Source of the DNA: Desulfomonile tiedjei
GTDB lineage: Bacteria; Desulfobacterota; Desulfomonilia; Desulfomonilales; Desulfomonilaceae
Assembly: GCA_016218715.1 (NCBI GenBank)
Contig: JACRDG010000083.1
Location: forward strand, 1 to 64,000
DNA length: 64,000 nucleotides
Direction: 5' to 3'
Part shown: positions 1-64,000 of the stretch, piece by piece
Layout of the letters: the number at the start of each line of letters is the position of its first letter
Numbering within the stretch: the first letter of the stretch is position 1
Notes under the pieces: generated by a model
The model's input: only the letters and a program-made list of their open reading frames with translations
Told to the model about the DNA's origin: nothing
Databases searched by the model: none
Translations under genes and position numbers: made by a program

Positions 1-346
1 CCTCGTGGTTTTCGGCCGCAAGGACTTTCGTGTGCTCCTCGATGCACGCGGGCCGCACCCACGTGAAATACGGAATGTCAGCCCTCTCAGCGGCTCTCCT
101 GGCATTCGTACGGATCGCGGCCGCGTACGGATGCGACGCGTCGACGACGGCCCGGATCTCCTGCTCGGTAATGAGGGCCACGATAGCGTCCTCATCCAGT
201 GCTCCGGTCCGGAATCGTATGTCCAGATGTTGCCCCCGGTCGAGCGGCACGTCCGTGGCCGTGGAGACGAGAACCCGGAAACCCGCTTCGGCGAGTTCCT
301 GTGCCAGTGGCGCAGTCTCGCTGGTTCCCCCGAGAAGAAGAATCAT
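1..346 (-). CDS. cobK: Precorrin-6A/cobalt-precorrin-6A reductase, C-terminus cut off by window edge
   Basis: The visible 115 codons start at an ATG that shares an ATGA overlap with the cobJ stop. They read MILLLGGTSET, a Rossmann-type dinucleotide-binding start, and later carry VDASHPYA, the signature of the CobK/CbiJ family. This enzyme uses NAD(P)H to reduce the corrin macrocycle at C18/C19. The gene continues beyond base 1, so roughly the last half is unseen. Its place at the end of a cob/cbi gene string supports the call. No start ambiguity: the next upstream in-frame starts lie inside cobJ. Confidence 0.9.
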   Translation of the reverse strand, partial: MILLLGGTSETAPLAQELAEAGFRVLVSTATDVPLDRGQHLDIRFRTGALDEDAIVALITEQEIRAVVDASHPYAAAIRTNARRAAERADIPYFTWVRPACIEEHTKVLAAENHE

Positions 347-1101
347 ACCTTGTACCCGCGCGGTGTGACGAAGCGGCCGTCGAGAATACGGGAAGAGCTG
401 TTTCCGATAATGACGATGCTCCTCATGCCGATCTCTTCATCCAGGAAACGGTCGAGATCCGACAGCAGGATGCTCTCTTCCGCCGTTCCTACCGCGGTCC
501 CGATCCCCACCGGTGTGGTTCCGGGTCGATGTGTCCGAAAGATGACCGCGGCCTCCTCCAATTGGCTCTTCCGCCGCTTGCTCCTCGGGTTGTACAGTGC
601 GACCACCAAATCCGCTGAGGCCACAGCTTCGAGACGCCGCCGAATCGTCTCCCAGGGGACGAGGAGATCGCTCAGGCTTATGGTTGCGAAGTCGAGCATG
701 AGCGGCGCGCCCATCGCCGCGGCTGACGCGCCCGCGGACGTCACACCGGGGCAGATCTCTATCGGTACGGAGATCCGTTCTCGCGAAGCCAGCTCCAGCG
801 CCAGGCCGGCCATGCCGTACAGACCCGGATCGCCCGAAGAGATGAGCGCTACTGTTGCCCCTGCAGCGGCACGGTGAAGCGCGGCCCGGCATCGCTCCAT
901 CTCCTGGGTCATGCCTGAAGAGACGAGTTCCTTGCCTGCAGTCAGATCTTGGATCAGATCGAGATAGCGCCGGTATCCGACCACCACGGTGCTCTCCGTA
1001 ATGGCATCCTCGGCCCGTCGCGTGCGATCGAGCGGTCCGCCAGGACCTATTCCGACCACAAACAGCTTTCCCGGGCCACAGCGACGGTCACTCCGCCGCA
1101 T
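343..1101 (-). CDS. cobJ: Precorrin-3B C17-methyltransferase (CobJ/CbiH)
   Basis: A 252-residue SAM-dependent tetrapyrrole methylase. Visible marks are the N-terminal VVGIGPGG strand-loop, SSGDPGLYGMAGL (the GDP loop of the family), PGVTSAGASAAAMGAPL and the central VALYNPRSKRR motif typical of CobJ/CbiH. It performs ring contraction and C17 methylation during corrin assembly. With this ATG the gene overlaps the end of cbiG by 55 bp; a GTG near 1060 would shorten the overlap and would leave the methylase fold starting at VGIGPGG, so the exact start is uncertain. The stop overlaps the cobK start by ATGA, implying translational coupling. Confidence 0.93.
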   Translation of the reverse strand: MRRSDRRCGPGKLFVVGIGPGGPLDRTRRAEDAITESTVVVGYRRYLDLIQDLTAGKELVSSGMTQEMERCRAALHRAAAGATVALISSGDPGLYGMAGLALELASRERISVPIEICPGVTSAGASAAAMGAPLMLDFATISLSDLLVPWETIRRRLEAVASADLVVALYNPRSKRRKSQLEEAAVIFRTHRPGTTPVGIGTAVGTAEESILLSDLDRFLDEEIGMRSIVIIGNSSSRILDGRFVTPRGYKV

Positions 1102-2066
1102 ACTGTCTTCGGAATTACTAATCGCGTCCTCCTCCCCGCAAGCAAGGCCGACGGCTCAGCCACGGCAGGCAAGTTCACCTTCGATTCGACGAAATCCGAC
1201 CGCTCGAAATCGCGAGCGAGCGAACGGATCTCATCAGATGCTATGAACCTCAGCGGGATTCTCAATATTCTCGCGGCCTCCAGCAGGCCCCTTTCATCCG
1301 CCTTGACGTCCGCGGATGCGAGCAACCTCACCTCATCGAGTGGCAGAGCCGCTGTATCCAGCGTTTGTTTCACCGCGGAGACAATCTTTTCCGCGGCCAT
1401 TCCACGGCGGCAGCCGATGCCTACGATCAGGGTCTTGAGCGCCTCGGTAGTGGTCGATATCACCGGTTCCGCGGCGATGATGTTGGCCACCCTCACCGCG
1501 AGATCGTTGGCCCCGCCTTCGTGACCGCTCAGCAGGCTCACCGCGAACCTCCCGCCCGCATCCACCATCACCACGGCGGGGTCAGCAGTTTTGTGCTTGA
1601 GACACGGCGCCACGGCCCTGACCACCACGCCGCAAGGTGCAAGGTAGACCAGCCCGGCATATTTGTCGAAGATGCCCGCGGTCAGCTCGATGATGCTGGA
1701 GAATCGCTTGGTCTGATACAATTGCCCTGTCAAAGGCGGAATTCTGATGTCCCCGCCCCGCCCCTCTCCCAAAGGCAGAGGGAGAGGAAATGGACCTTCT
1801 CCCCCCGTGAGAGGGAAATCACCGGCAAGATGCCGGCGCCACTGGGAGTCCTCGCCGCCCGGAGGAGGGATCCCCTGTCTTTCCCCTCTCCCCGTGGGAA
1901 AGGGACAGGGTGAGGGTTGGACAACCTCATCGTCTAAGTGCGAAATCCCTCGAGAGGAGCCTTCCGTGCTCTCATGGAGATAGACGTCGCTCTCCGGGAT
2001 GGCCTGTGCCAGGAGATTCGCCAGGATGGCTCCTTCCCGGGAAAGGGTGATGACCGCGATTCTCAT
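1047..2066 (-). CDS. cbiG: Cobalt-precorrin 5A hydrolase CbiG carrying an in-frame repeat insertion
   Basis: CbiG opens the delta-lactone ring of cobalt-precorrin-5A in the anaerobic pathway. The N-terminus MRIAVITLSREGAILA, the middle YLAPCGVVVRAVAP and LLSGHEGGANDLA, and the C-terminal CobE-like part VGIGCRRGMAAEKI with KADERGLLEAA are all typical. Between residues about 40 and 107 lies a Pro/Gly/Arg-rich block (SPCPFPTGRGE, LPLPLGEGRGG) that is not part of the family. Its DNA matches an intergenic repeat near 39 kb. The reading frame is intact on both sides, so the insert seems to be translated as an extra loop. The start shares ATGA with the cobM stop. Confidence 0.9.
   Translation of the reverse strand: MRIAVITLSREGAILANLLAQAIPESDVYLHESTEGSSRGISHLDDEVVQPSPCPFPTGRGERQGIPPPGGEDSQWRRHLAGDFPLTGGEGPFPLPLPLGEGRGGDIRIPPLTGQLYQTKRFSSIIELTAGIFDKYAGLVYLAPCGVVVRAVAPCLKHKTADPAVVMVDAGGRFAVSLLSGHEGGANDLAVRVANIIAAEPVISTTTEALKTLIVGIGCRRGMAAEKIVSAVKQTLDTAALPLDEVRLLASADVKADERGLLEAARILRIPLRFIASDEIRSLARDFERSDFVESKVNLPAVAEPSALLAGRRTRLVIPKTVCGGVTVAVARESCLWSE
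1745..1948 (-). repeat. Repeat element inserted in frame within cbiG
   Basis: About 200 bp of GC-rich, partly palindromic DNA containing ACCGGCAAGATGCCGGCGCC. It shares several blocks with 38,987-39,107: GAGAGGGAAATCACCGGCAA, CACTGGGAGTCC and CATCGTCTAAGTGCGAAATC (with a few substitutions). Being about 68 codons long and free of stops in the cbiG frame, it adds a low-complexity peptide without ending translation. Edges are estimated from where CbiG-like sequence resumes and from the match to the other copy. Confidence 0.75.
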
Positions 2067-2821
2067 GGTTCTTTTCCGGTGCGGTACTCATGGGTAAATG
2101 CCGGATCGTAGAGCTTCGACGCGGGCACGTCTCGGGAAAGCGCATGTCCCACGACGATCATCGCGGTCTTCCGGATGCCGGCTGCGGAGAGTTTTTCAGC
2201 GATGTCCGCTAATGTGCCCCGAATGATCTGCTGGTCCGGCCACGAGGCCCGGTACACCACAGCGGCCGGGCACTCCCTGCCGTAGTGTCGAGCCAGCGTT
2301 TCGGCCACCCCCTCGATTTTGTGAGCGGACAAGAAGACACACAGCGTCGCGTGGGTCGCGGCGAGGATCTCGAGGTCCTGCTCCGCGGGCATGGGGGTGC
2401 GGCCGGAAGTCCGGGTCAGGATGATAGTCTGAGCGATTTCCGGAGCGGTCAGCTCGCTCTTCAACGCGGCAGCCGCAGCTTGAAAGGAGCTGACACCGGG
2501 CACCACTTCATACTCTATTCCCAGCCGGTCCAGCTCGGTCATCTGCTCCCGAATCGCGCCGTATATGGACGGATCGCCGGAATGGACGCGCACCACGTCG
2601 ATATCCCGCCGTGCAGCATCGCGAACGATCGCGACGATCTCATCGAGGTCCAACGAGGCCGAATCGTGTTTCTCCGCGTGGTGGGGCACAAGCTCCAGGA
2701 CCGCTGGGCTCACCAACGATCCCGCGTAAATGCAGATCTGGCAGTTCTGCAGGAGGCGCTGTGCTTTGACCGTGATAAGCTCCGGGTCTCCGGGGCCCGC
2801 GCCGACAAAGTAGACCTTCAT
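2063..2821 (-). CDS. cobM: Precorrin-4/cobalt-precorrin-4 C11-methyltransferase
   Basis: A 252-residue SAM-dependent tetrapyrrole methylase that methylates C11 of (cobalt-)precorrin-4. It begins MKVYFVGAGPGDPELITVKAQ and carries YAGSLV, VRVHSGDPSIYGA, PGVSSFQAAAAAL and the CobM/CbiF-typical ILTRTSGRTPMP. A longer upstream reading frame exists, but the methylase fold starts at this ATG. The ATG overlaps the cobI stop and the stop overlaps the cbiG start, both as ATGA, so the gene is embedded in a coupled operon. Confidence 0.95.
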   Translation of the reverse strand: MKVYFVGAGPGDPELITVKAQRLLQNCQICIYAGSLVSPAVLELVPHHAEKHDSASLDLDEIVAIVRDAARRDIDVVRVHSGDPSIYGAIREQMTELDRLGIEYEVVPGVSSFQAAAAALKSELTAPEIAQTIILTRTSGRTPMPAEQDLEILAATHATLCVFLSAHKIEGVAETLARHYGRECPAAVVYRASWPDQQIIRGTLADIAEKLSAAGIRKTAMIVVGHALSRDVPASKLYDPAFTHEYRTGKEP

Positions 2822-3561
2822 GACGCCTCCCCACCAGACACGCGCGGACGACCGTGAATCAGTATAGTGGACAGATACCCGACCTTCTCCTCGGTTGCGC
2901 CCTTGAGTGAGCGCAGGTCCAGCTCGATTCGCTGATTTTCCATCCCCGCGTGGGCCACGAACACGCCGCGGTCCATCATCCCTTCTTCTTCCAGCAGATC
3001 CAGGATCGCACCGAGCCGCTTCCCGATCTTCATCAGGACCAGCGTCCCTCCCATGGAGAGCGCACGCCTGATGTCTTCCAGATCGTCCGCGGTGGGGACG
3101 ATCACCACCGGTTCTTTTGCCTCTCCCACGGGGAATTCCGCCAGTGCCGCGGCTGCAGAAAACGCCGTAATCCCAGGCACCGTGACTGCTTCCACATTGG
3201 GCAAGCGCTCCCGAAGGGCTCGCAACATATAGATGTAGGTCGAATAGAGGAACGCATCGCCCAGCGTCAGGAAACACGCGTCTTCGCCGTTCTCCAGGAC
3301 TTCGGCCACGAGCCGGGCCGATTCCTCCCAGCGCTCTTGCAGCTCAACGCGGTCCGTGGTCATAGGGAACAGGATCTCGTGAATGGTAGCTTGTGGGCTG
3401 ATATGTTTTCCCGCGATGCTCAAGGCGACGCTTTCCGCTCCCTTGCGGGCTTTAGGTACAAAGACGTGCGGGCACGCGGACAGAATCGCTGCCCCTTTGA
3501 CCGTGATTAGATCCGGGTCGCCCGGTCCGACCCCGATGCCGTATAAGGTTCCCAGTTTCAT
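2818..3561 (-). CDS. cobI: Precorrin-2/cobalt-factor II C20-methyltransferase
   Basis: A 247-residue tetrapyrrole methylase; MKLGTLYGIGVGPGDPDLIT with VKGAAIL is the standard CobI/CbiL start. Further marks are FVPKARKGAESVA, LTLGDAFLYSTYIYML (the GDP-type loop) and VPGITAFSAAAA. The enzyme adds the C20 methyl group at the entry to the corrin branch. The long open frame upstream of this ATG belongs to the shadow of the cbiD-cbiE fusion. It overlaps both neighbours by 4 bp (ATGA). Confidence 0.95.
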   Translation of the reverse strand: MKLGTLYGIGVGPGDPDLITVKGAAILSACPHVFVPKARKGAESVALSIAGKHISPQATIHEILFPMTTDRVELQERWEESARLVAEVLENGEDACFLTLGDAFLYSTYIYMLRALRERLPNVEAVTVPGITAFSAAAALAEFPVGEAKEPVVIVPTADDLEDIRRALSMGGTLVLMKIGKRLGAILDLLEEEGMMDRGVFVAHAGMENQRIELDLRSLKGATEEKVGYLSTILIHGRPRVSGGEAS

Positions 3562-5249
3562 GGCAAGCTGCTTCTCTTTATGACCAGGATAACGCCGCGG
3601 GACGCAACCTCCAGCGTCGCCAGGTCGGCAAGATTCACTTCGCGGATGCGCTCGTCCTCCATGGTCAGGTTTTCGCACACGAAGATCAGCCGATCGCCCG
3701 AGTTGCTCCCGCCAAGCTGTTCGGTAATCCACCGAGGGAAGCCCCGGCGCCCGCCCAGCACAGCAATTTTGTCACTCTCCCACACTGACGCGTCACAGTG
3801 GGGGTTCTCCTTGTGGGCACTGATGATACAAGCGTCCGCCCAGTCAATCCCCACACGGGCAAAGGCCGCTTGCACAGAGCTGACCCCGGGGATGACGCTG
3901 CAGTTGTCGCGGCCGAAGCGCTCCAGCACCAGTTTGGCCAGGCTGAACAGCCCGGGATCTCCGGTTACCAATACGGCTATCTGCTGGTGGCCGCGTCGCT
4001 CTTCGATCCGATCGAGGATGTCCCTGGTTCCCGTGCCGACCTCGATGCGTTCCGCTGGGCTCGAAAGGAATAGATCCAGCAATCGCTTCGCGCCGACCAG
4101 CACATCCGCGCGGCTCACCGCCTTCATGGCTGCGGGCGTCAGGTATTCCGGGGCCCCCGGTCCGCACCCGACTATGCTGATGGAGGGTTCTTCATCTTCC
4201 CATGCCGACGTGTCACCATCCTGGCCGAGCAGAGCTCCGTTGATGTTTACGAGCACCACCGCGACAGCGAACTTGTTGTGTACCCGACAGAGAACAGCTT
4301 CGCGGATTCGAGCCGCAAGCTCGTTTCCAAGTTCTCTGCGCTCCTGCTCGGTCAGACCCGCAAACAATCCTTCCACCGTCCTGACGTCGGGAACGGGCCG
4401 GCCCCACTTCTCTTCAGCCATACGAACCACCTCGGGGACCGCACTCCTGGAGCGAGACGAATGCGTGTCCCATTCTCCCATCGCAAGTTTTGCCAGTTTG
4501 CCAGGATGCCCGAGCACGAGCAGTTTGCTGAACCCGCGCTCCGCGGCCGCATCAAGCATGAAACCCCACTCGTTGCTCACCTCGATCACCTGCTCGGGGG
4601 CAACCTGGAAATGCCTGCGAACAGCTCGTTCTCCGATGCGCCCGGGGACGAAGGCCGGCTCGCGAACGCCGCATGCCACTGCCACGCTCAAAGCGCATTT
4701 TAAGGCATCGCGCAGCGCCGAAGAACTGAACGGTCGGACGATGCCGGAAGTACCGAGAATGGAAAGGCCCCCCTGCACTCCAAGTCTGGGGTTGAACGTC
4801 TTTTCCGCGAGCGCTTCGCCGCCGGGAATCGAAATCGTGACCTCCACCGACCGATCGGTGACCTCCCGGACTGCGTCGCGAATCATGCGTCGCGGCACCG
4901 GATTGATGGCAGGCTGACCCGGAGGCACCTGCAGTCCCGGCTTGGTCACCGTTCCGACTCCCTCACCACCGCGTAGGGTGAATTCACCCGATGCGGACCA
5001 GGTAACCGTTGCCACGACCAGGCATCCGTCCGTCACGTCCGGGTCGTCACCCGCGTCTTTCTTCACCGCGGCACTGGGCAGGCCCGCGCGTTCCTCGAGG
5101 TCGGCAATGGGCAGCGTCACCCGCGTACCATCGGGGAGCGGGACGTCCACGTTCCCGAGGACCCGTTGGCCGCACAGGACCATCGCCGCAGCCTTGGCGG
5201 CTGCAGCAGCGCAGGTCCCTGTGGTGAATCCCGTCCGTCCAACCGTCAT
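3558..5249 (-). CDS. CbiD-CbiE fusion: cobalt-precorrin-5B C1-methyltransferase plus precorrin-6Y C5-methyltransferase subunit
   Basis: Two corrin enzymes in one 563-residue chain. Residues 1-350 are CbiD, beginning GRTGFTTGTCAAAAAKAA and carrying SILGTSGIVRPFS and LLVLGHPGKLAKLA. Residues 356-563 are CbiE, a tetrapyrrole methylase with SIVGCGPGAPEYLTP, VLVTGDPGLFSLA and VIPGVSSVQAAFARVG. CbiD methylates C1; CbiE methylates C5 and normally works with CbiT, which methylates C15 and decarboxylates. No CbiT follows here. The start chosen has AGGA eight bases upstream; an ATG at 5372 would add 41 residues without family resemblance and has a weak ribosome site. Confidence 0.9.
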   Translation of the reverse strand: MTVGRTGFTTGTCAAAAAKAAAMVLCGQRVLGNVDVPLPDGTRVTLPIADLEERAGLPSAAVKKDAGDDPDVTDGCLVVATVTWSASGEFTLRGGEGVGTVTKPGLQVPPGQPAINPVPRRMIRDAVREVTDRSVEVTISIPGGEALAEKTFNPRLGVQGGLSILGTSGIVRPFSSSALRDALKCALSVAVACGVREPAFVPGRIGERAVRRHFQVAPEQVIEVSNEWGFMLDAAAERGFSKLLVLGHPGKLAKLAMGEWDTHSSRSRSAVPEVVRMAEEKWGRPVPDVRTVEGLFAGLTEQERRELGNELAARIREAVLCRVHNKFAVAVVLVNINGALLGQDGDTSAWEDEEPSISIVGCGPGAPEYLTPAAMKAVSRADVLVGAKRLLDLFLSSPAERIEVGTGTRDILDRIEERRGHQQIAVLVTGDPGLFSLAKLVLERFGRDNCSVIPGVSSVQAAFARVGIDWADACIISAHKENPHCDASVWESDKIAVLGGRRGFPRWITEQLGGSNSGDRLIFVCENLTMEDERIREVNLADLATLEVASRGVILVIKRSSLP

Positions 5250-5397
5250 CGCGTCCTGAACCAAGGGCAGAGCCTGGGAGGAGTTCTCACCGCTTGATAT
5301 GGGAGTTCTTGGGAAAAGGGGTGCAGGGGAACCCTTTATCGCACAGAGGGCCTTCCCCACCACTGCACTCATTCAAGGCGTCCCGTATCATAGCGGT

Positions 5398-5919
5398 TCA
5401 GTGGTGATGGTCCTCGTCCGCGTTCTTGCGGTATTTCTCGGCTTCGTCCGGGAGCATGGGAACAAACTCGCACTGGCCGGGAGGAACCGGAAACTTCTTT
5501 CTCGGCGGCAAGACCAGCTCTCGCACGTCGCAGCAATCTGCGGACGCGGCGATCCTTCGCTCGACCAGATCCACCAGCGTTTCGTCGAAACCGAGATTCT
5601 GCCCGAGGACGACTCCCACCTCAGGGTACCTCCCGGCAAGTTCCTGGAGCATCTCGGGTATGTCCAACACGAGGTGCAGGCCATCATGCAGAAAGTACGG
5701 GATGACCATTACGTCGGTGGCGCCCATTTCCACACACTTGGCGAAGGTCTCGGGCAAATGCGGGCCGAGCCTCGACATGTAGCAGATCTCGACCAACTCG
5801 TACCCGTACATGTTTTTCAAGCCCGTGGCAACTTGCTCCATGTGCCGGCCCGCGTCCGGTACGCGGCTGCCATGGCCGAGAAGGATGATCGACTGTTTCT
5901 TACCGTTATCTCTCACCAT
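5398..5919 (-). CDS. cbiX: Sirohydrochlorin cobaltochelatase CbiX (short form)
   Basis: A small class II chelatase that inserts cobalt into sirohydrochlorin, the committing step of the anaerobic B12 route. The frame contains IILLGHGSRVPDAG, with the metal-binding His, YMSRLGPHLPETFAKCVEMGA and VIPYFLHDGLHLVLDIP, with the second His. It ends in a DEDHHH tail that could bind metal. A GTG at 5967 would add 16 residues, but the first of these lie inside the adjacent MITE-like repeat, and the ATG used here has GAGG just upstream. The gene is separated from cbiC by that repeat. Confidence 0.92.
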   Translation of the reverse strand: MVRDNGKKQSIILLGHGSRVPDAGRHMEQVATGLKNMYGYELVEICYMSRLGPHLPETFAKCVEMGATDVMVIPYFLHDGLHLVLDIPEMLQELAGRYPEVGVVLGQNLGFDETLVDLVERRIAASADCCDVRELVLPPRKKFPVPPGQCEFVPMLPDEAEKYRKNADEDHHH

Positions 5920-5961
5920 ATGCCTCGGAGTCTCCCACAATCGGCCGTCCGACCGAACATA

Positions 5962-6166
5962 TACCACTCGGGTTCACAATTACGGTCGCTTGTGCGAGGT
6001 CCCTGTCCTGAGCTGTTCCGTGGAGCAGAGGTTTCTCTCAACCACCGCGGCTTCTCCGGCTGTATTGGTGGGACAGGCATCTTGCCTGTCATTTTCCGAT
6101 GGACAGGCAAGATGCCTGTCCCACCATGATCCCGAAATGCGCGACCGAACTTGCGAAAACGTGTAC
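5962..6166 (-). mobile_element. MITE-like palindromic element, copy A, inside the cobalamin operon
   Basis: A non-coding 205-bp element between cbiC and cbiX. It contains a perfect 24-bp inverted repeat (6067-6090 and 6102-6125, 11-bp spacer) whose arms each hold the smaller palindrome GACAGGCAAGATGCCTGTC. The outer ends are imperfect inverted repeats, with TTACGGTCGC on the left and GCGACCGAACTTGCGAAAAC then GTAC on the right. A second copy lies at 32,762-32,942. The strong hairpin would form in the operon transcript. Confidence 0.8.
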
Positions 6167-6176
6167 TAAGGACCAC

Positions 6177-6869
6177 CTACGCGCTCACCGGATTACTCGC
6201 CAGCGAGCACAACGCATGGAGAACGCTCACCGCGAGCGTGCTCCCGCCCCGGCGGCCGGCCACTGCCACGTACGGCACGTCCAGCGTCATGAGTTCCTCT
6301 TTGCTCTCCACCACGTGGACAAATCCTACCGGCATGGCCACGACCAGCGACGGTCTGACCTGCTCTTCCATAATCAGGCGGTTCAGTTCCATCAGTGCGA
6401 CCGGAGCGTTGCCGAAGACGGCAATTCCGCGGTCGAGCATGGGTATGGCTTTGCGGACCGCGAAAAGCGACCGAGGCAGCCCTTTTTCCTTGGCTTCCTT
6501 TGCCACATCCCCGTCAGCCACGTGACAAACCACATCCTCCTCGCAGTACCCCGAACAGACGGAACGCAACCGCGGCAAGGACAATCCGGAACGGATCATG
6601 CTGGAGTCGACGTAAATGGGCCTGCCTGAACGCAAAGCTCCCGTGCCGGCCTCGAGTGCGTCCGGTGAGAATCTAATCGCATCAATCAACCCGAAGTCCG
6701 CGACAGTATGAATCATACGCCGCACCACCACCCACTGCTTCGGAGAAAATCCGTGGGCCGGGACTTCCTCATCGATCAGTTGGAAAGATCGCTCCTCGAT
6801 GGCCTGGCCGCTCATTGGACGATCGTACAGCGCGTGAATCAGCGCCTTTCCGGATATGGTACCTGTCAT
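6177..6869 (-). CDS. cbiC: Precorrin-8X methylmutase (CobH/CbiC)
   Basis: A 230-residue methylmutase that moves the methyl group from C11 to C12, giving hydrogenobyrinate or cobyrinate. Visible motifs are EERSFQLID near the N-terminus, YVDSSMIRSGLS, AVFGNAPVALMELNRLI and MPVGFVHVVESKEEL, followed by GRRGGSTLAVSVLHAL at the C-terminus. An internal ATG at residue 19 is an alternative start. The next upstream gene is cbiA, 24 bp away. The MITE-like element begins only 10 bp past the stop. Confidence 0.93.
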   Translation of the reverse strand: MTGTISGKALIHALYDRPMSGQAIEERSFQLIDEEVPAHGFSPKQWVVVRRMIHTVADFGLIDAIRFSPDALEAGTGALRSGRPIYVDSSMIRSGLSLPRLRSVCSGYCEEDVVCHVADGDVAKEAKEKGLPRSLFAVRKAIPMLDRGIAVFGNAPVALMELNRLIMEEQVRPSLVVAMPVGFVHVVESKEELMTLDVPYVAVAGRRGGSTLAVSVLHALCSLASNPVSA

Positions 6870-6893
6870 GTTTGTCTGCTCAAGGCTTCTGGG

Positions 6894-8285
6894 CTACCGT
6901 TGTCCGCGACATACGGCCACAAGGTGTTCCACTGCTTCCGGCCGAGAGGCAAAATGGAGATGAAAATAGCTTGCCAAAACATTGCCTCTCTGGAACCCCT
7001 CGGCAACCGCGGCATCGGAACGGCGATGCACGGCCCGGTATGACGCGGTCCATTCCCCCTCGACCGTGGGGTCGCCGGTCAGCTCCGAGTAATGGAATTC
7101 ATGGCCTCTCAATTGCGACCCTTTGATTCCGAAAAGCGAATCCCGTGCGAGGGTCACCTCAACATATCCCAGCGACTTGAGCCTGTCCAGCATTCGTGTT
7201 GCCGCGGGGAGCAAGCCGACGAGCTTGTGGCGCTTTCGGTCAAGGGTTTCAATGCCTTCGCTCAGGTACATGAGCCCGCCGCACTCCGCGTAAACCGGCT
7301 TCCCGCTTTCGGCAAACCGTCTCACGGAATCGAGCATGGTTGCATTGCCTGCGAGTGGCTCCGCAAACTCCTCCGGATAGCCGCCGCCCAGGTAGATCGC
7401 GTCGAGCTCAGTGGGAAGGGCCTCGTCGCTTAAGGGTGAGAAATGGACCAACTCGCACCCGTATGCTTCCAGCGCCTCGAGGTTGTCCGGGTAGTAGAAA
7501 TGAAACGCACGGTCGTATGCCAGCCCGATCTTGACGGATCTTTCCGAGACCCGAGGCTTCCACAGCGGCCCGGCTTCTTTCAGTTCACCGGCGCTTCCGG
7601 CCTTTTCGATAATTCTGTCTACAGATGCATGGCGTTCCAGCGCATCACCGAGACCGTTCAGAATGGTGGCGTCGAGCAGGGTCCCATCGGCCGTCACCAG
7701 GCCGAGGTGTCGGCTTGGCAGACGCGGCAACGCACCTCGCGGCACTGCGCCGACCAACTCCGGCAGTCGGGATGACGCGAGCGCCTCCGCCAGACCCGTG
7801 CCGTGACGCTCCGATCCGCAATGATTCGCAATCACTCCGCCCAATTTCAGTTCGGGCTCGAACTCTGCGTACCCTTTCACCAGGGCCGCAATACTGCGTG
7901 CCAGGCCATGGACGTTGACCACGAGGAGCACCTCCGCGTCCAGCCACAAGGCCGCCTCGGCGGTACTCCCCGCGAGGGTGTCGGAGTCCGCGCCGTCGAA
8001 CAGCCCCATCACCCCCTCGATCACCGCTATGTCCGCATCTGCAGAGGCATGAATGAACAGCCGCCGAATGTACTCCCGTCCCGTCATCCAACCGTCGACG
8101 TTGTAGCACGGTCTCCCGGAAGCCAGCGCCAGGTAGGTCGGGTCCAGATAGTCCGGTCCAACCTTGAAGGCCTGAACCCGCAAACCCCGCTGCCTCAGCG
8201 CGGCCACGAGCCCCAGGGTCACCGACGTCTTGCCGACCCCGCTATGAGCACCCGCAACCACGATTCTCGGGCACGAAGAGATCAC
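6894..8285 (-). CDS. cbiA: Cobyrinate a,c-diamide synthase (CbiA/CobB)
   Basis: An ATP- and glutamine-dependent amidase that converts the a and c carboxylates of cobyrinate to amides. The 463-residue chain has a P-loop at 11-20 (AGAHSGVGKT), GPDYLDPTYLALASGRPCYNVD split over the switch region, GVMGLFDG, and a C-terminal class I glutamine amidotransferase part with LGGGYPEEFA, YAECGGLMYL (catalytic Cys) and SYFHLHFAS. The chosen GTG has AGGAG seven bases upstream; the longer ATG frame to 8414 runs through the terminator-like hairpin and is unlikely. Confidence 0.94.
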   Translation of the reverse strand: MISSCPRIVVAGAHSGVGKTSVTLGLVAALRQRGLRVQAFKVGPDYLDPTYLALASGRPCYNVDGWMTGREYIRRLFIHASADADIAVIEGVMGLFDGADSDTLAGSTAEAALWLDAEVLLVVNVHGLARSIAALVKGYAEFEPELKLGGVIANHCGSERHGTGLAEALASSRLPELVGAVPRGALPRLPSRHLGLVTADGTLLDATILNGLGDALERHASVDRIIEKAGSAGELKEAGPLWKPRVSERSVKIGLAYDRAFHFYYPDNLEALEAYGCELVHFSPLSDEALPTELDAIYLGGGYPEEFAEPLAGNATMLDSVRRFAESGKPVYAECGGLMYLSEGIETLDRKRHKLVGLLPAATRMLDRLKSLGYVEVTLARDSLFGIKGSQLRGHEFHYSELTGDPTVEGEWTASYRAVHRRSDAAVAEGFQRGNVLASYFHLHFASRPEAVEHLVAVCRGQR

Positions 8286-8307
8286 TACCCTGCTCCTGAC
8301 CACAACT

Positions 8308-8399
8308 GATCCCGAACCGCTTTCGAAGGAGTAATCCGGGGGGAACTTCTTTACACAAAAAAGTTCCCCCCGAACGCTCTTTAAAAGCGGTTCGGGATT
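8308..8399 (-). terminator. Nested hairpins after the PhzF-like gene
   Basis: An outer 15-bp inverted repeat (GATCCCGAACCGCTTT at 8308-8323 and its complement at 8384-8399) encloses an inner perfect 12-bp stem (8337-8348 with 8361-8372, sequence CGGGGGGAACTT). No long U tract follows on the minus strand, so it may attenuate or process the transcript rather than act as a classic terminator. Confidence 0.55.
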
Positions 8400-9285
8400 A
8401 CACGAATTCGCCACGGGCGATGGTGATGGCCTTGCCGCCGACCGACACGTCGATTACGCCGTCGTGTTCTTCCGCTTTCAATAACAGGAGCGACGGCCGA
8501 CCGATTTCGTACCCTTGCTCGCTCCGAATATCGACTTTTCTTTTCCCCCAGTACCGATGCCGGACCAGGTACCCGGCCAGGCAACCGTTGCCGCTTCCGG
8601 TCGCAGGGTCTTCGGAGATGCCGTACCAGTCGGCAAACTGGCGGACACTCACGTCATTCGCCCAGTTGTGCGGCTCGGGAGAGAAGATCAGGATCGCCTT
8701 TGCCCACGCCTTCTTGGCCAGCTCGAAGTACTTGTCCTTGACTATGCAGGCCTGTTTAAGGGATTCCAACGTCTTTAGGGGGACAATGATGTGCGGCAGT
8801 CCCGTTGAAACCTCCTCAACGGGAAAACGATCGTCGATCTCGCTTTCGTCCAGGCTTAGCATCGGCGCGATAACGCCTGCCTTGAAGGTGCTCCCGAACG
8901 TCGGTTCGACCTGACGCATCCAGCAAGTCTGTTCGTCGTCCGCGTTCGATCCGAACGTCACCGGGATTCGCCCCACCTTCAGGTTCAGGGTTATCTCGTG
9001 AGCGGTTTCCCCGACGATTTCATCGCGGATAACATGAGCCGTGCCCAGCGTCGGGTGGCCGGCAAAAGGGACTTCTTCATTCGGGGTAAAAATCCTCACG
9101 TCGAATCCGCTGTCTCCCGGCGTCTCTGACAGAATGAACGCAGTCTCCGAGTAGTTCATCTCCTTGGCGATGCGTTGCATTTCCGCGTCCGATAGATCTT
9201 GAGCCCCGCGAACGACCGCGAGCTGGTTGCCCGTATATTTTTCTTCCGCAAACACGTCTACCAGATACAAGCGGAGTCTTCCCAT
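8398..9285 (-). CDS. PhzF-family isomerase
   Basis: A 295-residue protein of the diaminopimelate-epimerase-like PhzF fold. Visible features are FAEEKYTGNQLAVV, NYSETAFIL with the catalytic Glu of the family, FTPNEEVPFAGHPTLGTAHV, and in the second half DPATGSGNGCLAGYL. PhzF members isomerise small molecules, but the substrate is not predictable. GAGGAGG lies eight bases before the ATG. It sits between cbiA and cbiB in the same direction, yet no PhzF step is known in corrin synthesis, so it may be a passenger or serve side-chain chemistry. Confidence 0.88.
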   Translation of the reverse strand: MGRLRLYLVDVFAEEKYTGNQLAVVRGAQDLSDAEMQRIAKEMNYSETAFILSETPGDSGFDVRIFTPNEEVPFAGHPTLGTAHVIRDEIVGETAHEITLNLKVGRIPVTFGSNADDEQTCWMRQVEPTFGSTFKAGVIAPMLSLDESEIDDRFPVEEVSTGLPHIIVPLKTLESLKQACIVKDKYFELAKKAWAKAILIFSPEPHNWANDVSVRQFADWYGISEDPATGSGNGCLAGYLVRHRYWGKRKVDIRSEQGYEIGRPSLLLLKAEEHDGVIDVSVGGKAITIARGEFV

Positions 9286-9346
9286 CTCTTCATCCTCCTC
9301 ATGGCATGAACTCAGCCGTTCACTGCTGCCGGGAATAATGAAAGAC

Positions 9347-10315
9347 CTACCGGTACAGGTCAGCAGCATGGAACAGAAGGATCCGCAACCCGATCAGGGC
9401 TGCGAGGACCAACAAGCCCGTTGTTACCATCAAGGCATTGGTGGCTCGAATTTGCGCAGCGGTCAGAGGCTCTATCGGATCGCCCAGATACTCCTTATGC
9501 GAAGGTACTCCCTCATAGAAACTCGTGCCGCCCAATTGCACGCCCAAGGCCCCGGCTACCGCGGCCTCCGACTGCCCTGCATTGGGACTCGGATGTTTGT
9601 TCCGGTCCCGCAGGAAGATCCTGACCGATGACATAGGCCGCAATCCGAGGATCAGGGCCGCGACCGGGACGAATATTGCCGTCAAGCGGCTTGGCACAAA
9701 GGCCGCCAAATCGTCCAGTCGCGCGGAAGCCCAACCGAATTCCCTGTACCGCTCGTTCTTGTACCCGAACGTGGAATCGAGCGTACTGACAGCTTTGTAC
9801 GCCATGATCCCGACCGGACCGCCCACAGCGGCCCAAAACAGGGGTGCGGTCACCCCGTCCACCATGTTCTCGGCAACGCTCTCCACGGTGGCTCGGGCGG
9901 TTCCCGATTCGTCAAGCCGATCGGTGTCTCGCCCGCAGATCATGCCGACCCTGACTCTTGCCTCTACCAGATCCTCGGCCTCCAAGGCCCGCCACACCTC
10001 CGTGCTGTGCCTCAGGAGATCCCGTGCGGCCAGCCCCGTATACATGACCAGTATTGACATTGCATCGCCGAACCAGGGATGCAAATGTCCCGAAACCCTG
10101 ACCAGGGCGTAGGTGACGCAGGCTGCAGCGCCGACAACGACCGCTGCAGCGCAGATTCCGGCCGATCGCGCGGAGTGGAACCCTCGGCGCAGCGGCTGTT
10201 CCAGGAACAAAGCGAATCGGCCAATCAACCGGACCGGGTGGGGAAACCATCGGGGATCGCCGAGAAGCAGGTCCAGAGTCACAGCCAGGAGGATCTGGTA
10301 CTCGAGCTGCATCAC
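9347..10315 (-). CDS. cbiB: Adenosylcobinamide-phosphate synthase (CbiB/CobD)
   Basis: An integral membrane protein of 322 residues that attaches the aminopropanol or its phosphate to adenosylcobyrate. It shows [18 protein letters not shown] at the N-terminus, then [47 protein letters not shown] and [19 protein letters not shown], all hallmarks of the family. Four or five hydrophobic stretches agree with membrane location. The start overlaps the stop of the upstream fusion gene by 4 bp. Confidence 0.94.
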
Positions 10316-12882
10316 AGCCCCAGCAGCGCATAGATCCGGTCCATGGGCAGGCTCCGCCGGACGACCTCTGCAAGTCGATCGAAGGCAGGCTCCAGATCGT
10401 ACCGACCACAGATCTTTCCCAGCGGAGCGAGTCCCCGCCGCACTCGAAGGCGGTCGATAAAAGAGCGCCGGAACTCGTCCGCATCAAAAATGCCGTGGAG
10501 GTACGTGCCCCATATGCGACCGTCTACGGACCTGGCTCCGTCCATCTCGCCCCGATCCGTCTCCACTACCGGCTTCACTCCGTTCGCCGCAGTACGGCCG
10601 TGGTGAATTTCGTACCCATACACGAACAGCCCCGACTCGAGGTGAGTGCCGGAGACGCGGGTGAGTGTCTTCTCCGGTGCCAGCACGGTCGTCAACTCGA
10701 GAAAACCCAGGCCTGCCAGAGTTCCCTGGTCCGACTCCAGGCCGTGAGGGTCTTCGATCCCGCTCCCGATCATCTGCAGGCCGCCGCAAATCCCGACCAC
10801 TTCGCTCGTCCCGTCGCGCACCAGTTCGTTGATCCGCTCGGCGATCCCACGATTCCTGAGATCCTGTAGGTCACCGATGACATTCTTGCTTCCGGGCAGG
10901 ATGATCGCATCAGGCTCCGTCAGATCGGTCGCGGCCCGGATCACCTTCAGCCGCACATCCGGCTCGACACGGAACGCGTCGAAATCCGTGAAGTTCGAAA
11001 TGTGCGGCACGTCGATGACCGCGATCTCGACGCACTCGGGGAGGCGTTCCGGCTCGACGGCAAGGCGGCTCTTGAAAGTGACCGAATCCTCCTCCGGGAG
11101 CCCCAGGTCCTGGATGTACGGGACGACCCCCAGGACCGGTCGGCCCGTGTGCCGGAGCGTATATTCCATGGCCGAGTCAAGCAGATCTTCTTGCCCGCGG
11201 AAGCGATTCACCACAAATCCGGCCACCAGATCCCGTTCCCATTCGGCAAGGACTTCCATGGTCCCGATGAACGAGGCAAACACCCCACCCCGGTCGATGT
11301 CTCCGACGAGCAGCACCGGCGATCGGGCGTACCGCGCCATCTGCATGTTCACGATGTCGTGGTGCTTGAGGTTCACCTCCGCAGGGCTCCCCGCTCCCTC
11401 CAGGACCATGACGTCGAACGCTTCGGCCAGCGAGTCGTAGGCTGCTTTCGCCGCTTCGAACGCGGTAGGCTTGTACCGGACGTACTCCGTGACGTTCATG
11501 TTTCCCACGGGCTTGCCGAGGAGTATCACCTGGCTCCCTGTATCGGAATTGGGCTTCAACAGGATCGGATTCATCCGGACGTCCGGTTCCAGACGGCAGG
11601 CATGGGCCTGGACCACCTGCGCCCGTCCCATCTCACCACCATCTCTCGTCACGAAGGAGTTCAGGGACATGTTCTGGCATTTGAACGGAGCGACCCGGTG
11701 ACCGTCCTGGAGAAGAATGCGCGCCAGGGCAGCGGTGAGGATGCTCTTCCCTGCATTGGAGCTGGTCCCCTGGACCATAATGGCTGGGGTACGGGATTTC
11801 TTGTGATGACTCGGGGCAATTCCCACAGAACCTTTCAGCGATTCCAACAACGTGAGGTTATCCTCTCGACTGCGCACCGCCACCCTGAAGAAGCGCCGGT
11901 CGAGCCCCTCAAAATTGTCACATACGCGAAGCGCCACACCGCGGGCAAGGGTCCGCCGGGCAAGCTCAGGAGCATCAATGTCCGACCGGTCAATCCGCGC
12001 GAGGAGGAAATTGGCCTTTCCCGGGTACACGTGAAAGCCGGGAATGGCCTGCAATTGGCCGTGCAGGAACTCTCGCTCGTCGCCGACGAGCCGGAGGCTC
12101 CGTTCGACATAATCCGTATCCTCACATGCGGCGATCCCAACCGCCTGAGCGAATCGGTTTACCGACCACGGTGGCTGCACCTGCTCGGCCCTGGCAACCA
12201 ATTCCCGGTCAGCCACCGCGAAACCGAGCCGAAGTCCAGGAATGGCATAGGTTTTGGTCAGGGAAATCACTACGACAACGTTTGGTGGTCGATCGACGAG
12301 GAAGCTTTCAACCCCGTCCGAGAGCTCGAGGAACGCCTCATCCACAACGAAGAGCGTGGACGAGTTCCGCTCTGCGAGATCCAGCAGGGCCTTCCGGTCG
12401 AGCGGCAGACCGGTAGGGTTGTTGGGATGGCCCACATAAACAAGCTGATCGTCTTCCAGGAGCGATCCGAGAGTTTCATAATCGATGCGGAACTCGTCCT
12501 CCTCCTTCAGAAGCAGCGTGTCGACAGCCACTCCGGCAAGTTGAGCGGCATTGGCATAATCCAGGTAGGACGGGACCGGAACGATGGCCCATTGCTTTTC
12601 CACCGCCCTCGGAATCAGGTAGATGAGTTCCGTAGAGCCGTTCCCCACGAGGATTTCATCGGTTTCCACGCGGTATCTTCGCGCCAGGGCTCTTTTCAGG
12701 TCGGAAGACTCGGGGTCGGGGTAGTGAACCGCGCCGGTCAGCGCGGAACTCACCACGCCCCTCAGCCATTCCGGCGGGCCCAGAGGATTGATGTTGGCGG
12801 AGAAGTCGATGATTTGGTCGTCACGCAGCCCTGCTTCGCGTGCAAAATTCCGTATATGGCCGCCATGCTTGAATTTGGACAT
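10312..12882 (-). CDS. Fusion of threonine-phosphate decarboxylase (CobD/CobC) and cobyric acid synthase (CbiP/CobQ)
   Basis: One 856-residue chain. Residues 1-360 are a fold-type I PLP enzyme: [37 protein letters not shown], and [14 protein letters not shown] with the PLP Lys at about 210. This half makes aminopropanol phosphate. Residues 364-856 are cobyric acid synthase: P-loop [10 protein letters not shown] at 371-380, [24 protein letters not shown], and the glutaminase Cys in [13 protein letters not shown]. This half amidates the b, d, e and g carboxylates. AAGGTG precedes the ATG. Both products meet at CbiB, encoded next. It is the first gene of the operon in this window. Confidence 0.93.
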
Positions 12883-13124
12883 AGAGCACCTTTGCCGGTG
12901 ATCATGCACCATCGCAATTCAGATGGGTCACGTCTACTCCGGTGAACGGTCACCTTTTCGAACACCCCCTGTGCACAAGGGTGCGAGAGCCGCGGAACGG
13001 ATTCGTGCACGGGGACCCTTCAGGTGGACCATAAAACCGCTCGAAGGTCAAGCGCCGACGGACTCGCGGCGTAGCGATGGGGAGGAGGAGGGCTGAATCG
13101 ACCACGATAGAAAGGAGGGCGGGC
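12883..13124. other. Intergenic region upstream of the cobalamin operon
   Basis: This 240-bp stretch precedes the first cobalamin gene. It was checked for cobalamin-riboswitch boxes (the conserved AGCCACTG and GGGAA blocks) and none are seen. A small CGCCG/CGGCG hairpin lies at 13,052-13,071. No convincing promoter was recognised. Confidence 0.5.
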
Positions 13125-16100
13125 TCACGCCTTGGAGGCGCGGTCGCGTTTGCCGCGACTGGTCACGCGTTTCTCGGAATCTGCGGCGCAGTAAGACTCC
13201 ACGGTTTCCAGCCACGCAACGAGGCTGCGGTTCAGGATTTCCTGAGCCCGCTTGGTGTCGAGGCGGTACTTTTCCGGGATGAACGAGAGGTCCACCGTGT
13301 AGATTCCGTCGGTTCGCCTCAAGAACGGGCAGGTATCCAGGAGATCCGGACCGAGCTGCGAGATGTGGTAGTAGGCCCTGTTGAGCGAGGCCTTGCACCC
13401 CTTGATCTTGAATTCCTGAACGGTGTAGTTGTTTGCGAACAGGGTCAGGCCGGCAAAGGCCGGGCTCGGGGAAAAATCCATCAGACCAGGACTCTGCTTG
13501 ACGAAAAAGAAAAATGGAGCAAAGACGGACAGGTGCACCGGCGCGGGGTAGGTCTCTCCGACCACGTGCTCTATCTTTCGGAGTAGTGAGCTCAGATCCT
13601 CAACAGCAGGATCGAAATCCCAGATGAGTCCATGCTCTTCCAGTTCCGGGAACCTCCCCCGAAAGGCGTCTCTCACGTCAGACCTGACCAGGAACGCATT
13701 TCCACCCCGTTCCCAGAAGTGATTCTTGACGCAGTCCACCTCCAACTCGCCGACATCCTTCACGTAGACCGCTCTGAAATAGAGGTTCTTCGATCTTCGC
13801 GCCTCACACAGTTCCTGTGCGGTCAACCGGGCATGGGGGACCAGTCGCGAATCGAGGGCCTTCAATTCTTCTGTCTCGATCAACGCGATGTCAGCCACCT
13901 GGAGAATGTGGTCCACCGCTATGATTTGCAGCATGTGGCGTTCGTGATCGAAGGAATCGTGCGGGAGCCGCCATTGCTCGTACGTCAGTACCTGGAGCTC
14001 GTTCTTCAGAGGCTCGGAGAGGCGTTCGATCCCGCCTTCTCCATAGAGATTCTCCGCAGGGATGATCAGGGTCTTGCATCCCGCGTCGAACGCGGTTTCG
14101 AGCTTGATGTCAAGCCCTCCGACCTCCGTGATTCTTCCCTGGGTGTCGATCTCGCCGGTCACAGCCACATCCCGCCTCACCGGACGGCCAGAGAGGACCG
14201 AAGCCAGTGCCAGCGCAATCGCGCCTCCTGCCGAAGGGCCGTCCTTGGGAGAGGAGCCGCCCATAAAGTGTAGGTGAATTGGCTGCTCGGCCTTGCTCAG
14301 ATCGATATGGAGCCCTGCGGCACAATGAAAGATCGCGGTTGTAGCCACCTTCCGGCTTTCATCCATGACCTTCTGAATGTTTCCCGTCGCGTGGATCATG
14401 CTCAGGTATCCGGGACGTCCTTCCGCAAGCGGAATCGGGGTTGCCTGAACCGGTATAATGGACCCGACACCCAGCTCGACATTGATGCCGAGCCCGCTGG
14501 TCTCGCCGACGCGGTCTTCTTCGCTGATCTTGCGTGGGCCTCTCGGAGCATCGAGGTACTGCTTGATCTTTTCCCGGGTGATCTTTACAGACCGCTCGTG
14601 GCCGGAGAAGATCTCTTTTCTGAAGATGCGCAGGAAAAGGGTCCGGATGATCCGTTCCAGCTCACGAACGCCGGCTTCATGAGTGTAGGTCTTGATGAGG
14701 TACCGGAACAGACCGGTCTCCTGCGTGGGGTCCAGCAGGATATACTCCCCGCTGATTTGATATTTTTCGCGCACTCGTCCGATCAGGTGCTGCCGCGCGA
14801 TGGAGACTTTCTCCTCGATGCTGTACCGGTCCAGCATCACCACTTCGCAGCGGTTGACGACTGGCGCAGGGACCGTTTCCAGCGTATTGGCGGTCAGGAT
14901 GAAGTGACAGTTCGAGAGGTCCACATCGATGGTGGTCTGCGTATACTTGTCATGAAAGAGGTGGTTCTGCTCCGGGTCGAGAATCTCCAGCAGCGTGGCG
15001 ATGGCGAACTTCTCAACCTTGTCCGCCTCGTCCATGATAAACATGCCGTTGGTGACCCCCATCTTGATCAAACCCTGGACGATCGCTCCGGGCTTGGAAC
15101 CCTCGTACGTGAACCCATGACCGCGAAGGTCCGCCTCGTCGCGCATGCCCCCCAAAGAGAGCTTGTGGTACGGGATCCCGAGGTTCTGGGCAATGGAAAT
15201 AGCCAGTGAGGTCTTACCCACTCCTGGAGGCCCCACAAAGAGGAACGCACTCCCGTTGGTTCGCCAGGTCGCGGCGCTTTCTTCGGTAAATGAGCGATAG
15301 CGCCAGATGAGGTTGGTGAAGAAGTCACAGATGATCTCTTTCGGCTTGGCGAGCCCGTAATGGCTCCGGTCAAGACCGTCCTCGAACGCCTCGGGTGAAA
15401 CCCCGATCTGCTGGATCTTGCCCCACGGAATGGCCAGGAGGGTCTCGATGAACTCGCTGTACTTCGATCCGCTGTGGCCTACCGCATTGAGCTTGTTCTT
15501 GTCGATCGCTTCCAGGACCTGAGGCGGAATGCGCGAGTCGGCGTGAGCCTCGTCGATACGGTCCTTGAGCGTCTTGACAGGCAGTGGTGCGGGTGTTTTC
15601 GGTGCGACGTAGGCCGCTGCAGGAGCCACCGGTATGCCGCCGAACAACCCCTGCGTCTCCTGAGAGAATCTTCGGAGCGTCTCTTTAAAGACTTGGAAGA
15701 TTTCCGGGATGCTCCGATGTTCCACACTGCTCTCAGGGATGCCCAGTTCGTGGAGGAGCGCAACCAGGCCCCACCGATCCTTGAATGCGTTGAACACGTC
15801 TTCGGCAACATGATTGCCGTCGATCACCAGGAGTTCAAAGAGGCGCAGCAATTGTTGCAGAAAGGTCGTGCGTTTCAACAGCGAGTACGTGGTGTCGCGG
15901 CTCCTCCGGAAGCATGTCCCGAGGATTCTCGTCTTGACATCCTTATCCTGAATAGGAAAAACCTGTTCAAGGAGACCTTCCGGCAGGTCTACCAGGATGT
16001 CCACATAGAGCGTCAAGATGTCATCGATCGACGATCTGTATGGTTGTTCCCGTTCCACGAGGTCGAGCAACGCGGCAAACTGTGCCCCTTTGAGACCGTT

Positions 16101-16619
16101 GAGTTCGTCGGAAAGGGAGCTACGAAGCATCCGGTAGAATGTCGGGTCGGTGACGCGGCGGTCCGCGGCGAAAACGATATCCGAATCGATGACCTCTCGT
16201 TCGGTTCGCTGCGGGTAGAGCAGGTGCTCGATTTCGTGACGTAACAGGAACTCGAAGAAGGCCAACACCTTGTGTTCTTCCGGAGATCCGTCGCCGAGGC
16301 GGGCTTCCGGATGAGTCGGTATGACGAATGCCAGGTAATCAAAGACCCGTTCGTGGATGTGGATAACCCAACCCTGGTCTTTTCGTGTGGTCAGGCTTAC
16401 GCAGCGGACTCTCTTGTCTTCGTCCTCCAGGCGCTCGATGGAAAGGTTCTCGGCCACCCGCGCCATCGTAATGGCATCGGTGCCGCGATTCTTCCGAAAG
16501 TAGGGCATGATGCGCCTGGAAATCGTCGCGTTGACGATGTGCACCACGCGCTTGACATCCTCCTCGGTGGTGAGGGGGAGCGTGTCCAGGATTGCGTGGT
16601 CGAATTCAATGGGAAACAT
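13125..16619 (-). CDS. Lon-type ATP-dependent protease with N-terminal HExxH domain
   Basis: A 1164-residue AAA+ protease, longer than housekeeping Lon (about 800). Residues 1-330 are not the usual LonN fold and contain RHEIEHLL, a zinc-metallopeptidase-like HExxH at 128-132 with acidic residues following. The AAA+ module has Walker A GPPGVGKT (463-470), the Lon-typical GGMRDEADLRGH and Walker B FIMDEADK. The protease part has Ser796 in PKDGPSAGGA and Lys839 in GGLDIKLE; the 43-residue spacing equals that of E. coli Lon. About 250 extra C-terminal residues have no recognised domain. The start lies inside the preceding pentapeptide gene (14-bp overlap). Confidence 0.88.
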   Translation of the reverse strand: MFPIEFDHAILDTLPLTTEEDVKRVVHIVNATISRRIMPYFRKNRGTDAITMARVAENLSIERLEDEDKRVRCVSLTTRKDQGWVIHIHERVFDYLAFVIPTHPEARLGDGSPEEHKVLAFFEFLLRHEIEHLLYPQRTEREVIDSDIVFAADRRVTDPTFYRMLRSSLSDELNGLKGAQFAALLDLVEREQPYRSSIDDILTLYVDILVDLPEGLLEQVFPIQDKDVKTRILGTCFRRSRDTTYSLLKRTTFLQQLLRLFELLVIDGNHVAEDVFNAFKDRWGLVALLHELGIPESSVEHRSIPEIFQVFKETLRRFSQETQGLFGGIPVAPAAAYVAPKTPAPLPVKTLKDRIDEAHADSRIPPQVLEAIDKNKLNAVGHSGSKYSEFIETLLAIPWGKIQQIGVSPEAFEDGLDRSHYGLAKPKEIICDFFTNLIWRYRSFTEESAATWRTNGSAFLFVGPPGVGKTSLAISIAQNLGIPYHKLSLGGMRDEADLRGHGFTYEGSKPGAIVQGLIKMGVTNGMFIMDEADKVEKFAIATLLEILDPEQNHLFHDKYTQTTIDVDLSNCHFILTANTLETVPAPVVNRCEVVMLDRYSIEEKVSIARQHLIGRVREKYQISGEYILLDPTQETGLFRYLIKTYTHEAGVRELERIIRTLFLRIFRKEIFSGHERSVKITREKIKQYLDAPRGPRKISEEDRVGETSGLGINVELGVGSIIPVQATPIPLAEGRPGYLSMIHATGNIQKVMDESRKVATTAIFHCAAGLHIDLSKAEQPIHLHFMGGSSPKDGPSAGGAIALALASVLSGRPVRRDVAVTGEIDTQGRITEVGGLDIKLETAFDAGCKTLIIPAENLYGEGGIERLSEPLKNELQVLTYEQWRLPHDSFDHERHMLQIIAVDHILQVADIALIETEELKALDSRLVPHARLTAQELCEARRSKNLYFRAVYVKDVGELEVDCVKNHFWERGGNAFLVRSDVRDAFRGRFPELEEHGLIWDFDPAVEDLSSLLRKIEHVVGETYPAPVHLSVFAPFFFFVKQSPGLMDFSPSPAFAGLTLFANNYTVQEFKIKGCKASLNRAYYHISQLGPDLLDTCPFLRRTDGIYTVDLSFIPEKYRLDTKRAQEILNRSLVAWLETVESYCAADSEKRVTSRGKRDRASKA

Positions 16620-17352
16620 GGGGTTTCAGCCCTTTGACCCAGCCAAGGCTGGCGCCCGTGAGGTCCGCGCCCGTGAGGTTTGCGCCGGTAAGATCAGCAT
16701 AATTGAGCTTGGCCCTCACGAGCAAAGCGCCGGTCAGGTCCGCTGCAGTGAGGTCTGCGTCCGTAAGATCCGCGTCCCGGAGATCTGCTCCGCTGAGGTT
16801 CGCGCCGCCAAGGTTGGCCCTACTGAAATTGGTTCTCACGAGCTTGGCCCGCCTCAAGTTGGCTCCCCGGAGATTCCCTCTCATGACGTCGGCTCCGCTG
16901 AGATTGGCCCCCCGGAGGTCCGTCCTGATCAGGTAGGCGCGGCTGAGCATCGCGCCGCTCAGGTCCGCCCCGGTGAGATTCGCCCAGCTCAGGTCCGCGA
17001 AGCTCAGCTTTGCGTCCACGAGCAACGCCTCACTCAGGTGGGCATTCGTAAGCTTCGCGTGAGTGAGATCGGCCCCGGTCAGGTCCGCCCGGTTGAGGTT
17101 CACCGAGGTGCCGAGGGCGTCAGCTTCGGTGGTGTCTGCGCAGATGCTGAGATTGACTGCCCTGAGATCCGAACCCTGAAGTTTCGCTTTGCTGAGGTTG
17201 GCTCCGCAGAGGTCAGCTTTGCTCAGATTCACCCCGGCGAGTTCGGCCTCCGCCAGATCCGCGCCGCGAAGATTGGCTCTTTCCCCAAGTTCCGGATTCT
17301 TCAGCCACGCTTGATGGCGTTCCACAACACGCTGAATCTCGTCCCGGGTCAT
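16606..17352 (-). CDS. Pentapeptide-repeat protein
   Basis: A short helical N-terminus (MTRDEIQRVVERHQAWLKN) is followed by about 200 residues of A(D/N)LxX repeats such as ANLRGADLAEAELAGVNLSK. These predict a right-handed quadrilateral beta-helix with around ten coils. A repeat interruption occurs near AVNLSICADTTEADALG. Members of this fold bind proteins or mimic DNA, but no enzymatic function is implied. It has no signal peptide. The ATG is preferred to an upstream TTG at 17,373. The stop overlaps the Lon-like gene, so the two are probably made together. Confidence 0.9.
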   Translation of the reverse strand: MTRDEIQRVVERHQAWLKNPELGERANLRGADLAEAELAGVNLSKADLCGANLSKAKLQGSDLRAVNLSICADTTEADALGTSVNLNRADLTGADLTHAKLTNAHLSEALLVDAKLSFADLSWANLTGADLSGAMLSRAYLIRTDLRGANLSGADVMRGNLRGANLRRAKLVRTNFSRANLGGANLSGADLRDADLTDADLTAADLTGALLVRAKLNYADLTGANLTGADLTGASLGWVKGLKPHVSH

Positions 17353-17752
17353 TGTCCGCCTTTGGAGGCCCAAGACCGCAAGTCACACGCGAGACGTCCG
17401 TGCGGAATGCTTGCGAATCAGCCCCCTCATTCGATGACAGTCGGATCTTGCTCCAAACGCGCCTGAACGTCCGTTTGACGTCAAAGCTCGGGCAGGACGC
17501 GGAGCGCGTCCATTCGTGGGGAGAGCGACAACGAGAACGGTTTCGCTCAGCGCCTTTCTGCCACATCATTACAGAAACCGGGCCGTCAGTCAACGCGGAA
17601 TCCACGGTTGACCCGGGGTTGCAGCGGACCGGCGATCCGAAAGGCCTTGACATGGCCGAAAGAAAATCGGATCGTCCGCTGACGTGGCGTCAATCAGGCA
17701 AAGCCATACCGCTCGTGGTAACCGCCAATAGGCCTTTGGAAGGTGACAGCAG
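17353..17752. other. Divergent intergenic region, nothing recognised
   Basis: 400 bp between the pentapeptide gene (minus) and the CoA-transferase gene (plus). It must hold both promoters, but no clear -35/-10 pair, hairpin or conserved RNA was seen. Open frames here are shadows without ribosome sites. Confidence 0.4.
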
Positions 17753-19606
17753 ATGCGCTGGCAAGATCAATACTCCTCCAAGCTTGTCTCACCCGAGGAG
17801 GCTGTCAAGAGAGTCAAGAACGGGGACAGAATCTACCTCGGCAGTATGTGTTCCGAACCAAAAACCATGCTGCGCTCACTGGAAGCTTCATTTGTCGAGG
17901 ACGTGGAGATCGTTCAATTCATCAGTGGCTCCGAAGCCTCCCGACTGGCCGACACTGGGGGGTACCGCTTCAGGATGAAGACGTTCTTTGCCGGCATCGC
18001 ATCGGGCGATTCGGTGGACCCACACTTATACAATTATATTCCGCTCTTCCACTCCCAGATTCCCTTCTTTTTCAGAAATCGTCGCATCCCCATCGATGTA
18101 GCGATCGTCCAGGTTTCTGAGCCGGATCGATTCGGCAGGTTCAGCCTCGGCATTTCGGTGGACTTCACCATGGCTGCCGTGGAGACCGCTCGAACCGTCA
18201 TAGCTCAGGTCAATTCCCTCATGCCCCGTACTAATGGAGACACGTTCATACCGCTGGAGAAAATAGACTATCTGGTGGATGCGCCGGAACCGCTGGGGGA
18301 ATTGCCGGAAGAACCGCTAGGGGAGCGAGAAAGGACGATCAGTGCCTATTGTAGTGAACTGATCGACGATGGTTCCATCGTCCAATTCGGCTTTGCGGGG
18401 ATCTCACGGGGCCTTATGGATTTTCTCAAGGATCACCGACATCTCGGCATTCATACCGAGATCTTCACCGATCCTCTTATTGATCTCGTCGAATCCGGGG
18501 TCGTAGACAACAGCACCAAGAAGATGTACCGCGGCAAGTCCCTTGCCACCACCTGCATGGGAACCCGGAGACTCTACGACTACGTGCACGACAACTCTCT
18601 CGTAGAGTTCTATCCTTCCGACATGCTGCTGAATCCTACGTTCATAGCGTCGAACGATCGCATGGTCGCGGTCAATCTGGCCATGCAGGTGGATATCAGG
18701 GGACAGCTCAGACGCGGCACTGCTACCTGGACAGCCTTCGAAGGATCCGCCGGCGACAGCGATTTCATGAGGGGAGCGAATCTGTCCAAGGGAGGCCGGT
18801 CAATCATTTGCCTGCGGTCCACTTCGCCCACGAGCGGCAAATCGACCATCGTGCCGACCTTTGGGCCGAAGTCGACCGTCATAGCGAATCAGGGGGACGC
18901 CAATTACGTCATTACCGAGTACGGGATTGCCTATCTGGGCGGACGAACAATCCGTGAACGCGCAATGGCACTAATTGAAATTGCACACCCGGACCATCGA
19001 GAAGACCTGATGAAGGCTGCGCGCGACCTGGGCTACGTATTTCCGGATCAGGTGTACTACCGCATTTGCTCACCTGAACTCCGCCGTCGCATCCGCACGG
19101 ACCGCGTTTTCAAAGGCGGCCTGAAGGGCCACATACGCGTGATCAAGTCCACCGACGAAACGATGCTCAGAGACCTTTTCTATAACTTGTCCGAAGAATC
19201 GGTCTATTTCCGGTACTTCAGCACCCGCAGGAGCATGCCCCACAGGAACCTTCAACAATATGTGAACGTTACGGAGCAGGAGGGACTCTCTCTCGTAATC
19301 ACCATCGGAGACCGGGAAGATCGCAAAGTCATTGCGGAGGCACGTTACATGCTCAACCCCGACGACCTGTACCCGGACGTGGCATTCATGGTCGATGAGA
19401 ACTATCGGGGCCGTGGACTCGCCAGCACTTTACTCCACTACCTGAGCGATATTGCGAGGGAACGCGGGATCGAGGGATTTCGGGCCGAGGTTCTTATCTC
19501 CAACCGGTCTATGATGAAGGTCTTTGAGAAACTGCCGTACGTCCTGCACAGAACCATAGAGCAGGATTGCATCTCGCTGAAATTCAACTTTTCCGAACTG
19601 AAATGA
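17753..19606 (+). CDS. Acetyl-CoA hydrolase/CoA-transferase fused to a GNAT acetyltransferase
   Basis: A 617-residue two-domain protein. Residues 1-440 belong to the acetyl-CoA hydrolase / 4-hydroxybutyrate CoA-transferase family: GDRIYLGSMCSEP near the N-terminus, a central beta-alpha body, and VITEYGIAYLGGRTIRERA, which holds the Glu expected to carry the CoA thioester. Residues 455-617 form a GNAT domain with VAFMVDENYRGRGLASTLLHYL, the acetyl-CoA binding loop. The pairing suggests CoA-ester metabolism linked to protein or small-molecule acetylation. The next gene converges from the right with a 34-bp gap. Confidence 0.9.
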   Translation: MRWQDQYSSKLVSPEEAVKRVKNGDRIYLGSMCSEPKTMLRSLEASFVEDVEIVQFISGSEASRLADTGGYRFRMKTFFAGIASGDSVDPHLYNYIPLFHSQIPFFFRNRRIPIDVAIVQVSEPDRFGRFSLGISVDFTMAAVETARTVIAQVNSLMPRTNGDTFIPLEKIDYLVDAPEPLGELPEEPLGERERTISAYCSELIDDGSIVQFGFAGISRGLMDFLKDHRHLGIHTEIFTDPLIDLVESGVVDNSTKKMYRGKSLATTCMGTRRLYDYVHDNSLVEFYPSDMLLNPTFIASNDRMVAVNLAMQVDIRGQLRRGTATWTAFEGSAGDSDFMRGANLSKGGRSIICLRSTSPTSGKSTIVPTFGPKSTVIANQGDANYVITEYGIAYLGGRTIRERAMALIEIAHPDHREDLMKAARDLGYVFPDQVYYRICSPELRRRIRTDRVFKGGLKGHIRVIKSTDETMLRDLFYNLSEESVYFRYFSTRRSMPHRNLQQYVNVTEQEGLSLVITIGDREDRKVIAEARYMLNPDDLYPDVAFMVDENYRGRGLASTLLHYLSDIARERGIEGFRAEVLISNRSMMKVFEKLPYVLHRTIEQDCISLKFNFSELK

Positions 19607-19640
19607 TCCCTTGGACAGGCTGCCCTCACGCTGGTGACGG

Positions 19641-21119
19641 TCAGGTCGGTCGCAGGCGATGCCACAGAGGAAACCGCCTCATCGTCTTGTTCACTTTACG
19701 CCCGATGGTAAGAGCCAGCACCATGGGGAGCGCCAAGGCCAGTGGAGCCACGTTGGAAGGCATAAACAGGCGCACGCGCAGGAGCTTCCGGGCAATTCGA
19801 AGCAGTTGAGCCGGCGTGTAGAACTGACGGGTGATTTGCGAACTGATCCGTTTGAGCCCGGGACGGCCGATACCCTCACGGTACAGGATCCGGTCATCGC
19901 CAATGAAATAGCCGGGAGTGACATCAACCAGCTCTTTCAAGGGGGAGTATTTCTCTATGCGCAGCTTCTGGTAGGTTATGGAATCGAGACCCAGCTCTTT
20001 GGCAAAAACTGGGATCTGCATCATTTCCTCGTCTGTTTCCGTCAAATTTCCGTATATGAAATAGCCGTGGTAATAGAAAGGGTACTGGCGAAAAGTCTCG
20101 AAGGCCTTCCTGACGGTTGCCGTATTGAAGCCTTTGTTGAGCTGAGCCAGGATCCGGTCGGTCGGCGATTCGATCCCCAAAAGAAAGACCTTGATCCCGG
20201 CCTCCACCGCGGCGGCGAGGACCTCCGGATGCTTGAAGATCTCGATCCTGGCCTGCACGAGAAACCTCTTTTCGATCCCCTCCGCGACAATTCTCTCACA
20301 AATTGCCTTGGCCCTGGCCGGATTCACGAAGAAATCTTCATCCGCAATCAGGATGATTCCTGCGGATATCTGCCGGATCTCCTCCATGACCGAATCGAGG
20401 GACCGAGCCGAATAGGGGCGCTTCTGTCCCCACGGGTTGAGGGTAAAGGTGCAGAACTTGCAATTGTGCGGGCACCCACGGGAGGTGAGAATTATGTCGA
20501 ATTCTTCACCGCGTAAGGCAAAGCCGCCAATATTGAAGTGATATTTTTCGTGTCGGAGCGTTCGATCGGGAAAACGGTACGTGTCCACCTTGGGAAGATC
20601 CCGGTTGGCATTGTGGATCACGCCAGACCCATCGCGATACGATATCCCGGCGACATCCCGTAGCGGGATTCCCTGGGCGATCTCGACAATGGCGCCCTCA
20701 CCTTCGCCTCGAACCACCATGTCGATCCCGGGGCACAGATCGAAGAGATCCTCAACGCAGTCGGTAGCCTGTTTCCCGCCGACAACGGTCAGCACATCGC
20801 GCGGGAGGGCATTCACCAGCTCGCACACTTCCCCAAACTGGTATTCCCAATTGATGCTGATGCACAGGAGGTCGATCTGCTCGGCGATGAACTTCTTCAA
20901 CGTCTCAAGACGCCTCAGGGGGCCGGGAAGGCGCAGATCGACCAGGGTGACCTGCCCTACATGAGGCTCAAGAGCCGCAGCTACATATTCAAGTCCCGTT
21001 GGAGGAAAGACCGCAAGCCCCAGTGAACCGGAATGGCTGTCCCGGAAATAGGGGTGGAGACACAGGGCATGCTTGTACACGGTACCCAGGGTTTCCTCCT
21101 TGCACAAACCATCCGTCAC
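19641..21119 (-). CDS. B12-binding-domain-like radical SAM protein
   Basis: A 492-residue radical SAM protein. Residues 20-160 look like the cobalamin-binding fold that often precedes such domains (PPTGLEYVAAALEP, VVGGKQATDCVEDL, VVRGEGEGAIVEI) but lack the DxHxxG cobalamin ligand motif. The [4Fe-4S] site is SRGCPHNCKFC, with the CxxxCxxC spacing. A hydrophobic C-terminus (APLALALPMVLALTIGRK) may touch the membrane. The substrate is unknown. The start is uncertain: AAGGAGG occurs inside the first codons, so translation may begin at a GTG near 21,080. Confidence 0.85.
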   Translation of the reverse strand: MTDGLCKEETLGTVYKHALCLHPYFRDSHSGSLGLAVFPPTGLEYVAAALEPHVGQVTLVDLRLPGPLRRLETLKKFIAEQIDLLCISINWEYQFGEVCELVNALPRDVLTVVGGKQATDCVEDLFDLCPGIDMVVRGEGEGAIVEIAQGIPLRDVAGISYRDGSGVIHNANRDLPKVDTYRFPDRTLRHEKYHFNIGGFALRGEEFDIILTSRGCPHNCKFCTFTLNPWGQKRPYSARSLDSVMEEIRQISAGIILIADEDFFVNPARAKAICERIVAEGIEKRFLVQARIEIFKHPEVLAAAVEAGIKVFLLGIESPTDRILAQLNKGFNTATVRKAFETFRQYPFYYHGYFIYGNLTETDEEMMQIPVFAKELGLDSITYQKLRIEKYSPLKELVDVTPGYFIGDDRILYREGIGRPGLKRISSQITRQFYTPAQLLRIARKLLRVRLFMPSNVAPLALALPMVLALTIGRKVNKTMRRFPLWHRLRPT

Positions 21120-21189
21120 ACGGTCTCGGGCAAGGGAATGCCGGGACAGACCCTCGCCCGAGCTTTTCGAGCCCGATACAGACAGGGGC

Positions 21190-21489
21190 TTACCAGCGCG
21201 ATCTTCCCCCGTCGCGCCCGCCGCCGCCGCCCCGAGACTCGGTCCTGGGACGAGCTTCGTTCACCTTCAGGCTGCGGCCGTTGTAGTCCTTCGAGTCGAG
21301 TGCCTGGATGGCCTTCAGTCCTTCTTCACGGTTGGTCATCTCGATGAACCCGAATCCGCGGGAACGTCCCGTGAACTGGTCGCTGATGATCTTCGCTGAA
21401 TCGACCTCTCCGTAGGTCTCAAACATGCCCTTCAGTTCGTCCTCGCTGGAAGAAAAAGGCAGGTTTCCGACATAAATCTTGATACTCAT
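21190..21489 (-). CDS. RRM-type RNA-binding protein, glycine/arginine-rich tail
   Basis: A 99-residue RNA-recognition-motif protein. RNP2 is KIYVGNLPF, RNP1 is RSRGFGFIEM, and the tail is ESRGGGGGRDGGRSRW. Such small proteins are often cold-induced in bacteria and bind single-stranded RNA. The ATG is fixed by AAGGAG nine bases upstream; the longer frame to 21,600 has no family resemblance. A CTAGGATC/GATCCTAG hairpin at 21,623-21,660 lies further upstream in the leader or promoter region. Confidence 0.93.
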   Translation of the reverse strand: MSIKIYVGNLPFSSSEDELKGMFETYGEVDSAKIISDQFTGRSRGFGFIEMTNREEGLKAIQALDSKDYNGRSLKVNEARPRTESRGGGGGRDGGRSRW

Positions 21490-22463
21490 TCTTTCTTGCT
21501 CCTTAGACTCATGTGAAACATTGTGGCAGATTGCGTTTACGAATACGAACAAGGGCTCTGTGTGATCGGGGATGAACCGGCTGGAACTGCGGTGTGACAA
21601 TCCTCGGCACGGGCGCCTATGTCCTAGGATCTTAACCCTTGCATAACGCCCGTGATCCTAGCGAGAGGTCTACTGGAGAAACACAGGTTAAGCTTCACCC
21701 TAAAAGAGATACCGCCACGACCGTTTCTTGTCAAGGAGTTTCAGCCCCCGGTAGTACGCGCTCCGTCGTCATGGTTGACGGCCTTTCTCGTCAATAGATA
21801 CACCCAATATGGGGTGACGGTTCCGAGACCGAGATTGACGGGACGCCCGCCTCGCCTGTTCATGAATTCCAGCAATTTCGCACGACGTGGGACTGTCCCG
21901 CTGACGCGGTGCCTGCTATCGGACATGCCTTTTGAGAATTGCTCTCCACCCGCCGATCGACATCGGCAGTGCCTGACAGTTCGCGCATCGAAATCCGCGC
22001 GTGTCCGAAACCAGGGACACTCTCCACGGGTAAGTACCCGAAATTACGTGAGGTGGCGCCAAGTGTCCGATCATCGTACACCGATCGGTGAACAAACATT
22101 CCCGGACCGCATGCACTGCGGATCCCCTCGAACAGAACTAATCGGATTTACGTCATTTTTTTGGGCCAGCCTTTTTGAGGAGATTTGGCATTAAACATGC
22201 ATATTGTATAGCGAACTATAGAGGCTTCAGCAGAACGCCGCCCGAAGAGGTTGCCCCTTTAGAGCAATTGTCAAACATCAACTTCCAGCGGGTGACAAAC
22301 GTACTGCCGAGCCGGTTCGCCAACTTCGCAACTGCCATAGGCCAGAGATGAAGAGCCAGCAGGGAAACGTAGCGCTCGCCGAGGAGGCACTGCATGGGCC
22401 TGCAATGTGTCCCCCAGAAGTGCGAGCGCGGGGAATTGACATCATGGCGAACGCCGAAGGAGA
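21490..22463. other. Long non-coding interval, no gene recognised
   Basis: About 970 bp without a credible gene. The CTAGGATC...GATCCTAG inverted repeat at 21,623-21,660 may belong to the RRM gene leader. Near 22,170-22,350 a stop-free stretch follows GAGGAG but has no ATG/GTG/TTG start at the right place. No tRNA-like or riboswitch-like block was recognised. It could be a decayed gene. Confidence 0.4.
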
Positions 22464-22712
22464 ATGACCGTGCGCATCCAACGAACCATCAAATCGGAAG
22501 ACCTGATCCAAGACATTCGCTCCGGCGTCCCGGTTTTGGAATTGACCGACAAATATGAGATTACACCCCAAGTGCTCGACAGGGTTTTGCAGTATTTGGT
22601 TGACGTCGGTCTGCTGACTTGCCGACAGGTTCGGGAATGCGAGCAGCTGTCCAGCAGCCCCTGTATGCACCGATTCGTGGAATCGTGTGATGACTTTCGG
22701 TACGTAGACTGA
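22464..22712 (+). CDS. Small conserved-type protein with HTH-like segment
   Basis: An 82-residue protein without signal peptide. The core TIKSEDLIQDIRSGVPVLEL followed by TDKYEITPQVLDRVLQYLVD resembles a short motif found in many deltaproteobacterial small proteins, in which a DIRxGxxxxELMxKYxLSxxxL helix pair looks like a degenerate helix-turn-helix. Its function is unknown. GAAGGAG is almost directly before the ATG, so a GTG six bases later is an alternative start. It converges with the CFA synthase gene. Confidence 0.65.
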   Translation: MTVRIQRTIKSEDLIQDIRSGVPVLELTDKYEITPQVLDRVLQYLVDVGLLTCRQVRECEQLSSSPCMHRFVESCDDFRYVD

Positions 22713-22763
22713 AGTCAGTGCCCGGGGAACGATTATCGCTGTCGGTCCCTCGCGTTGCCCGGT

Positions 22764-23876
22764 TCAGTACCGGCATGCAGGTTGCCGGGTGCCACACTTG
22801 GTAAAGACGATCTGCCAGAGCTGAATGTCCCGTGCCCGAAAGGCTCCCGCGCAGGAAAGCAAGTAATATTCCCACATGCGCTTGAAGCGCTCGTCGTACC
22901 TCGCAGAGAGGCTCGGCCAGGCGCTTTGAAACCTTTCATTCCACGCCATCAGTGTCCGATCGTAGTGTGGGCCGAGGTTGTGCAGGTCTTCCACCACGAA
23001 CAGCCCTTCGACCGCCCGGCTAATCTGCGCGACGCTTGGAAGCTCACCGTTGGGGAAAATGTATCTCGAGACCCACGGGTCTGACTCGTATTGCGATCGA
23101 TTGTTGCCGATGGTGTGCAATAGAAAGACCCCGCCATCCTTGAGACAGCGATGGACGGTCTCCATGAAAACTCGGTAGTTCTTCCGACCTACGTGCTCGA
23201 ACATGCCGACCGAGACAACTTCGTCGAACGTCCCCTCCACGCGGCGATAATCCGCCTGCAAGATCTCCACGGGCAGGCTTTTGCAGAATTCTCGAGCGAA
23301 CGCGATCTGTTCGTCGGAAATATTGATCGCCGTCACCGTGCACGCGAACTTCTCAGTCATGTACAGAGCAAGGCCACCCCAACCGGAGCCGATATCCAGG
23401 ACATGGTCGCCGCCCTTGAGGTTGAGTTTCCTGCAGATCAGCTCCATCTTGTTGACCTGCGCGTGGTCCAAGTCATCAGTGCCGTTAAAGCAGGCACAAC
23501 TGTACTGATTGTAGGGATCGAGAAACGAGAAGAAGAGGTCGTTCCCAAGATCGTAGTGGCGCTCGGCCACCTGCCTCGACCGCATCAAGGACTGCCTATT
23601 CGAGACCACGGCAAGGAGCGCCGGCAGGAGAAGCTTCCAGCTCCCGTTCACCTGTCGATCGACTCTCGCTTGAAGGATGCGGCAGATGAATTCGTCCACC
23701 CGCGCACATTGCCACCATCCGTCCATGTACGACTCACCCAGGCCAAGGCTCTTGTCAGCGAGCACACGAGCGTAGAACCGGTCGTCGGTGACCTGGAGGT
23801 CCCACGGATTCGCGCCGTCTATGGTGATATCGCAGAGAGAAAACAAGTCTTTGACGATCTGTTTGTGTCTCCCCAT
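22764..23876 (-). CDS. cfa: Cyclopropane-fatty-acyl-phospholipid synthase
   Basis: A 370-residue SAM-dependent enzyme that adds a methylene bridge to unsaturated phospholipid chains in the membrane. It shows LGLGESYMDGWW, HYDLGNDLFFSFLDPYNQYSCACF, the SAM motif VLDIGSGWGGLALYM, VGMFEHVGRKNYRVFM and, at the C-terminus, FKRMWEYYLLSCAGAFRARDIQLWQ, all in family order. Length equals typical bacterial CFA synthases. It is a stand-alone gene with no operon partner here. Confidence 0.95.
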   Translation of the reverse strand: MGRHKQIVKDLFSLCDITIDGANPWDLQVTDDRFYARVLADKSLGLGESYMDGWWQCARVDEFICRILQARVDRQVNGSWKLLLPALLAVVSNRQSLMRSRQVAERHYDLGNDLFFSFLDPYNQYSCACFNGTDDLDHAQVNKMELICRKLNLKGGDHVLDIGSGWGGLALYMTEKFACTVTAINISDEQIAFAREFCKSLPVEILQADYRRVEGTFDEVVSVGMFEHVGRKNYRVFMETVHRCLKDGGVFLLHTIGNNRSQYESDPWVSRYIFPNGELPSVAQISRAVEGLFVVEDLHNLGPHYDRTLMAWNERFQSAWPSLSARYDERFKRMWEYYLLSCAGAFRARDIQLWQIVFTKCGTRQPACRY

Positions 23877-24082
23877 GGCAGCCCCCTCACATGCCCCCTC
23901 TTAGTGCAAAGCGACCGCGACCTGAAACATACCTCCGTTCTCAATACGATGCTACTTTTTTTCCGGCAGACTGATAAGCGCCCAGGCTTATCCGCCGGGG
24001 CCAGCGACAGAGGCTTCTGTTACCCAGCCTTGCTCGCTTGCCCGACAGGCCATTCATTTCAACCTATTCCTGAGACACGCCC

Positions 24083-25001
24083 CTACGTGCCGTACCAATC
24101 GCGCAGGATTGCGCTAACGTGTTTTCGCAGTCCTTCCTCGAAGCGGCTCTTCCCAGCGATAGAGTCCTCGTAGAAGAGAGTTCGGAATGCGGCGAGATCG
24201 AAAGGCAGCGTGGTTCCCTTTTTTGGCCACCAGGATGGTGGGCTTGTTGATGGCGTGCGCGTATCCAACCTCATAGTAGACGTTCGGATTCGACGGGGAG
24301 ATTTCCGCGATTACCAGCTTGGACTCCTGAATGTCACGTACGATGTCCGCGATGATCAGCCCTGGCCCAAAAGACTCGTCTGCACGGACGGCATCCAGTT
24401 CGAATTCCTTGCACACTGCCGCAATTACCTCCGAGTACAACTGATCATATGGCGACCCAAACTGCATTACCACGAACGCCCGGCCGCGTACTAGGTCGAT
24501 CTTGAAGTTTCGAACGGCTATGTCTTTGAATCCGCCACACCACACACCGACTTGACTTGGAGGTAGGGCAAACGGGAGATTGGCCGAAGTCACGTCAACC
24601 CCATCGACGGTCAGGCGAACCCAGGAACCCTTGAGAGTCGCCGTGACGTGGTATGGGTTTCCAGACCGAAGATTCTCCCGATGGCCGGCATACCCGTGGG
24701 TCTGCCAGCCGTTCTCGTCCCAGTGCCGGACCGCGAACATCGGGCCACTGCCAAGGCCCGCGGTCACCATGTACTTCCGAGCGGGATCATAGTAGAGAAT
24801 CAGTTCACAAGCAGCAGGAGCGGCGACGTCTGTGAATTCGATCTTGGCGGAAATGGTGCCGCCAGCGAATCGTTGATCGCAGAGCAGGTTACCGATCGCT
24901 GGCGACGCTTGTCCATAGGCTTCCATGGAGCCCCCCCGAAACCAGATGGCTCCTTCCGACTCGTCAAATATCCCAAGTAGTGGCTGCCAACGAAGTTTCA
25001 C
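24083..25001 (-). CDS. Carbohydrate-binding-like domain plus nucleotide-hydrolase (TIR/deoxyribosyltransferase-like) protein, frameshifted
   Basis: The N-terminal 170 residues form a beta-sandwich of the LamG/concanavalin type (IWFRGGSMEAYGQ, ISAKIEFTD, SQVGVWCGG). The C-terminal part GRAFVVMQFGSPYDQLYSEVI, RADESFGPGLIIADIV and NPNVYYEVGYAHAINKPTI is the Rossmann-like family related to nucleoside 2-deoxyribosyltransferases and TIR effectors. At the A-run antisense to 24,219-24,224 the frame breaks: one frame ends 36 codons on, while another continues as TTLPFDLAAFRTLFYEDSI to 24,083, which is the expected family end. So a one-base indel, natural or an assembly error, splits it. GTG with AAAGGA upstream is the likely start. 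Confidence 0.72.
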
Positions 25002-25019
25002 GACACATCCTTTCTGCAA

Positions 25020-25513
25020 CTAAAGTGATGCCTCAGGTAATACCATTAACCGAGCGTCTGAAGGCAGCTATTCCGCTTCGTAGTTCCATCATACAAGAAA
25101 TAGGCCAGAAACTACCTGGAGAGATCGACGCCAGTGCGCCACGAGTTGACTGCAGGCAACATCGGGCCGGACTACGAGCTGCCGGCTCTCCCAGATTGTC
25201 GAGGCTGCGTTCTATCCGGCACGGTCCAATTCTTCGAAAAGCTCGCTCGGTCTTCGGCGGGCCGGTTGCCCACATCCCCCACCGCATTCCGCTTGATCAC
25301 TTGCTGTTCACGGTAACCGATCTTGCTGGCACTGACAAGGGCGCGGCGGGAAAGGACTGAGATCATCGTCTGTCCGATACGAATGAAAGGCAGTGGCATA
25401 TGACGAAAATTGAGCCATAGAACCCGGAGAGTCATAGACGAGGGCCGGGGGGTTGGAATCGGCATCGACCCCAGGGTTTGACGCTTCTCCGACTTATCGT
25501 GTAATGGAGAAGG
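25020..25513. other. Intergenic region with a weak hairpin at the barrel operon end
   Basis: Some 490 bp lacking a believable gene. Near the left operon's end a CTTCTCC...GGAGAAG hairpin (about 25,485-25,512) lies just past the stop of the small acidic protein gene and could end transcription, though no U tract follows. Nothing else was recognised. Confidence 0.4.
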
Positions 25514-25810
25514 CTAACCCAACGTCGGTGAGTCCCAAAGCTCTTTCAGATTCCTGTCCTCATCGTCCGCGTTGTCTTTGCGATCGTCGTCACTTTCTTC
25601 GACTTCGGAATCCTCGTCACTAGCAGCAACAACCGGTCTGGTGTCGTTACTCTGGGACAAAGAGAGCGGAGCGCCTTGGCCTGCGAATCGCAAAGGGGAG
25701 CTTTGGACATCCGCACGATAATCGCTCTCCTCGGACAACCAGAGCATTCCTCCCAGTGAAAAGACAGCCAGCATCAAAGAGGCCAAAAGAGCAATCCTAC
25801 AGGTTCTCAT
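25514..25810 (-). CDS. Small exported acidic protein, cassette copy 2
   Basis: A 98-residue protein with an N-terminal hydrophobic stretch (IALLASLMLAVFSLGGMLWL) that acts as signal or anchor. A strongly acidic tail follows (DEDSEVEESDDDRKDNADDEDRN) and ends WDSPTLG. AAGGAG precedes the ATG. It follows the second outer-membrane-barrel gene by 37 bp, exactly as the other small acidic protein (27,944) follows barrel copy 1, and both end in a similar Pro-x-Leu-Gly. No family was recognised; the Asp/Glu run could bind cations. Confidence 0.75.
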   Translation of the reverse strand: MRTCRIALLASLMLAVFSLGGMLWLSEESDYRADVQSSPLRFAGQGAPLSLSQSNDTRPVVAASDEDSEVEESDDDRKDNADDEDRNLKELWDSPTLG

Positions 25811-25847
25811 GGTCAATTCTCCTTTCCTCTTATGTTTGCTCGAAATT

Positions 25848-27566
25848 CTAGAAACGGAAGGCCATCGAAACCTCGCCTCCTATAACGGGATCGATCGTCT
25901 TTCCTGGCCGTGTGCCGAAAAGATTGGCAGGTGTCTGTATGTTCCAGGAAGGGACCGACCTGTCGATGCATGCGTACGTAAACCATTTGCCTGGTTGCCA
26001 GTAGCAGAACGTCCCGGTCAGCGACCAACCCTCCAAGAGCTGCCATTCAAAGCCCGTGTCAAACTCGTAACCAAGAGAACGATCGGGGATGTTCGGTGAG
26101 CCTGCGACGCCGTCTAAATTCCGAGGGCCGATATTACCATTAACCGGAAAGCCATTGAAGGCAACGTCATTCGGACCGATGAAACCCCACGGATACCCGT
26201 GGGAAGTCCTCTCAGCCCAGAAGCCGGTGAAGAACAGATTCAAGTTGGCCGCAGCGGCAAAATCCAGTCTTGCCCCCAGTGTGGACGCGTCCCGGACGTA
26301 CCCATCGACCGTAAGGTTGTAGGCTGCGAGGCCTGAACCGAAGACGTAAGAAAACATATAGGAATAAGGTCGGAATACGCTGAAATTTGACAGAAACCGA
26401 TCGTACGTTGGATGCCATGGAAACGCGGCAGGCTGTTTGCCGATCAGAGCTCCGTTTCTCCTGTCCGGACCGGGCTGCCAGGCATAAAGCACGCTCATCT
26501 TCGCTGGACCGGCGAAGACCCCGAACTCGGTCATAAAGCGCCACTGCTCGACATCCTGTGCGTCGGTGCCGAACAACAACACCCTTGCACCCCGGAACCG
26601 ATCGGCATAGTAGAGCCACGCAGCTTCGGCATTGAAGAAGAAACGACCGTTGTTGTATTTCACAAAGGACGATCCGTGAAAAATAGCCGTGCTTTGCGCA
26701 CTGAAATCAGTAGGCCGCAAAAGGGCTTCCGGACCGATGTGGAAATCGCCGTAAACCCCTAACGCGCCAACCTGGAACTCTCCTGACGAATAAGTGACAA
26801 ACCCGAGGAAGTCACGGGAGAAGGCACCGGCAAAGTCTGAACGATTGAAATGCTGGAAGCCGCCTAGATCATATGGGTCTTGATAGCCTGGCGGAATCGG
26901 TGTTCCAATCACGCCAGGAGTAGGTGGTTGCGGTGGAGTAGATGGTTGCGGGGAAGACCCTGCGAATCGCCAGGGGTAAAAGCCGAACCCAACCTTCAGG
27001 GGACCGTACGGCGCAATAAAGGTAATTGATTCCGTACTGGCAGTGTCCGAACCGTCGTATTGCAGCCCAGTACCGAAAATCCACCGCCTTTTTCCTATGC
27101 CAAGAACCCCCCACGGCGTCTGGGCAGTTACCCAGAACAGGGTCCACTTGCCCTCGCTGATGGCAGTCTCAGCACCAAGTGCTCCCTGAGTCCAATAATC
27201 GTTGTCGCCGGTAGGATCGCCGTACATACCGATCCGGTATTGCGCCTGCACCCTTATGGCTTCATTGATCTTGAGAGTGGGCCAGAACTTCACCCACAAT
27301 GCGGACCATCCTGCATCAGCACTGGAGGCGAGGTCTTTATCAAGGATTCCCTCCCCCTCCCAGAAGTTAAGATTAGCTGTAGTCGTGCCCACTCCCCTAT
27401 CTACGTCGTACGGCCCGAAGAAGCCGTTGTGTCCGACCTGGCTGAAGCGCACGGAATACCAGTTGACCCATCCCTCCATCTCGAGTTCCCACGCAGAAGC
27501 AGCGGATGAAAAGGACAGGGACACGACGAAGACGAAAACAAGACACCGTTGCACCCACTTCGACAT
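25848..27566 (-). CDS. Outer-membrane beta-barrel protein, copy 2
   Basis: A 572-residue secreted protein: the signal peptide ends FSSAASA before WELEMEG, and the chain ends in Phe (GGEVSMAFRF), as expected for an outer-membrane barrel. Amphipathic strands rich in Trp and Tyr run throughout. It is clearly paralogous to the 28,492 gene: both share GFFGPYD, ANLNFW, SADAGWS, FWVTAQ-PWGV-GIGKR, LQYDG and AWQPGPDRRNGALIGKQPAA-type segments. GGAGGG lies nine bases before the ATG. No named porin family was recognised. The substrate is unknown; see the riboswitch upstream of copy 1. Confidence 0.82.
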   Translation of the reverse strand: MSKWVQRCLVFVFVVSLSFSSAASAWELEMEGWVNWYSVRFSQVGHNGFFGPYDVDRGVGTTTANLNFWEGEGILDKDLASSADAGWSALWVKFWPTLKINEAIRVQAQYRIGMYGDPTGDNDYWTQGALGAETAISEGKWTLFWVTAQTPWGVLGIGKRRWIFGTGLQYDGSDTASTESITFIAPYGPLKVGFGFYPWRFAGSSPQPSTPPQPPTPGVIGTPIPPGYQDPYDLGGFQHFNRSDFAGAFSRDFLGFVTYSSGEFQVGALGVYGDFHIGPEALLRPTDFSAQSTAIFHGSSFVKYNNGRFFFNAEAAWLYYADRFRGARVLLFGTDAQDVEQWRFMTEFGVFAGPAKMSVLYAWQPGPDRRNGALIGKQPAAFPWHPTYDRFLSNFSVFRPYSYMFSYVFGSGLAAYNLTVDGYVRDASTLGARLDFAAAANLNLFFTGFWAERTSHGYPWGFIGPNDVAFNGFPVNGNIGPRNLDGVAGSPNIPDRSLGYEFDTGFEWQLLEGWSLTGTFCYWQPGKWFTYACIDRSVPSWNIQTPANLFGTRPGKTIDPVIGGEVSMAFRF

Positions 27567-27943
27567 TGCAAACGACCCTCCTGAGATCATCCCGAGAATT
27601 CCCGCACCACAATAAAGAAATCCTCAACGAAACCCTGTTCGGCCGTTTCCTTGACGCTTGCGACAGCAATCACTAACTGACTCGCCTTATACTAAGAATG
27701 TTAGACGAACCTACCTGATGTCGCGCAGCCCGTCAAGAAGAAAGTGCAACCGGCCCACGAGGCTGGTTACGAAAGGCGTTGTCGTCCAGACGGATTCACG
27801 TAGATTCTCTGAATGCATAAAGAACCCTCCCCCATGAAGGAGAAGGGCATAGGGATCTTGCGTATGACCCGCCGGCGCCGGTTCTCAAGGGCTCGGGAAC
27901 ACGCAGCGGTAGTCTCGCAAGTGCACTTGTTCAGCCGTTGCGG
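27567..27943. other. Intergenic region between the two barrel cassettes
   Basis: Roughly 375 bp. No riboswitch comparable to that upstream of copy 1 is present. A possible weak promoter (TAGTATAAG on the minus strand near 27,690) is the only signal noticed, so copy 2 may be read from upstream or from its own start. Confidence 0.4.
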
Positions 27944-28294
27944 CTACCCGAGCTTCGGCGCATTCCCGAGCCGGTCCGGGCCTTCAAAGCCGTCGTCCTT
28001 TTCCGCGGCGGCCTCCTCATCGGCGCTTTCTTCGTCTTCCTCGGGGTCACCGGTTGCCGCGAGTATTATCGCCCGTATCTCTCCAGGTGCGGGTAAGGCG
28101 GTGGCGCTTCTCCGTACGGCCGACAGCTCCCGGAACAGGGTGTGGTCTGGCAGGACACTCGACGGACTCTCCACGCCAATGTCATTTGACGGTTTCGTTG
28201 TGTCAGTGTCAATTGACGCGCCACATGCCAGAAAAGCGACCACCATGGCTGCCAACGCGAAAGCAGCCTTCAGAAACATGAACGACCTGTTCAT
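27944..28294 (-). CDS. Small acidic putative lipoprotein, cassette copy 1
   Basis: A 116-residue protein whose N-terminus AAFALAAMVVAFLACGAS looks like a lipoprotein signal with Cys at residue 24; Phe at the -3 position is atypical. The tail is acidic (DPEEDEESADEEAAAEKDDG) and ends GNAPKLG. It follows barrel copy 1 and mirrors the small acidic protein after copy 2, suggesting duplication of a two-gene unit. No homology to a named family is seen. A GTG nine bases upstream is an alternative start. Confidence 0.72.
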   Translation of the reverse strand: MNRSFMFLKAAFALAAMVVAFLACGASIDTDTTKPSNDIGVESPSSVLPDHTLFRELSAVRRSATALPAPGEIRAIILAATGDPEEDEESADEEAAAEKDDGFEGPDRLGNAPKLG

Positions 28295-28410
28295 TTCGAG
28301 CACCCCTCTACATGGACTGAGTCATAGGCGACCCACCGCTCAGTACTCTGATGCGTGAATATGGTCCCCTATTCGCTTGTCTCCGGTTTCGCTCGGGGCT
28401 TTCCCTCGCC

Positions 28411-28437
28411 GGCGGCCGGCAAGATGCCGGCCCCACT
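28411..28437. repeat. Short copy of the CGGCAAGATGCCG palindrome
   Basis: The intergenic sequence GGCCGGCAAGATGCCGGCC followed by CCACTG resembles the core of the repeats at 1.8 kb, 6.1 kb, 32.9 kb and 39.0 kb. It sits between barrel copy 1 and the small lipoprotein gene and would form a compact hairpin in the operon transcript. Confidence 0.6.
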
Positions 28438-28491
28438 GAACAACCCAAGACAAGGACCCCTCGCAAGAACCTAATCTGCGAAACCGAGCGG

Positions 28492-30213
28492 TTAGAACAA
28501 AAAGGACGAGTAGAATTGTCCGCCCAGCACCGGATCGATAGTCCGGTCGGGTCTCGTGCCGAAGAAATTTGCGGCAGTTCCGAATTCCCATCCGGTGACG
28601 GACCGGTCGATACACGCGAAACTGAACCATTTGCCCGGCTGCCAGTACCCGACGAATACCCCTGCGGTCCATCCCTCGAGGAGCTTCCAGTCCAGGCCCG
28701 CGTCGATTTCGTAGCCGAGCGCGGTTTCCGGAATATTGGGCGCGGCTGGATAGCGATTGATGTTGACGTTCACGTTGCCGTCCGGGATGTTGATAAAGCC
28801 ACTCCCCGGCACCCCAGCGTTGGGGCCGAGACACGCCCAGCTATACCCGTTTGACGTCCGGCTGGCGTAGAAGAAGGCTCCGAAGATGTTCAGGTTTGCC
28901 GCCACGGCATAGTCCAGGCGAGCGGCCAGGACGAACGCGTCCCGCACGTACCCGTCCCCATTGAGGTTGAATGCGTTGAGCCCTGCTCCATAATCGTAGC
29001 TAAAAATGCAGCTGTAAGGCCTGAACACGTTGTAGTTTCCCAACTGGCGGTCGTAATTCGTATGCCAGACGAATGCCGCCGGCTGCTTTCCGACCAGCGT
29101 GCCGGCTCGCCTATCCGGACCGGGAGTCCAGGCGGTTAGCAGGCTAAGCTTGGCTGGGCCGGCCAGTACCCCAAATTCAGCCATGTAGCGCCATTGCTCG
29201 ATGTAACGCGGGTTCGGCGGACCGACCACCGCGTTCGCGTTCGAGTATCGGTCCGTCCAGTACAGCCAGGCTGCCTCCGCGTTGAAGAAGAAACGCCCGT
29301 TATTGTACCGCACAAAGGCGGTCCCGTGAAAGAGGTCTGAATCCTGGGGAACCAGTGTGAATGTCGGCGGATCCAAAGGATCGATCAACAGAGCCTCGGA
29401 GCCGATATGATAGCTTCCGTACGACCCGAGCACTCCCGCCTCGAGCGGCCCGTTGTGGTAGACCGCGAAACCGAGAAAATCCTTGGAGAACGTGCCGCTC
29501 TTGTCCGCGCGGCTGAAGTACTGCCCCTGCGTCGGGAACCCGGCAGCAGTAAAGTAGAATGGCAGGTTGTAGGGATCGTCCAGTATATACGCCGGAATCC
29601 GGGAGCTTCCGGCAAACCGGTACGGGTAGAAGGCGATGCCGATGTCCCACGGCCCGTACGGAGCAACGATGGACAGTGATTCCGTGGTGGCAGCATCCTC
29701 GCCGTCGTACTGCAAGGCATTTCCAAACACCCAGGGCCTTTTTCCGATTCCGAAGACCCCCCACGGGAGTTGGGCCGTGACCCAGAACATCGTCCACTGC
29801 CCGTCGCTGAAGGCTCGGTTGATCCCCGGTGCTTCCTGGGTGTGATAATCCGAGGCGGTCGGGTCTCCGTAGGACCCGAGGTGATATTTCCCCGAGAACC
29901 TTATCGCTTCATTGACCTTTATCTTCGGCAGGAAGTCTACGGTAAAAAACGACCAGCCAGCGTCGGCAGAGGTCGTTATCTGGGTATCGAATCTCCCGCC
30001 ATTCCAAAAGTTCAGGTTGGCGGCTCTCGTAAAAGTTCCTGCGTCTCTGTCGTACGGGCCGAAGAAGCCTCTTGCTCCCAATTGGTCGTACCATTCGTAC
30101 GTCCAGGCGAACGCGGTCCCCAGCTCGAATTCCCACGCCGACGCGGGGGGCGCAAGAAAGGGCAGAAACAATGCCAAGACCGCGGCTGACACGAGGAGAA
30201 CGATTCCTCGCAT
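28492..30213 (-). CDS. Outer-membrane beta-barrel protein, copy 1, riboswitch controlled
   Basis: A 573-residue exported protein. The signal peptide MRGIVLLVSAAVLALFLPFL ends APPASA before WEFELG, and the C-terminus is FYSSFLF with the terminal Phe of outer-membrane barrels. It shares long motifs with copy 2 (GFFGPYD, SADAGWS, PWGVFGIGKRPWVFG, FVRYNNGRFFFNAEAAWLYW). GGAGG lies seven bases before this ATG; the longer frame would start inside the leader. A cobalamin riboswitch and intrinsic terminator lie 150-400 bp upstream on the same strand, so expression is probably off when B12 is plentiful. Cargo could be cobalt, corrinoid or a precursor; this is inferred from regulation only. Confidence 0.85.
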   Translation of the reverse strand: MRGIVLLVSAAVLALFLPFLAPPASAWEFELGTAFAWTYEWYDQLGARGFFGPYDRDAGTFTRAANLNFWNGGRFDTQITTSADAGWSFFTVDFLPKIKVNEAIRFSGKYHLGSYGDPTASDYHTQEAPGINRAFSDGQWTMFWVTAQLPWGVFGIGKRPWVFGNALQYDGEDAATTESLSIVAPYGPWDIGIAFYPYRFAGSSRIPAYILDDPYNLPFYFTAAGFPTQGQYFSRADKSGTFSKDFLGFAVYHNGPLEAGVLGSYGSYHIGSEALLIDPLDPPTFTLVPQDSDLFHGTAFVRYNNGRFFFNAEAAWLYWTDRYSNANAVVGPPNPRYIEQWRYMAEFGVLAGPAKLSLLTAWTPGPDRRAGTLVGKQPAAFVWHTNYDRQLGNYNVFRPYSCIFSYDYGAGLNAFNLNGDGYVRDAFVLAARLDYAVAANLNIFGAFFYASRTSNGYSWACLGPNAGVPGSGFINIPDGNVNVNINRYPAAPNIPETALGYEIDAGLDWKLLEGWTAGVFVGYWQPGKWFSFACIDRSVTGWEFGTAANFFGTRPDRTIDPVLGGQFYSSFLF

Positions 30214-30357
30214 GATCCTTCCTCCCATTTCACACCAGACACGTCTGTCAAAGCCCGATGGGACACCGTAGCACCTTTCCTGGAAGCGTGTCAATTCAGA
30301 ACCTCCAACCCTGGCAGTCTGCTGGTGCACCTGTTTGCGGAACTCATTCCGCACTGC

Positions 30358-30388
30358 AAAAAAAATCCCCGAGTACTAAACTCGGGGA
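30358..30388 (-). terminator. Intrinsic terminator of the cobalamin riboswitch
   Basis: On the minus strand a perfect 9-bp stem TCCCCGAGT/ACTCGGGGA with a five-base loop is followed directly by eight U residues. It lies between the cobalamin aptamer and the barrel gene, so it is the likely transcriptional decision point. Confidence 0.9.
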
Positions 30389-30451
30389 TACCGTATTCTA
30401 TCCCTTGTTGCCGCGCTCCTGGTCCGCGAGGAGCCGACATCTTTGTCATGT

Positions 30452-30612
30452 TGTGGGCAGGTCTTCTGGCTTCCGGCTCCTCCTACTCACCGCCCTTCCC
30501 ATCACAGAGTGACAGTGGCTTCGCGGCTTTCGTCCCCGGTCACAGCGGCGGGTCCGCAACGGATTCGCACCGTTTTCCCTCAAGTCCCCAGATGGGGATT
30601 ACCCTCAACGAG
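30452..30612 (-). ncRNA. Cobalamin (B12) riboswitch
   Basis: Read on the minus strand, the conserved blocks occur in order: GGTGCGAATCCG, CGGACCCGCC, GCTGTGACCGGG, GAAGCCACTGTC (the B12 box), GATGGGAAGG, and CCGGAAGCCAGAAGACCTGCC just short of the family end. This is the full adenosylcobalamin-class aptamer. An 8-nt segment GAGGAGCC in its 3' part can pair with GGCTCCTC at 30,428-30,435, which may form the switching helix before the terminator. Confidence 0.95.
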
Positions 30613-30621
30613 TTTGCAAAC

Positions 30622-30650
30622 AACGTAACGGTTGCTCTTGGCGGAGTCAA
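30622..30650 (-). promoter_or_regulatory. Sigma70-type promoter of the B12 riboswitch transcript
   Basis: TTGACT (30,645-30,650) and TACGTT (30,622-30,627) are separated by 17 bp on the minus strand, placing the transcript start at the 5' edge of the aptamer. Confidence 0.65.
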
Positions 30651-30862
30651 ACATTTTTTTCGACGTGAGAAATCCTTCAGATACGAGCCGCGCCCCTGGT
30701 GTCTTGTATCCCGGTCATGCCGGGCTCTCCCCCCTGCTCGGACTCAAACCGCATCCGGCAGCATCGCTCACGCGGGGAAATTCTGCCAGGACGCGACGTT
30801 CCTCGTCGTTCATGACACCCGGCACGCATCTCTGGCCAAGACGTATGCCCACCGTGTCACGC

Positions 30863-30913
30863 ATTAGCTAACCATACTACATCATTGACAATATTCTAAG
30901 GGCGCCTTAGGCT
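30863..30913. promoter_or_regulatory. Overlapping divergent promoters
   Basis: On the minus strand TTGTCA (30,886-30,891) and GCTAAT (30,863-30,868) have a 17-bp spacer. On the plus strand TTGACA (30,885-30,890) and TAGGCT (30,908-30,913) also have 17 bp. The two -35 boxes overlap almost entirely. The plus one serves the His-rich gene; the minus one would transcribe the 200 bp before the riboswitch. Confidence 0.5.
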
Positions 30914-30965
30914 CTTTGTGAAGGGAAAGTGATTGAACGGTCACCCCGACTGAAAGGAGCCAATC

Positions 30966-31223
30966 ATGCACGGCGACCACGAGCACGAGCATCTGCACGT
31001 CCACGATCACAGCCACACGCACGCTCACGAACACGTTCACGGCGACATGAAACACTCTCACGAGCACGCCCACGCTCACGGCCACGAGCATCTCCACGAA
31101 CACAAACATGGGCACGACCATCGAGACCCGCTGGTTCACGACCACGATCACGCCGGGGATCATGGTGCACACAATCACGCGCATCCAGCCCACGAGCAGG
31201 AGGCCCACGAGCACAGCCACTGA
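30966..31223 (+). CDS. Histidine-rich metal-binding protein
   Basis: 85 residues of which close to 40% are His, in HDH, HEH and HAH units without Cys and without a signal peptide. GAAAGGAG before the ATG supports translation. Such peptides bind nickel, cobalt, zinc or copper in the cytoplasm, as with Hpn-type nickel stores or the His-rich tails of metallochaperones. It diverges from a B12-riboswitch-controlled barrel operon, so cobalt is a natural candidate ligand. It is followed by a terminator-like hairpin. Confidence 0.85.
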   Translation: MHGDHEHEHLHVHDHSHTHAHEHVHGDMKHSHEHAHAHGHEHLHEHKHGHDHRDPLVHDHDHAGDHGAHNHAHPAHEQEAHEHSH

Positions 31224-31246
31224 TGCAGTAGCAAGCCCTGGTTCAG

Positions 31247-31280
31247 AAAGAGCGGCTCCCAAAATGGGGCCGCTTTCTTC
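31247..31280 (+). terminator. Terminator after the His-rich gene
   Basis: AAAGAGCGGCTCCC, loop AAAAT, then GGGGCCGCTTTCTTC form a stem followed by a T-rich end. The convergent Ino1-type gene stops at 31,354, so it may work in both directions. Confidence 0.65.
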
Positions 31281-31353
31281 GTTGGGGACAGGCGCATCGC
31301 ATCAACCGCTGGAGAGCGGTGCGTCGCTCGATTTCACCAGCAGCGCTTCTGTG

Positions 31354-32460
31354 TCAATGGAGTCGGCCCGACCCGCGAATGAATGCTTCGGTCATGAGAT
31401 AGGCCTCATCGTCGGGATACTGCCGGGGCGGACGTTTCATGAAGTAGGCTGAAGGGCCGTACAGCACCCCCCCTTCCCTTCGGTCGAGGGCGAGCTTAGC
31501 GCAGCGGATCGCGTCGATGACCACACCGGCCGAGTTGGGAGAATCCTCCACCGACAGGCGGAGTTCCAGATCGATCGGTATGTCGCCGAAGATCCTGCCT
31601 TCCATGCGGAGGAAGCACACCTTGTTATCCTTCTGCCACGGGACGTAATCGCTCGGCCCGATGTGAATGTTCCCGTTCTCCAGCGGAATGCCGGCCACGG
31701 ACTGAACCGCCTCGGTCTTGGACTTCTTCTTGGAGGAGAGCCGATACCGATCCAGCATGTTCAGGAAGTCCGTGTTTCCACCGGTATTGAGCTGGTACGT
31801 ACGCTCGAGCTTGACTCCGCGCTTCCTGAACAGGTCTGCGAGTGCCCGGTGCACGATCGTGGCGCCGAGTTGTGACTTCACGTCGTCACCGATAAGGGGA
31901 ATCTCTCGGTCTGCGAAGCGCTTTGCCCACACGGGATCGCTGGCAATAAAGACGGGGATATTGTTGATGAGTGCCACCCCCGCCTCCAGGGCGCATTCGG
32001 CGTAGAAACGGACCGCCTCCTCGGACCCCACCGGCAAATACGTCAACAGGATCTCCACACCAGACTCGTTGAGGGCCTTGACGACATCTTCGCGCGCGGG
32101 TTCGGTTGCGTCTGCCGGCACAAAGGTCCGGTCCTCGTCATAATCCCTCATGTGCTGTGGGAAGCCGTCCAGAACGCGGCCCATGGCAACCTTCACCCCT
32201 GACGCAGGGATACGGCCGACGAAACGTTTCGTGCAGTTGGGCGGAGCGAAAATGGCCTCTGACAGGTCCTTACCTACTTTTCGTCCATCGATGTCGAATG
32301 CAGCCACGACGGTAACGTCAGACGGTTTATAGCCGCCGACATCCCAATGCATCAGCCCCATGCCGTCAGCGGAAGCCTTGGCCTGGTAGTAATGAATGCC
32401 CTGGACGAGAGAACTCGCACAATTCCCAACCCCTGCAATGGCTACTCTGATCTTTTCCAC
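31354..32460 (-). CDS. Myo-inositol-1-phosphate synthase
   Basis: A 368-residue NAD-dependent enzyme that turns glucose-6-phosphate into inositol-1-phosphate. It begins [19 protein letters not shown] (NAD site), then [52 protein letters not shown] and [13 protein letters not shown], followed by KTEAVQSV. This is the compact archaeal/actinobacterial type. A CDP-alcohol phosphotransferase gene lies divergently beyond the MITE-like repeat, suggesting that its product feeds inositol-phospholipid synthesis. Confidence 0.93.
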
Positions 32461-32761
32461 TTGTCGGCCTCACCTCGCGAAATAGTGGCCCCGACCGGCT
32501 CACCAGTGCGTCGAGCAAAGCCGGACCGATCCCCTCTTCGAGCTTACCACACGCCAATCCTCGGCGGGAAGAGAAATGGGGAAGGCGCATGGGGCCTGCC
32601 CTTCGCAATACAGCAAAACCCGAGAACCGACGCCCGGCTTCTTCCCGGGAAACGGCATCGAGGTCTGCTCCGGCCGCGTTTCGCCGGATTGCCACTCCGC
32701 GCGGGACTTGGTATAAGATAACGCTTCACCGGCCGCAGACTGATCGGCTGGCAATGACCTA

Positions 32762-32942
32762 GTACCGCGTTTCACAAATACGGTCGCGGTTTGCTGTGGC
32801 ACGAGGTTTCTGTCAATCATCGCGGCCTCACTGGCTGTATTGGTGGGACAGGCATCTTGCCGGTCCTTTACTGATGGACAGGCAAGATGCCTGTCCCACC
32901 ATGATTCTCGAAATGCGCGACCGAACTTGCGAAAACGAGTAC
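32762..32942 (+). mobile_element. MITE-like palindromic element, copy B
   Basis: A 181-bp element bounded by GTAC on both sides, with terminal inverted repeats of about 27 bp (CGGTCGCG inside the left end, CGCGACCG inside the right) and a 24-bp internal inverted repeat with one mismatch (32,842-32,865 and 32,877-32,900). It matches copy A at 5,962-6,166 over nearly its whole length. It encodes no transposase. The rest of the 32,461-32,968 gap shows nothing recognisable. Confidence 0.8.
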
Positions 32943-32968
32943 TCAGGCATACGCGACACGGAGGGCAT

Positions 32969-33622
32969 ATGTCACGCGAGAACTTGTCGTCATCGGCATG
33001 GCAGACGAAACCGACGGATCGTTTCGTGCTCAAATGGGTCAAGTGTCATCTCTCCGCTCGCATCACGCCGCGGGTAACGAAGATTACGTGGCTGAGACCC
33101 TGGATGATTACGGTGAGTTCAAGTGTGCTCGGGATGGCGGCCGGAGCCGTCTTCTCGCTGGGATGGGGCCTGTTTGCCGGCCTCCTGGCCTCGATTTCCC
33201 AGATTCTGGACGGCGTGGACGGGCAGTTTGCCCGGCTCACGGGGCAACAGAGTCGCGGCGGAGCGTTCCTCGATTCCGTCCTGGATAGGTACAGCGACGG
33301 GGCGCTCGTCATCGGATTGACCGTGTTCAGTCTCGGGCTCGACGTTCCATCCTGGCTGGTCGGCACGCTTGGCGCGCTCGCCCTGATCGGGAGCGGCAAT
33401 ATCAGCTATTCCAGCGCGCGGGCCGAGAGTCTCGGGATTCAGTTCGGCAGGCCGACGCTCGCGAGCAAAGGGACGCGGACCACCGTCACCGCACTGAGCG
33501 GCCTGGCGAGCCCTTTCGTCCCGATCATGCCGCTCGTTGCGCTCTGCTACCTGGTTCTGCACACGAATATCGTCGTGCTGTACCGGATCGGACGAGCTTC
33601 GGGGCCTCAAGAATCGGTTTGA
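32969..33622 (+). CDS. CDP-alcohol phosphatidyltransferase family protein
   Basis: A 217-residue membrane enzyme with several hydrophobic helices. The family catalytic motif D-x2-D-G-x2-A-R-x8-G-x3-D-x3-D is complete: DGVDGQFARLTGQQSRGG followed by AFLDSVLDR. Such enzymes transfer an alcohol phosphate onto CDP-diacylglycerol. With inositol-phosphate synthase next door, phosphatidylinositol-phosphate synthase is a reasonable role, but the sequence does not fix the alcohol. GGAGGG lies five bases before this ATG; the longer frame upstream runs through the MITE-like repeat and is rejected. Confidence 0.88.
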   Translation: MSRENLSSSAWQTKPTDRFVLKWVKCHLSARITPRVTKITWLRPWMITVSSSVLGMAAGAVFSLGWGLFAGLLASISQILDGVDGQFARLTGQQSRGGAFLDSVLDRYSDGALVIGLTVFSLGLDVPSWLVGTLGALALIGSGNISYSSARAESLGIQFGRPTLASKGTRTTVTALSGLASPFVPIMPLVALCYLVLHTNIVVLYRIGRASGPQESV

Positions 33623-34500
33623 GATCGTCGGACATAGTAATCGTGAAAGGCCTCACGTCAAAGCAAATCGATCGCTTCAGACAGATCGTGTACGAGCACT
33701 TTCGGGAGCACGGTCGCGACCTGCCGTGGCGGACGACGAGCGATCCGTACGCGATCCTCGTTTCCGAGATCATGCTGCAACAGACGCAGGTCGAACGGGT
33801 CCTCCCGAAGTACGAGGCGTTTCTCGAGAAGTTCCCGGATGTCGCGGCACTCGCGCGTGCTCCGCTCCGAGACGTACTGGCTGCGTGGCAGGGGCTGGGG
33901 TACAACCGCCGAGCCATGGCACTGCAGCGGATCGCCCAGCGAGTGGTGGACGAGTTCGGAGGCCGGATTCCTGAGAGTTTTGATACGCTCCGCTCCTTCC
34001 CCGGAATCGGCCCCGCGACGGCCGGAGAGATCACGGCCTTTGCGTTCGGCAAGCCTGCGGTCTTCATCGAGACGAATATTCGCCGGGTATTCATCCACTA
34101 TTTCTTTCACGACAGAACCGCGGTGAGCGACAAGGAGATTCTCCTACTGGTCGAAGCGACGCTCGATAGGGAGCAACCGCGGCCGTGGTACTATGCGCTC
34201 ATGGACTACGGCGTCATGCTGAAAACCCTGGAACAAAACCCAAACCGCCGCAGCAAGCACTATACCCGGCAGGCGCGGTTCGAAGGCTCCGACCGCCAGA
34301 TTCGAGGCCTGATCCTGAAGACTTTGGTCGAGAAGACAAGTCTGCGGGTGGATGCGCTGGTGAAGGCAGTGGGAAAGGATCGAGAACGAACTCAAAAGCA
34401 GATTGACCGGCATGTGGAAGAAGGCTTCCTCTGCCGGACGGGGAAAGTGCTGAGCATTGGTTCCGAAGCGGCTGACACCAATTTGCTTTCAAAGAAATAA
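33619..34500 (+). CDS. mutY: MutY-like adenine DNA glycosylase lacking the iron-sulfur cluster
   Basis: An HhH-GPD DNA repair enzyme expected to remove adenine opposite 8-oxoguanine. Catalytic-region marks are LPWRTTSDPYAILVSEIMLQ with QTQVERV, the helix-hairpin-helix SFPGIGPATAGEITAFAFG, VFIETNIRRVF and YYALMDYG. The four Cys that bind a [4Fe-4S] cluster after this point in most MutY are absent; the chain continues MLKTLEQNPNRRSKHY into a winged-helix-like C-terminus. The TTG start overlaps the previous stop; a GTG at 33,643 is an alternative. It overlaps the phosphotransferase gene, implying an operon. Confidence 0.85.
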   Translation: MRSSDIVIVKGLTSKQIDRFRQIVYEHFREHGRDLPWRTTSDPYAILVSEIMLQQTQVERVLPKYEAFLEKFPDVAALARAPLRDVLAAWQGLGYNRRAMALQRIAQRVVDEFGGRIPESFDTLRSFPGIGPATAGEITAFAFGKPAVFIETNIRRVFIHYFFHDRTAVSDKEILLLVEATLDREQPRPWYYALMDYGVMLKTLEQNPNRRSKHYTRQARFEGSDRQIRGLILKTLVEKTSLRVDALVKAVGKDRERTQKQIDRHVEEGFLCRTGKVLSIGSEAADTNLLSKK

Positions 34501-34683
34501 TCTGGCCAGAACCGGTCTTGCGCTATTCGCCTCTAAAGCTGTCAATCCTCCTCCTTATGAGTTCTATTACTCGCTCGGTCAGTTTAGGGATTTGTTCAGA
34601 AGGGCCGGTGACCTTTCGATGGCGCCCAGGATCGGGAGAATGAAGACGTGAGGCCGACCCCCTTGAGGGCCGAGAGAAAGCCT

Positions 34684-35598
34684 TCAAGGCCGGCGGACTG
34701 AGTAAGCCTTCATATAGCGTATCAAAGCTGCTCCCACATGTAGGCAGAACTCGGCATCATCCAGAAGAACTCTCGAACTAGCTGAACCTCCGTGTCGCAC
34801 CGCTGGCTCGGAACAAGCATAACCATAGAACTTCTCGATAACTGAAACAAGCTGCTTGGGCCAAAGCTGATCGTTTCGCATTTGCTTCACGACATCACCT
34901 AAGGTATTGGCCTTGGGATAAAGGATTCTTCCGACACTCTCCACCGCACTAACAACTTCCTTTATGGAATTCTCAGGATCTAGTGGTCTCGCATTGGCAA
35001 ACCGAATTGCCTTTCTGTAATGTTCGCGGGCAGGTTCAAATTTGTCCGTGAGAGTCTCTTCAATTTCTTCGATCCTGTCGCTCAATTCTTTCGGAGATTC
35101 TCTCTCCACGACACCATTCTTGCCCAATCGCCATCCAATGTTTTCATCGGCAAAGAGGGCATTTATTGATTCAACATAGGTGTTGAAGCCGAAATCTTGC
35201 ACAGACGCTGAACCACGAATTGCCTCGTTTGGCGAGAATACGGACTCCGAAGCCCGCTGTTCCGATTTCTTTACTTCCTGTCCGATGAGCTCGACAATAT
35301 CATAAAAGTGATACCACTCGACACTACGGATCAAATGCTCCAAATAGTCGTTGCAACCCCACGAGTCCCAGGCATCAGTAGTGGCTTCCTGTCGAAAGTG
35401 GTCTGAAATGATTTCGTTTAGGTATTTGATTCCCAAGGGGCGTCCCTCATGATTCGGGTATCGGCTGTCTCCGTCAATATAGGTATAACGACCCAGTATT
35501 CGGCAGAATTTTGATCGGAGCCAAGGTGGGGCGTCCTCAATGACAAGTTCAGACGGAACCTGTGGGCCGTACCCGTGCCTTTTCGAGAAGGTTGTCAT
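34684..35598 (-). CDS. AbiJ-like abortive-infection protein
   Basis: A 304-residue soluble protein. MTTFSKRHGYGP resembles the AbiJ N-terminal domain start, and the C-terminal SEPAVRHGGSASSRVLLDDA with FCLHVGAALIRYMKAY resembles the RHG-containing HEPN-like tail of AbiJ-type phage-defence proteins. The middle (KELSDRIEEIEETLTDKFEP) is helical. The gene is visibly lower in GC than its neighbours and stands alone between unrelated housekeeping genes, which fits horizontal gain. A toxic RNase activity is only inferred from the HEPN resemblance. AGGTG lies upstream of the ATG. Confidence 0.65.
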   Translation of the reverse strand: MTTFSKRHGYGPQVPSELVIEDAPPWLRSKFCRILGRYTYIDGDSRYPNHEGRPLGIKYLNEIISDHFRQEATTDAWDSWGCNDYLEHLIRSVEWYHFYDIVELIGQEVKKSEQRASESVFSPNEAIRGSASVQDFGFNTYVESINALFADENIGWRLGKNGVVERESPKELSDRIEEIEETLTDKFEPAREHYRKAIRFANARPLDPENSIKEVVSAVESVGRILYPKANTLGDVVKQMRNDQLWPKQLVSVIEKFYGYACSEPAVRHGGSASSRVLLDDAEFCLHVGAALIRYMKAYSVRRP

Positions 35599-35825
35599 TC
35601 TTGCACCTGATCAGTCCTGTGATTTCTGCCTGGCATGGTCAGGGGTGACGGTTCTTCTCCATGTTAATTCCAATGTCATCTCTGCGTCTGGAGATCCTAT
35701 TACCCAGGCCAAGCTGATAGACAAGATATCGCGCAGCTTTTCGGCTTGGTCAATTCCGACCTCGCTTCCTTGAAAACGGTTGAAATTGGCGATCCCTCTT
35801 TCGCTTTTGAATGTCTACCTCATTC

Positions 35826-38786
35826 TCATGTGCTGTGCACCTCGCTTGTTGCCTTCGGTGCAAATCCGCGCCTGAGCGTGTTTTCGCTAATGCTCTTTGC
35901 GTGCAGGAACTGCAGCAGATAGTCTGGGCCGCCGGCCTTGGAGCCCACGCCGGACATGCCGAAGCCGCCGAACGGCTGCCGTCCGACCAGCGCTCCGGTG
36001 ATCTTGCGGTTGATGTACAGGTTGCCGACGCGAAACTCGCGTTCCGCCTTGCGGATATTCGCGGGGCTGCGGGAAAAGATCCCGCCGGTGAGCGCGTACC
36101 GCGTGCTGTTCGCGATATCCAGCGCCATGTCGATGTCGTCCGCTCGCAAGACCGCGAGCACCGGACCGAATATCTCCTCCTGAGCGATCGGCGACGACGG
36201 GTCCACATCGACGAAGACGGCCGGGCCGACGTAGTAACCCTCGCCATCGACGTGCCGCACGAGCAGAGGCTTGCCGTATTGCTCGGCCTGTTGGATGTAA
36301 TCGAGGATCTTCTTTCGTGCCGCTTCGCTCACGACCGGCCCCATGAGGTTCTCGGGGTCTTCCGGCGGACCGATGCTGACGCTCTCCATGGCCTGTTTGA
36401 GGCGCGTGCAGAATTCGTCGTACATCTCGCCCACGACGATCGCGCGCGAGCACGCGGAGCACTTCTGCCCCTGGAATCCCAGCGCGGATTCCACCACACC
36501 CTTGATCGCGGCGTCCAGGTCAGCGGTGTCGTCAACGATAATGGCGTTCTTGCCGCCCATTTCCGCAATGACCTTCTTGACGTTGCGCTGCCTGGCGACC
36601 GTTTCTCCCGCGAACTTCACGATGCGCAGTCCCACATCCTTGGAACCGGTGAACGCGACGAAATCGACCTGCGGGTGCGACACCAGGTAATCGCCGACCT
36701 CGTCCCCGGAGCCGGAGAGGAATTGGAGCACGCCGTGCGGCAGACCGGCACGTCTGAACGCCTCGAACAGCTTCCAGCCCAGCACCGGTGACAGGCTGGA
36801 CGGCTTGAAGATCACGCAGTTCCCCGTCACCAGAGCCGCTGAGACCATTCCCGTCGGTATGGCCAGGGGGAAGTTCCACGGCGAAACGACCACACCGACT
36901 CCGCGCGGCTCGTACAGGTACGCGTTCTCTTCTCCGGGATAGGCCCCGAGCAGCCTTGGCGCGCCGATCCCGATCATTTCGCGGCCGTAGTATTCGAGAA
37001 AGTCGATTGCTTCAGCCACGTCCGCATCGGCTTCATTCCAGGTCTTCCCCACCTCGAAGACTTCCAGCGCTACGAGATCGAATCTCCCGGTTCTCATATG
37101 CTCGGCAGCCCTGAAGAGGTACTCGGCCCGCTCTGCAGGCGCGGTCTTTCTCCATTCCAGCCACACCCGGTTCGCCTCTGCCACGGCTCGTTCCGCATGC
37201 TTCACCGCTGCCGCGGAGACCCTGCCGACGATCTCGCCGGGTCGCGCGGGATTGCGCGAGCGGATTTCTTTGTCGGTGCGCACTTCGTCGCGTCCGATGA
37301 CGAGCGGGTACGTTGCATCGAACTGCTTCCCGACACGCTTGAGCGCGTCGAGCATGCTCTTCCGGTTCTGCTCTTTGGAGAAGTCGGTGAGCGGCTCGTT
37401 TGCAAAGGAATTGCCCTGAGACTCTTCCGGTTCGGCCGCGGCCGGGGGCACCGGGCGCCGGGTCAGCTCATCGGGCGGGGTACCTTCGGAGAAGGATTTG
37501 CGGAGGAAAGATTCGTTGGAGGTATTCTCCAGGAGCCGGCGAATCAGGTACGCCATGCCGGGGATAAGTTCGCCAATCGGGGTATATACCCGGACGCGGA
37601 ACCCCATCTTGCGCAATGCGGTCCGTATGGGCTCGGCCATTCCGTAGATTACCTGGAATTCGATTGCCTCTTTCGGGAGCTTCAGGGAATCGGCCACGGC
37701 AATAGCATGACTGATGCTGCGCACATTGTGGGTGGCGATGGCAGGCCTTACGTATTCGGTGTTTTCCAGGAGGATCGCTGCAAGCTCCTCGAACTGGAGG
37801 TCGGTCCGGGCTTTGTCCACGAGCACCGGGATCGGCCACCCGAGTTGGCGGGCGATGACGGTCTCATAATCCCAGTACGCGCCTTTGGTCAGGCGTACAC
37901 CAATGCGTCGCCGGTGTTTCTTCGCCCATGCGATGAGATGGAGGAGGTCGTCTTTGGTGTCTGTCAGATAGGCCTGGAGCGCTATGCCGCCAAACGGGAA
38001 ATCCGCGAACTCCTCGAGGACTGCCAGGAAAATGGCGAGCGTAAGGTCTTTGAAGTAATAACTCTCCATGTCGAAGGTGACGGATGCTCCGAGGTCCTGC
38101 ACCGCGTGCAGCACAGGCCTGACACCCGCTCTCGTAGCGTCCACCGATCCTTCCCAGTTGGCCGGGTCGAGCCGCGGATTGAACGAAGATACCTTGAGCG
38201 ACACGTCCACTCGAGGGAGCGATCCGTGCCGGTCGCGATCCAAAATCGAGGCGTCCTGCCAGCTTCGAGCCCTGGGAACCAACAGCCGGAGCAGATCGAG
38301 ATACCGCTCGGTATAAGCCGCTGCTTCCGCGTCGCTGAGCACTTCTTCCCCGAGCAGATCCACGCTTATCGCGAGCCCTTCCTCGCGGAGCCCTTCCAAC
38401 GCGGGGAGCGCGTCTTCCGGGTCGGACCCCGCTATGAACTGCCGGGCCATGGCGGTGACGTTTTTCCTGATCAGCTTGCCTGCGATGCGTGGAATAAGAC
38501 CCGTTCGCGAGAGCAGACCGATGCCGCGCAGGACCGGGGTGCTCCGGAGGTCCCGGAAATATTCATTGAGCACCCGCATCACCAGGTCGTCGGTCCTGAG
38601 ACACGGCAGCACGTCCACGAACCGGAAGAGCTGGACCTTGACCTGCTCGTCCTTCATGGCCCATTCCATCATCTTGCCGGTCCAACGTTGTCTATCGAAG
38701 AGGGAAGGGACTTCTTCGCCTACCAGTGAGAAGATCTCGCGGCCGGTCCTCCTGATTCGTTCTTCCAAATCCGGATACGAACTCAT
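35826..38786 (-). CDS. putA: Bifunctional proline dehydrogenase / L-glutamate gamma-semialdehyde dehydrogenase
   Basis: A 986-residue PutA of the short type that oxidises proline to glutamate. Residues 80-430 are the FAD-binding proline dehydrogenase barrel (VDVSLKVSSFNP, VTFDMESYYFKDLT, GVRLTKGAYWDYE, IEFQVIYGMAEPI). Residues 490-980 are the aldehyde dehydrogenase: VSPWNFPLAIPTG, FTGSKDVGLRI, EMGGKNAIIVD and FQGQKCSACSRAIV with the catalytic Cys. No N-terminal ribbon-helix-helix DNA-binding domain is present. It is a single gene; a non-coding stretch lies on each side. Confidence 0.95.
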   Translation of the reverse strand: MSSYPDLEERIRRTGREIFSLVGEEVPSLFDRQRWTGKMMEWAMKDEQVKVQLFRFVDVLPCLRTDDLVMRVLNEYFRDLRSTPVLRGIGLLSRTGLIPRIAGKLIRKNVTAMARQFIAGSDPEDALPALEGLREEGLAISVDLLGEEVLSDAEAAAYTERYLDLLRLLVPRARSWQDASILDRDRHGSLPRVDVSLKVSSFNPRLDPANWEGSVDATRAGVRPVLHAVQDLGASVTFDMESYYFKDLTLAIFLAVLEEFADFPFGGIALQAYLTDTKDDLLHLIAWAKKHRRRIGVRLTKGAYWDYETVIARQLGWPIPVLVDKARTDLQFEELAAILLENTEYVRPAIATHNVRSISHAIAVADSLKLPKEAIEFQVIYGMAEPIRTALRKMGFRVRVYTPIGELIPGMAYLIRRLLENTSNESFLRKSFSEGTPPDELTRRPVPPAAAEPEESQGNSFANEPLTDFSKEQNRKSMLDALKRVGKQFDATYPLVIGRDEVRTDKEIRSRNPARPGEIVGRVSAAAVKHAERAVAEANRVWLEWRKTAPAERAEYLFRAAEHMRTGRFDLVALEVFEVGKTWNEADADVAEAIDFLEYYGREMIGIGAPRLLGAYPGEENAYLYEPRGVGVVVSPWNFPLAIPTGMVSAALVTGNCVIFKPSSLSPVLGWKLFEAFRRAGLPHGVLQFLSGSGDEVGDYLVSHPQVDFVAFTGSKDVGLRIVKFAGETVARQRNVKKVIAEMGGKNAIIVDDTADLDAAIKGVVESALGFQGQKCSACSRAIVVGEMYDEFCTRLKQAMESVSIGPPEDPENLMGPVVSEAARKKILDYIQQAEQYGKPLLVRHVDGEGYYVGPAVFVDVDPSSPIAQEEIFGPVLAVLRADDIDMALDIANSTRYALTGGIFSRSPANIRKAEREFRVGNLYINRKITGALVGRQPFGGFGMSGVGSKAGGPDYLLQFLHAKSISENTLRRGFAPKATSEVHST

Positions 38787-39125
38787 AGATTATGCCTCAC
38801 GCTTAGTACACACGACTGCAAGCCTCAATCCGGTTTAATATAGCCATAGTTTAGTGGTTCAGGCACTGGTCCGCAACAGAGCAGACTATACAAGTTCGCT
38901 CTCCCCTGCCCACTGCCATGGTCGTGCTTTTGTCCTCACCACTTTGAGTTCTCGAACGAGAAAGCTGGAAACTACCACCCGATCTTACCACCGGGGGAGA
39001 GGGAAATCACCGGCAAGATGCCGGCGCCACTGAGAGTCCCCATGTTCCGGTGGGAGAGATACAGTGTGAGCGCTGGCCAAGTGCATCGTCTGAGCGCGAA
39101 ATCGTAGCAGACTCATGTGGAAGGG
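38787..39125. other. Intergenic region holding a repeat copy
   Basis: About 340 bp upstream of putA and downstream of the membrane-protein gene. Apart from the repeat at 38,987-39,107 nothing was recognised. The putA promoter must lie here. Confidence 0.4.
38987..39107. repeat. Intergenic copy of the repeat found inside cbiG
   Basis: Contains GAGAGGGAAATCACCGGCAA, the palindrome CCGGCAAGATGCCGG, CACTGAGAGTCC, and at the other end CATCGTCTGAGCGCGAAATC. All these match the cbiG insertion with few changes and in the same order. This copy is shorter, so one of the two has lost or gained an internal part. Confidence 0.75.
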
Positions 39126-40919
39126 TCAGTCGAGGGACAAGGGCTTCAGCCCCGGTGGTCGTGGGAGCGGAGGCAGAATGAGCTGCCGATTGGACTGTAT
39201 GGAAGGTACCGCGTCCCACTGGATCGCGGCGACTCCGTCCCGCGCGGCGAGGCCATCCAGGAGAACCAAACGATCGTGGTCGCGCTTCAGGATCAACAGC
39301 GTGTCCAAGGGAATCGGCGGTCGCACGAGGCTCCCTCGAGCGACCATGCCTCGCGAGGATACGAGCGCGCGCCGGCCCTCGCTGTTATCGCTGTCCTTTG
39401 CATCGAGGTAGAGAAAGTACGCATAGAGGTCCCTGTTCCCGTACAGCATGCGGACAAATTCGACCAGTCCGTCCACCCCCTGAAAGATCACGGCCACGGG
39501 AGTTCCGTTGCGGTAGAGGTACGACTGCAGGTCCAGGAGGAGAAACGTGGTCCCTGGCTTTGCGTTGGGCACCTGTTCCCGTAGGCTCGCGGAGAGCTTT
39601 CGCCTCTTCTCCGCGGCTGCCTGCCAGTTCAACCGCAGGTCTGCCAGGAACACAGCCATGACCATCAGGAGGCAGACCGCGACCGTCCGGCCGATCAGCC
39701 GAATTTTCGGCGATTGGCCGGTCGAGAAGACCAGCCCCAGCAGAATGGCCACTCCGAATGTGGCTGACGAGTAGATCCGGCTCTGGCTGGTGAATCCAAT
39801 GGTGGAACTGTACCCGGCCAAAAGGTACGGACACATCCCCAGCGCCACGGTCGCCACGCCAAGTGCCCCGATGTAGAGCCAGGTATCTCCGTCAAGTGTC
39901 CTCCCCTGTCCGGTCGCGGAGTCTCCCTCGGCGGAGCGCAGCAGCAAGCCCGCTGCAAGCAGCCCCACGATGCTCCCCCAGACCCACGATCCCCCATCGA
40001 CGGAGAGTCTGGTCAGCGGCGCGACGGTGTATATCAACAGGTGAGAGACGTAGGACCAGATGAGCTGCGCGGACGGTATTAAGGAAGCGTGCCGCACCGC
40101 TCCACCGGAAAAGACGAGAAATCTTGCCGCCACGAAGATCGCGAAAGCCACGCAGATGCCGACCGACATCCGAGTCAGGAACGAGCGGTCAGACATGACG
40201 TTCGGGCCCCGAAGGTGGATCGGCCAAACGAAGAACGGCACCGCGAATATCAGGAACGCGGCGGTCTCGTACGTGAACGTGGACAACCAATAGCAGAGAA
40301 CTGCCGCGGCTAATCTCACCAAACGTTGCGGGGCGACGGCCCAGCGCTGGAAAGCGAGTACCGAGAGCCAGAACAGCAGCAGGGAAACCCGCGAGTTGTC
40401 CGTGTGGAACATGTAAATCAGGTTTGAGGAAGGAGTCAGCACGAAGGCAAAGAGCGTGCTCAGCACCGCCAGCGACGTTCGACCCGGAAACGCGCGCTGC
40501 AAACACGCGCCCATGATCAGACAAGACCCCGCGGATAGGAGAAGTGCGGTAAGCGTATAGTACACGCGGGTCAGTCCGAACAACTCGAAGCTCAGCACCG
40601 TGTACAGGCCTTCTATGGGACGCTGTGACGCCTTGGCGTATTCCCACACCGACTGAGGAAACCCGTACCAGTACGGCCAGGAAAACTGCCACCAGTCATC
40701 CCCCTGAAAGCCTATGTTCCCGATCAGGAAGGCGAGCCAGACACAGAGCACGATCAAGACCGCGGTCATAAAGGGGAGGAGCCCTGTGTCTCCGGATTTG
40801 TCAGCCAAACGCAACTCCATTAAGGGTTCCAACGGGGCCTCTCGCGTCCGGCCCAATTTTCTCAGCTCGCGATAATGGAAGATTTGCCTTCGCGTGTCAA
40901 ATATGGCTCTTCCCGGCAT
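39126..40919 (-). CDS. Polytopic membrane protein, GT-C glycosyltransferase-like
   Basis: A 597-residue protein with about ten hydrophobic helices and a soluble C-terminal domain of about 150 residues. After the first helix comes GDDWWQFSWP, an acidic pair in the first external loop as in GT-C glycosyltransferases that use lipid-linked sugars. No family name could be assigned. A second ATG at residue 34 (MELRLADKSG) is a possible start. Neighbours give no functional hint. The C-terminal part (FLLLDLQSYLYRNGTPVAVI) is unremarkable. Confidence 0.7.
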   Translation of the reverse strand: MPGRAIFDTRRQIFHYRELRKLGRTREAPLEPLMELRLADKSGDTGLLPFMTAVLIVLCVWLAFLIGNIGFQGDDWWQFSWPYWYGFPQSVWEYAKASQRPIEGLYTVLSFELFGLTRVYYTLTALLLSAGSCLIMGACLQRAFPGRTSLAVLSTLFAFVLTPSSNLIYMFHTDNSRVSLLLFWLSVLAFQRWAVAPQRLVRLAAAVLCYWLSTFTYETAAFLIFAVPFFVWPIHLRGPNVMSDRSFLTRMSVGICVAFAIFVAARFLVFSGGAVRHASLIPSAQLIWSYVSHLLIYTVAPLTRLSVDGGSWVWGSIVGLLAAGLLLRSAEGDSATGQGRTLDGDTWLYIGALGVATVALGMCPYLLAGYSSTIGFTSQSRIYSSATFGVAILLGLVFSTGQSPKIRLIGRTVAVCLLMVMAVFLADLRLNWQAAAEKRRKLSASLREQVPNAKPGTTFLLLDLQSYLYRNGTPVAVIFQGVDGLVEFVRMLYGNRDLYAYFLYLDAKDSDNSEGRRALVSSRGMVARGSLVRPPIPLDTLLILKRDHDRLVLLDGLAARDGVAAIQWDAVPSIQSNRQLILPPLPRPPGLKPLSLD

Positions 40920-41018
40920 AGGCGTTAGAGAAGGCGGGATCGTTTACCATGGGGAACAAGCTCAACAGCGGGATGGCCGCGATACTCTCAGGGCAGGAGT
41001 CATCATTGAGGCGTTGTC

Positions 41019-41070
41019 GGGGGTTTCTTCTTGGGGTACCCGCGAAGCGCGTCCCGCCGAGAAGACCCCC
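41019..41070 (-). terminator. Hairpin after the cyclic-nucleotide-binding gene
   Basis: GGGGGTTTCTTCTT (41,019-41,032) pairs imperfectly with GAGAAGACCCCC (41,059-41,070) and encloses a GC-rich loop. It lies 23 bp past the stop of the minus-strand gene and probably ends that operon. Confidence 0.55.
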
Positions 41071-41092
41071 GGGTTCTTGGTTCTGGTGCTGA

Positions 41093-41551
41093 TCATCCGT
41101 AGGATGGGGTGACCTCCTTAAGGCTCCCCTCCGAGAGAAAGGCCTCATAGTTGTTGATCAGTCTCTGCACGACGATTCCTGCCAAGCGCTTGAAAAATAA
41201 CATGCCGCTTGCCGCGTCATTCTCAAAGACTTTGGCCAGCTTTTCGTTCTCGATCTTTGTGATCTTGCTCGGGGCTACGCACTCCGCGGTAGCGACGTAC
41301 GCAGGGCGATCCACGAGGCCGGTCCATCCGAAGGCCTCGCCTGGACTGTTAACCGTGTAAGTGATCTCCGCCTTGGTTCCAATGAACAGCCGTACCCGTC
41401 CCTCCCCGAGGATGTAGAAATGCTTTGCCGGAGCACCTGCTTGGAAAACGAATGTGCCCGGCTCGCAGGACTCTTCTATCATGATCTTGGAGATCTCGTT
41501 CATTATCTCCGGGCTTAGACCCTTGAACAACTCAGCTTTTTGTATAATCAT
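41093..41551 (-). CDS. Cyclic-nucleotide-binding domain protein without DNA-binding domain
   Basis: 152 residues that make up one CRP-type beta-roll: AELFKGLSPEIMNEISKIM, FQAGAPAKHFYILGEGRVRL, NSPGEAFGWTGLVDRPAYVATAE (where GEAFGW replaces the usual GExFGE) and a helical end. There is no helix-turn-helix, so it is a sensor or regulatory subunit rather than a transcription factor. The ATG has GGAGG eight bases upstream; the longer frame adds 24 residues without resemblance. It lies 75 bp after the ChrB-like gene. Confidence 0.85.
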   Translation of the reverse strand: MIIQKAELFKGLSPEIMNEISKIMIEESCEPGTFVFQAGAPAKHFYILGEGRVRLFIGTKAEITYTVNSPGEAFGWTGLVDRPAYVATAECVAPSKITKIENEKLAKVFENDAASGMLFFKRLAGIVVQRLINNYEAFLSEGSLKEVTPSYG

Positions 41552-41626
41552 GGGATCCTCCTCTCTCTTGAACGCTGTGCGCACGATCGGGTTGATCCGA
41601 CAGATTTCCATCCGCCCTCTCACAAC

Positions 41627-42190
41627 TCAAATGGTTTTCTCGCCGCGTTTCCTCCTTTCTTGGTCTTTGCCCTGGCTGTGTTCGTACACCCGGAGGGCGA
41701 AATCCTGGAACAGGGCTTCGCAAGCCTTTACTTTTTCAACGGCCTGCTTGTGAAGGGGGGCCTCAACAATATCCCGCTTCTCTACCTTCTTCAGCCACAG
41801 CTTCAGCTTCTCCAGCTCCTCTTCATTCTCCTCCACTTCCGCAAAGATGAAATTCTGTCTGCTTGTCTCGAACCGGATTTCTTTGGCGTAGTCCTTGCAC
41901 TTTTCGATAATCTCCCCGTATTCCTCATCCCTTGATTCTATGAAGGCCTTTCTGATCCGGTCTTCGTGGTCCTTATTCAGGACCTTCCCTTCGATCAGAA
42001 TCGCCTGACCTTTCCATCCTTCGATGTCCTCAATGAGCTTGCGGATCTCGGCAAGCCGTTCGGTTGAATGAGGCAGGACCCAAAGGGACTGATAGTTCAC
42101 TGCTCCCAGCTTCCTGAGCTGCCTCCAGACCGACACCCGCGCACGCGAAGGCCGTGACGGTAACGTGTAGGAGAAGAACATCCATTTCAT
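41627..42190 (-). CDS. ChrB N-terminal-domain-like protein
   Basis: A 187-residue soluble protein. WMFFSYTLPSRPSRARVSVW followed by RQLRKLGAVNYQSLWVLPHS is the recognisable start of the ChrB family, which senses chromate in some bacteria. The remaining part is helical and highly charged (EENEEELEKLKLWLKKVEKR). The C-terminal catalytic-like half of full ChrB is absent. A palindrome GTAACCATTGTTAC sits directly before the ATG. It follows an MFS transporter gene that has the same palindrome, so it may be regulator or target of that site. Confidence 0.75.
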   Translation of the reverse strand: MKWMFFSYTLPSRPSRARVSVWRQLRKLGAVNYQSLWVLPHSTERLAEIRKLIEDIEGWKGQAILIEGKVLNKDHEDRIRKAFIESRDEEYGEIIEKCKDYAKEIRFETSRQNFIFAEVEENEEELEKLKLWLKKVEKRDIVEAPLHKQAVEKVKACEALFQDFALRVYEHSQGKDQERRKRGEKTI

Positions 42191-42204
42191 GTAACCATTG
42201 TTAC
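42191..42204. promoter_or_regulatory. Palindromic operator, copy 1 (ChrB-like gene)
   Basis: GTAACCATTGTTAC, an inverted repeat GTAAC-N4-GTTAC, immediately upstream of the ChrB-like start codon. Two more copies lie before the MFS gene. Confidence 0.65.
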
Positions 42205-42248
42205 GTGTCGCGCTATTCCTGTCAACCGCTTATATCAACAAGCTTGAG

Positions 42249-43445
42249 TCAAGGGCGAGACCCTCTCAGTGAGAGTAAAATCACCGGAACTGCCACCAGC
42301 TGCACTACTACCGAGAAAATCACGAGGCCTGTAACTGAAGCGTCGTACAAGAAGCCCATAAGCGCGCTTCCCAAGAACCATGCAACTCCGTAGGCCGTGT
42401 TGAACAACCCGAAGGCGAATCCGAGCCTGTTTCTCGGAACCATTTCGGCGATGGCAGCCCGAACAATAGATTCCTGGGCTCCCATTCCCACGCCCCACAG
42501 GGCCATTCCCACCAAGGCGGCCTGAAAGCCACCTAAGAACACGAGCGGGGCAAACAAAGAGGAGAGCAGGACCGCCGCAACGAGGACTGCGATGCCCAGC
42601 CGGTCGAAGAGGCGCCCGAAAATAAGCGCAGCGATAGCGTCCACCCCCATGGCCACTGCATAGAAAATCGGTATCCAGTGCTCCGGAACAGAAGCGACCT
42701 TCTTGAAGTGATATGCTACCAGGGGAAAATCCGCAAACCCGGCCGCGACACATCCAATGGCGGCGATATACAGCCAAAACGATCGAGGAAACCCCTCGGT
42801 TTGCAACTTGACGGCTGCCGATTCGAGGCCGTGAGGCGTCGGAAAGAGCTGGTAGGCTGTGAAGAGGAACGTCAGAGCCAAGAGAGCCGGAATGAGCAGC
42901 AAGGCGAAACCGGCTTGATAGCCGCCTTGTGAAAACATGACCGCGGCCAACACAAGCGGACCGACGACCGCGCCGATCTGGTCCAAGGCTTCGTGAAGAC
43001 CGAAGCCCCATCCACGGCCGATGGAATCGGAAGCACACGCCAGCATCACATCACGGGCGGGTGTCCTTATGGCCTTCCCCATCCGCTCCGCGATCATAAA
43101 CATGGCCGCAATTTCCCAGCGTCCTGCCAGCGCCAGGAGAGGGACGGCCAGTAGGTTCATCCCGTACCCGAAGAAGACGATAGTCCAGTATTTCTGCGTC
43201 CTGTCCGCGAAGTACCCGGAGGCAAGCCGCAGAGAGTACCCGATCAACTCTCCCAAGCCAGCCACCAATCCCACGACGGTTCCGCTTGCCCCAAGGGTTG
43301 CCAGGAATGGTCCAGTGACGCTTCGAGCCCCTTCGTAGGTCAAGTCGGAGAATAATGAGACCACGCCGATCAAGATCACAAACTTCGTGGCTGTCGGCGC
43401 GGCAATGTCACAAGATTCTCTTATGAGGTGCAATTGGCTTTTCAT
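42249..43445 (-). CDS. Major facilitator superfamily transporter
   Basis: A 398-residue, twelve-helix carrier. Family marks are SDLTYEGARSVTGPFLATLG in helix 1, FADRTQKYWTIVFFGYGMNL and the loop 2-3 region, ERMGKAIRTPARDVMLACA, GFGLHEALDQIGAVVGPLV, and VGMALWGVGMGAQESIVRAA in the second half. The substrate is unknown; metal or oxyanion efflux is suggested only by the ChrB-like neighbour. The ATG at residue 38 of the open frame fits the family start. Two copies of the GTAAC-N4-GTTAC palindrome lie upstream. Confidence 0.87.
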   Translation of the reverse strand: MKSQLHLIRESCDIAAPTATKFVILIGVVSLFSDLTYEGARSVTGPFLATLGASGTVVGLVAGLGELIGYSLRLASGYFADRTQKYWTIVFFGYGMNLLAVPLLALAGRWEIAAMFMIAERMGKAIRTPARDVMLACASDSIGRGWGFGLHEALDQIGAVVGPLVLAAVMFSQGGYQAGFALLLIPALLALTFLFTAYQLFPTPHGLESAAVKLQTEGFPRSFWLYIAAIGCVAAGFADFPLVAYHFKKVASVPEHWIPIFYAVAMGVDAIAALIFGRLFDRLGIAVLVAAVLLSSLFAPLVFLGGFQAALVGMALWGVGMGAQESIVRAAIAEMVPRNRLGFAFGLFNTAYGVAWFLGSALMGFLYDASVTGLVIFSVVVQLVAVPVILLSLRGSRP

Positions 43446-43520
43446 GAGTCTGTTCTCCCCATGCCGCCGATGCCGATGGCGTGTACGGCCATAGCCGAAT
43501 GCCCTGCGGCGTGCGATCTT

Positions 43521-43579
43521 GTAACCTAGGTTACTTACAACAATTGCTAAAGTCAACTAATTATTGTAACCTTAGTTAC
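43521..43579. promoter_or_regulatory. Two palindromic operators upstream of the MFS gene
   Basis: GTAACCTAGGTTAC (43,521-43,534) is a perfect palindrome and GTAACCTTAGTTAC (43,566-43,579) is nearly so. Their centres are 45 bp apart. The interval is A/T-rich compared with the surroundings and probably holds the MFS promoter. Confidence 0.7.
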
Positions 43580-43718
43580 ATCAATTTGCTCGCAGGCGGA
43601 TTGCCGTGATGCGCAGCGCTCCTGACACTCCCTTCAGTCGCCTGAGACAACGGCTCGGTGCTGTACCGTTTCCTCTCCTTTCTCGGCCCTCGCCAGGTCT
43701 CTTCCAGAAAGCCGTCGG

Positions 43719-44138
43719 CTACTTCACAACCAGCACCGTGCACGGAGCCAGTCGCACGAGGTTCTGACAGGTCCCTCCCATGATCCGGTCGTACAGTGCG
43801 GAATGGCCGAGAAAGCCGACGACGAGCATGTCGTATTGATACTTCTTGATAAATTCGACGATGGTCTTGACTTCGTGGCCGATGACCACACGGGACTTCA
43901 GCGTCACCCCTTGTGCCTCAGCCATCGCTCGTGCCTGGACGATGGCTGCTCCAAACCTGCTATCTGCCGCTTCTTGCTCCTCAACTACTTCGCCTATGGT
44001 ACCGGGAAAGCGCGGCACCTCTTCCACGGATATGGTATGGAGTTCGATCCCTGCGAGCTTTGCCAGCAGCAGGCCCTCCTCGAGACCTTTGAAAGACCCT
44101 TTCGATCCGTCCAGTCCGACGAGTATTTTCTTGAGCAT
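43719..44138 (-). CDS. Universal stress protein UspA family
   Basis: 139 residues, the usual length for a single-domain Usp. It begins MLKKILVGLDGSKGSFKGLE and ends with the ATP-binding loop VVGFLGHSALYDRIMGGTCQNL followed by APCTVLVVK. Usp proteins bind ATP and help survival under stress. The gene follows the antiporter by 82 bp on the same strand, so joint transcription with the fluoride-riboswitch cluster is possible though unproven. Confidence 0.92.
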   Translation of the reverse strand: MLKKILVGLDGSKGSFKGLEEGLLLAKLAGIELHTISVEEVPRFPGTIGEVVEEQEAADSRFGAAIVQARAMAEAQGVTLKSRVVIGHEVKTIVEFIKKYQYDMLVVGFLGHSALYDRIMGGTCQNLVRLAPCTVLVVK

Positions 44139-44220
44139 CCTGGTTCCTCCTTTCAGAAAAGGGGCCGACGAGAGACGGCCCGGTCACCTCTCGAGGAAAA
44201 TCTCCGCGTCGAGCGCGGGC

Positions 44221-45366
44221 TCATTTCTGCCATTCACCGTTCAAGTCCTGGTGCTCCGGCTCAAAGAACCACTGGGCGATGAGCGTAGGAATCACCGCGC
44301 TTCCGATCACCACGGTGACCAGAATGGTGTATTGTTCCTGCGTGATGATCCCCCGGCTGTACCCGAACAAGGCCGAGATACTGCCAAAGGTCAACCCCGT
44401 GCTCATGAGGAGCGTGGTGTACATTCCGATCTTGCGAGAGAAACGGAAAACCGAGGTCAGCGGGTAAACACCGATGAACTTGGCCGCGACCTTCACGGCG
44501 AGCAGCACGAGGATCAGACCGAGACCGGTCCAAATGGCCGGGATAGAGACAATCGTTCCTGCCTTCAGAAAGTAGAAGGGGGTCAGGAGTGCAAAGGTTG
44601 CGGTGCGAAGATGGCGGACCATTTCCCGGTATTTCTGGAAGAGACCTGCCACAATGATGCCCAGGAGGTAAGCCGGCAGAACTGCTTCGCTGTTTGCGTG
44701 AGTGGCCAGCCATCCCAACCCGAAGAGGATGAAAAAGAGCAGCTTGATTTCTGGCTCACTGACGTGGTTTTTGAAAACCTCGAAGAACCATCCGGCAAAG
44801 CGCGGCGTTATGACGAGGACTACGGTTGTGATCAGAGCAAAAAGAACCAGCCAGATGTTGTAGTTGGCGAACAGGATTCCCAGGGCCAGCACGGTGCCGA
44901 GGTCGGTGACGAAGCACGCGGCCAGGATGATCTTTCCCAATTCCGCCTTGTTCAAACCGGTTTGTACCATGACCGCGTAGACAACCGCGACCGATGTGGT
45001 TGACAGGGCTATACCGCAAATTTTTGCTGCGTCCGCAGTCCAGTGGGCCACGTAATACGCGTAGGCCATGGCTCCCAGGAACGGGAGCAGGAAACTGAGC
45101 ACGCCGATTCCTATGCTCTCCTTGCCATATTTGCGAAGAATTTCCGGCTCGATTTCAGCCCCGGCCAGGAAGGTCAGGAGAATGGCTCCGAACCCGGCAA
45201 GAAAACTGATCCACTCGACTTTTGGGTCCAGTCCCAGATAATTACCGCCAATGACACCGACACAAATTTCCACGAGGGCGACGGAGATCGCGGTGCGGAT
45301 CGAGATGACGCTGGCGACGAGCGCCAGTCCGATCCAAACCATCGCCACATACCACGTCTGCTCCAT
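44221..45366 (-). CDS. Cation/proton antiporter (CPA2-like)
   Basis: A 381-residue transporter of about eleven helices. FGAILLTFLAGAEIEPEILR is the hallmark of the Na+/H+ or K+/H+ exchanger family (LTFLAGxExxP), and later FFILFGLGWLATHANSEAVLPAYLLGIIVAG and PFYFLKAGTIVS match the second half. Several families of Na+/H+ antiporters are linked to fluoride riboswitches elsewhere. The enolase gene lies 120 bp upstream with no obvious promoter between; an AGCGGG/CCCGCT hairpin is present in the gap. Confidence 0.88.
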   Translation of the reverse strand: MEQTWYVAMVWIGLALVASVISIRTAISVALVEICVGVIGGNYLGLDPKVEWISFLAGFGAILLTFLAGAEIEPEILRKYGKESIGIGVLSFLLPFLGAMAYAYYVAHWTADAAKICGIALSTTSVAVVYAVMVQTGLNKAELGKIILAACFVTDLGTVLALGILFANYNIWLVLFALITTVVLVITPRFAGWFFEVFKNHVSEPEIKLLFFILFGLGWLATHANSEAVLPAYLLGIIVAGLFQKYREMVRHLRTATFALLTPFYFLKAGTIVSIPAIWTGLGLILVLLAVKVAAKFIGVYPLTSVFRFSRKIGMYTTLLMSTGLTFGSISALFGYSRGIITQEQYTILVTVVIGSAVIPTLIAQWFFEPEHQDLNGEWQK

Positions 45367-45485
45367 ACAAGCCTCCGGTTGCGAGTTCAATTGAGCCCTG
45401 TTTCAGCGGGGACCCGCTAACACTACGATATCCGAAATGTTGCGCAGACGCACCATGAGGAGTTTAGCTCAAGGAGCGTTCGGTC

Positions 45486-47536
<2,051 letters not shown>

Positions 47537-47538
47537 GG

Positions 47539-49365
47539 CTACTTCTCCAGTTCCGCGCAAAACTTTGCCAACTGGCCCGCCGCCGCCTCAAACCTCGACA
47601 CTTCCTCAGCGATGGCTTCGGCGTGCTCCTTGCGTTTTACGTAAGCTGCCTCAATCGCGCCGTGGGTCGCCGCAATAGTCTCCTGAAACCGCTGGTCGAG
47701 GGTGAGACCGAAACGCCGGAACGCATCATTGAGATTCTGCAAGGTCGCCCACCGGAGATTCTCGACGTTGTGACGGACCAGCGTGTCGATCTGCCTCGAC
47801 AAGCGTTTCTTCAATCTCGTCATCCTCATAGCTGCAGGGAGGAGCCTGTCGAGTGCTTCTTCGGGGACCACGATGGGGAGCGTAGGCACTCGCTTTCTCA
47901 GCACCCAGTGCGGACGGCGCTTCATTTCAAAGGCCTCGGAACTGTCCGGTGCATGATAGGGGATATCGAAAAGCTGTGCCGCGGCCTGACGAATCAACTC
48001 GATCAGATCGTCTGCCCGCTGCTGGTGCGGTCGCAGAGTCTGCGTCACCGACAGGCCAAAATTACGCGACACATCCTCTGCCGACGTCTGGAAAAAACCG
48101 GTTACCTCCTCGGCCAGTGCGTCCAGAATTTCCTGCTCCGAGACATCGCCGTCCCTCATCACTGAGAACGATGCCTCTACCACACCTTCGAGGTGTTCCG
48201 AAGAGCGCTCGCGCAGGGACTCGGCTTCCTGTTCCAGTGCCCCCAAGGCCCGCTTTCGGTCGCCTGCGAGGAGATCCTGCGCGGCCAACCTCTCCCTCTC
48301 CGCGTGCTTCAGTTCCTGAGCGAAAACCTGTAGCCGCTCTTCCAGATCTTGGAGTGGCATCTGCAACGATTTTACGGACAGCCGTAACCGCATGATCACG
48401 TCTTCGAGCACATCCCGGGCCTTTCGGCCCAGCGCCTCGCGCAGCGCATTTGCCTTTTCGTAGGCGAGGAAGCAGACGAGATGACTTTCAACCTCGTGAA
48501 GGCCGCTCTCGGTCCAGAGTTGAGAGTCCTCGAAGAGCTTCGCGTCCAATCCTCGACGCGCGGAGACACAGAACACGGGGTGATCGTTGGTGACCCCGAT
48601 CTTCTCTCCGACCACCTTCTTGAAGAACGTCAGTGCCGCGTGGCGCTCTTGCTCGTTCAGGTAATCGACCTTGTTGAAGATGAAGAACAGCCTGTTCACC
48701 CGTGACTTGACCTCTTTGAGGAACTCAGCCTCCACTTCGGTCAAGGGCGGATCTGCCGACACGACGAACAACGCTGCGTCACATTGAGGCAGGAAGCTGA
48801 GCGTGGCCTCAGTATTGTGCGTAAAGGTGGACCCGATTCCCGGTGTGTCGATCAAGACAACGCCGTGTTGGAGGATAGGAGCGGGATGAGAGATCTCCAC
48901 CTGCAGCACACCCAGTCGGTTTTTCGGGTTGCCTTCTTCCGTCACAAAACCCTGGAGGATTTCCACGCAGGCTTCCAGGCTGTTTCCCGAGAATTCTTTG
49001 GCTGGCCGCTCGTCCTGGAACGAGACGCGCATCCGGATCTCATGGCCGTATTGGAGAAATGTTGGGATAGCAGTCAGCGGAACCACCGAGGTGGGCAACA
49101 ACGCCTCTCCGAGGAGCGCGTTCAGCAGCGTGCTCTTTCCGCGTTTGAATTGCCCGAGGACGGCGAGATGGAAACGCCCTTCCTCCAACCGGGTGCGAAG
49201 GAGGGTGAGTTTCTCTTTGTCTGAAGCGAACTGCGGCCCCAGTTCGTCGGCACTCTTGATTGCCTCCCCGAGCAGGAACTGAAAGTCGAGAGCTGCACGG
49301 GACGGCTCGTCATGCGCGCAGGAGACACTCACTATCTTTGAAAGCTGCAACGGGCCGGCATCCAC
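47539..49365 (-). CDS. Dynamin-family GTPase
   Basis: A 608-residue large GTPase. P-loop GQFKRGKST (71-79), switch II LIDTPGIGS (DTPG 173-176) and the guanine-specificity motif NKVDYL (231-236) are present. The C-terminal 330 residues are long alpha-helices with coiled-coil character (AQELKHAERERLAAQDLL), as in bacterial dynamin-like proteins that remodel membranes. No transmembrane segment is seen. The GTG start has AGGAGG seven bases upstream, while longer frames pass through a terminator and the fluoride riboswitch and are not credible. It is the first gene after that riboswitch. Confidence 0.9.
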   Translation of the reverse strand: MDAGPLQLSKIVSVSCAHDEPSRAALDFQFLLGEAIKSADELGPQFASDKEKLTLLRTRLEEGRFHLAVLGQFKRGKSTLLNALLGEALLPTSVVPLTAIPTFLQYGHEIRMRVSFQDERPAKEFSGNSLEACVEILQGFVTEEGNPKNRLGVLQVEISHPAPILQHGVVLIDTPGIGSTFTHNTEATLSFLPQCDAALFVVSADPPLTEVEAEFLKEVKSRVNRLFFIFNKVDYLNEQERHAALTFFKKVVGEKIGVTNDHPVFCVSARRGLDAKLFEDSQLWTESGLHEVESHLVCFLAYEKANALREALGRKARDVLEDVIMRLRLSVKSLQMPLQDLEERLQVFAQELKHAERERLAAQDLLAGDRKRALGALEQEAESLRERSSEHLEGVVEASFSVMRDGDVSEQEILDALAEEVTGFFQTSAEDVSRNFGLSVTQTLRPHQQRADDLIELIRQAAAQLFDIPYHAPDSSEAFEMKRRPHWVLRKRVPTLPIVVPEEALDRLLPAAMRMTRLKKRLSRQIDTLVRHNVENLRWATLQNLNDAFRRFGLTLDQRFQETIAATHGAIEAAYVKRKEHAEAIAEEVSRFEAAAGQLAKFCAELEK

Positions 49366-49417
49366 GGGGAATCCTCCTGGTCGAAACGTTTGGCGCAAAA
49401 GGCGCTCTGCCGAAAGG

Positions 49418-49450
49418 CCAAAAAACAAAAAACCCGCCTTCCGGCAGGTT
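49418..49450 (-). terminator. Intrinsic terminator of the fluoride riboswitch
   Basis: On the minus strand AACCTGCC-GGAA-GGCGGGTT forms an 8-bp stem with a GNRA-type loop, followed by TTTTTTGTTTTTT. It separates the aptamer from the dynamin-like gene. Confidence 0.88.
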
Positions 49451-49464
49451 CCTCTAGGACGGAT

Positions 49465-49540
49465 CTCCCACCGCAAGTTCTTTGCGGTAGGAGTCATCAG
49501 CCCTTCACGAGCGTTTTTGGGGGACTCCATCCCCTGGAGC
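49465..49540 (-). ncRNA. Fluoride riboswitch (crcB motif) with switching hairpin
   Basis: The aptamer (about 49,484-49,537) reads on the minus strand GGGGATGGAGTCCCCC, then AAAAACGCTC-GTGAA-GGGC, then TGATGACTCCTACCG, which is the crcB-motif order. The pseudoknot GGAGT/ACTCC pairs perfectly and P3 (GCTC/GGGC) is intact. The segment CTCCTACCGCAA can instead pair over 12 bases with TTGCGGTGGGAG (49,465-49,493), which would break the pseudoknot and is the likely ligand-free structure. Confidence 0.9.
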
Positions 49541-49546
49541 TTCATC

Positions 49547-49576
49547 AGATTACGGGTTTGCGGCGGAAAAAGTCAA
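49547..49576 (-). promoter_or_regulatory. Promoter of the fluoride riboswitch transcript
   Basis: TTGACT (49,571-49,576) and TAATCT (49,547-49,552) with an 18-bp spacer on the minus strand. The predicted start falls a few bases before the aptamer. Confidence 0.65.
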
Positions 49577-49597
49577 GCACGATTTGGGAGAGCCGGC

Positions 49598-50962
49598 CTA
49601 CGAGGCGATAACCCGATTTGCTATGACTTCGCCGGCCCTGAGGCCGCTGGCAGAAGCCTGGAGCAGGCTGCGGGTAATACCGGCGCCGTCCCCGATCGCA
49701 AAGAGGTTGCGCATCCCTGTTTCCAACTCCGGCGTGAGAGAAATGCGATTCGAATAGAATTTTACCTCCACGCCATACAGCAATGTGTCACGCGAATAAA
49801 TCCCCGGGGTAAGCTTATCCATGGCTTCGAGCATCTCCATGATGCTTTTGAGCAGGCGATAGGGAAGAACAAAGCTGAGGTCTCCGGGAACCGCGGTCTT
49901 CAACGTCGGGACCGTGGTGCTTCGAGCGATGCGATCCGCGTTGGACCGGCGCCCGTGCAGGAGATCTCCCAGGCGCTGAATCATCACCCCATGACCCAGG
50001 ATGTTCGCCAGTTCCGCGATGTACCTCCCGTAGCGGATCGGGTTGTCGAACGGCTCGGTGAACGACGAACTCACCAACACCGCGAAGTTCGTGTTATCCG
50101 TCCTCTTTCCCGCGTAGGAGTGTCCGTTGACGGTAAGGAGCCCGTCCAGATCCTCGGTGACCACTTCGCCGTACGGATTCATGCAGAACGTGCGGGTCTT
50201 GTCTTCGAAGGTCCGGGAGTAGAGGACGAGTTTCGCTTCATAGCAGGTGGCGGTCAGTTTCTCGAGAATCGACGCCTGCGTTTCCACCCGCACGCCGATG
50301 TCAACCGGGTTGGGGCGAGAATCCAGGCCAAGCCTTTCCGCTTCTTGCCGCATCCAGCGCGCTCCCACTCGACCCGGCGCGCAGACCACGATGGGCGCCC
50401 GTATTTCGGTGTCGTCCGCGGTGACGATCCCCGCAGGTGCAGCTCCCTCGGTCAGGATGCGGTCGACCCGCGTCTCGGTGAGAACGTCCACGCGACCTGT
50501 GAGGCTCTCTCTCATGCGACTGAGGAACCCGAAACAGTTCTCTGTCCCCAGGTGTCGCATGCGGCTCGGCACCAGCTCCATCCCGGCCGCTCGGGCCTCC
50601 GTCTTCAGGTCGTCCAGCGCATCGGATGGGCCGCAATACACCTGACTGGGCGCCCCGAACCCCAGGTAAATCCCGTCCGCCTCGTCCAGAAGCCGGATCA
50701 AGGTGGCTCGGTCCAGATAATCTCCGAGGAAACCGCCAACCTCGGGGGAGAGGATAAGCTTCCCGTCGCTGAACGCGCCGGCACCGCCCCAGCCGCACAT
50801 GAGGTCCCTGCCTTGGCGGTCCCTGCTGGAGATGTCCTTGCCCATGTCCACCATCAGGACATGCGAAACCCCGGCTTCGACGAGTTTGAATGCGCAGAAG
50901 ATTCCGGCTGGGCCTGCTCCGACGATGATGACGTCGTAAGAATTCCTCAAGCGCTCAGGCAT
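49598..50962 (-). CDS. FAD-dependent dehydrogenase, uncharacterised
   Basis: A 454-residue flavoprotein. YDVIIVGAGPAGIFCAFKLV is the FAD-binding Rossmann motif, DLMCGWGGAGAFSDGKL is the hallmark of the COG2509-like dehydrogenase group, and LFAIGDGAGITRSLLQASASG holds the second FAD motif with the conserved GD. The substrate is unknown. The ATG has GGGAG upstream; the longer frame adds 19 residues of no resemblance. Its stop lies 22 bp before the fluoride promoter, so it is outside that operon. Confidence 0.85.
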   Translation of the reverse strand: MPERLRNSYDVIIVGAGPAGIFCAFKLVEAGVSHVLMVDMGKDISSRDRQGRDLMCGWGGAGAFSDGKLILSPEVGGFLGDYLDRATLIRLLDEADGIYLGFGAPSQVYCGPSDALDDLKTEARAAGMELVPSRMRHLGTENCFGFLSRMRESLTGRVDVLTETRVDRILTEGAAPAGIVTADDTEIRAPIVVCAPGRVGARWMRQEAERLGLDSRPNPVDIGVRVETQASILEKLTATCYEAKLVLYSRTFEDKTRTFCMNPYGEVVTEDLDGLLTVNGHSYAGKRTDNTNFAVLVSSSFTEPFDNPIRYGRYIAELANILGHGVMIQRLGDLLHGRRSNADRIARSTTVPTLKTAVPGDLSFVLPYRLLKSIMEMLEAMDKLTPGIYSRDTLLYGVEVKFYSNRISLTPELETGMRNLFAIGDGAGITRSLLQASASGLRAGEVIANRVIAS

Positions 50963-51367
50963 GATCGATCTCCCGGCATGCAGCGTAAGTGAAGAAAACC
51001 ACCGTAGAATCCCGTGCAATTGCCGTTTCGTGTCTCATTTCATGAGAGGATAACACACTCGCCTCCCGATCGTCCTTGAATTCCCAGCCCGGTGGTCTTG
51101 ATTGATTGTCTCGGCATGACGCACGTTTGGCCTTTTCATTTCTAACCTCGCAAAATCTCGTGATCTCATACTTGACACCACTGTTTTCTGAACTTACTGT
51201 ACAGAATGCACGAAGGGCGTCCCCGCGTAAGAGGGAAGTTGCCCGAGTTGACAATGAAAGGGGGGAGTCTGCGGACAGACCTGTTGAGGCGTCCGAAGTG
51301 TCTTCAGCAAAAGATGAGCTCGTGACACTTGAACCACAAATAATGTACGACCGCAGGGGCGAAAAAT
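50963..51367. other. Intergenic region with a promoter for the HTH-repeat gene
   Basis: About 400 bp. TTGACA (51,170-51,175) and TACTGT (51,193-51,198) have a 17-bp spacer on the plus strand, overlapping an inverted repeat TTCTG-N11-CAGAA (51,184-51,204). The repeat may be an operator of the downstream DNA-binding protein itself or a LexA-like site; neither is established. Confidence 0.5.
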
Positions 51368-52099
51368 ATGGCGTCAGCGAATCAACAAGAAACGAGGCTC
51401 GTAAAGGCCCGTAAAGGTGGCCGAGACTCTTGGAATCTTAACCGTGCAATAGGACTTCTCAATGACGGGAAGACCTGTCGGGAAATAGCCGAAATCATGG
51501 GGCTTAGCCGCGAGCAGGTCTATGACGCTTTCAGAAGCCGAAGGATCGAGATAGTCCGGGACAAACGGGGCTCCAAACCCTCTTGGGACATGGACAAGGC
51601 AAAAGCCTTGGCAGACGAGGGGTACGCGATCTGTGAGATCGCCGAGATGATGAACCTGCCCCAGGACCTCGTCAGGTCCGGCTTTAAGAACAGAGGATGG
51701 AAGCCGCTGCACACCAAAAGCGGCAGACACGTCACGTGGGATGTGGAAACGGCAAAAGAACTCAGGGCACAAGGGTGGCGATGGGTGGATATCGATCGGA
51801 AACTGGGCCTTTCTGCCGGCACTGTGCGACATCATTTCGTACGACACGATCTCCACGTTCCTCGGCGTCAGCCGAACATGCAGTGGGACATCCTCGAAGC
51901 CCGAAGACTGAGACAAAGGGGTCTCTCCTGGAAGGAAATCGGCGAGAAAGTCGGGACCGACGGAAACAACGTCCGCCGCGCGTTTGTGAGACGGGGGTGG
52001 CCGCTGGCCGCGGGGAAAGAACCCACGGTCAAAGGGATTCCGAAGCTTCGTGGCCGCCTACCCAATCTGAGAGGAAAGAGTCTTATCAGAAGCTCGTAA
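51368..52099 (+). CDS. Protein of four tandem helix-turn-helix modules
   Basis: A 243-residue basic protein made of four similar units starting at Trp22, Trp73, Trp124 and Trp173 (period 49-51). Each reads W(D/N)xxxAxxLxxxGxxxxEI followed by a GLSxxxVRxxFxxRxW type recognition helix, for example AIGLLNDGKTCREIAEIMGL and EARRLRQRGLSWKEIGEKVG. Each unit resembles the resolvase/Hin-type HTH with a basic linker, so the whole may wrap along 40 bp or more of DNA. No catalytic domain is present. Function unknown. The start is only weakly supported by AGGGG upstream. Confidence 0.8.
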   Translation: MASANQQETRLVKARKGGRDSWNLNRAIGLLNDGKTCREIAEIMGLSREQVYDAFRSRRIEIVRDKRGSKPSWDMDKAKALADEGYAICEIAEMMNLPQDLVRSGFKNRGWKPLHTKSGRHVTWDVETAKELRAQGWRWVDIDRKLGLSAGTVRHHFVRHDLHVPRRQPNMQWDILEARRLRQRGLSWKEIGEKVGTDGNNVRRAFVRRGWPLAAGKEPTVKGIPKLRGRLPNLRGKSLIRSS

Positions 52100-52361
52100 G
52101 CCCGCTCGACACCGAGCGCCACGATTCCCGGCACCTCTGACCTGTGAAGGCACGGGGAAACGTTCGGGCGTTTGTCGTGGAGTGCCCTCATTCGTCTTGC
52201 CAGGCTCAGAGAAGGACTGTGATTCATCCCGAATCGATCTGCTGCTCCACATTACGTACAACTGCTTCCGCAACGACACGCCGCAGCAGGACGTGAGGAG
52301 GGAACTTCTCACTGACATCCCGGTCTTTCACCGCTGGCAATGATTGAAAGGCGGTGGGACG

Positions 52362-52643
52362 ATGGGTTCCCTGACCGACCTTATTAATTCAGCTCAGGCC
52401 ATCTTGGATAGCGGGTTCGATCTTCAAACGTTCCTCAGTTGGAAAACCATGGCCCTCCTATCTCTCCTCAGTGTGCTGGGTCCCTTCCACTATTATACTC
52501 AGCATTTCCGATGGATCGCAGCGGAGCAGAACGCACGAGGGCTTCTTGCCGGAGAAGGGATTCTGCTTGCCGCACAACAAGAAATCCTGAAACACCCGAG
52601 TCTGCTGGTGGCACATCAGAAACCGAACGCAAAGCCCGTGTGA
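52362..52643 (+). CDS. Small membrane protein, unknown
   Basis: A 93-residue protein with one likely membrane helix (MALLSLLSVLGPFHYYTQHF) in the middle, a short polar start (MGSLTDLINSAQAILDSGFD) and an amphipathic end (LLAGEGILLAAQQEILKHP). No family recognised. GGTGGG precedes the ATG. It lies downstream of the HTH-repeat gene with a 260-bp gap, and is followed by a long hairpin. Confidence 0.6.
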   Translation: MGSLTDLINSAQAILDSGFDLQTFLSWKTMALLSLLSVLGPFHYYTQHFRWIAAEQNARGLLAGEGILLAAQQEILKHPSLLVAHQKPNAKPV

Positions 52644-53139
52644 TACCAATGCGCGATCAAAGAAGTAGTACTGCTGATGGGAGCTCCTGGGAGGTCTCCG
52701 GGGCGCAGTGAGGCTGTGCCGTCCGCAGCGGAGGAGACCTCCCAGGAAAAGCCCTTGGTAGGCTCCTCTCATATTGCCTGGTGAAAAGCGCATTGGTATG
52801 GGTCCGCGCGCGACAAGGAATCGCTATCGGGGGCCGACCTTCTATAATCGATTTCCTTTGAACTTGTTGTGCGCATGTTGTACGCTGGCTGAGGAGAGAG
52901 ACTGAGCAATTTTCTTCGCAGGTTCAGCGCCGCACGGGCGGTGGCTTCGACCAAGCATTCATGACCGGCATGAAGGAGCTTGCTGTCAGAGGTACGGTGG
53001 GGCCGGTATCCTTCCCGGTCTGTTTCAAACATCACCCGAAAAGTCCAGCACGAAACGTCACGGAGTGACAAACCCTCGGCGCTTCCGTCACGCATACCCT
53101 GACTCGGGACTTGCCGGCCAGCGTTCTACGGAAAACGAA
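52644..53139. other. Non-coding interval with a strong hairpin
   Basis: About 500 bp. A 15-bp perfect inverted repeat TCCTGGGAGGTCTCC lies at 52,685-52,699 and its complement at 52,733-52,747, with a 33-bp loop. It may be an end-of-transcript structure of the small membrane protein gene. The kinase promoter must lie to the right, but none was recognised. Confidence 0.45.
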
Positions 53140-56100
53140 ATGGTAAAAGGATCGTCCACGGCCAACCCGTACGATGAAGAAGATGCTGTCAGGGTTCGCG
53201 CCGCGCAGATCCGGCAATTGTATACCCAGTCGCGAGCCGGCATGATCGCGGCGTTGATTGGCGCGGTGCTGCTGGTACTCGCATTCTGGGATGCCGTGCC
53301 GCGGGCGAACCTGATCGGATGGTTCGTTGCCTTCGTCGCACTGCAAATACCTCGCCATCTGCTCTGGTACAGTTTTCGGCGAACGCAACCGGAAATGGAA
53401 GCAACGTTCCCCTGGGGGCGGTGGTTTGCGGTAGGTAGCGGTCTCACGGCACTATTGTGGGGCCTGTCCGCGGTGTTTCTCTTCCCTGAACACAGTCTTT
53501 TTCTTCAGTGTGTCCTGCTTGCCTTCGTTGCCGGAGTAGCCGGGTCAACGGCGGTTGCCCACGCGCCACTCCGCGAATGCTATGTTCCGTCGATCCTCCT
53601 GTCGTTGTTGCCGCTTGGCGGGCGCCTTCTCTTCGATGGAGGCGACATTTTTGCCATGATGAGTGTCGCCGTTCTCGTGCTGATTCTGGCGCTCATCGGG
53701 ACCGGCGGAGCGGTCCATCGGATGGTTTCCGAGTCCATCAGGCTGAGGTTCGAGAAAGACGACCTGCTCGCCTCGCTCGAATCGGCACGACAGGAGCTGG
53801 AAGCACGTGTTGAAGCACGCACGAGGGAATTGTCCCGTGCCAACGAAAGGCTCGAGGCGGAAGTTGCCGAACGCGTGCAGGCAGAACGCCGACTCAACCT
53901 CCTCTCGTCGGCAGTGGAGCAGAGCAGCGAGGGGCTGATCGTCGCGGATCTGCGCGGCACCGCGTTCTATCTGAACGAAGCATTTGCTGAAGTCCACCAT
54001 TATACCCGCCCGGAAGTCATCGGACACCATATTTCCGTTTTTCACACACCGGAACAAATGGCTGCGGTGGAACAAGCCAACCGGCAGGTCTTGGAAACCG
54101 GGGAGTTCAGCGGCGAGATCTGGCACGCGCGGCGAGATGGAACGAATTTCCCAACCCTCATGCACAATTCCGTGCTGCGAAACGAGGCGGGGGAACCGAT
54201 CGGCATCATCGGCACGATGCGGGAGATCTCGGAGCTGAAAAGATGGGAGGAGGACCTCAAACTCGAAAAGCAGCGATTGCAGAGCCTGTCGGAAAATGCG
54301 CCGTTCGCCATGGTGATGATCGGCAGCGACGGGAGGTTTCATTACGTGAATCCGAAGTTCGTGGAACTGTTCGGCTACAATGCAGACGAAGTTCCCGACG
54401 GGCGGACCTGGTTCCGCAAGGCATTCCCCGACCGCAAATACCGCCATGACGCAATTTCCACATGGCTCGAAGACCTGCAGTCATGCGGACCGGGAGAACA
54501 ACGCTCTCGGATTCTGTTGACGCGATGCAAAGACGGTAAGAGTAGGACCATCCACTTCAGACCGGTCCAACTGGCAACCGGCGAGCATGTGATGACGTGC
54601 GAAGACATCACCGAGCGCCACAATGCAGAACTGGCCCTGAGAGAGAGTGAGGAACGCTTCCGAACGGCCTTTCATACCAGCCCGGACGCGATCATCATCA
54701 GCCGCCTCAGAGACTCTGTTATCGTTGACATTAACGAAGGATTTACCGCTCTCACTGGATACTCTCGGGAAGCGGTGATCGGACAGACCACACTGGATCT
54801 CCGCATCTGGGGCCACGAGCTTTACCGGGAACGATTTCTCGAGGGGATGGCGAAAGATGGGCAGGTGAGGAATCTGGAGGCCGAGTTTCGTCTAAGTGAC
54901 GGTCGGCTTAGGAAGGGCCTGATGTCCGCGACGATCATGACCGTCCATGGCGAACCTCATATCCTCGCGGCGGCTCGGGACATTCACGACTGGAAAGAGG
55001 CGTTGGAAGCGCTGAGAGAGAGTGAGCAACGACTCGAACTGGCACTGAAAGGTGCCGACCTGGGCCTCTGGGACTGGAACATAGTGACCGGAGACGCGGT
55101 CTTCGATCAGCGCTGGGCGGAAATGCTCGAATATCCCCTCGCCGAGGTCCCGACCGAAGTTGCTGCCTGGCGCACACTCGTTCATACCGAAGACTTGCCT
55201 CGGGTTACGGCTGCGTGGGCTTCTCATTCTCAGGGGCGTACCCCCACGTACGAAATCGAGCACCGAATGCGCACCAGGTCGGGAAACTGGAAATGGGTCC
55301 TGGCCCGAGGCAAGGTGGTCGAGTGGGATCCGACCGGACGCCCGGTGCGTGCCACAGGAACGCACCTCGACATTACCCAGCAGAAGAAACTAGCGGAAGA
55401 GCGAGACCGCCTGTTCAATTTATCCCTCGACATGTTGGCCATCGCCGGGTTTGACGGGTTCCTCAAGCAACTCAACCCCGCGTGGCAACAGACACTCGGG
55501 TGGACACGGGAAGAACTCCTCGCTCGGCCGTATCTCGACCTCGTGCATCCGGAAGATCGACGCGATACCATGTCCGCGGGGGAACGTTTGCGCACCGGCA
55601 AGGCGGTCTATTCCTTCGAAAACCGCTATCAGTGCAAAGACGGCTCGTATCGCTGGATTTCGTGGAACTCCTTTCCCTTGCCCGAAGAGAAACTCATCTT
55701 CGCCGTAGCGCGGGACATTACCGAACACAAACGCAGTCAGGAAGAATTGGCAAAAGCACAAGCGCTCCTCTCCGCGGCAATCGAGCAGACCCCCGCGGGC
55801 ATAATCGTCGCGGAAGCCCCGGACGCCACGATTATCGTTGCGAACTCGGCAGCGCTGGAAATGCGTTGCAAAACCGTTAAGCCTCCGGGCGACGAGCCGG
55901 TGAAGCTCAATCCGGAAGACTGGACGGTCTTTCATCCGGATGGCGCCCCCTTCGCTCCCGACGAACTTCCGCTCTCTCAGGCCGTGCGCCTTGGCGAAAC
56001 GGTCAAAGACATGGATGCTGTGGTTCGCCATTCCACCGGCGAGGAAAGATGGGTTCTTGCCAACGCGGCCCCTGTCAGGAGCGCGAGCGGCGAAATCGTT

Positions 56101-57696
56101 GCCGGTGTTGTGGTCTTCGCAGATATCACCGACCGGAAGAAAGCTGAAGAAGAACTCCGCAGGTCGGAAGAAAAGTATCGAACCATCCTCGAGACTATCG
56201 CGGATGGATATCACGAGGTCGATCTCAACGGGAACCTGACTCTGTTCAATAATACTCTGTGCAAACTCTTCGGGTATTCCAGAGAAGAACTCTTAGGCAC
56301 CAATTACCGCCGACTCATGGACGAGCGTACCTCTCGAGATGTCTTCAAAGCGTACAACGAGGTCCACAGAACCGGTGTCCCCATCGTGGAATTCCAATTT
56401 TCAGCCCTCAGGAAAGACGGAACCAGTATGGATGTTTCTTGTTCAATATCGAGCATCCGGGATTCCGAGGGCCGTCCGGCGGGGTTCCGCGGGATTTTCC
56501 GGGACATAACGGAACGCAAACTTCTCGAGGCGCAGGTTCGTCAGTCAGCGAAAATGGAAGCCATAGGCCGGCTCGCGGGTGGGGTGGCGCACGATTTCAA
56601 TAATCTTCTCACAGCGATGATCGGCTATTCCGACCTCCTCATGCAGATGTTTGCTCGGGACAGCGTCGAGGCGCAGAGGCTGTCTCAAATCAGTCGCGCA
56701 GCGGAAAGGGCTGCTGCCCTGACGCAGCAGCTCCTTGCCTTCAGTCGCAAGCAGGTGCTGGATGTCCGGACGCTGAATCTTAACGATGCCATTGCCGAAT
56801 TACAGGAGATGCTGACGCGGCTCATCGGGGAAGACATCGAGTTGGTAACGCATCTCGACGAATCGACCGAAAGCGTCCTTGCCGACCGAGGTCAGATTCA
56901 GCAGATCCTCATGAATCTCGTGGTGAATGCTCGCGACGCCATGCCCAGTGGGGGAAGAGTGACCATCGAAACCACAAACGCGGTGCTCGACGCGGAGTAC
57001 ACTCGAACCTATCCCGAGGTGAAGCCGGGTCGTTATGCCAAGTTTACGGTAAGCGACGACGGACATGGCATGGATACTGAGACCTTGTCGCGGGTGTTCG
57101 AGCCTTTTTTTACGACCAAGGAGAAGGGGGTCGGCACGGGACTGGGCCTCTCCACGGTTTACGGTATCGTTAAACAGCACGGAGGTCATGTAACGGCCTA
57201 CAGCGAACCGGGTCAGGGGACGACGTTTTCGGTGTATCTCCCGCGCACCGAAGCGGTGTCGGAGACCATAAGCACGAAACCGCTTCATGGGCTCCAGCCG
57301 CGTGGGACCGAGACGATCCTCGTGGTCGAAGACGAGGCCATTGTGCGAGACCTTGCCTGCGAGGCCTTGGAAATGCTCGGCTATTCATGCCTCGCGGCAG
57401 CTACGCCACTGGACGCCATAACCCTGACCGATGCCTACGAAGCGCCCATTCATCTGCTGCTGACAGATGTGGTGCTCCCGCAGATGGATGGGAGAAGCCT
57501 GTTCAACAAATTGTCTCCCACGCGACCGGACATGAAAGTGCTCTATGTGTCCGGGCATACCGAGGATTTCGTCGTGCACCACGGGATCCTGGAGCGAGGG
57601 GTGCACTTCATGCAAAAGCCCTTCAACGTGGATGCCCTGGCCAGAAAACTGAGGGAGATCCTCGACGAACGTGGCGACCAGCGGGTTTCCCCTTGA
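53140..57696 (+). CDS. Hybrid sensor histidine kinase with seven PAS domains and a receiver
   Basis: About 1518 residues. The N-terminus has five or six membrane helices (residues 35-190), then a coiled coil. Seven PAS-type sensors follow, starting near LLSSAVEQSSEGLIVAD, SLSENAPFAMVMIGSDG, FRTAFHTSPDAIIISR, LELALKGADLGLWDW, LFNLSLDMLAIAGFDG, LLSAAIEQTPAGIIVAE and YRTILETIADGYHEVD. The kinase core has the H-box GGVAHDFNNLL, the N-box VNARDAMPSGG and the G-boxes DDGHGMD and GTGLGLSTVYGIV. A receiver with phospho-Asp in LLLTDVVLPQMDG ends the chain. Signal unknown. An ATG at 53,065 could add 25 residues. Confidence 0.92.
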   Translation: MVKGSSTANPYDEEDAVRVRAAQIRQLYTQSRAGMIAALIGAVLLVLAFWDAVPRANLIGWFVAFVALQIPRHLLWYSFRRTQPEMEATFPWGRWFAVGSGLTALLWGLSAVFLFPEHSLFLQCVLLAFVAGVAGSTAVAHAPLRECYVPSILLSLLPLGGRLLFDGGDIFAMMSVAVLVLILALIGTGGAVHRMVSESIRLRFEKDDLLASLESARQELEARVEARTRELSRANERLEAEVAERVQAERRLNLLSSAVEQSSEGLIVADLRGTAFYLNEAFAEVHHYTRPEVIGHHISVFHTPEQMAAVEQANRQVLETGEFSGEIWHARRDGTNFPTLMHNSVLRNEAGEPIGIIGTMREISELKRWEEDLKLEKQRLQSLSENAPFAMVMIGSDGRFHYVNPKFVELFGYNADEVPDGRTWFRKAFPDRKYRHDAISTWLEDLQSCGPGEQRSRILLTRCKDGKSRTIHFRPVQLATGEHVMTCEDITERHNAELALRESEERFRTAFHTSPDAIIISRLRDSVIVDINEGFTALTGYSREAVIGQTTLDLRIWGHELYRERFLEGMAKDGQVRNLEAEFRLSDGRLRKGLMSATIMTVHGEPHILAAARDIHDWKEALEALRESEQRLELALKGADLGLWDWNIVTGDAVFDQRWAEMLEYPLAEVPTEVAAWRTLVHTEDLPRVTAAWASHSQGRTPTYEIEHRMRTRSGNWKWVLARGKVVEWDPTGRPVRATGTHLDITQQKKLAEERDRLFNLSLDMLAIAGFDGFLKQLNPAWQQTLGWTREELLARPYLDLVHPEDRRDTMSAGERLRTGKAVYSFENRYQCKDGSYRWISWNSFPLPEEKLIFAVARDITEHKRSQEELAKAQALLSAAIEQTPAGIIVAEAPDATIIVANSAALEMRCKTVKPPGDEPVKLNPEDWTVFHPDGAPFAPDELPLSQAVRLGETVKDMDAVVRHSTGEERWVLANAAPVRSASGEIVAGVVVFADITDRKKAEEELRRSEEKYRTILETIADGYHEVDLNGNLTLFNNTLCKLFGYSREELLGTNYRRLMDERTSRDVFKAYNEVHRTGVPIVEFQFSALRKDGTSMDVSCSISSIRDSEGRPAGFRGIFRDITERKLLEAQVRQSAKMEAIGRLAGGVAHDFNNLLTAMIGYSDLLMQMFARDSVEAQRLSQISRAAERAAALTQQLLAFSRKQVLDVRTLNLNDAIAELQEMLTRLIGEDIELVTHLDESTESVLADRGQIQQILMNLVVNARDAMPSGGRVTIETTNAVLDAEYTRTYPEVKPGRYAKFTVSDDGHGMDTETLSRVFEPFFTTKEKGVGTGLGLSTVYGIVKQHGGHVTAYSEPGQGTTFSVYLPRTEAVSETISTKPLHGLQPRGTETILVVEDEAIVRDLACEALEMLGYSCLAAATPLDAITLTDAYEAPIHLLLTDVVLPQMDGRSLFNKLSPTRPDMKVLYVSGHTEDFVVHHGILERGVHFMQKPFNVDALARKLREILDERGDQRVSP

Positions 57697-57780
57697 CTTC
57701 CTGGCCGTGATGTGGCGATTCATGATAGATTGGTCCTGAAAGATAGTGGCCGATCCGCGTGCCCTTCGGAGTTCGCTGTC

Positions 57781-58299
57781 GTGAAAAAGACTATCCTCGA
57801 GGCAAAGCAGATCCTGGCTGTCGACGACGAGGAAGATGTCCTCGACATTCTCCAGGAGGAACTGGAAGACTATGGCGCAATCTTGGACAAAGCCACTTCC
57901 CACGAAGTGGCCATCGAGAAGTTGTCTTCACTGACCTACGATTTGGCTATCCTGGACATTATGGGTGTGAGAGGCTTCGACCTGCTGCGAGTCGCCGCGG
58001 CCAGTCAGATTCCGGTGGTTATGCTGACTGCACATGCGCTCAATCCGGATACATTGAAGAAATCCATCGCTTTGGGGGCCAGGGCTTACTTGCCCAAGAA
58101 TCAATTGGGTCGGGTTGCTGCTTTTCTCGAAGATGTGCTGACGCTCAGTTATCATTCCGCGTGGCACCGAACTCTGACTCTGCTGAAAGGCCACTTCGGC
58201 AAGCGCTACGGCCCTCGCTGGCGCAAGACGGAAAAAGAGTTCTGGGACCAGGTGGAACAAGAAGTGGAGCTGAAGAGCGGAGCCATCATCACTTCCTGA
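57781..58299 (+). CDS. Response-regulator receiver protein
   Basis: A 172-residue protein. The receiver shows ILAVDDEEDVLDIL (acidic pocket), DLAILDIMGVRGFDLL with the phospho-acceptor Asp, PVVMLTAHAL with the conserved Thr and AYLPKNQLG with the Lys. The last 60 residues (SAWHRTLTLLKGHFGKRYG and so on) are basic-aromatic and not a known output domain. The GTG with GGAG nine bases upstream is the best start. It directly follows the hybrid kinase gene and may be its partner. Confidence 0.82.
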   Translation: MKKTILEAKQILAVDDEEDVLDILQEELEDYGAILDKATSHEVAIEKLSSLTYDLAILDIMGVRGFDLLRVAAASQIPVVMLTAHALNPDTLKKSIALGARAYLPKNQLGRVAAFLEDVLTLSYHSAWHRTLTLLKGHFGKRYGPRWRKTEKEFWDQVEQEVELKSGAIITS

Positions 58300-58424
58300 A
58301 TCGCCGTTCACACCAACTTCGATGGTGACACACACCCCTACGAAACATGAAGACGTCGAAAGCCAAGGAGTCCGATACGCTTGGGAGAAGCTGCGCCCCC
58401 GCGGCTCAACCGGGAGGGATTGAT

Positions 58425-59036
58425 ATGACCGACAAACCTGTCGATGCCTGCATTCCGGTCGACATATCCGACGCGGACGTGTACGCGGCCATGAAGGATA
58501 TCTCGGGGTATCTGGACATCACGCCCGGCGATTTCAAGGAACTCTATTTGAGGGCTTATCAGCATGCAGTGCTGCGGCTGACTCAGTCGATCAAGGCTGC
58601 AGACGTGATGACGCGGGAAGTGGCTTCCGTCCGCAGCGATGCTCCTCTCACCGAGGTCGCTGAGATCATGGGTCGGCGCGGCATATCGGGAGTGCCGGTG
58701 ATCGACGCGGAGGGGAGAGTGCTCGGTGTGATCTCGGAGAAAGACTTTCTCGTGGCCATGGCGGGTCCCGAGGCCAGGACCTTTATGGACGTCATAACGA
58801 GCTGCCTCAAAGACAGGGCCTGCCTGGCCGTTCCCGTCAAGATCCGAAGTGCCGGCGACCTCATGACGTCTCCCGCTGTGACGGTGAAGCCGAACACTCC
58901 TGTCATGCACGTAGCGGACATCTTCACGCGGAAGAAGATCAACCGCGCTCCGGTGGTGGATGATGAAGGCCGCATGGTCGGGATCGTGTCACGCGCGGAC
59001 GTTGTGCGCTCTTCGACGCTCTTGGAGGGGAAATGA
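58425..59036 (+). CDS. CBS-domain pair protein
   Basis: A 203-residue soluble protein with two CBS domains: KAADVMTREVASVRSDAPLT through GVISEKDFLVAM, and SAGDLMTSPAVTVKPNTPVM through GIVSRADVVRSSTL. Such pairs bind adenine nucleotides and regulate linked transporters or enzymes. GGGAGGG lies seven bases before this ATG; the longer frame adds 26 residues without resemblance. The stop overlaps the HPP gene start by 4 bp, so the two are coupled and probably interact. Confidence 0.9.
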   Translation: MTDKPVDACIPVDISDADVYAAMKDISGYLDITPGDFKELYLRAYQHAVLRLTQSIKAADVMTREVASVRSDAPLTEVAEIMGRRGISGVPVIDAEGRVLGVISEKDFLVAMAGPEARTFMDVITSCLKDRACLAVPVKIRSAGDLMTSPAVTVKPNTPVMHVADIFTRKKINRAPVVDDEGRMVGIVSRADVVRSSTLLEGK

Positions 59037-59569
59037 CCTACTTTGCCAAGATGAAGGGTACGACCACGAGCCCTCCCATGGTCGGCGTCTCGGAAGTCGT
59101 GTGGTCATGGGTGGGAGCATTTCTCGGGATCAGTCTCGTTGCCTGGATCAATTACCAAGTGCTCGAGGGCACGGGGAGGCTCCTGTTGATCGCGCCCTTT
59201 GGCGCTTCAGCAGTTCTCATATTCGGGGCGATCAAGAGCCCGCTGGCACAGCCGCGGAATCTGGTGGGCGGGCATGTGGTGGCCGCAATCATCGGAGTGG
59301 CCTGTTACAAGCTTTTCGCCCAATATCCGTGGCTGGCGTCTTCGGTTGCCGTGGCCACGGTCATTGCCGCGATGCATCTGACCAAGACCTTGCATCCACC
59401 AGCCGGAGCGACCGCCCTCTTTGCGGTGGTCGGCGGCGAGCGGATTCACGCCCTTGGCTTCTCCTATGCGATTCTCCCCGTGGGAGCAGGAGTTCTCATA
59501 TTGCTCGCGGTCGCGCTCCTCTTCAACAACATCCCGCGCACGAGGCGGTACCCGGAGTTCTGGTTTTGA
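59033..59569 (+). CDS. HPP-family membrane protein
   Basis: A 178-residue protein with four or five membrane helices and the family signature LHPPAGATALFAVVGG. Other marks are LLLIAPFGASAVLIFGAIKSPLAQPRN. HPP proteins are thought to be channels or transporters; a plant member carries nitrite. The ATGA overlap with the CBS gene suggests nucleotide-gated control by that partner. Function in this organism is unknown. Confidence 0.9.
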   Translation: MTYFAKMKGTTTSPPMVGVSEVVWSWVGAFLGISLVAWINYQVLEGTGRLLLIAPFGASAVLIFGAIKSPLAQPRNLVGGHVVAAIIGVACYKLFAQYPWLASSVAVATVIAAMHLTKTLHPPAGATALFAVVGGERIHALGFSYAILPVGAGVLILLAVALLFNNIPRTRRYPEFWF

Positions 59570-59699
59570 CCGCGAACCGAAGACATCCGTCCTTGAAACT
59601 CGCGATCCAGTGGTGCCGCGGTTTGGAAATACGCGGCCCTCTAAAGCAGGATTTCCTATCACGAGATGAAGCCGCGGTTGGTTTCGCCGGGAAGAGATC

Positions 59700-59727
59700 T
59701 TGACTTCTCGAAAGAAGTGAGTAGACT
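59700..59727 (+). promoter_or_regulatory. Promoter with a palindrome in its spacer
   Basis: TTGACT (59,700-59,705) and TAGACT (59,722-59,727) flank a perfect dyad ACTTCTCGAAAGAAGT (59,703-59,718). A palindrome between -35 and -10 is typical of MerR-type activation, and the gene downstream is Cys-rich. The spacer here is 16 bp, not the stretched 19-20 bp of MerR promoters, so the regulator class is unproven. Confidence 0.4.
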
Positions 59728-59767
59728 AGTTACTTAACGGGACTATTTACCGAAGCGGGATAGCAGT

Positions 59768-60253
59768 TTGACTCGACTTTTTGCAATTGCATTGTGTTTT
59801 TCGATGGTTGGTATGAGCTTGGTTCCAGGCGGGCAGGTGCCGTGTGGGTGCAAGTCCAACCCCAGTGGGTGTTGCGTCCAGCATGGGACGAGTTCTTCCC
59901 TTCCGCGAGTCACCGCAGAAACTCTTGTGGCATTGCCGATTCAGGCAGGAACGTGCTGCTCGGTCGATCGAGTCGTCAGTCGTTCCTGTTGCTCCGATCG
60001 TCCGATCGTTCCGAAATCCTGCTGCAAGACCGTGAAGAAATCATGCCCGGTTTGCCAGTGCGGACAACAAACGCCCATGGTGACCCTCTCCGGGTATGTG
60101 TCCCACCAGTCTCTTGTTCGTATTCCCGCGGTCGCCGCCCTCGAGGCCGAGACCCCGATAACCCTCTCCTCTGAATTCCCGACCGAATCGATTGCCGACA
60201 CCGGCCCCCGCGGATCCGGTGTTACCCTCCACACCTGCGTTCTGCGCTGTTGA
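59768..60253 (+). CDS. Exported Cys-rich protein
   Basis: A 161-residue protein with a hydrophobic N-terminus (LFAIALCFSMVGMSLVPGG) and around sixteen Cys, many as CC pairs: GCCVQ, TCCSV, SCCSD, SCCKT and CPVCQCG. This looks like a periplasmic metal-binding protein. The open frame begins with TTG and has no strong ribosome site, so the start may be one of the ATG codons at residues 13 or 16. It precedes a metal-related operon (HMA protein, DUF2318 protein, ABC exporter) on the same strand. Confidence 0.65.
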   Translation: MTRLFAIALCFSMVGMSLVPGGQVPCGCKSNPSGCCVQHGTSSSLPRVTAETLVALPIQAGTCCSVDRVVSRSCCSDRPIVPKSCCKTVKKSCPVCQCGQQTPMVTLSGYVSHQSLVRIPAVAALEAETPITLSSEFPTESIADTGPRGSGVTLHTCVLRC

Positions 60254-60385
60254 TCTCACCCCTCATCTATTCTTGACCCTCTCGCTGTAGTTAGTGCTGT
60301 CGCCAGCTGAGTCTCCGTCAACGGAAACTCGCGGGTACGCATTTCTCTCTCAATCGACTCAACCATAAAGATCCGGAGGACAACC

Positions 60386-61324
60386 ATGTCCGAACAGCGA
60401 AGAATGAAAGAGATCAACCTGGAGAATCTCGAACAGGCCGATCGCAAGATAAGCTTTGCCAAATTCAGGAGCGCAGCCATCGCGGCAGTAATTCTCCTGT
60501 GCGTTGCCGGAGGCGGGTACGCTGCGTACACGATCGTTTCCGGTGACATAGTGGCATCCAGGTTTGCCGTGAGCCAGATGACATGCCCTGCTTGCGTGGT
60601 GACCGTCAAGGAAGTGACGGAAAAGATCCCGGGCGTAGTCAATGCGGATGTCAGCCTGGCCGCTCAGGACGTAATTGTGAAGTTCAGAAACAAGCAGACC
60701 AGTCCCGATCAGATCAAGCAGGCCATCGCGTATGCGGGCTATCCGGTACACGGGGACGGGATGTTCAAACCCTCCGGCGAGGGGATTGACGACAAGATCG
60801 TCGCGGAAGTCAACGGCAAGCCGATATTCGCCAAGGATGTCGGGCTCCCCATGAACGAAACGGCCGGAGGAAAGGCCGACGGGGCAGCGAGTTTTTTTTC
60901 CACCGTGGGAAGGGCCATCCTGCTCCAGGAGGCTGACCGGAAAACCGTGGTCGTGCAGCCCTTCGAAGTGGAAACCGAGGTGAACGCGATCATCGAGAAA
61001 AGCGGAAAATCCTCTGATGAGTTTATGGCCCAGATGACCGCGACGTTCGGTTCCAAGGATAAATACCTCCAGCTCGTGGGGCAGAGGCTCGGCGTTCGTA
61101 AGCTCCTGGAGGATCATGTCCTGGCGAACGTCAAGGAGCCGCAGGAACGGAACCACAAGACCCTCGAATGGGTGGGCGGGATCTTCAAGGACTCGGATGT
61201 GAAGATCCTCGACGCCGGCACGAAGGAAGTGGTTCGCACGGCAACCGGTCAGGATGACTGGAAGCTCTTTTGGCCGCGCATGATCGCAGGCGAAAGCGAC
61301 CTGAAAAGCGTCATTATGCAGTAA
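60386..61324 (+). CDS. Membrane-anchored HMA plus SurA-N-like protein
   Basis: 312 residues. One membrane helix at about 29-47 (SAAIAAVILLCVAGGGYAAY), then a heavy-metal-associated domain with MTCPACVVTVKEV (CxxC metal site) and FRNKQTSPDQIKQAIAYAGY. A periplasmic C-terminal part follows in which VAEVNGKPIFAKDVGLPMN resembles the N-terminal helix region of SurA/PpiD chaperones. The combination suggests periplasmic metal handling tied to protein folding. GGAGG precedes the ATG. It leads the DUF2318/ABC operon. Confidence 0.78.
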   Translation: MSEQRRMKEINLENLEQADRKISFAKFRSAAIAAVILLCVAGGGYAAYTIVSGDIVASRFAVSQMTCPACVVTVKEVTEKIPGVVNADVSLAAQDVIVKFRNKQTSPDQIKQAIAYAGYPVHGDGMFKPSGEGIDDKIVAEVNGKPIFAKDVGLPMNETAGGKADGAASFFSTVGRAILLQEADRKTVVVQPFEVETEVNAIIEKSGKSSDEFMAQMTATFGSKDKYLQLVGQRLGVRKLLEDHVLANVKEPQERNHKTLEWVGGIFKDSDVKILDAGTKEVVRTATGQDDWKLFWPRMIAGESDLKSVIMQ

Positions 61325-61370
61325 AAGCAAGATGCTTCGCACAATTACCCGGATAAAAAGGAGAAACAAC

Positions 61371-61856
61371 GTGACTCGTATATACGATTTCAGAAGCCTG
61401 TTCGTTGTGGCCGCGGTGACCGCTGCCATGCTCATTACCGTTACCGCTTCCTCCGGTGCAGTGACGGGGTGGAACTTTACCGTCCCGGCCACCGATGTGA
61501 AACCGGTCAACGGTGTGTTCGAGTTCCCCGAATCTCTTTTCCAGGATGGAAAAGCACGGCATTTTCAATTCAAGAAATCGCCCAGTGAATGGGTTCGTTT
61601 CTTCGTGGTGAAGAGCACTGACGGTGTCACTAGAGCGGCCTTCGATGCCTGCGAGAAATGTTTCCGCGCAAAAAAAGGTTACGTCCAGCAGGGAGACCAG
61701 ATGACCTGCATCAATTGTGGCCTGAAGTTCAGGACGGACAAGGTGAATGTGGTGACCGGCGGCTGCAATCCGTCCGCGCTCAAGCGAACGGTGGCTGGCG
61801 GTAAGGTCACGATCACCGTGCAGGACGTGCTCAACGGTCTTCATTACTTTCAATAA
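61371..61856 (+). CDS. DUF2318 protein, exported
   Basis: A 161-residue protein with a signal peptide (LFVVAAVTAAMLITVTASSG) and a DUF2318 core: AAFDACEKCFRAKKGYVQQG and MTCINCGLKFRTDKVN with VVTGGCNPSAL. The two CxxC pairs fit a metal or heme-free redox site. In the Campylobacter P19/FTR1 iron system a DUF2318 protein is encoded beside FtsX/MacB-type permeases and an ATPase, as here. The GTG start has GGAG seven bases upstream. It ends 12 bp before the permease gene. Confidence 0.85.
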   Translation: MTRIYDFRSLFVVAAVTAAMLITVTASSGAVTGWNFTVPATDVKPVNGVFEFPESLFQDGKARHFQFKKSPSEWVRFFVVKSTDGVTRAAFDACEKCFRAKKGYVQQGDQMTCINCGLKFRTDKVNVVTGGCNPSALKRTVAGGKVTITVQDVLNGLHYFQ

Positions 61857-61868
61857 GGAGCGTAACCC

Positions 61869-63026
61869 ATGAAACTCCATGACATAGCCATTAATAACTT
61901 GAGGCGGAGAAAAGGGAAGCTCGTCTTCCTGGTGATTGGGCTCATGGTCGGCGTTGCGTCGGTCGTGGCGCTGGTCACGACAGTCCGGACCTTGCAGGAA
62001 GACATCGCGCACAAGATGGAAGAGTTCGGTGCGAACATCATCATCACTCCTCGTTCCGAGGGACTCTCCCTCGCGTATGGAGGGTTGAGCCTCGGCGGGC
62101 TCTCCTTCGACGTAAGAGAAATCTCGCAGGATGACGTGGCCAAGATCAAGACCATCGCCAACTCAGCCAACATCAGGATCGTGAGCCCGAAGGTGTTCGG
62201 GGTTTATGAGAGTCCCGAGCACAAGGCCATGGTCGTCGGGGTCGATTTCAACGAAGAGCTGGTCCTGAAGAAGTGGTGGAAGGTCAACGGCAAGGACCCG
62301 TCGTACGAGAACGACCTGCTCGTGGGCCATGATGCCGCAGAGCGGTTGGGGCTCAAGATAGGCGCTCCGCTCGATATCAAGGGAGAACGGTTCAAGGTGG
62401 CCGGCATACTCGAGGCCACCGGGTCACAGGATGACAGCCTCCTGTTCATGTGGCTTCCAAAGACTCAAGAGCTGTTCGAGAAACAGGGCAAAGTTGGCAT
62501 GGTGGAGGTCGCGGCCCTGTGCAAGAACTGCCCTATCTCCGAGATCGTGAGCCAGATAGGCGAAAAGATGCCTTCAGCCAAGGTGACAGCGGTCCAGCAG
62601 GTGGTTGCGGGGCGCATGGACGCTCTGCACAGCTTTGAGCGGTTCTCGCTCGGGATTTCGGCCCTGGTGTTGCTGGTCGGTTCCATGGTGGTCTTCGTAA
62701 CCATGATGGCCAGCGTGAACGAGCGGACTCGCGAGATCGGGATATTCAGCGCGATCGGCTTCCGTCGCTCCCACATTATGAAAATCATCTTGCTCGAAGC
62801 GTCGGTGGTATCGTTGATGGCCGGCGTGGCTGGGTACCTCGTCGGGATCTTGACGACACGAGTGCTCCTCTCGGTGATGACCGACCAGGTACCGCATTTC
62901 TCGCTCGATCCGCTGGTAGCTGTCGGAGCGATCTTCCTGGCCGTGGTGATTGGCCTGGCTGCATCGTTCTATCCGGCCACGGCCGCGTCGAGAATGGATC
63001 CCAGCGAAGCGCTTCGCACGCTATAA
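61869..63026 (+). CDS. ABC transporter permease, MacB/FtsX type
   Basis: A 385-residue protein with one N-terminal and three C-terminal membrane helices around a periplasmic domain, the MacB/FtsX layout. Marks are NLRRRKGKLVFLVIGLMVGV at the start, and SVNERTREIGIFSAIGFRRS and FYPATAASRMDPSEALRTL at the end, standard coupling and terminal motifs. The periplasmic domain has a CKNC pair (ALCKNCPISEIV). It presumably acts by mechanotransmission with the ATPase next door rather than by pore transport. Confidence 0.9.
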   Translation: MKLHDIAINNLRRRKGKLVFLVIGLMVGVASVVALVTTVRTLQEDIAHKMEEFGANIIITPRSEGLSLAYGGLSLGGLSFDVREISQDDVAKIKTIANSANIRIVSPKVFGVYESPEHKAMVVGVDFNEELVLKKWWKVNGKDPSYENDLLVGHDAAERLGLKIGAPLDIKGERFKVAGILEATGSQDDSLLFMWLPKTQELFEKQGKVGMVEVAALCKNCPISEIVSQIGEKMPSAKVTAVQQVVAGRMDALHSFERFSLGISALVLLVGSMVVFVTMMASVNERTREIGIFSAIGFRRSHIMKIILLEASVVSLMAGVAGYLVGILTTRVLLSVMTDQVPHFSLDPLVAVGAIFLAVVIGLAASFYPATAASRMDPSEALRTL

Positions 63027-63038
63027 GGAGTCGTACCC

Positions 63039-63731
63039 ATGAGTTACATCAGAGCAAATCAGGTAGTCAAAGAATTCGGAACCGGTGAAGGAGCGGTGCC
63101 TGCGGTTCGCGGGATCGACCTCTCCATAGACGAGGGCGGGTTCATTTCCATCATGGGCGAATCAGGTGCGGGCAAGAGCACGCTCCTGTCGATGTTGGGA
63201 GGCTTGCTGAGCCCGACCCGCGGGCAGATCCTCGTTCGCGACATCGATATATACGCGTTGAAAGGGAACAAGCTGGCGGACTTCAGGCGTGAGTTCATGG
63301 GATTCATCTTTCAGTCGTTTCAACTGATCCCGTACCTGAACGTCTCGGAGAACGTGCAACTTCCCCTGGCGGTAACGCACCATTCCGAAGCTGAGAAGCG
63401 ATCGCTGGCAATGACCGCTCTGGAGCGTGTCGGACTGAAAGAGAAGGCGCTGCGCCTCCCCAACCAGCTCTCCGGTGGCGAACAGGAGCGGGTCGCGATT
63501 GCCCGGGCGGTGGTTAACGAACCTCCCATCCTCTTCGCGGACGAACCGACCGGGAATCTGGATTCCAGGAACTCCGCGGAGGTCATGAAGCTCCTCAAAC
63601 GACTGAACTCAGAGGGCCAGACCATTGTAATGGTCACACACAGCAGGCGGAACGCGGAGCACGCGGATCGGATCGTCGAAGTTGCCGACGGGCAGATCAA
63701 GGAGACCCTGCCGATGAGAGCCGTCTGTTGA
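63039..63731 (+). CDS. ABC transporter ATP-binding protein, LolD/MacB type
   Basis: 230 residues. Walker A GESGAGKST, Q-loop FIFQSFQLIPYLN, signature LSGGEQERVAIARA, Walker B ILFADEPTGNLD and the H-loop MVTHS are all present. The sequence RIVEVADGQIK near the end fits the LolD/MacB group that pairs with FtsX-like permeases. It follows the permease by 12 bp, and the pair forms one complex at the inner membrane. Confidence 0.94.
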   Translation: MSYIRANQVVKEFGTGEGAVPAVRGIDLSIDEGGFISIMGESGAGKSTLLSMLGGLLSPTRGQILVRDIDIYALKGNKLADFRREFMGFIFQSFQLIPYLNVSENVQLPLAVTHHSEAEKRSLAMTALERVGLKEKALRLPNQLSGGEQERVAIARAVVNEPPILFADEPTGNLDSRNSAEVMKLLKRLNSEGQTIVMVTHSRRNAEHADRIVEVADGQIKETLPMRAVC

Positions 63732-63880
63732 AACACGAAGGCTGCGCTGCGGGAAAGGGATTGGTGGCTCGATTCGGTCCCCTTCGCTCCGCTCCCTGCG
63801 GATAGAGCCCTATTATCGAGAACCGGCCGCTTGCTTTATTGGGTTGCGGCCGCTCGCTAGTTCGAGAAGGAAGGTATACC

Positions 63881-64000
63881 ATGAGAATCTTCGGTTCACT
63901 CACGCTCTCTCTTCTTATAGTACTCGTCGCTCTCTCATCCCTGACTTATGCAGGGGCTGCTTGTTGCGATCCTCGGAATGACAAGACCATCGAGAGTCAG
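63881..64000 (+). CDS. Start of an exported Cys-containing protein, cut by window edge
   Basis: The first 40 codons are seen. MRIFGSLTLSLLIVLVALSS followed by LTYAGAACCDPRNDK has a signal peptide ending at Ala-x-Ala and a CC pair in the mature start. GAAGGAAGG lies before the ATG. It follows the ABC ATPase gene by 150 bp, with a GGCCGC/GCGGCC hairpin between. It may be another periplasmic metal-binding part of the same system. Confidence 0.7.
   Translation, partial: MRIFGSLTLSLLIVLVALSSLTYAGAACCDPRNDKTIESQ

Follow-up and report, generated by a model that had tools for sequence, protein, structure and literature searches.

A distinct clade of Lon-type proteases with a probable zincin-like domain in place of the LonN substrate domain

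The window (the whole 64,000-nucleotide stretch of Desulfomonile tiedjei DNA analysed here) contains a Lon-type gene whose product, judged from its sequence, falls in a Lon clade at some distance from canonical LonA. Its architecture is fixed: a predicted zincin-like domain, a helical domain, a Pro-rich linker, the ATPase and protease, and a C-terminal alpha/beta domain, in that order (Table 1). It is best explained as belonging to a separate, LonA-derived subfamily of ATP-dependent Ser/Lys proteases, and the core claims made for it are drawn from sequence counts. The clade appears to be new; no description of this architecture was found in the accessible portions of the open-licence literature. 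Substrate choice by Lon is not yet understood, and this clade offers a natural experiment on selection, grip, and delivery: it has exchanged the recognition end and the two pore loops, and probably the long helix as well, and has kept the motor and protease.

Table 1. Features of the Lon-type gene, in window coordinates.
Feature	Position	Strand	Residues	Basis or remark
Whole gene	13125..16619	-	1164 aa + stop	
Predicted zincin-like N-terminal domain	16038..16619	-	1-194	boundary approximate; AF2 model, VIA-align
RHEIEH	16224..16241	-	127-132	conserved form RHxxEH (alignment)
Start of next helix	16167..16202	-	140-151	Glu140 and invariant Asp147, putative third metal ligands
All-helical domain	15657..16037	-	195-321	model
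Pro-rich low-confidence linker	15570..15656	-	322-350	model, alignment
Three-helix region and AAA+ module	14544..15569	-	351-692	Pfam, alignment to solved Lons
Pore loop 1	15102..15107	-		Tyr505 kept; Glu506 replaces Ile/Val
Pore loop 2	15006..15011	-		four-residue deletion (canonical DFRG) between residues 537 and 538
Lon Ser/Lys protease domain	13887..14528	-	698-911	end estimated
Catalytic Ser796 codon	14232..14234	-		
Catalytic Lys839 codon	14103..14105	-		
C-terminal alpha/beta domain	13128..13886	-	912-1164	model; no known family matched

The gene begins with ATG, and because the motif at its start, MFP.EFDH, is common to its relatives, the start is sound. Pfam matches cover AAA (residues 460-595), Lon_lid (638-665), and Lon_C (679-881), and residues 349 to about 870 align to solved Lon proteases; the end of the protease domain, near residue 911, is our own estimate. 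The catalytic Ser lies in KDGPSAG, preceded by Pro795, and Lys839 follows at a distance of 43. Pfam and alignment thus agree with the preliminary description, which reported an intact AAA+ module and a Ser796/Lys839 dyad at this spacing. Walker A and B, the sensors, and the Arg finger (residues to which we assign their usual AAA+ roles) are kept together with the Ser and Lys in 15/15 family rows of the core alignment. Among 34 family rows, of which L035 and L150 are one gene, the Lys is present in all and the Ser in 33. The exception, L141 (G397:C1:3373000-3391500, on a 4.5-Mb contig), has an Ala codon, GCC, at the position of Ser796, where its sister L146 has TCG, a Ser codon. L141 may be a natural unfoldase-only Lon, or it may reflect a recent loss or an error; since it has no catalytic Ser, proteolysis is perhaps not the point in every member.

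In a tree of Lon cores, the 15 family rows group as a single clade that excludes the 23 other cores compared, with 66-76% core identity to the window Lon vs 36-39% for the others. Only rows with GPSAG entered this tree, leaving out L141, L024, and L165, the first two of which were read separately. A profile search of the genome's ORFs found the substrate-binding domain LON_substr_bdg (PF02190) in three other Lon ORFs and not in the window Lon, as expected from the earlier statement that LonN is replaced by a region containing HExxH; there are seven Lon_C matches in the genome in all, two of them weak. Against the NCBIfam lon model (TIGR00763) the window Lon scores 375 bits, below the equivalog cut-off of 608. 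With PF02190 missing and this cut-off not reached, LonA-like variant is the best name. It shares with LonA (endopeptidase La, S16, A-type centre) the AAA+ and Ser/Lys core, the Pro before the catalytic Ser, and the 42 residues between Ser and Lys. It differs from LonA in lacking the PF02190 N-domain, in the Pro-rich linker ahead of the three-helix region, in its altered pore loops, and in its additional C-terminal domain. Other members of the family also depart from LonA: LonC is reported to have lost ATPase residues, and LonB to have Asp before the catalytic Ser (PMC9569914). The window clade, in contrast, keeps the ATPase residues and has Pro (Pro795), not Asp, before the Ser.

The fold of the N-terminal region comes from one predicted model, built with AF2 from a 20-row alignment (mean pLDDT 86.5). 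It has two helices, three strands, a helix, a helix at residues 113-134 carrying the motif, another at 140-157, and then an all-helical part. His128 and His132 lie one turn apart on the same predicted helix, after the sheet. VIA-align gave selecase as the top match, at a borderline Z of 8.3 (108 residues aligned, rmsd 3.3); values below 8 can reflect a common arrangement. Of the 50 matches listed, 23 fall wholly within the first 220 residues, and 14 of these are zincins (six aminopeptidase N, four selecase, two SPRTN, one BlaR1, and one Acel_2062). The other nine are baculovirus capsid proteins (six) and TRAP1 (three). The six capsid matches, from AcMNPV, lie at residues 14-184 with Z of 5.1 to 5.9 and may be a common arrangement. 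M78 and M48 chains, the zincins with which comparison had initially been proposed, were not recognisable among the 50 matches listed, which carries no weight against these families. In Foldseek the N-terminal model had zero matches at E <= 0.001.

Nor does sequence connect the domain to a known family. Profile searches found no match in PDB or, for 20 members, in Pfam, and the best hhalign probabilities against M78 (PF06114; 1.9) and Zincin_1 (PF06262; 0.8) were no better than those of reversed-alignment controls (0.6 and 2.4). A minimal zincin whose sheet consists of three strands has been described, and the predicted fold resembles such minimal gluzincins (selecase, Acel_2062, PF06262) in having a short sheet, a two-His helix, and then a helix with an acidic residue (PMC3890501). 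It differs from them in the unconserved catalytic Glu, the missing sequence or profile link, and the fusion to Lon. Because the model resembles these proteins, a degenerate zincin-like fold is likely, and the N-domain is probably a degenerate zincin-like domain. The main competing possibility is that the domain is an unrelated one of alpha/beta-plus-helical type, with RHxxEH making up a polar network in its interior and HExxH being coincidental. Consistent with this are the lack of any sequence or profile link to a zincin family, the Foldseek result, the nine listed matches to other folds, and the presence of HExxH in 1712 of 20000 shuffles of the window Lon (8.6%), which makes that motif weak evidence by itself. 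The position of the two His on a helix after the sheet, and best structural matches drawn from several separate zincin families, speak against it, and we consider it unlikely, though a genuine contender.

Conservation within the family is uneven across the motif. HEIEH (128-132) is the sole HExxH of the window Lon. In the 20-row alignment His128 is present in 20 rows, His132 in 19, and Glu129 in eight. In 42 non-redundant rows (51 minus nine near-copies; 29-55% identity to the window Lon over the N-domain), His128 and Asp147 are found in all 42, Glu140 in 41, and His132 in 40, where the exceptions are L038 with Leu and L135 with Gln. Position 131 is Glu in 39 and Asp in three. At position 129, 19 rows have Q, 12 have E, eight have H, and L, D, and S occur once each. 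On a tree built without columns 127-132, position 129 requires at least 12 changes, His132 two, and His128 and Asp147 none. By conservation among 321 columns, ranked on the 51 rows with near-copies included, position 129 is 152nd, and the two His are 4th and 16th. The motif kept by the family is RHxxEH...E...D, and by these alignments the zincin catalytic Glu is not maintained across it.

Several selections define these counts. Alignments A2 and A3 exclude L049, whose frame is broken, L050, which is partial, and L052, which matched weakly; L137, L138, and the second G454 copy (fragments, or sequences not retrieved) and repeat loci of the same gene were left out of the motif counts. The frames of 18 loci, L119-L136, were located by the regular expression RH..[EDQ][HLQ], which all 18 matched, so Arg127 and His128 there are conditional on it; one earlier row listing was likewise selected by an RH..[ED] pattern. 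In several rows the end of the match cuts off about 24 C-terminal residues.

These counts bear on the idea, put forward in the preliminary description, of two protease activities in one chain. On this view the N-domain would be a working zinc peptidase, trimming substrates either ahead of the Lon core or once the core has acted. The window Lon itself has HEIEH with a conserved acidic residue behind it, and Glu129 is kept in 12 rows. It is absent from the other 30, at several places on the tree, with the Lon core still intact, and HExxH, whose conservation among close homologues had been named as the deciding point, is not conserved. The inverse motif HxxEH of inverzincins (M16) is mostly kept as H128xxE131H132, but Glu131 is Asp in three of 42 rows; M16 is absent among the 50 VIA-align matches listed, which excludes nothing. 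An active second protease in this chain is very improbable, and we reject it as a general function of the family, given the 30 rows that lack Glu129. Of the original interpretation, the replacement domain with a zincin-like predicted fold is supported and the second active protease is not.

Since the catalytic residue is not kept in relatives, the N-domain is more likely a substrate-catching device than a second protease. The explanation we prefer, to which we give an even chance, is a tethered, degenerate zincin-like receptor domain on a dedicated LonA-derived protease whose ring grips differently; here we infer both the receptor role and any bound metal. In most members the N-domain would have no peptidase chemistry; its old cleft would bind certain peptides or proteins and pass them on to the AAA+ ring, and His128, His132, and Asp147 may either hold a metal with a structural role or belong to a buried network of polar residues. 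The tether is supported by the model, in which pLDDT falls below 50 at residues 325-347, and the replacing domain would hang on a flexible linker. In 15 family rows the linker before the AAA+ part has 21-28 residues with 3-10 Pro, and it presumably stands where canonical LonA has its long helix. Counting against this explanation are a single predicted model with a borderline top match, the Foldseek and hhalign results, gene neighbourhoods that yielded no substrate, partner, or conserved neighbour, and L141 with no catalytic Ser. Should the fold be confirmed, a degenerate peptidase would have found a second use at the front of a different protease. Arabidopsis FtsHi pseudo-proteases are similar in being AAA+ proteins with a degenerate HExxH kept for function, but as described there the degenerate zincin is the FtsHi protease domain itself (PMC8197885), and here it would be an added front domain. 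The Ser/Lys protease, moreover, is intact in nearly all members of the window clade.

The same residues could instead form a metal-sensing gate, in which His128, His132, and Asp147 would coordinate a metal, zinc or some other, and filling of the site would turn substrate entry or the protease on and off. With the two His one turn apart on the predicted helix, residual metal binding or a metal-dependent gate has some plausibility, and the near-invariance of the three residues would fit. As His132 is lost in L038 and L135, a metal site is evidently not needed in every member, and a gate of this kind is improbable. Conservation of the motif and of a third ligand, suggested at the outset as a check, thus holds for the two His and for the candidates Asp147 and Glu140, but not for Glu129.

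The pore loops also set the clade apart. The residue after the pore-loop-1 Tyr is Glu in 15/15 family rows vs Ile or Val in 23/23 others, and the pore-loop-2 sequence present in all 23 others (DFRG in 22, DFKG in one) is missing from all 15. Among 34 rows, L036 is the sole exception at Tyr505, with Trp in its place. Tyr397 in pore loop 1 and Trp431 in pore loop 2 are reported as substrate contacts in Lon, with an entry gate involving Tyr224 (PMC10643698), and in human LONP1 an Ala substitution at Tyr599 of pore loop 2 lowered casein degradation by 66% (PMC8163871). The altered loops suggest a ring with a different grip, and the substrate range is probably narrower than that of the genome's three canonical LonA copies. 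A more detailed version of the receptor explanation is rather unlikely as a whole: a metal-holding, catalytically dead zincin acting as a tethered peptide receptor, with both pore loops re-tuned for a narrow substrate set, perhaps metal-gated, and, in one genome or more where Ala replaces Ser796, serving as an unfoldase alone.

After the protease domain the window Lon has the roughly 250 additional residues noted initially. A model from residue 900 is alpha/beta (mean pLDDT 85.5). The best Foldseek E of 5.3e-3 and the best VIA-align Z of 7.1, to generic Rossmann-like enzymes, are too weak to name a fold, and a profile of the domain had no match in PDB or Pfam. The full architecture was found in nine of 60 relatives, the same nine by whole protein and by C-domain; the N- and C-domains likewise occur in the same nine. 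Of 395 genomes from the phylum, 16 have the N-region, as do seven of eight in one family and 30 of 55 in one class, where a few copies are fragments. Fragments and broken frames aside, the matches sit in long, Lon-size frames. Named holders include Desulfomonile, Desulfomonilaceae, Syntrophobacteraceae, Desulfosoma, Desulfarculales, and Deltaproteobacteria. Thirteen phage records had a match, always over less than 80% of the query, and PADLOC defence models gave AAA/Lon-type matches only.

When gene neighbourhoods were compared across clades, no neighbour of the window Lon gene was shared at the same place. On the same strand, the last 14 bases of a pentapeptide-repeat gene (PF00805; 16606-17373, minus) overlap the start of the Lon gene; this neighbour is not common to the other loci compared. 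Two nearby ORFs are fusions. One of 866 aa at 10312-12912 (minus) holds both an aminotransferase (PF00155) and a cobyric acid synthase of the CobQ type (CbiA and GATase_3) and is followed by a CobD/CbiB gene, and another at 17753-19606 (plus) combines an acetyl-CoA hydrolase/transferase with a GNAT acetyltransferase domain.

What the first reader, a model, noticed from the sequence alone, without database searches (positions are those of the whole stretch)
25514..30650. B12 riboswitch driving a duplicated outer-membrane-barrel / acidic-small-protein cassette
A complete cobalamin aptamer with promoter, possible 8-bp switch helix and intrinsic terminator precedes a barrel gene, an acidic putative lipoprotein, a paralogous barrel and a second acidic exported protein. 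B12 riboswitches mostly control B12 synthesis, BtuB-type uptake or cobalt transport. These barrels do not look like TonB-dependent receptors: no plug domain is recognisable. The unit [barrel + small acidic protein] is duplicated in tandem. It may be a new cobalt or corrinoid outer-membrane passage system, with the Asp/Glu-rich tails binding cations.
Basis: partly seen in the sequence, partly recalled or inferred. Interest (0 to 1): 0.87.

Follow-up and report, generated by a model that had tools for sequence, protein, structure and literature searches.

The report
B12-switched outer-membrane cobalt channel cassette
A vitamin-B12-sensing RNA switch sits in front of two copies of a new outer-membrane pore plus a small metal-binding-looking protein, and relatives of this pair lie beside cobalt, nickel and zinc transporters, so it is probably the missing outer-membrane door for cobalt in bacteria that build their own B12.

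Summary
A full-length cobalamin riboswitch (RF00174, 113.9 bits) with a downstream intrinsic terminator precedes barrel A, an acidic exported protein, paralogous barrel B (55% identical) and a second acidic protein, all on the minus strand. The barrels match no Pfam or NCBIfam family and have no plug. Barrel A is predicted as an ~18-strand porin (AlgE/MOMP/OprD fold). The genome holds no TonB-receptor plug domain at all, yet it encodes de novo B12 synthesis (inside this window) and a riboswitch-controlled CbiMNQO cobalt importer. The family was found only in the Desulfomonile-type family. One clade (support 1.0, 24 loci) contains both window barrels. Ten of its 24 barrels lie within 5 kb of CbiM or a B12 riboswitch, against 0 of 82 other paralogs. 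In G003 the operon is riboswitch - CbiK cobaltochelatase - barrel - acidic protein. The partner protein, with C-terminal signature DRxW....LG, follows 16 of 19 testable clade barrels and none outside. Beside znuABC its acidic stretch becomes His-rich and a Zur-like box precedes the barrel. Best reading: a metal-import porin/metal-binder module whose window copy serves Co2+ uptake under B12 repression. Transport and metal identity are untested. Corrinoid passage is the main rival.

The parts
30893..30922 (-). sigma-70-like promoter TTCACA-18-TAGAAT upstream of the aptamer
   Evidence: consensus scan; not evidence of function alone
30439..30621 (-). Cobalamin riboswitch aptamer RF00174, full length, 113.9 bits
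30365..30389 (-). intrinsic terminator (10-bp stem ATCCCCGAGT/ACTCGGGGAT, then TTTTTTT), 50 nt 3' of the aptamer: candidate OFF expression platform
28492..30213 (-). barrel A (573 aa, P0002), signal peptide, C-terminal Phe, predicted ~18-strand porin
27944..28294 (-). acidic partner A, exported, D/E-rich, C-terminal signature DRLGNAPKLG
27824..27848 (-). terminator-like hairpin between pair 1 and pair 2
   Evidence: near chance frequency
25848..27566 (-). barrel B (572 aa, P0001), 55% identical paralog of barrel A
25514..25810 (-). acidic partner B, exported, D/E-rich, C-terminal signature ELWDSPTLG
30966..31223 (+). His-rich 85-aa ORF divergent from the cassette; a similar His-rich ORF ends the CbiMQO operon of L114
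   Evidence: role inferred
1047..12912 (-). de novo anaerobic B12 synthesis cluster (CbiG, TP methylases, CbiD, CbiC, CbiA, CbiB, aminotransferase/CobQ fusion): context showing need for cobalt, not part of the cassette

Best explanation
The cassette is an outer-membrane cobalt(II) uptake module. When adenosylcobalamin is scarce the riboswitch lets transcription pass the terminator and the cell makes an 18-strand, strongly acidic (cation-attracting) porin and a small exported D/E-rich partner. Co2+ diffuses through the porin, the partner binds or concentrates it in the periplasm, and CbiMNQO, under a second copy of the same riboswitch, imports it for the de novo B12 pathway encoded in the same window. 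The clade has paralogs wired to Ni (NikKLMQO), Zn (znuABC, Zur-like box, His-rich partner) and probably Fe systems. Shown: the aptamer, gene order, fold class, clade-specific genomic associations, partner conservation and charge bias. Inferred: the direction of the switch, diffusion of Co2+, and the partner's role.
For: Riboswitch and terminator. The same regulator in this genome controls true CbiM (TIGR00123 above cut-off). De novo B12 genes in the window. No TonB-receptor plug in the genome. Across 18 genomes, 8 of 25 CbiM genes lie within 5 kb of clade barrels against 0.1 expected, and 7 of 63 B12 riboswitches against 0.22 expected; both are 0 for 82 outer paralogs. G003 has the operon riboswitch-CbiK-barrel-acidic partner. 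A tree clade of support 1.0 carries these contexts. The partner occurs in 16/19 clade loci and 0/69 others, and is His-rich next to znuABC. The Zur-like palindrome occurs only twice in 18 genomes, both upstream of clade barrels. Clade barrels have mean net charge -11.9 against -4.75 outside, P 5e-9. Fold hits are 18-strand porins.
Against: No transport, binding or expression data exist. The model confidence is moderate (pLDDT 64.8). Several clade barrels sit beside Ni, Zn, Fe or even ammonium genes, so substrate cannot be read from the family. L031 and L032 have no metal gene nearby. Counts include orthologs within one genus, so P values overstate independence, and the wider metal-marker comparison used queries taken mostly from clade loci. 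In L110 the riboswitch is ~700 nt from the barrel. Three clade loci lack the partner.
Confidence: 0.62

Rival explanations
1. The barrels pass corrinoids (B12 or precursors), replacing the absent BtuB.
For: B12 riboswitch control; no plug-domain receptor in G000, G003, G006 or G007; G003 and G006 keep riboswitch-controlled CbiK-BtuCDF; a paralog in this genome sits beside the only strong FecCD-ATPase-Peripla_BP_2 importer.
Against: This genome makes B12 itself and its riboswitches control CbiMNQO, not BtuCDF. The FecCD-linked paralog lies outside the clade. Clade contexts include Zn, Ni and Fe transporters, and partners are acidic or His-rich.
Confidence: 0.15
2. The cassette imports nickel, or Co and Ni without discrimination, and the riboswitch is only one of several inputs.
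For: Several clade barrels are divergent from CbiM/NikM-NikL-CbiQ operons with NikK/DUF4198.
Against: No delta-proteobacterial NikR-like site was enriched upstream. In G000 the NikKMQO locus (L202) has no barrel, while B12 control points to cobalt.
Confidence: 0.12
3. They are general porins of a lineage-specific family, placed near metal genes without metal specificity.
For: A large paralog family (about 15-17 per genome) with AlgE/MOMP/OprD-like fold; some members have no metal neighbour; L122 sits between amtB genes.
Against: Metal association, partner protein and acidity are confined to one clade.
Confidence: 0.09

Closest known systems
Cobalamin riboswitch-controlled cobalt uptake genes (CbiMNQO etc.)
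   Same: Same regulator class and same proposed logic: low B12 turns on cobalt import; a review notes many cobalt transporters were identified this way (PMC7689651).
   Different: Those are inner-membrane importers, or predicted TonB receptors; here the controlled gene is a non-TonB barrel with an acidic partner.
MnoP of Bradyrhizobium and RopAe of Rhizobium etli (metal-linked porins)
   Same: Outer-membrane porins reported for Mn (MnoP, cited in PMC6011978) and Cu (RopAe, PMC6011978); ropAe is raised under copper limitation.
   Different: RopAe is a 16-strand porin of the Porin_2 family. The window barrels match no Pfam family, are predicted with ~18 strands, and come with a dedicated acidic or His-rich partner and RNA control.
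BtuB and other TonB-dependent receptors (FrpB4, NikH)
   Same: Outer-membrane step for B12, nickel or cobalt; BtuB is the classic B12-riboswitch target.
   Different: No plug domain; ~18 rather than 22 strands; this genome has no plug-domain protein at all.
AlgE / OprD-Occ / Campylobacter MOMP porins
   Same: Fold: VIA-align Z 21-23 over 310-370 residues.
   Different: About 10% identity; no Pfam hit to any porin family.

Membership tests
Cobalamin riboswitch (RF00174) | covariance-model score above the gathering cut-off, full length | tested here: met
   113.9 bits vs 31.5, positions 1-189
Cobalamin riboswitch (RF00174) | expression platform next to the aptamer | tested here: met
   intrinsic terminator 30389-30365, 50 nt downstream
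Cobalamin riboswitch (RF00174) | cobalamin binding and gene control | not testable with these tools
   needs in-line probing or a reporter
TonB-dependent transporter (BtuB type) | plug domain PF07715 | tested here: not met
   no Pfam hit in the barrels; none in the whole genome
TonB-dependent transporter (BtuB type) | 22-strand barrel | tested here: not met
   about 18 strands in a moderate-confidence model; fold hits are 18-strand porins
OprD/AlgE/MOMP porin families | sequence membership in their Pfam families | tested here: not met
   no Pfam family at E<=1 for barrels A and B; 21 relatives give only chance hits
OprD/AlgE/MOMP porin families | 18-strand porin fold | tested here: met
   Z 21-23, model pLDDT 64.8, pTM 0.66
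Metal-specific outer-membrane porins (MnoP kind, functional) | regulation by, or linkage to, the metal's own homeostasis system | tested here: met
   B12 riboswitch, CbiM, CbiK, znuABC and Zur-like box associations
Metal-specific outer-membrane porins (MnoP kind, functional) | demonstrated metal permeation | not testable with these tools
   needs bilayer or uptake assay

The most novel reading that the evidence does not exclude
A lineage-specific outer-membrane metal-import system in which an acidic 18-strand porin and a secreted metal-binding partner (D/E-rich for Co/Ni, His-rich for Zn, shared DRxW....LG tail that may dock on the barrel) form a module. Paralogs are wired to each metal's own regulator (B12 riboswitch for Co, Zur-like repressor for Zn), replacing TonB-dependent metal and B12 uptake in organisms that lack TonB receptors.
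Probability: 0.45. Interest if true: 0.85.

Novelty: new variant of a known kind. Interest (0 to 1): 0.72.

Why it matters
How cobalt crosses the outer membrane is open: a 2021 review states that no cobalt-specific outer-membrane receptor has been confirmed (PMC7689651). Here is a specific candidate with its regulator, a dedicated partner protein and metal-matched paralogs, in organisms lacking plug-domain receptors. It makes the question directly testable, and would show a B12 riboswitch controlling a non-TonB outer-membrane channel.

Tried and rejected
Known family for the barrels: none in Pfam, NCBIfam or PDB sequence search; the NCBIfam BamI hit to acidic B (E 0.012, 15.5 bits vs cut-off 180) is noise. 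The PHROGs search failed on a coordinate error and was not repeated, as it was not relevant. NikR box (GTGTTAC-N-GTAACAC) upstream of clade barrels: no enrichment over outer barrels. A single simple switch helix: not resolvable from one MFE. TonB absence: four TonB_C-like domains do exist in the genome, so only receptor (plug) absence is claimed. Genes around barrels L031 and L032 gave no metal gene. The viral fold library was not searched (not relevant). A second fold was not run, because loci from the genome search are not listed as allowed input.

Full report
What is there. The cassette is on the minus strand. A promoter-like site (30922-30893) precedes a full-length cobalamin aptamer (30621-30439; RF00174, 113.9 bits, E 8.5e-28). 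An intrinsic terminator follows 50 nt further on (30389-30365), then barrel A (30213-28492), acidic protein A (28294-27944), barrel B (27566-25848) and acidic protein B (25810-25514). The barrels are paralogs with 55% identity. Both start with a signal peptide and end in Phe. A terminator next to an aptamer normally means that the ligand switches the gene off; this is inference. A weaker hairpin between the two pairs (27848-27824) leaves it open whether pair 2 is on the same message.

The barrels. Neither matches Pfam or NCBIfam. Scanning 21 relatives gives only chance hits, and a profile finds nothing meaningful in the PDB. AlphaFold2 with 18 sequences gives a moderate model (pLDDT 64.8, pTM 0.66) with about 18 strands running from residue 27 to the C-terminus and no N-terminal plug. 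The best structural matches are AlgE, Campylobacter MOMP and OprD/Occ porins (Z 21-23 over 310-370 residues, ~10% identity). These are 18-strand channels.

The host. The assembly is 99.99% complete, 5.55 Mb. It has no plug domain PF07715, although four TonB_C-like domains occur. It has three B12 riboswitches: this one, one before CbiMNQO, and one before a radical SAM/SPASM protein. CbiM of the second locus passes the NCBIfam cobalt CbiM cut-off. The window itself carries CbiG, CbiD, CbiC, CbiA, CbiB, tetrapyrrole methylases and an aminotransferase-CobQ fusion at 1047-12912. So the cell makes B12 and needs cobalt, and the other importer in its B12 regulon is a cobalt-ion importer, not BtuCDF. 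Named relatives are Desulfomonile and related MAGs; G005 (6.5 Mb, 2 contigs) has the size expected of D. tiedjei (from memory, not tested).

Distribution. With P0002, hits occur in 17 of 18 genomes of the same family and none of 42 outside it. With the family profile, only genomes of the same family respond among 395 of the phylum. Genomes carry up to ~17 paralogs.

Genomic wiring. A FastTree phylogeny of 90 barrels puts both window barrels in a clade with support 1.0 (21 full-length members, 24 with fragments). Genome-wide lists of CbiM and B12 riboswitches were compared with barrel positions. Eight of 25 CbiM genes lie within 5 kb of clade barrels (0.11 expected), and 7 of 63 riboswitches (0.22 expected). 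Three riboswitches are within 1.5 kb upstream on the same strand (0.014 expected). All counts are zero for the 82 paralogs outside the clade. Ten of 24 clade barrels against 0 of 82 others have CbiM or a riboswitch within 5 kb (Fisher P 6e-8). Orthologous loci within a genus inflate these numbers; CbiM neighbours occur in five genera and riboswitch neighbours in six. The clearest locus is G003:C20 (L109): CbiM, CbiQ and CbiO genes, a 126-bit riboswitch, CbiK cobaltochelatase (PF06180, 241 bits), barrel 90 nt later, acidic partner 52 nt later. In L113, L114, L115 and L108 the barrel is divergent from CbiM/NikM-NikL-CbiQ operons or a CbiM gene next to a B12 riboswitch. Other clade members adjoin ZnuA/ZnuB, FeoB, NikK, MntP or CzcA; 14 of 21 against 5 of 69 outside. 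That marker test is biased, because most queries came from clade loci.

The partner. A small exported protein ending in DRxW....LG (or a close variant) directly follows 16 of 19 testable clade barrels and no other barrel. Its C-terminal 60 residues hold 12-23 Asp/Glu. At the G005 locus beside znuABC (L117) the stretch instead holds 17 His, and the same tail is kept. A perfect 17-bp palindrome GTAATAC-N3-GTATTAC lies at -61 of that barrel. In all 18 genomes this palindrome occurs only twice, the other time upstream of the clade barrel beside CzcA in G003. Its layout equals the Desulfovibrio Zur box ATGCAAC-N3-GTTGCAT (PMC545781). Naming it a Zur box is an inference. Clade barrels are also much more acidic than their paralogs (mean net charge -11.9 against -4.75, P 5e-9), as expected for cation channels; phylogenetic relatedness is not corrected for.

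Interpretation. The best-supported account is a porin plus metal-binding partner for divalent metal import, with this copy assigned to cobalt by its B12 riboswitch, its genome's B12 synthesis and CbiMNQO. Corrinoid passage is the chief rival: some plug-free relatives (G003, G006) keep riboswitch-controlled BtuCDF, and another, outer-clade paralog in this genome flanks a FecCD-type importer (L034). Nickel or mixed Co/Ni is possible, since NikKL-type genes recur.

Known context. [quoted passage not shown] Metal-linked porins are known for Mn (MnoP) and Cu (RopAe) (PMC6011978). No paper found in the held library describes B12-riboswitch-controlled non-TonB barrels or these Desulfomonile barrels. 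The kind (metal porin; B12-controlled cobalt uptake) is thus known, while the family, the partner and the RNA wiring are new as far as these sources show.

Noticed in passing
window 49543-49481 (-): Fluoride riboswitch (RF01734, 53.6 bits).
   Followed up: no
L038:5992-7407 (-) and L200:4034-5449 (-): A B12 riboswitch precedes the same radical SAM/SPASM protein in two genera (G000 and G003): a B12-controlled enzyme of unknown role, possibly a B12-independent substitute.
   Followed up: partly
L034:3527-8725 (-), also L177 and L152: Barrels outside the clade lie next to FecCD/Peripla_BP_2 importer genes; they may be outer-membrane partners for chelated substrates, perhaps corrinoids.
   Followed up: partly
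L122:4219-9975: A clade barrel with its acidic partner sits between amtB-glnK and a second amtB: an ammonium or nitrogen-linked member.
   Followed up: no
L117:7743 and L123:7608: Zur-like palindrome GTAATACNNNGTATTAC, only two copies in 18 genomes, both upstream of clade barrels; a 1-mismatch site precedes znuA in L119 (3471).
   Followed up: yes
window 30966-31223 (+): Very His-rich 85-aa ORF divergent from the cassette, resembling the His-rich ORF closing the CbiMQO operon in L114 (3443-3697).
   Followed up: partly
window 24114-25019 (-): Protein with weak LamG-like and nucleoside deoxyribosyltransferase-like halves downstream of the cassette.
   Followed up: no
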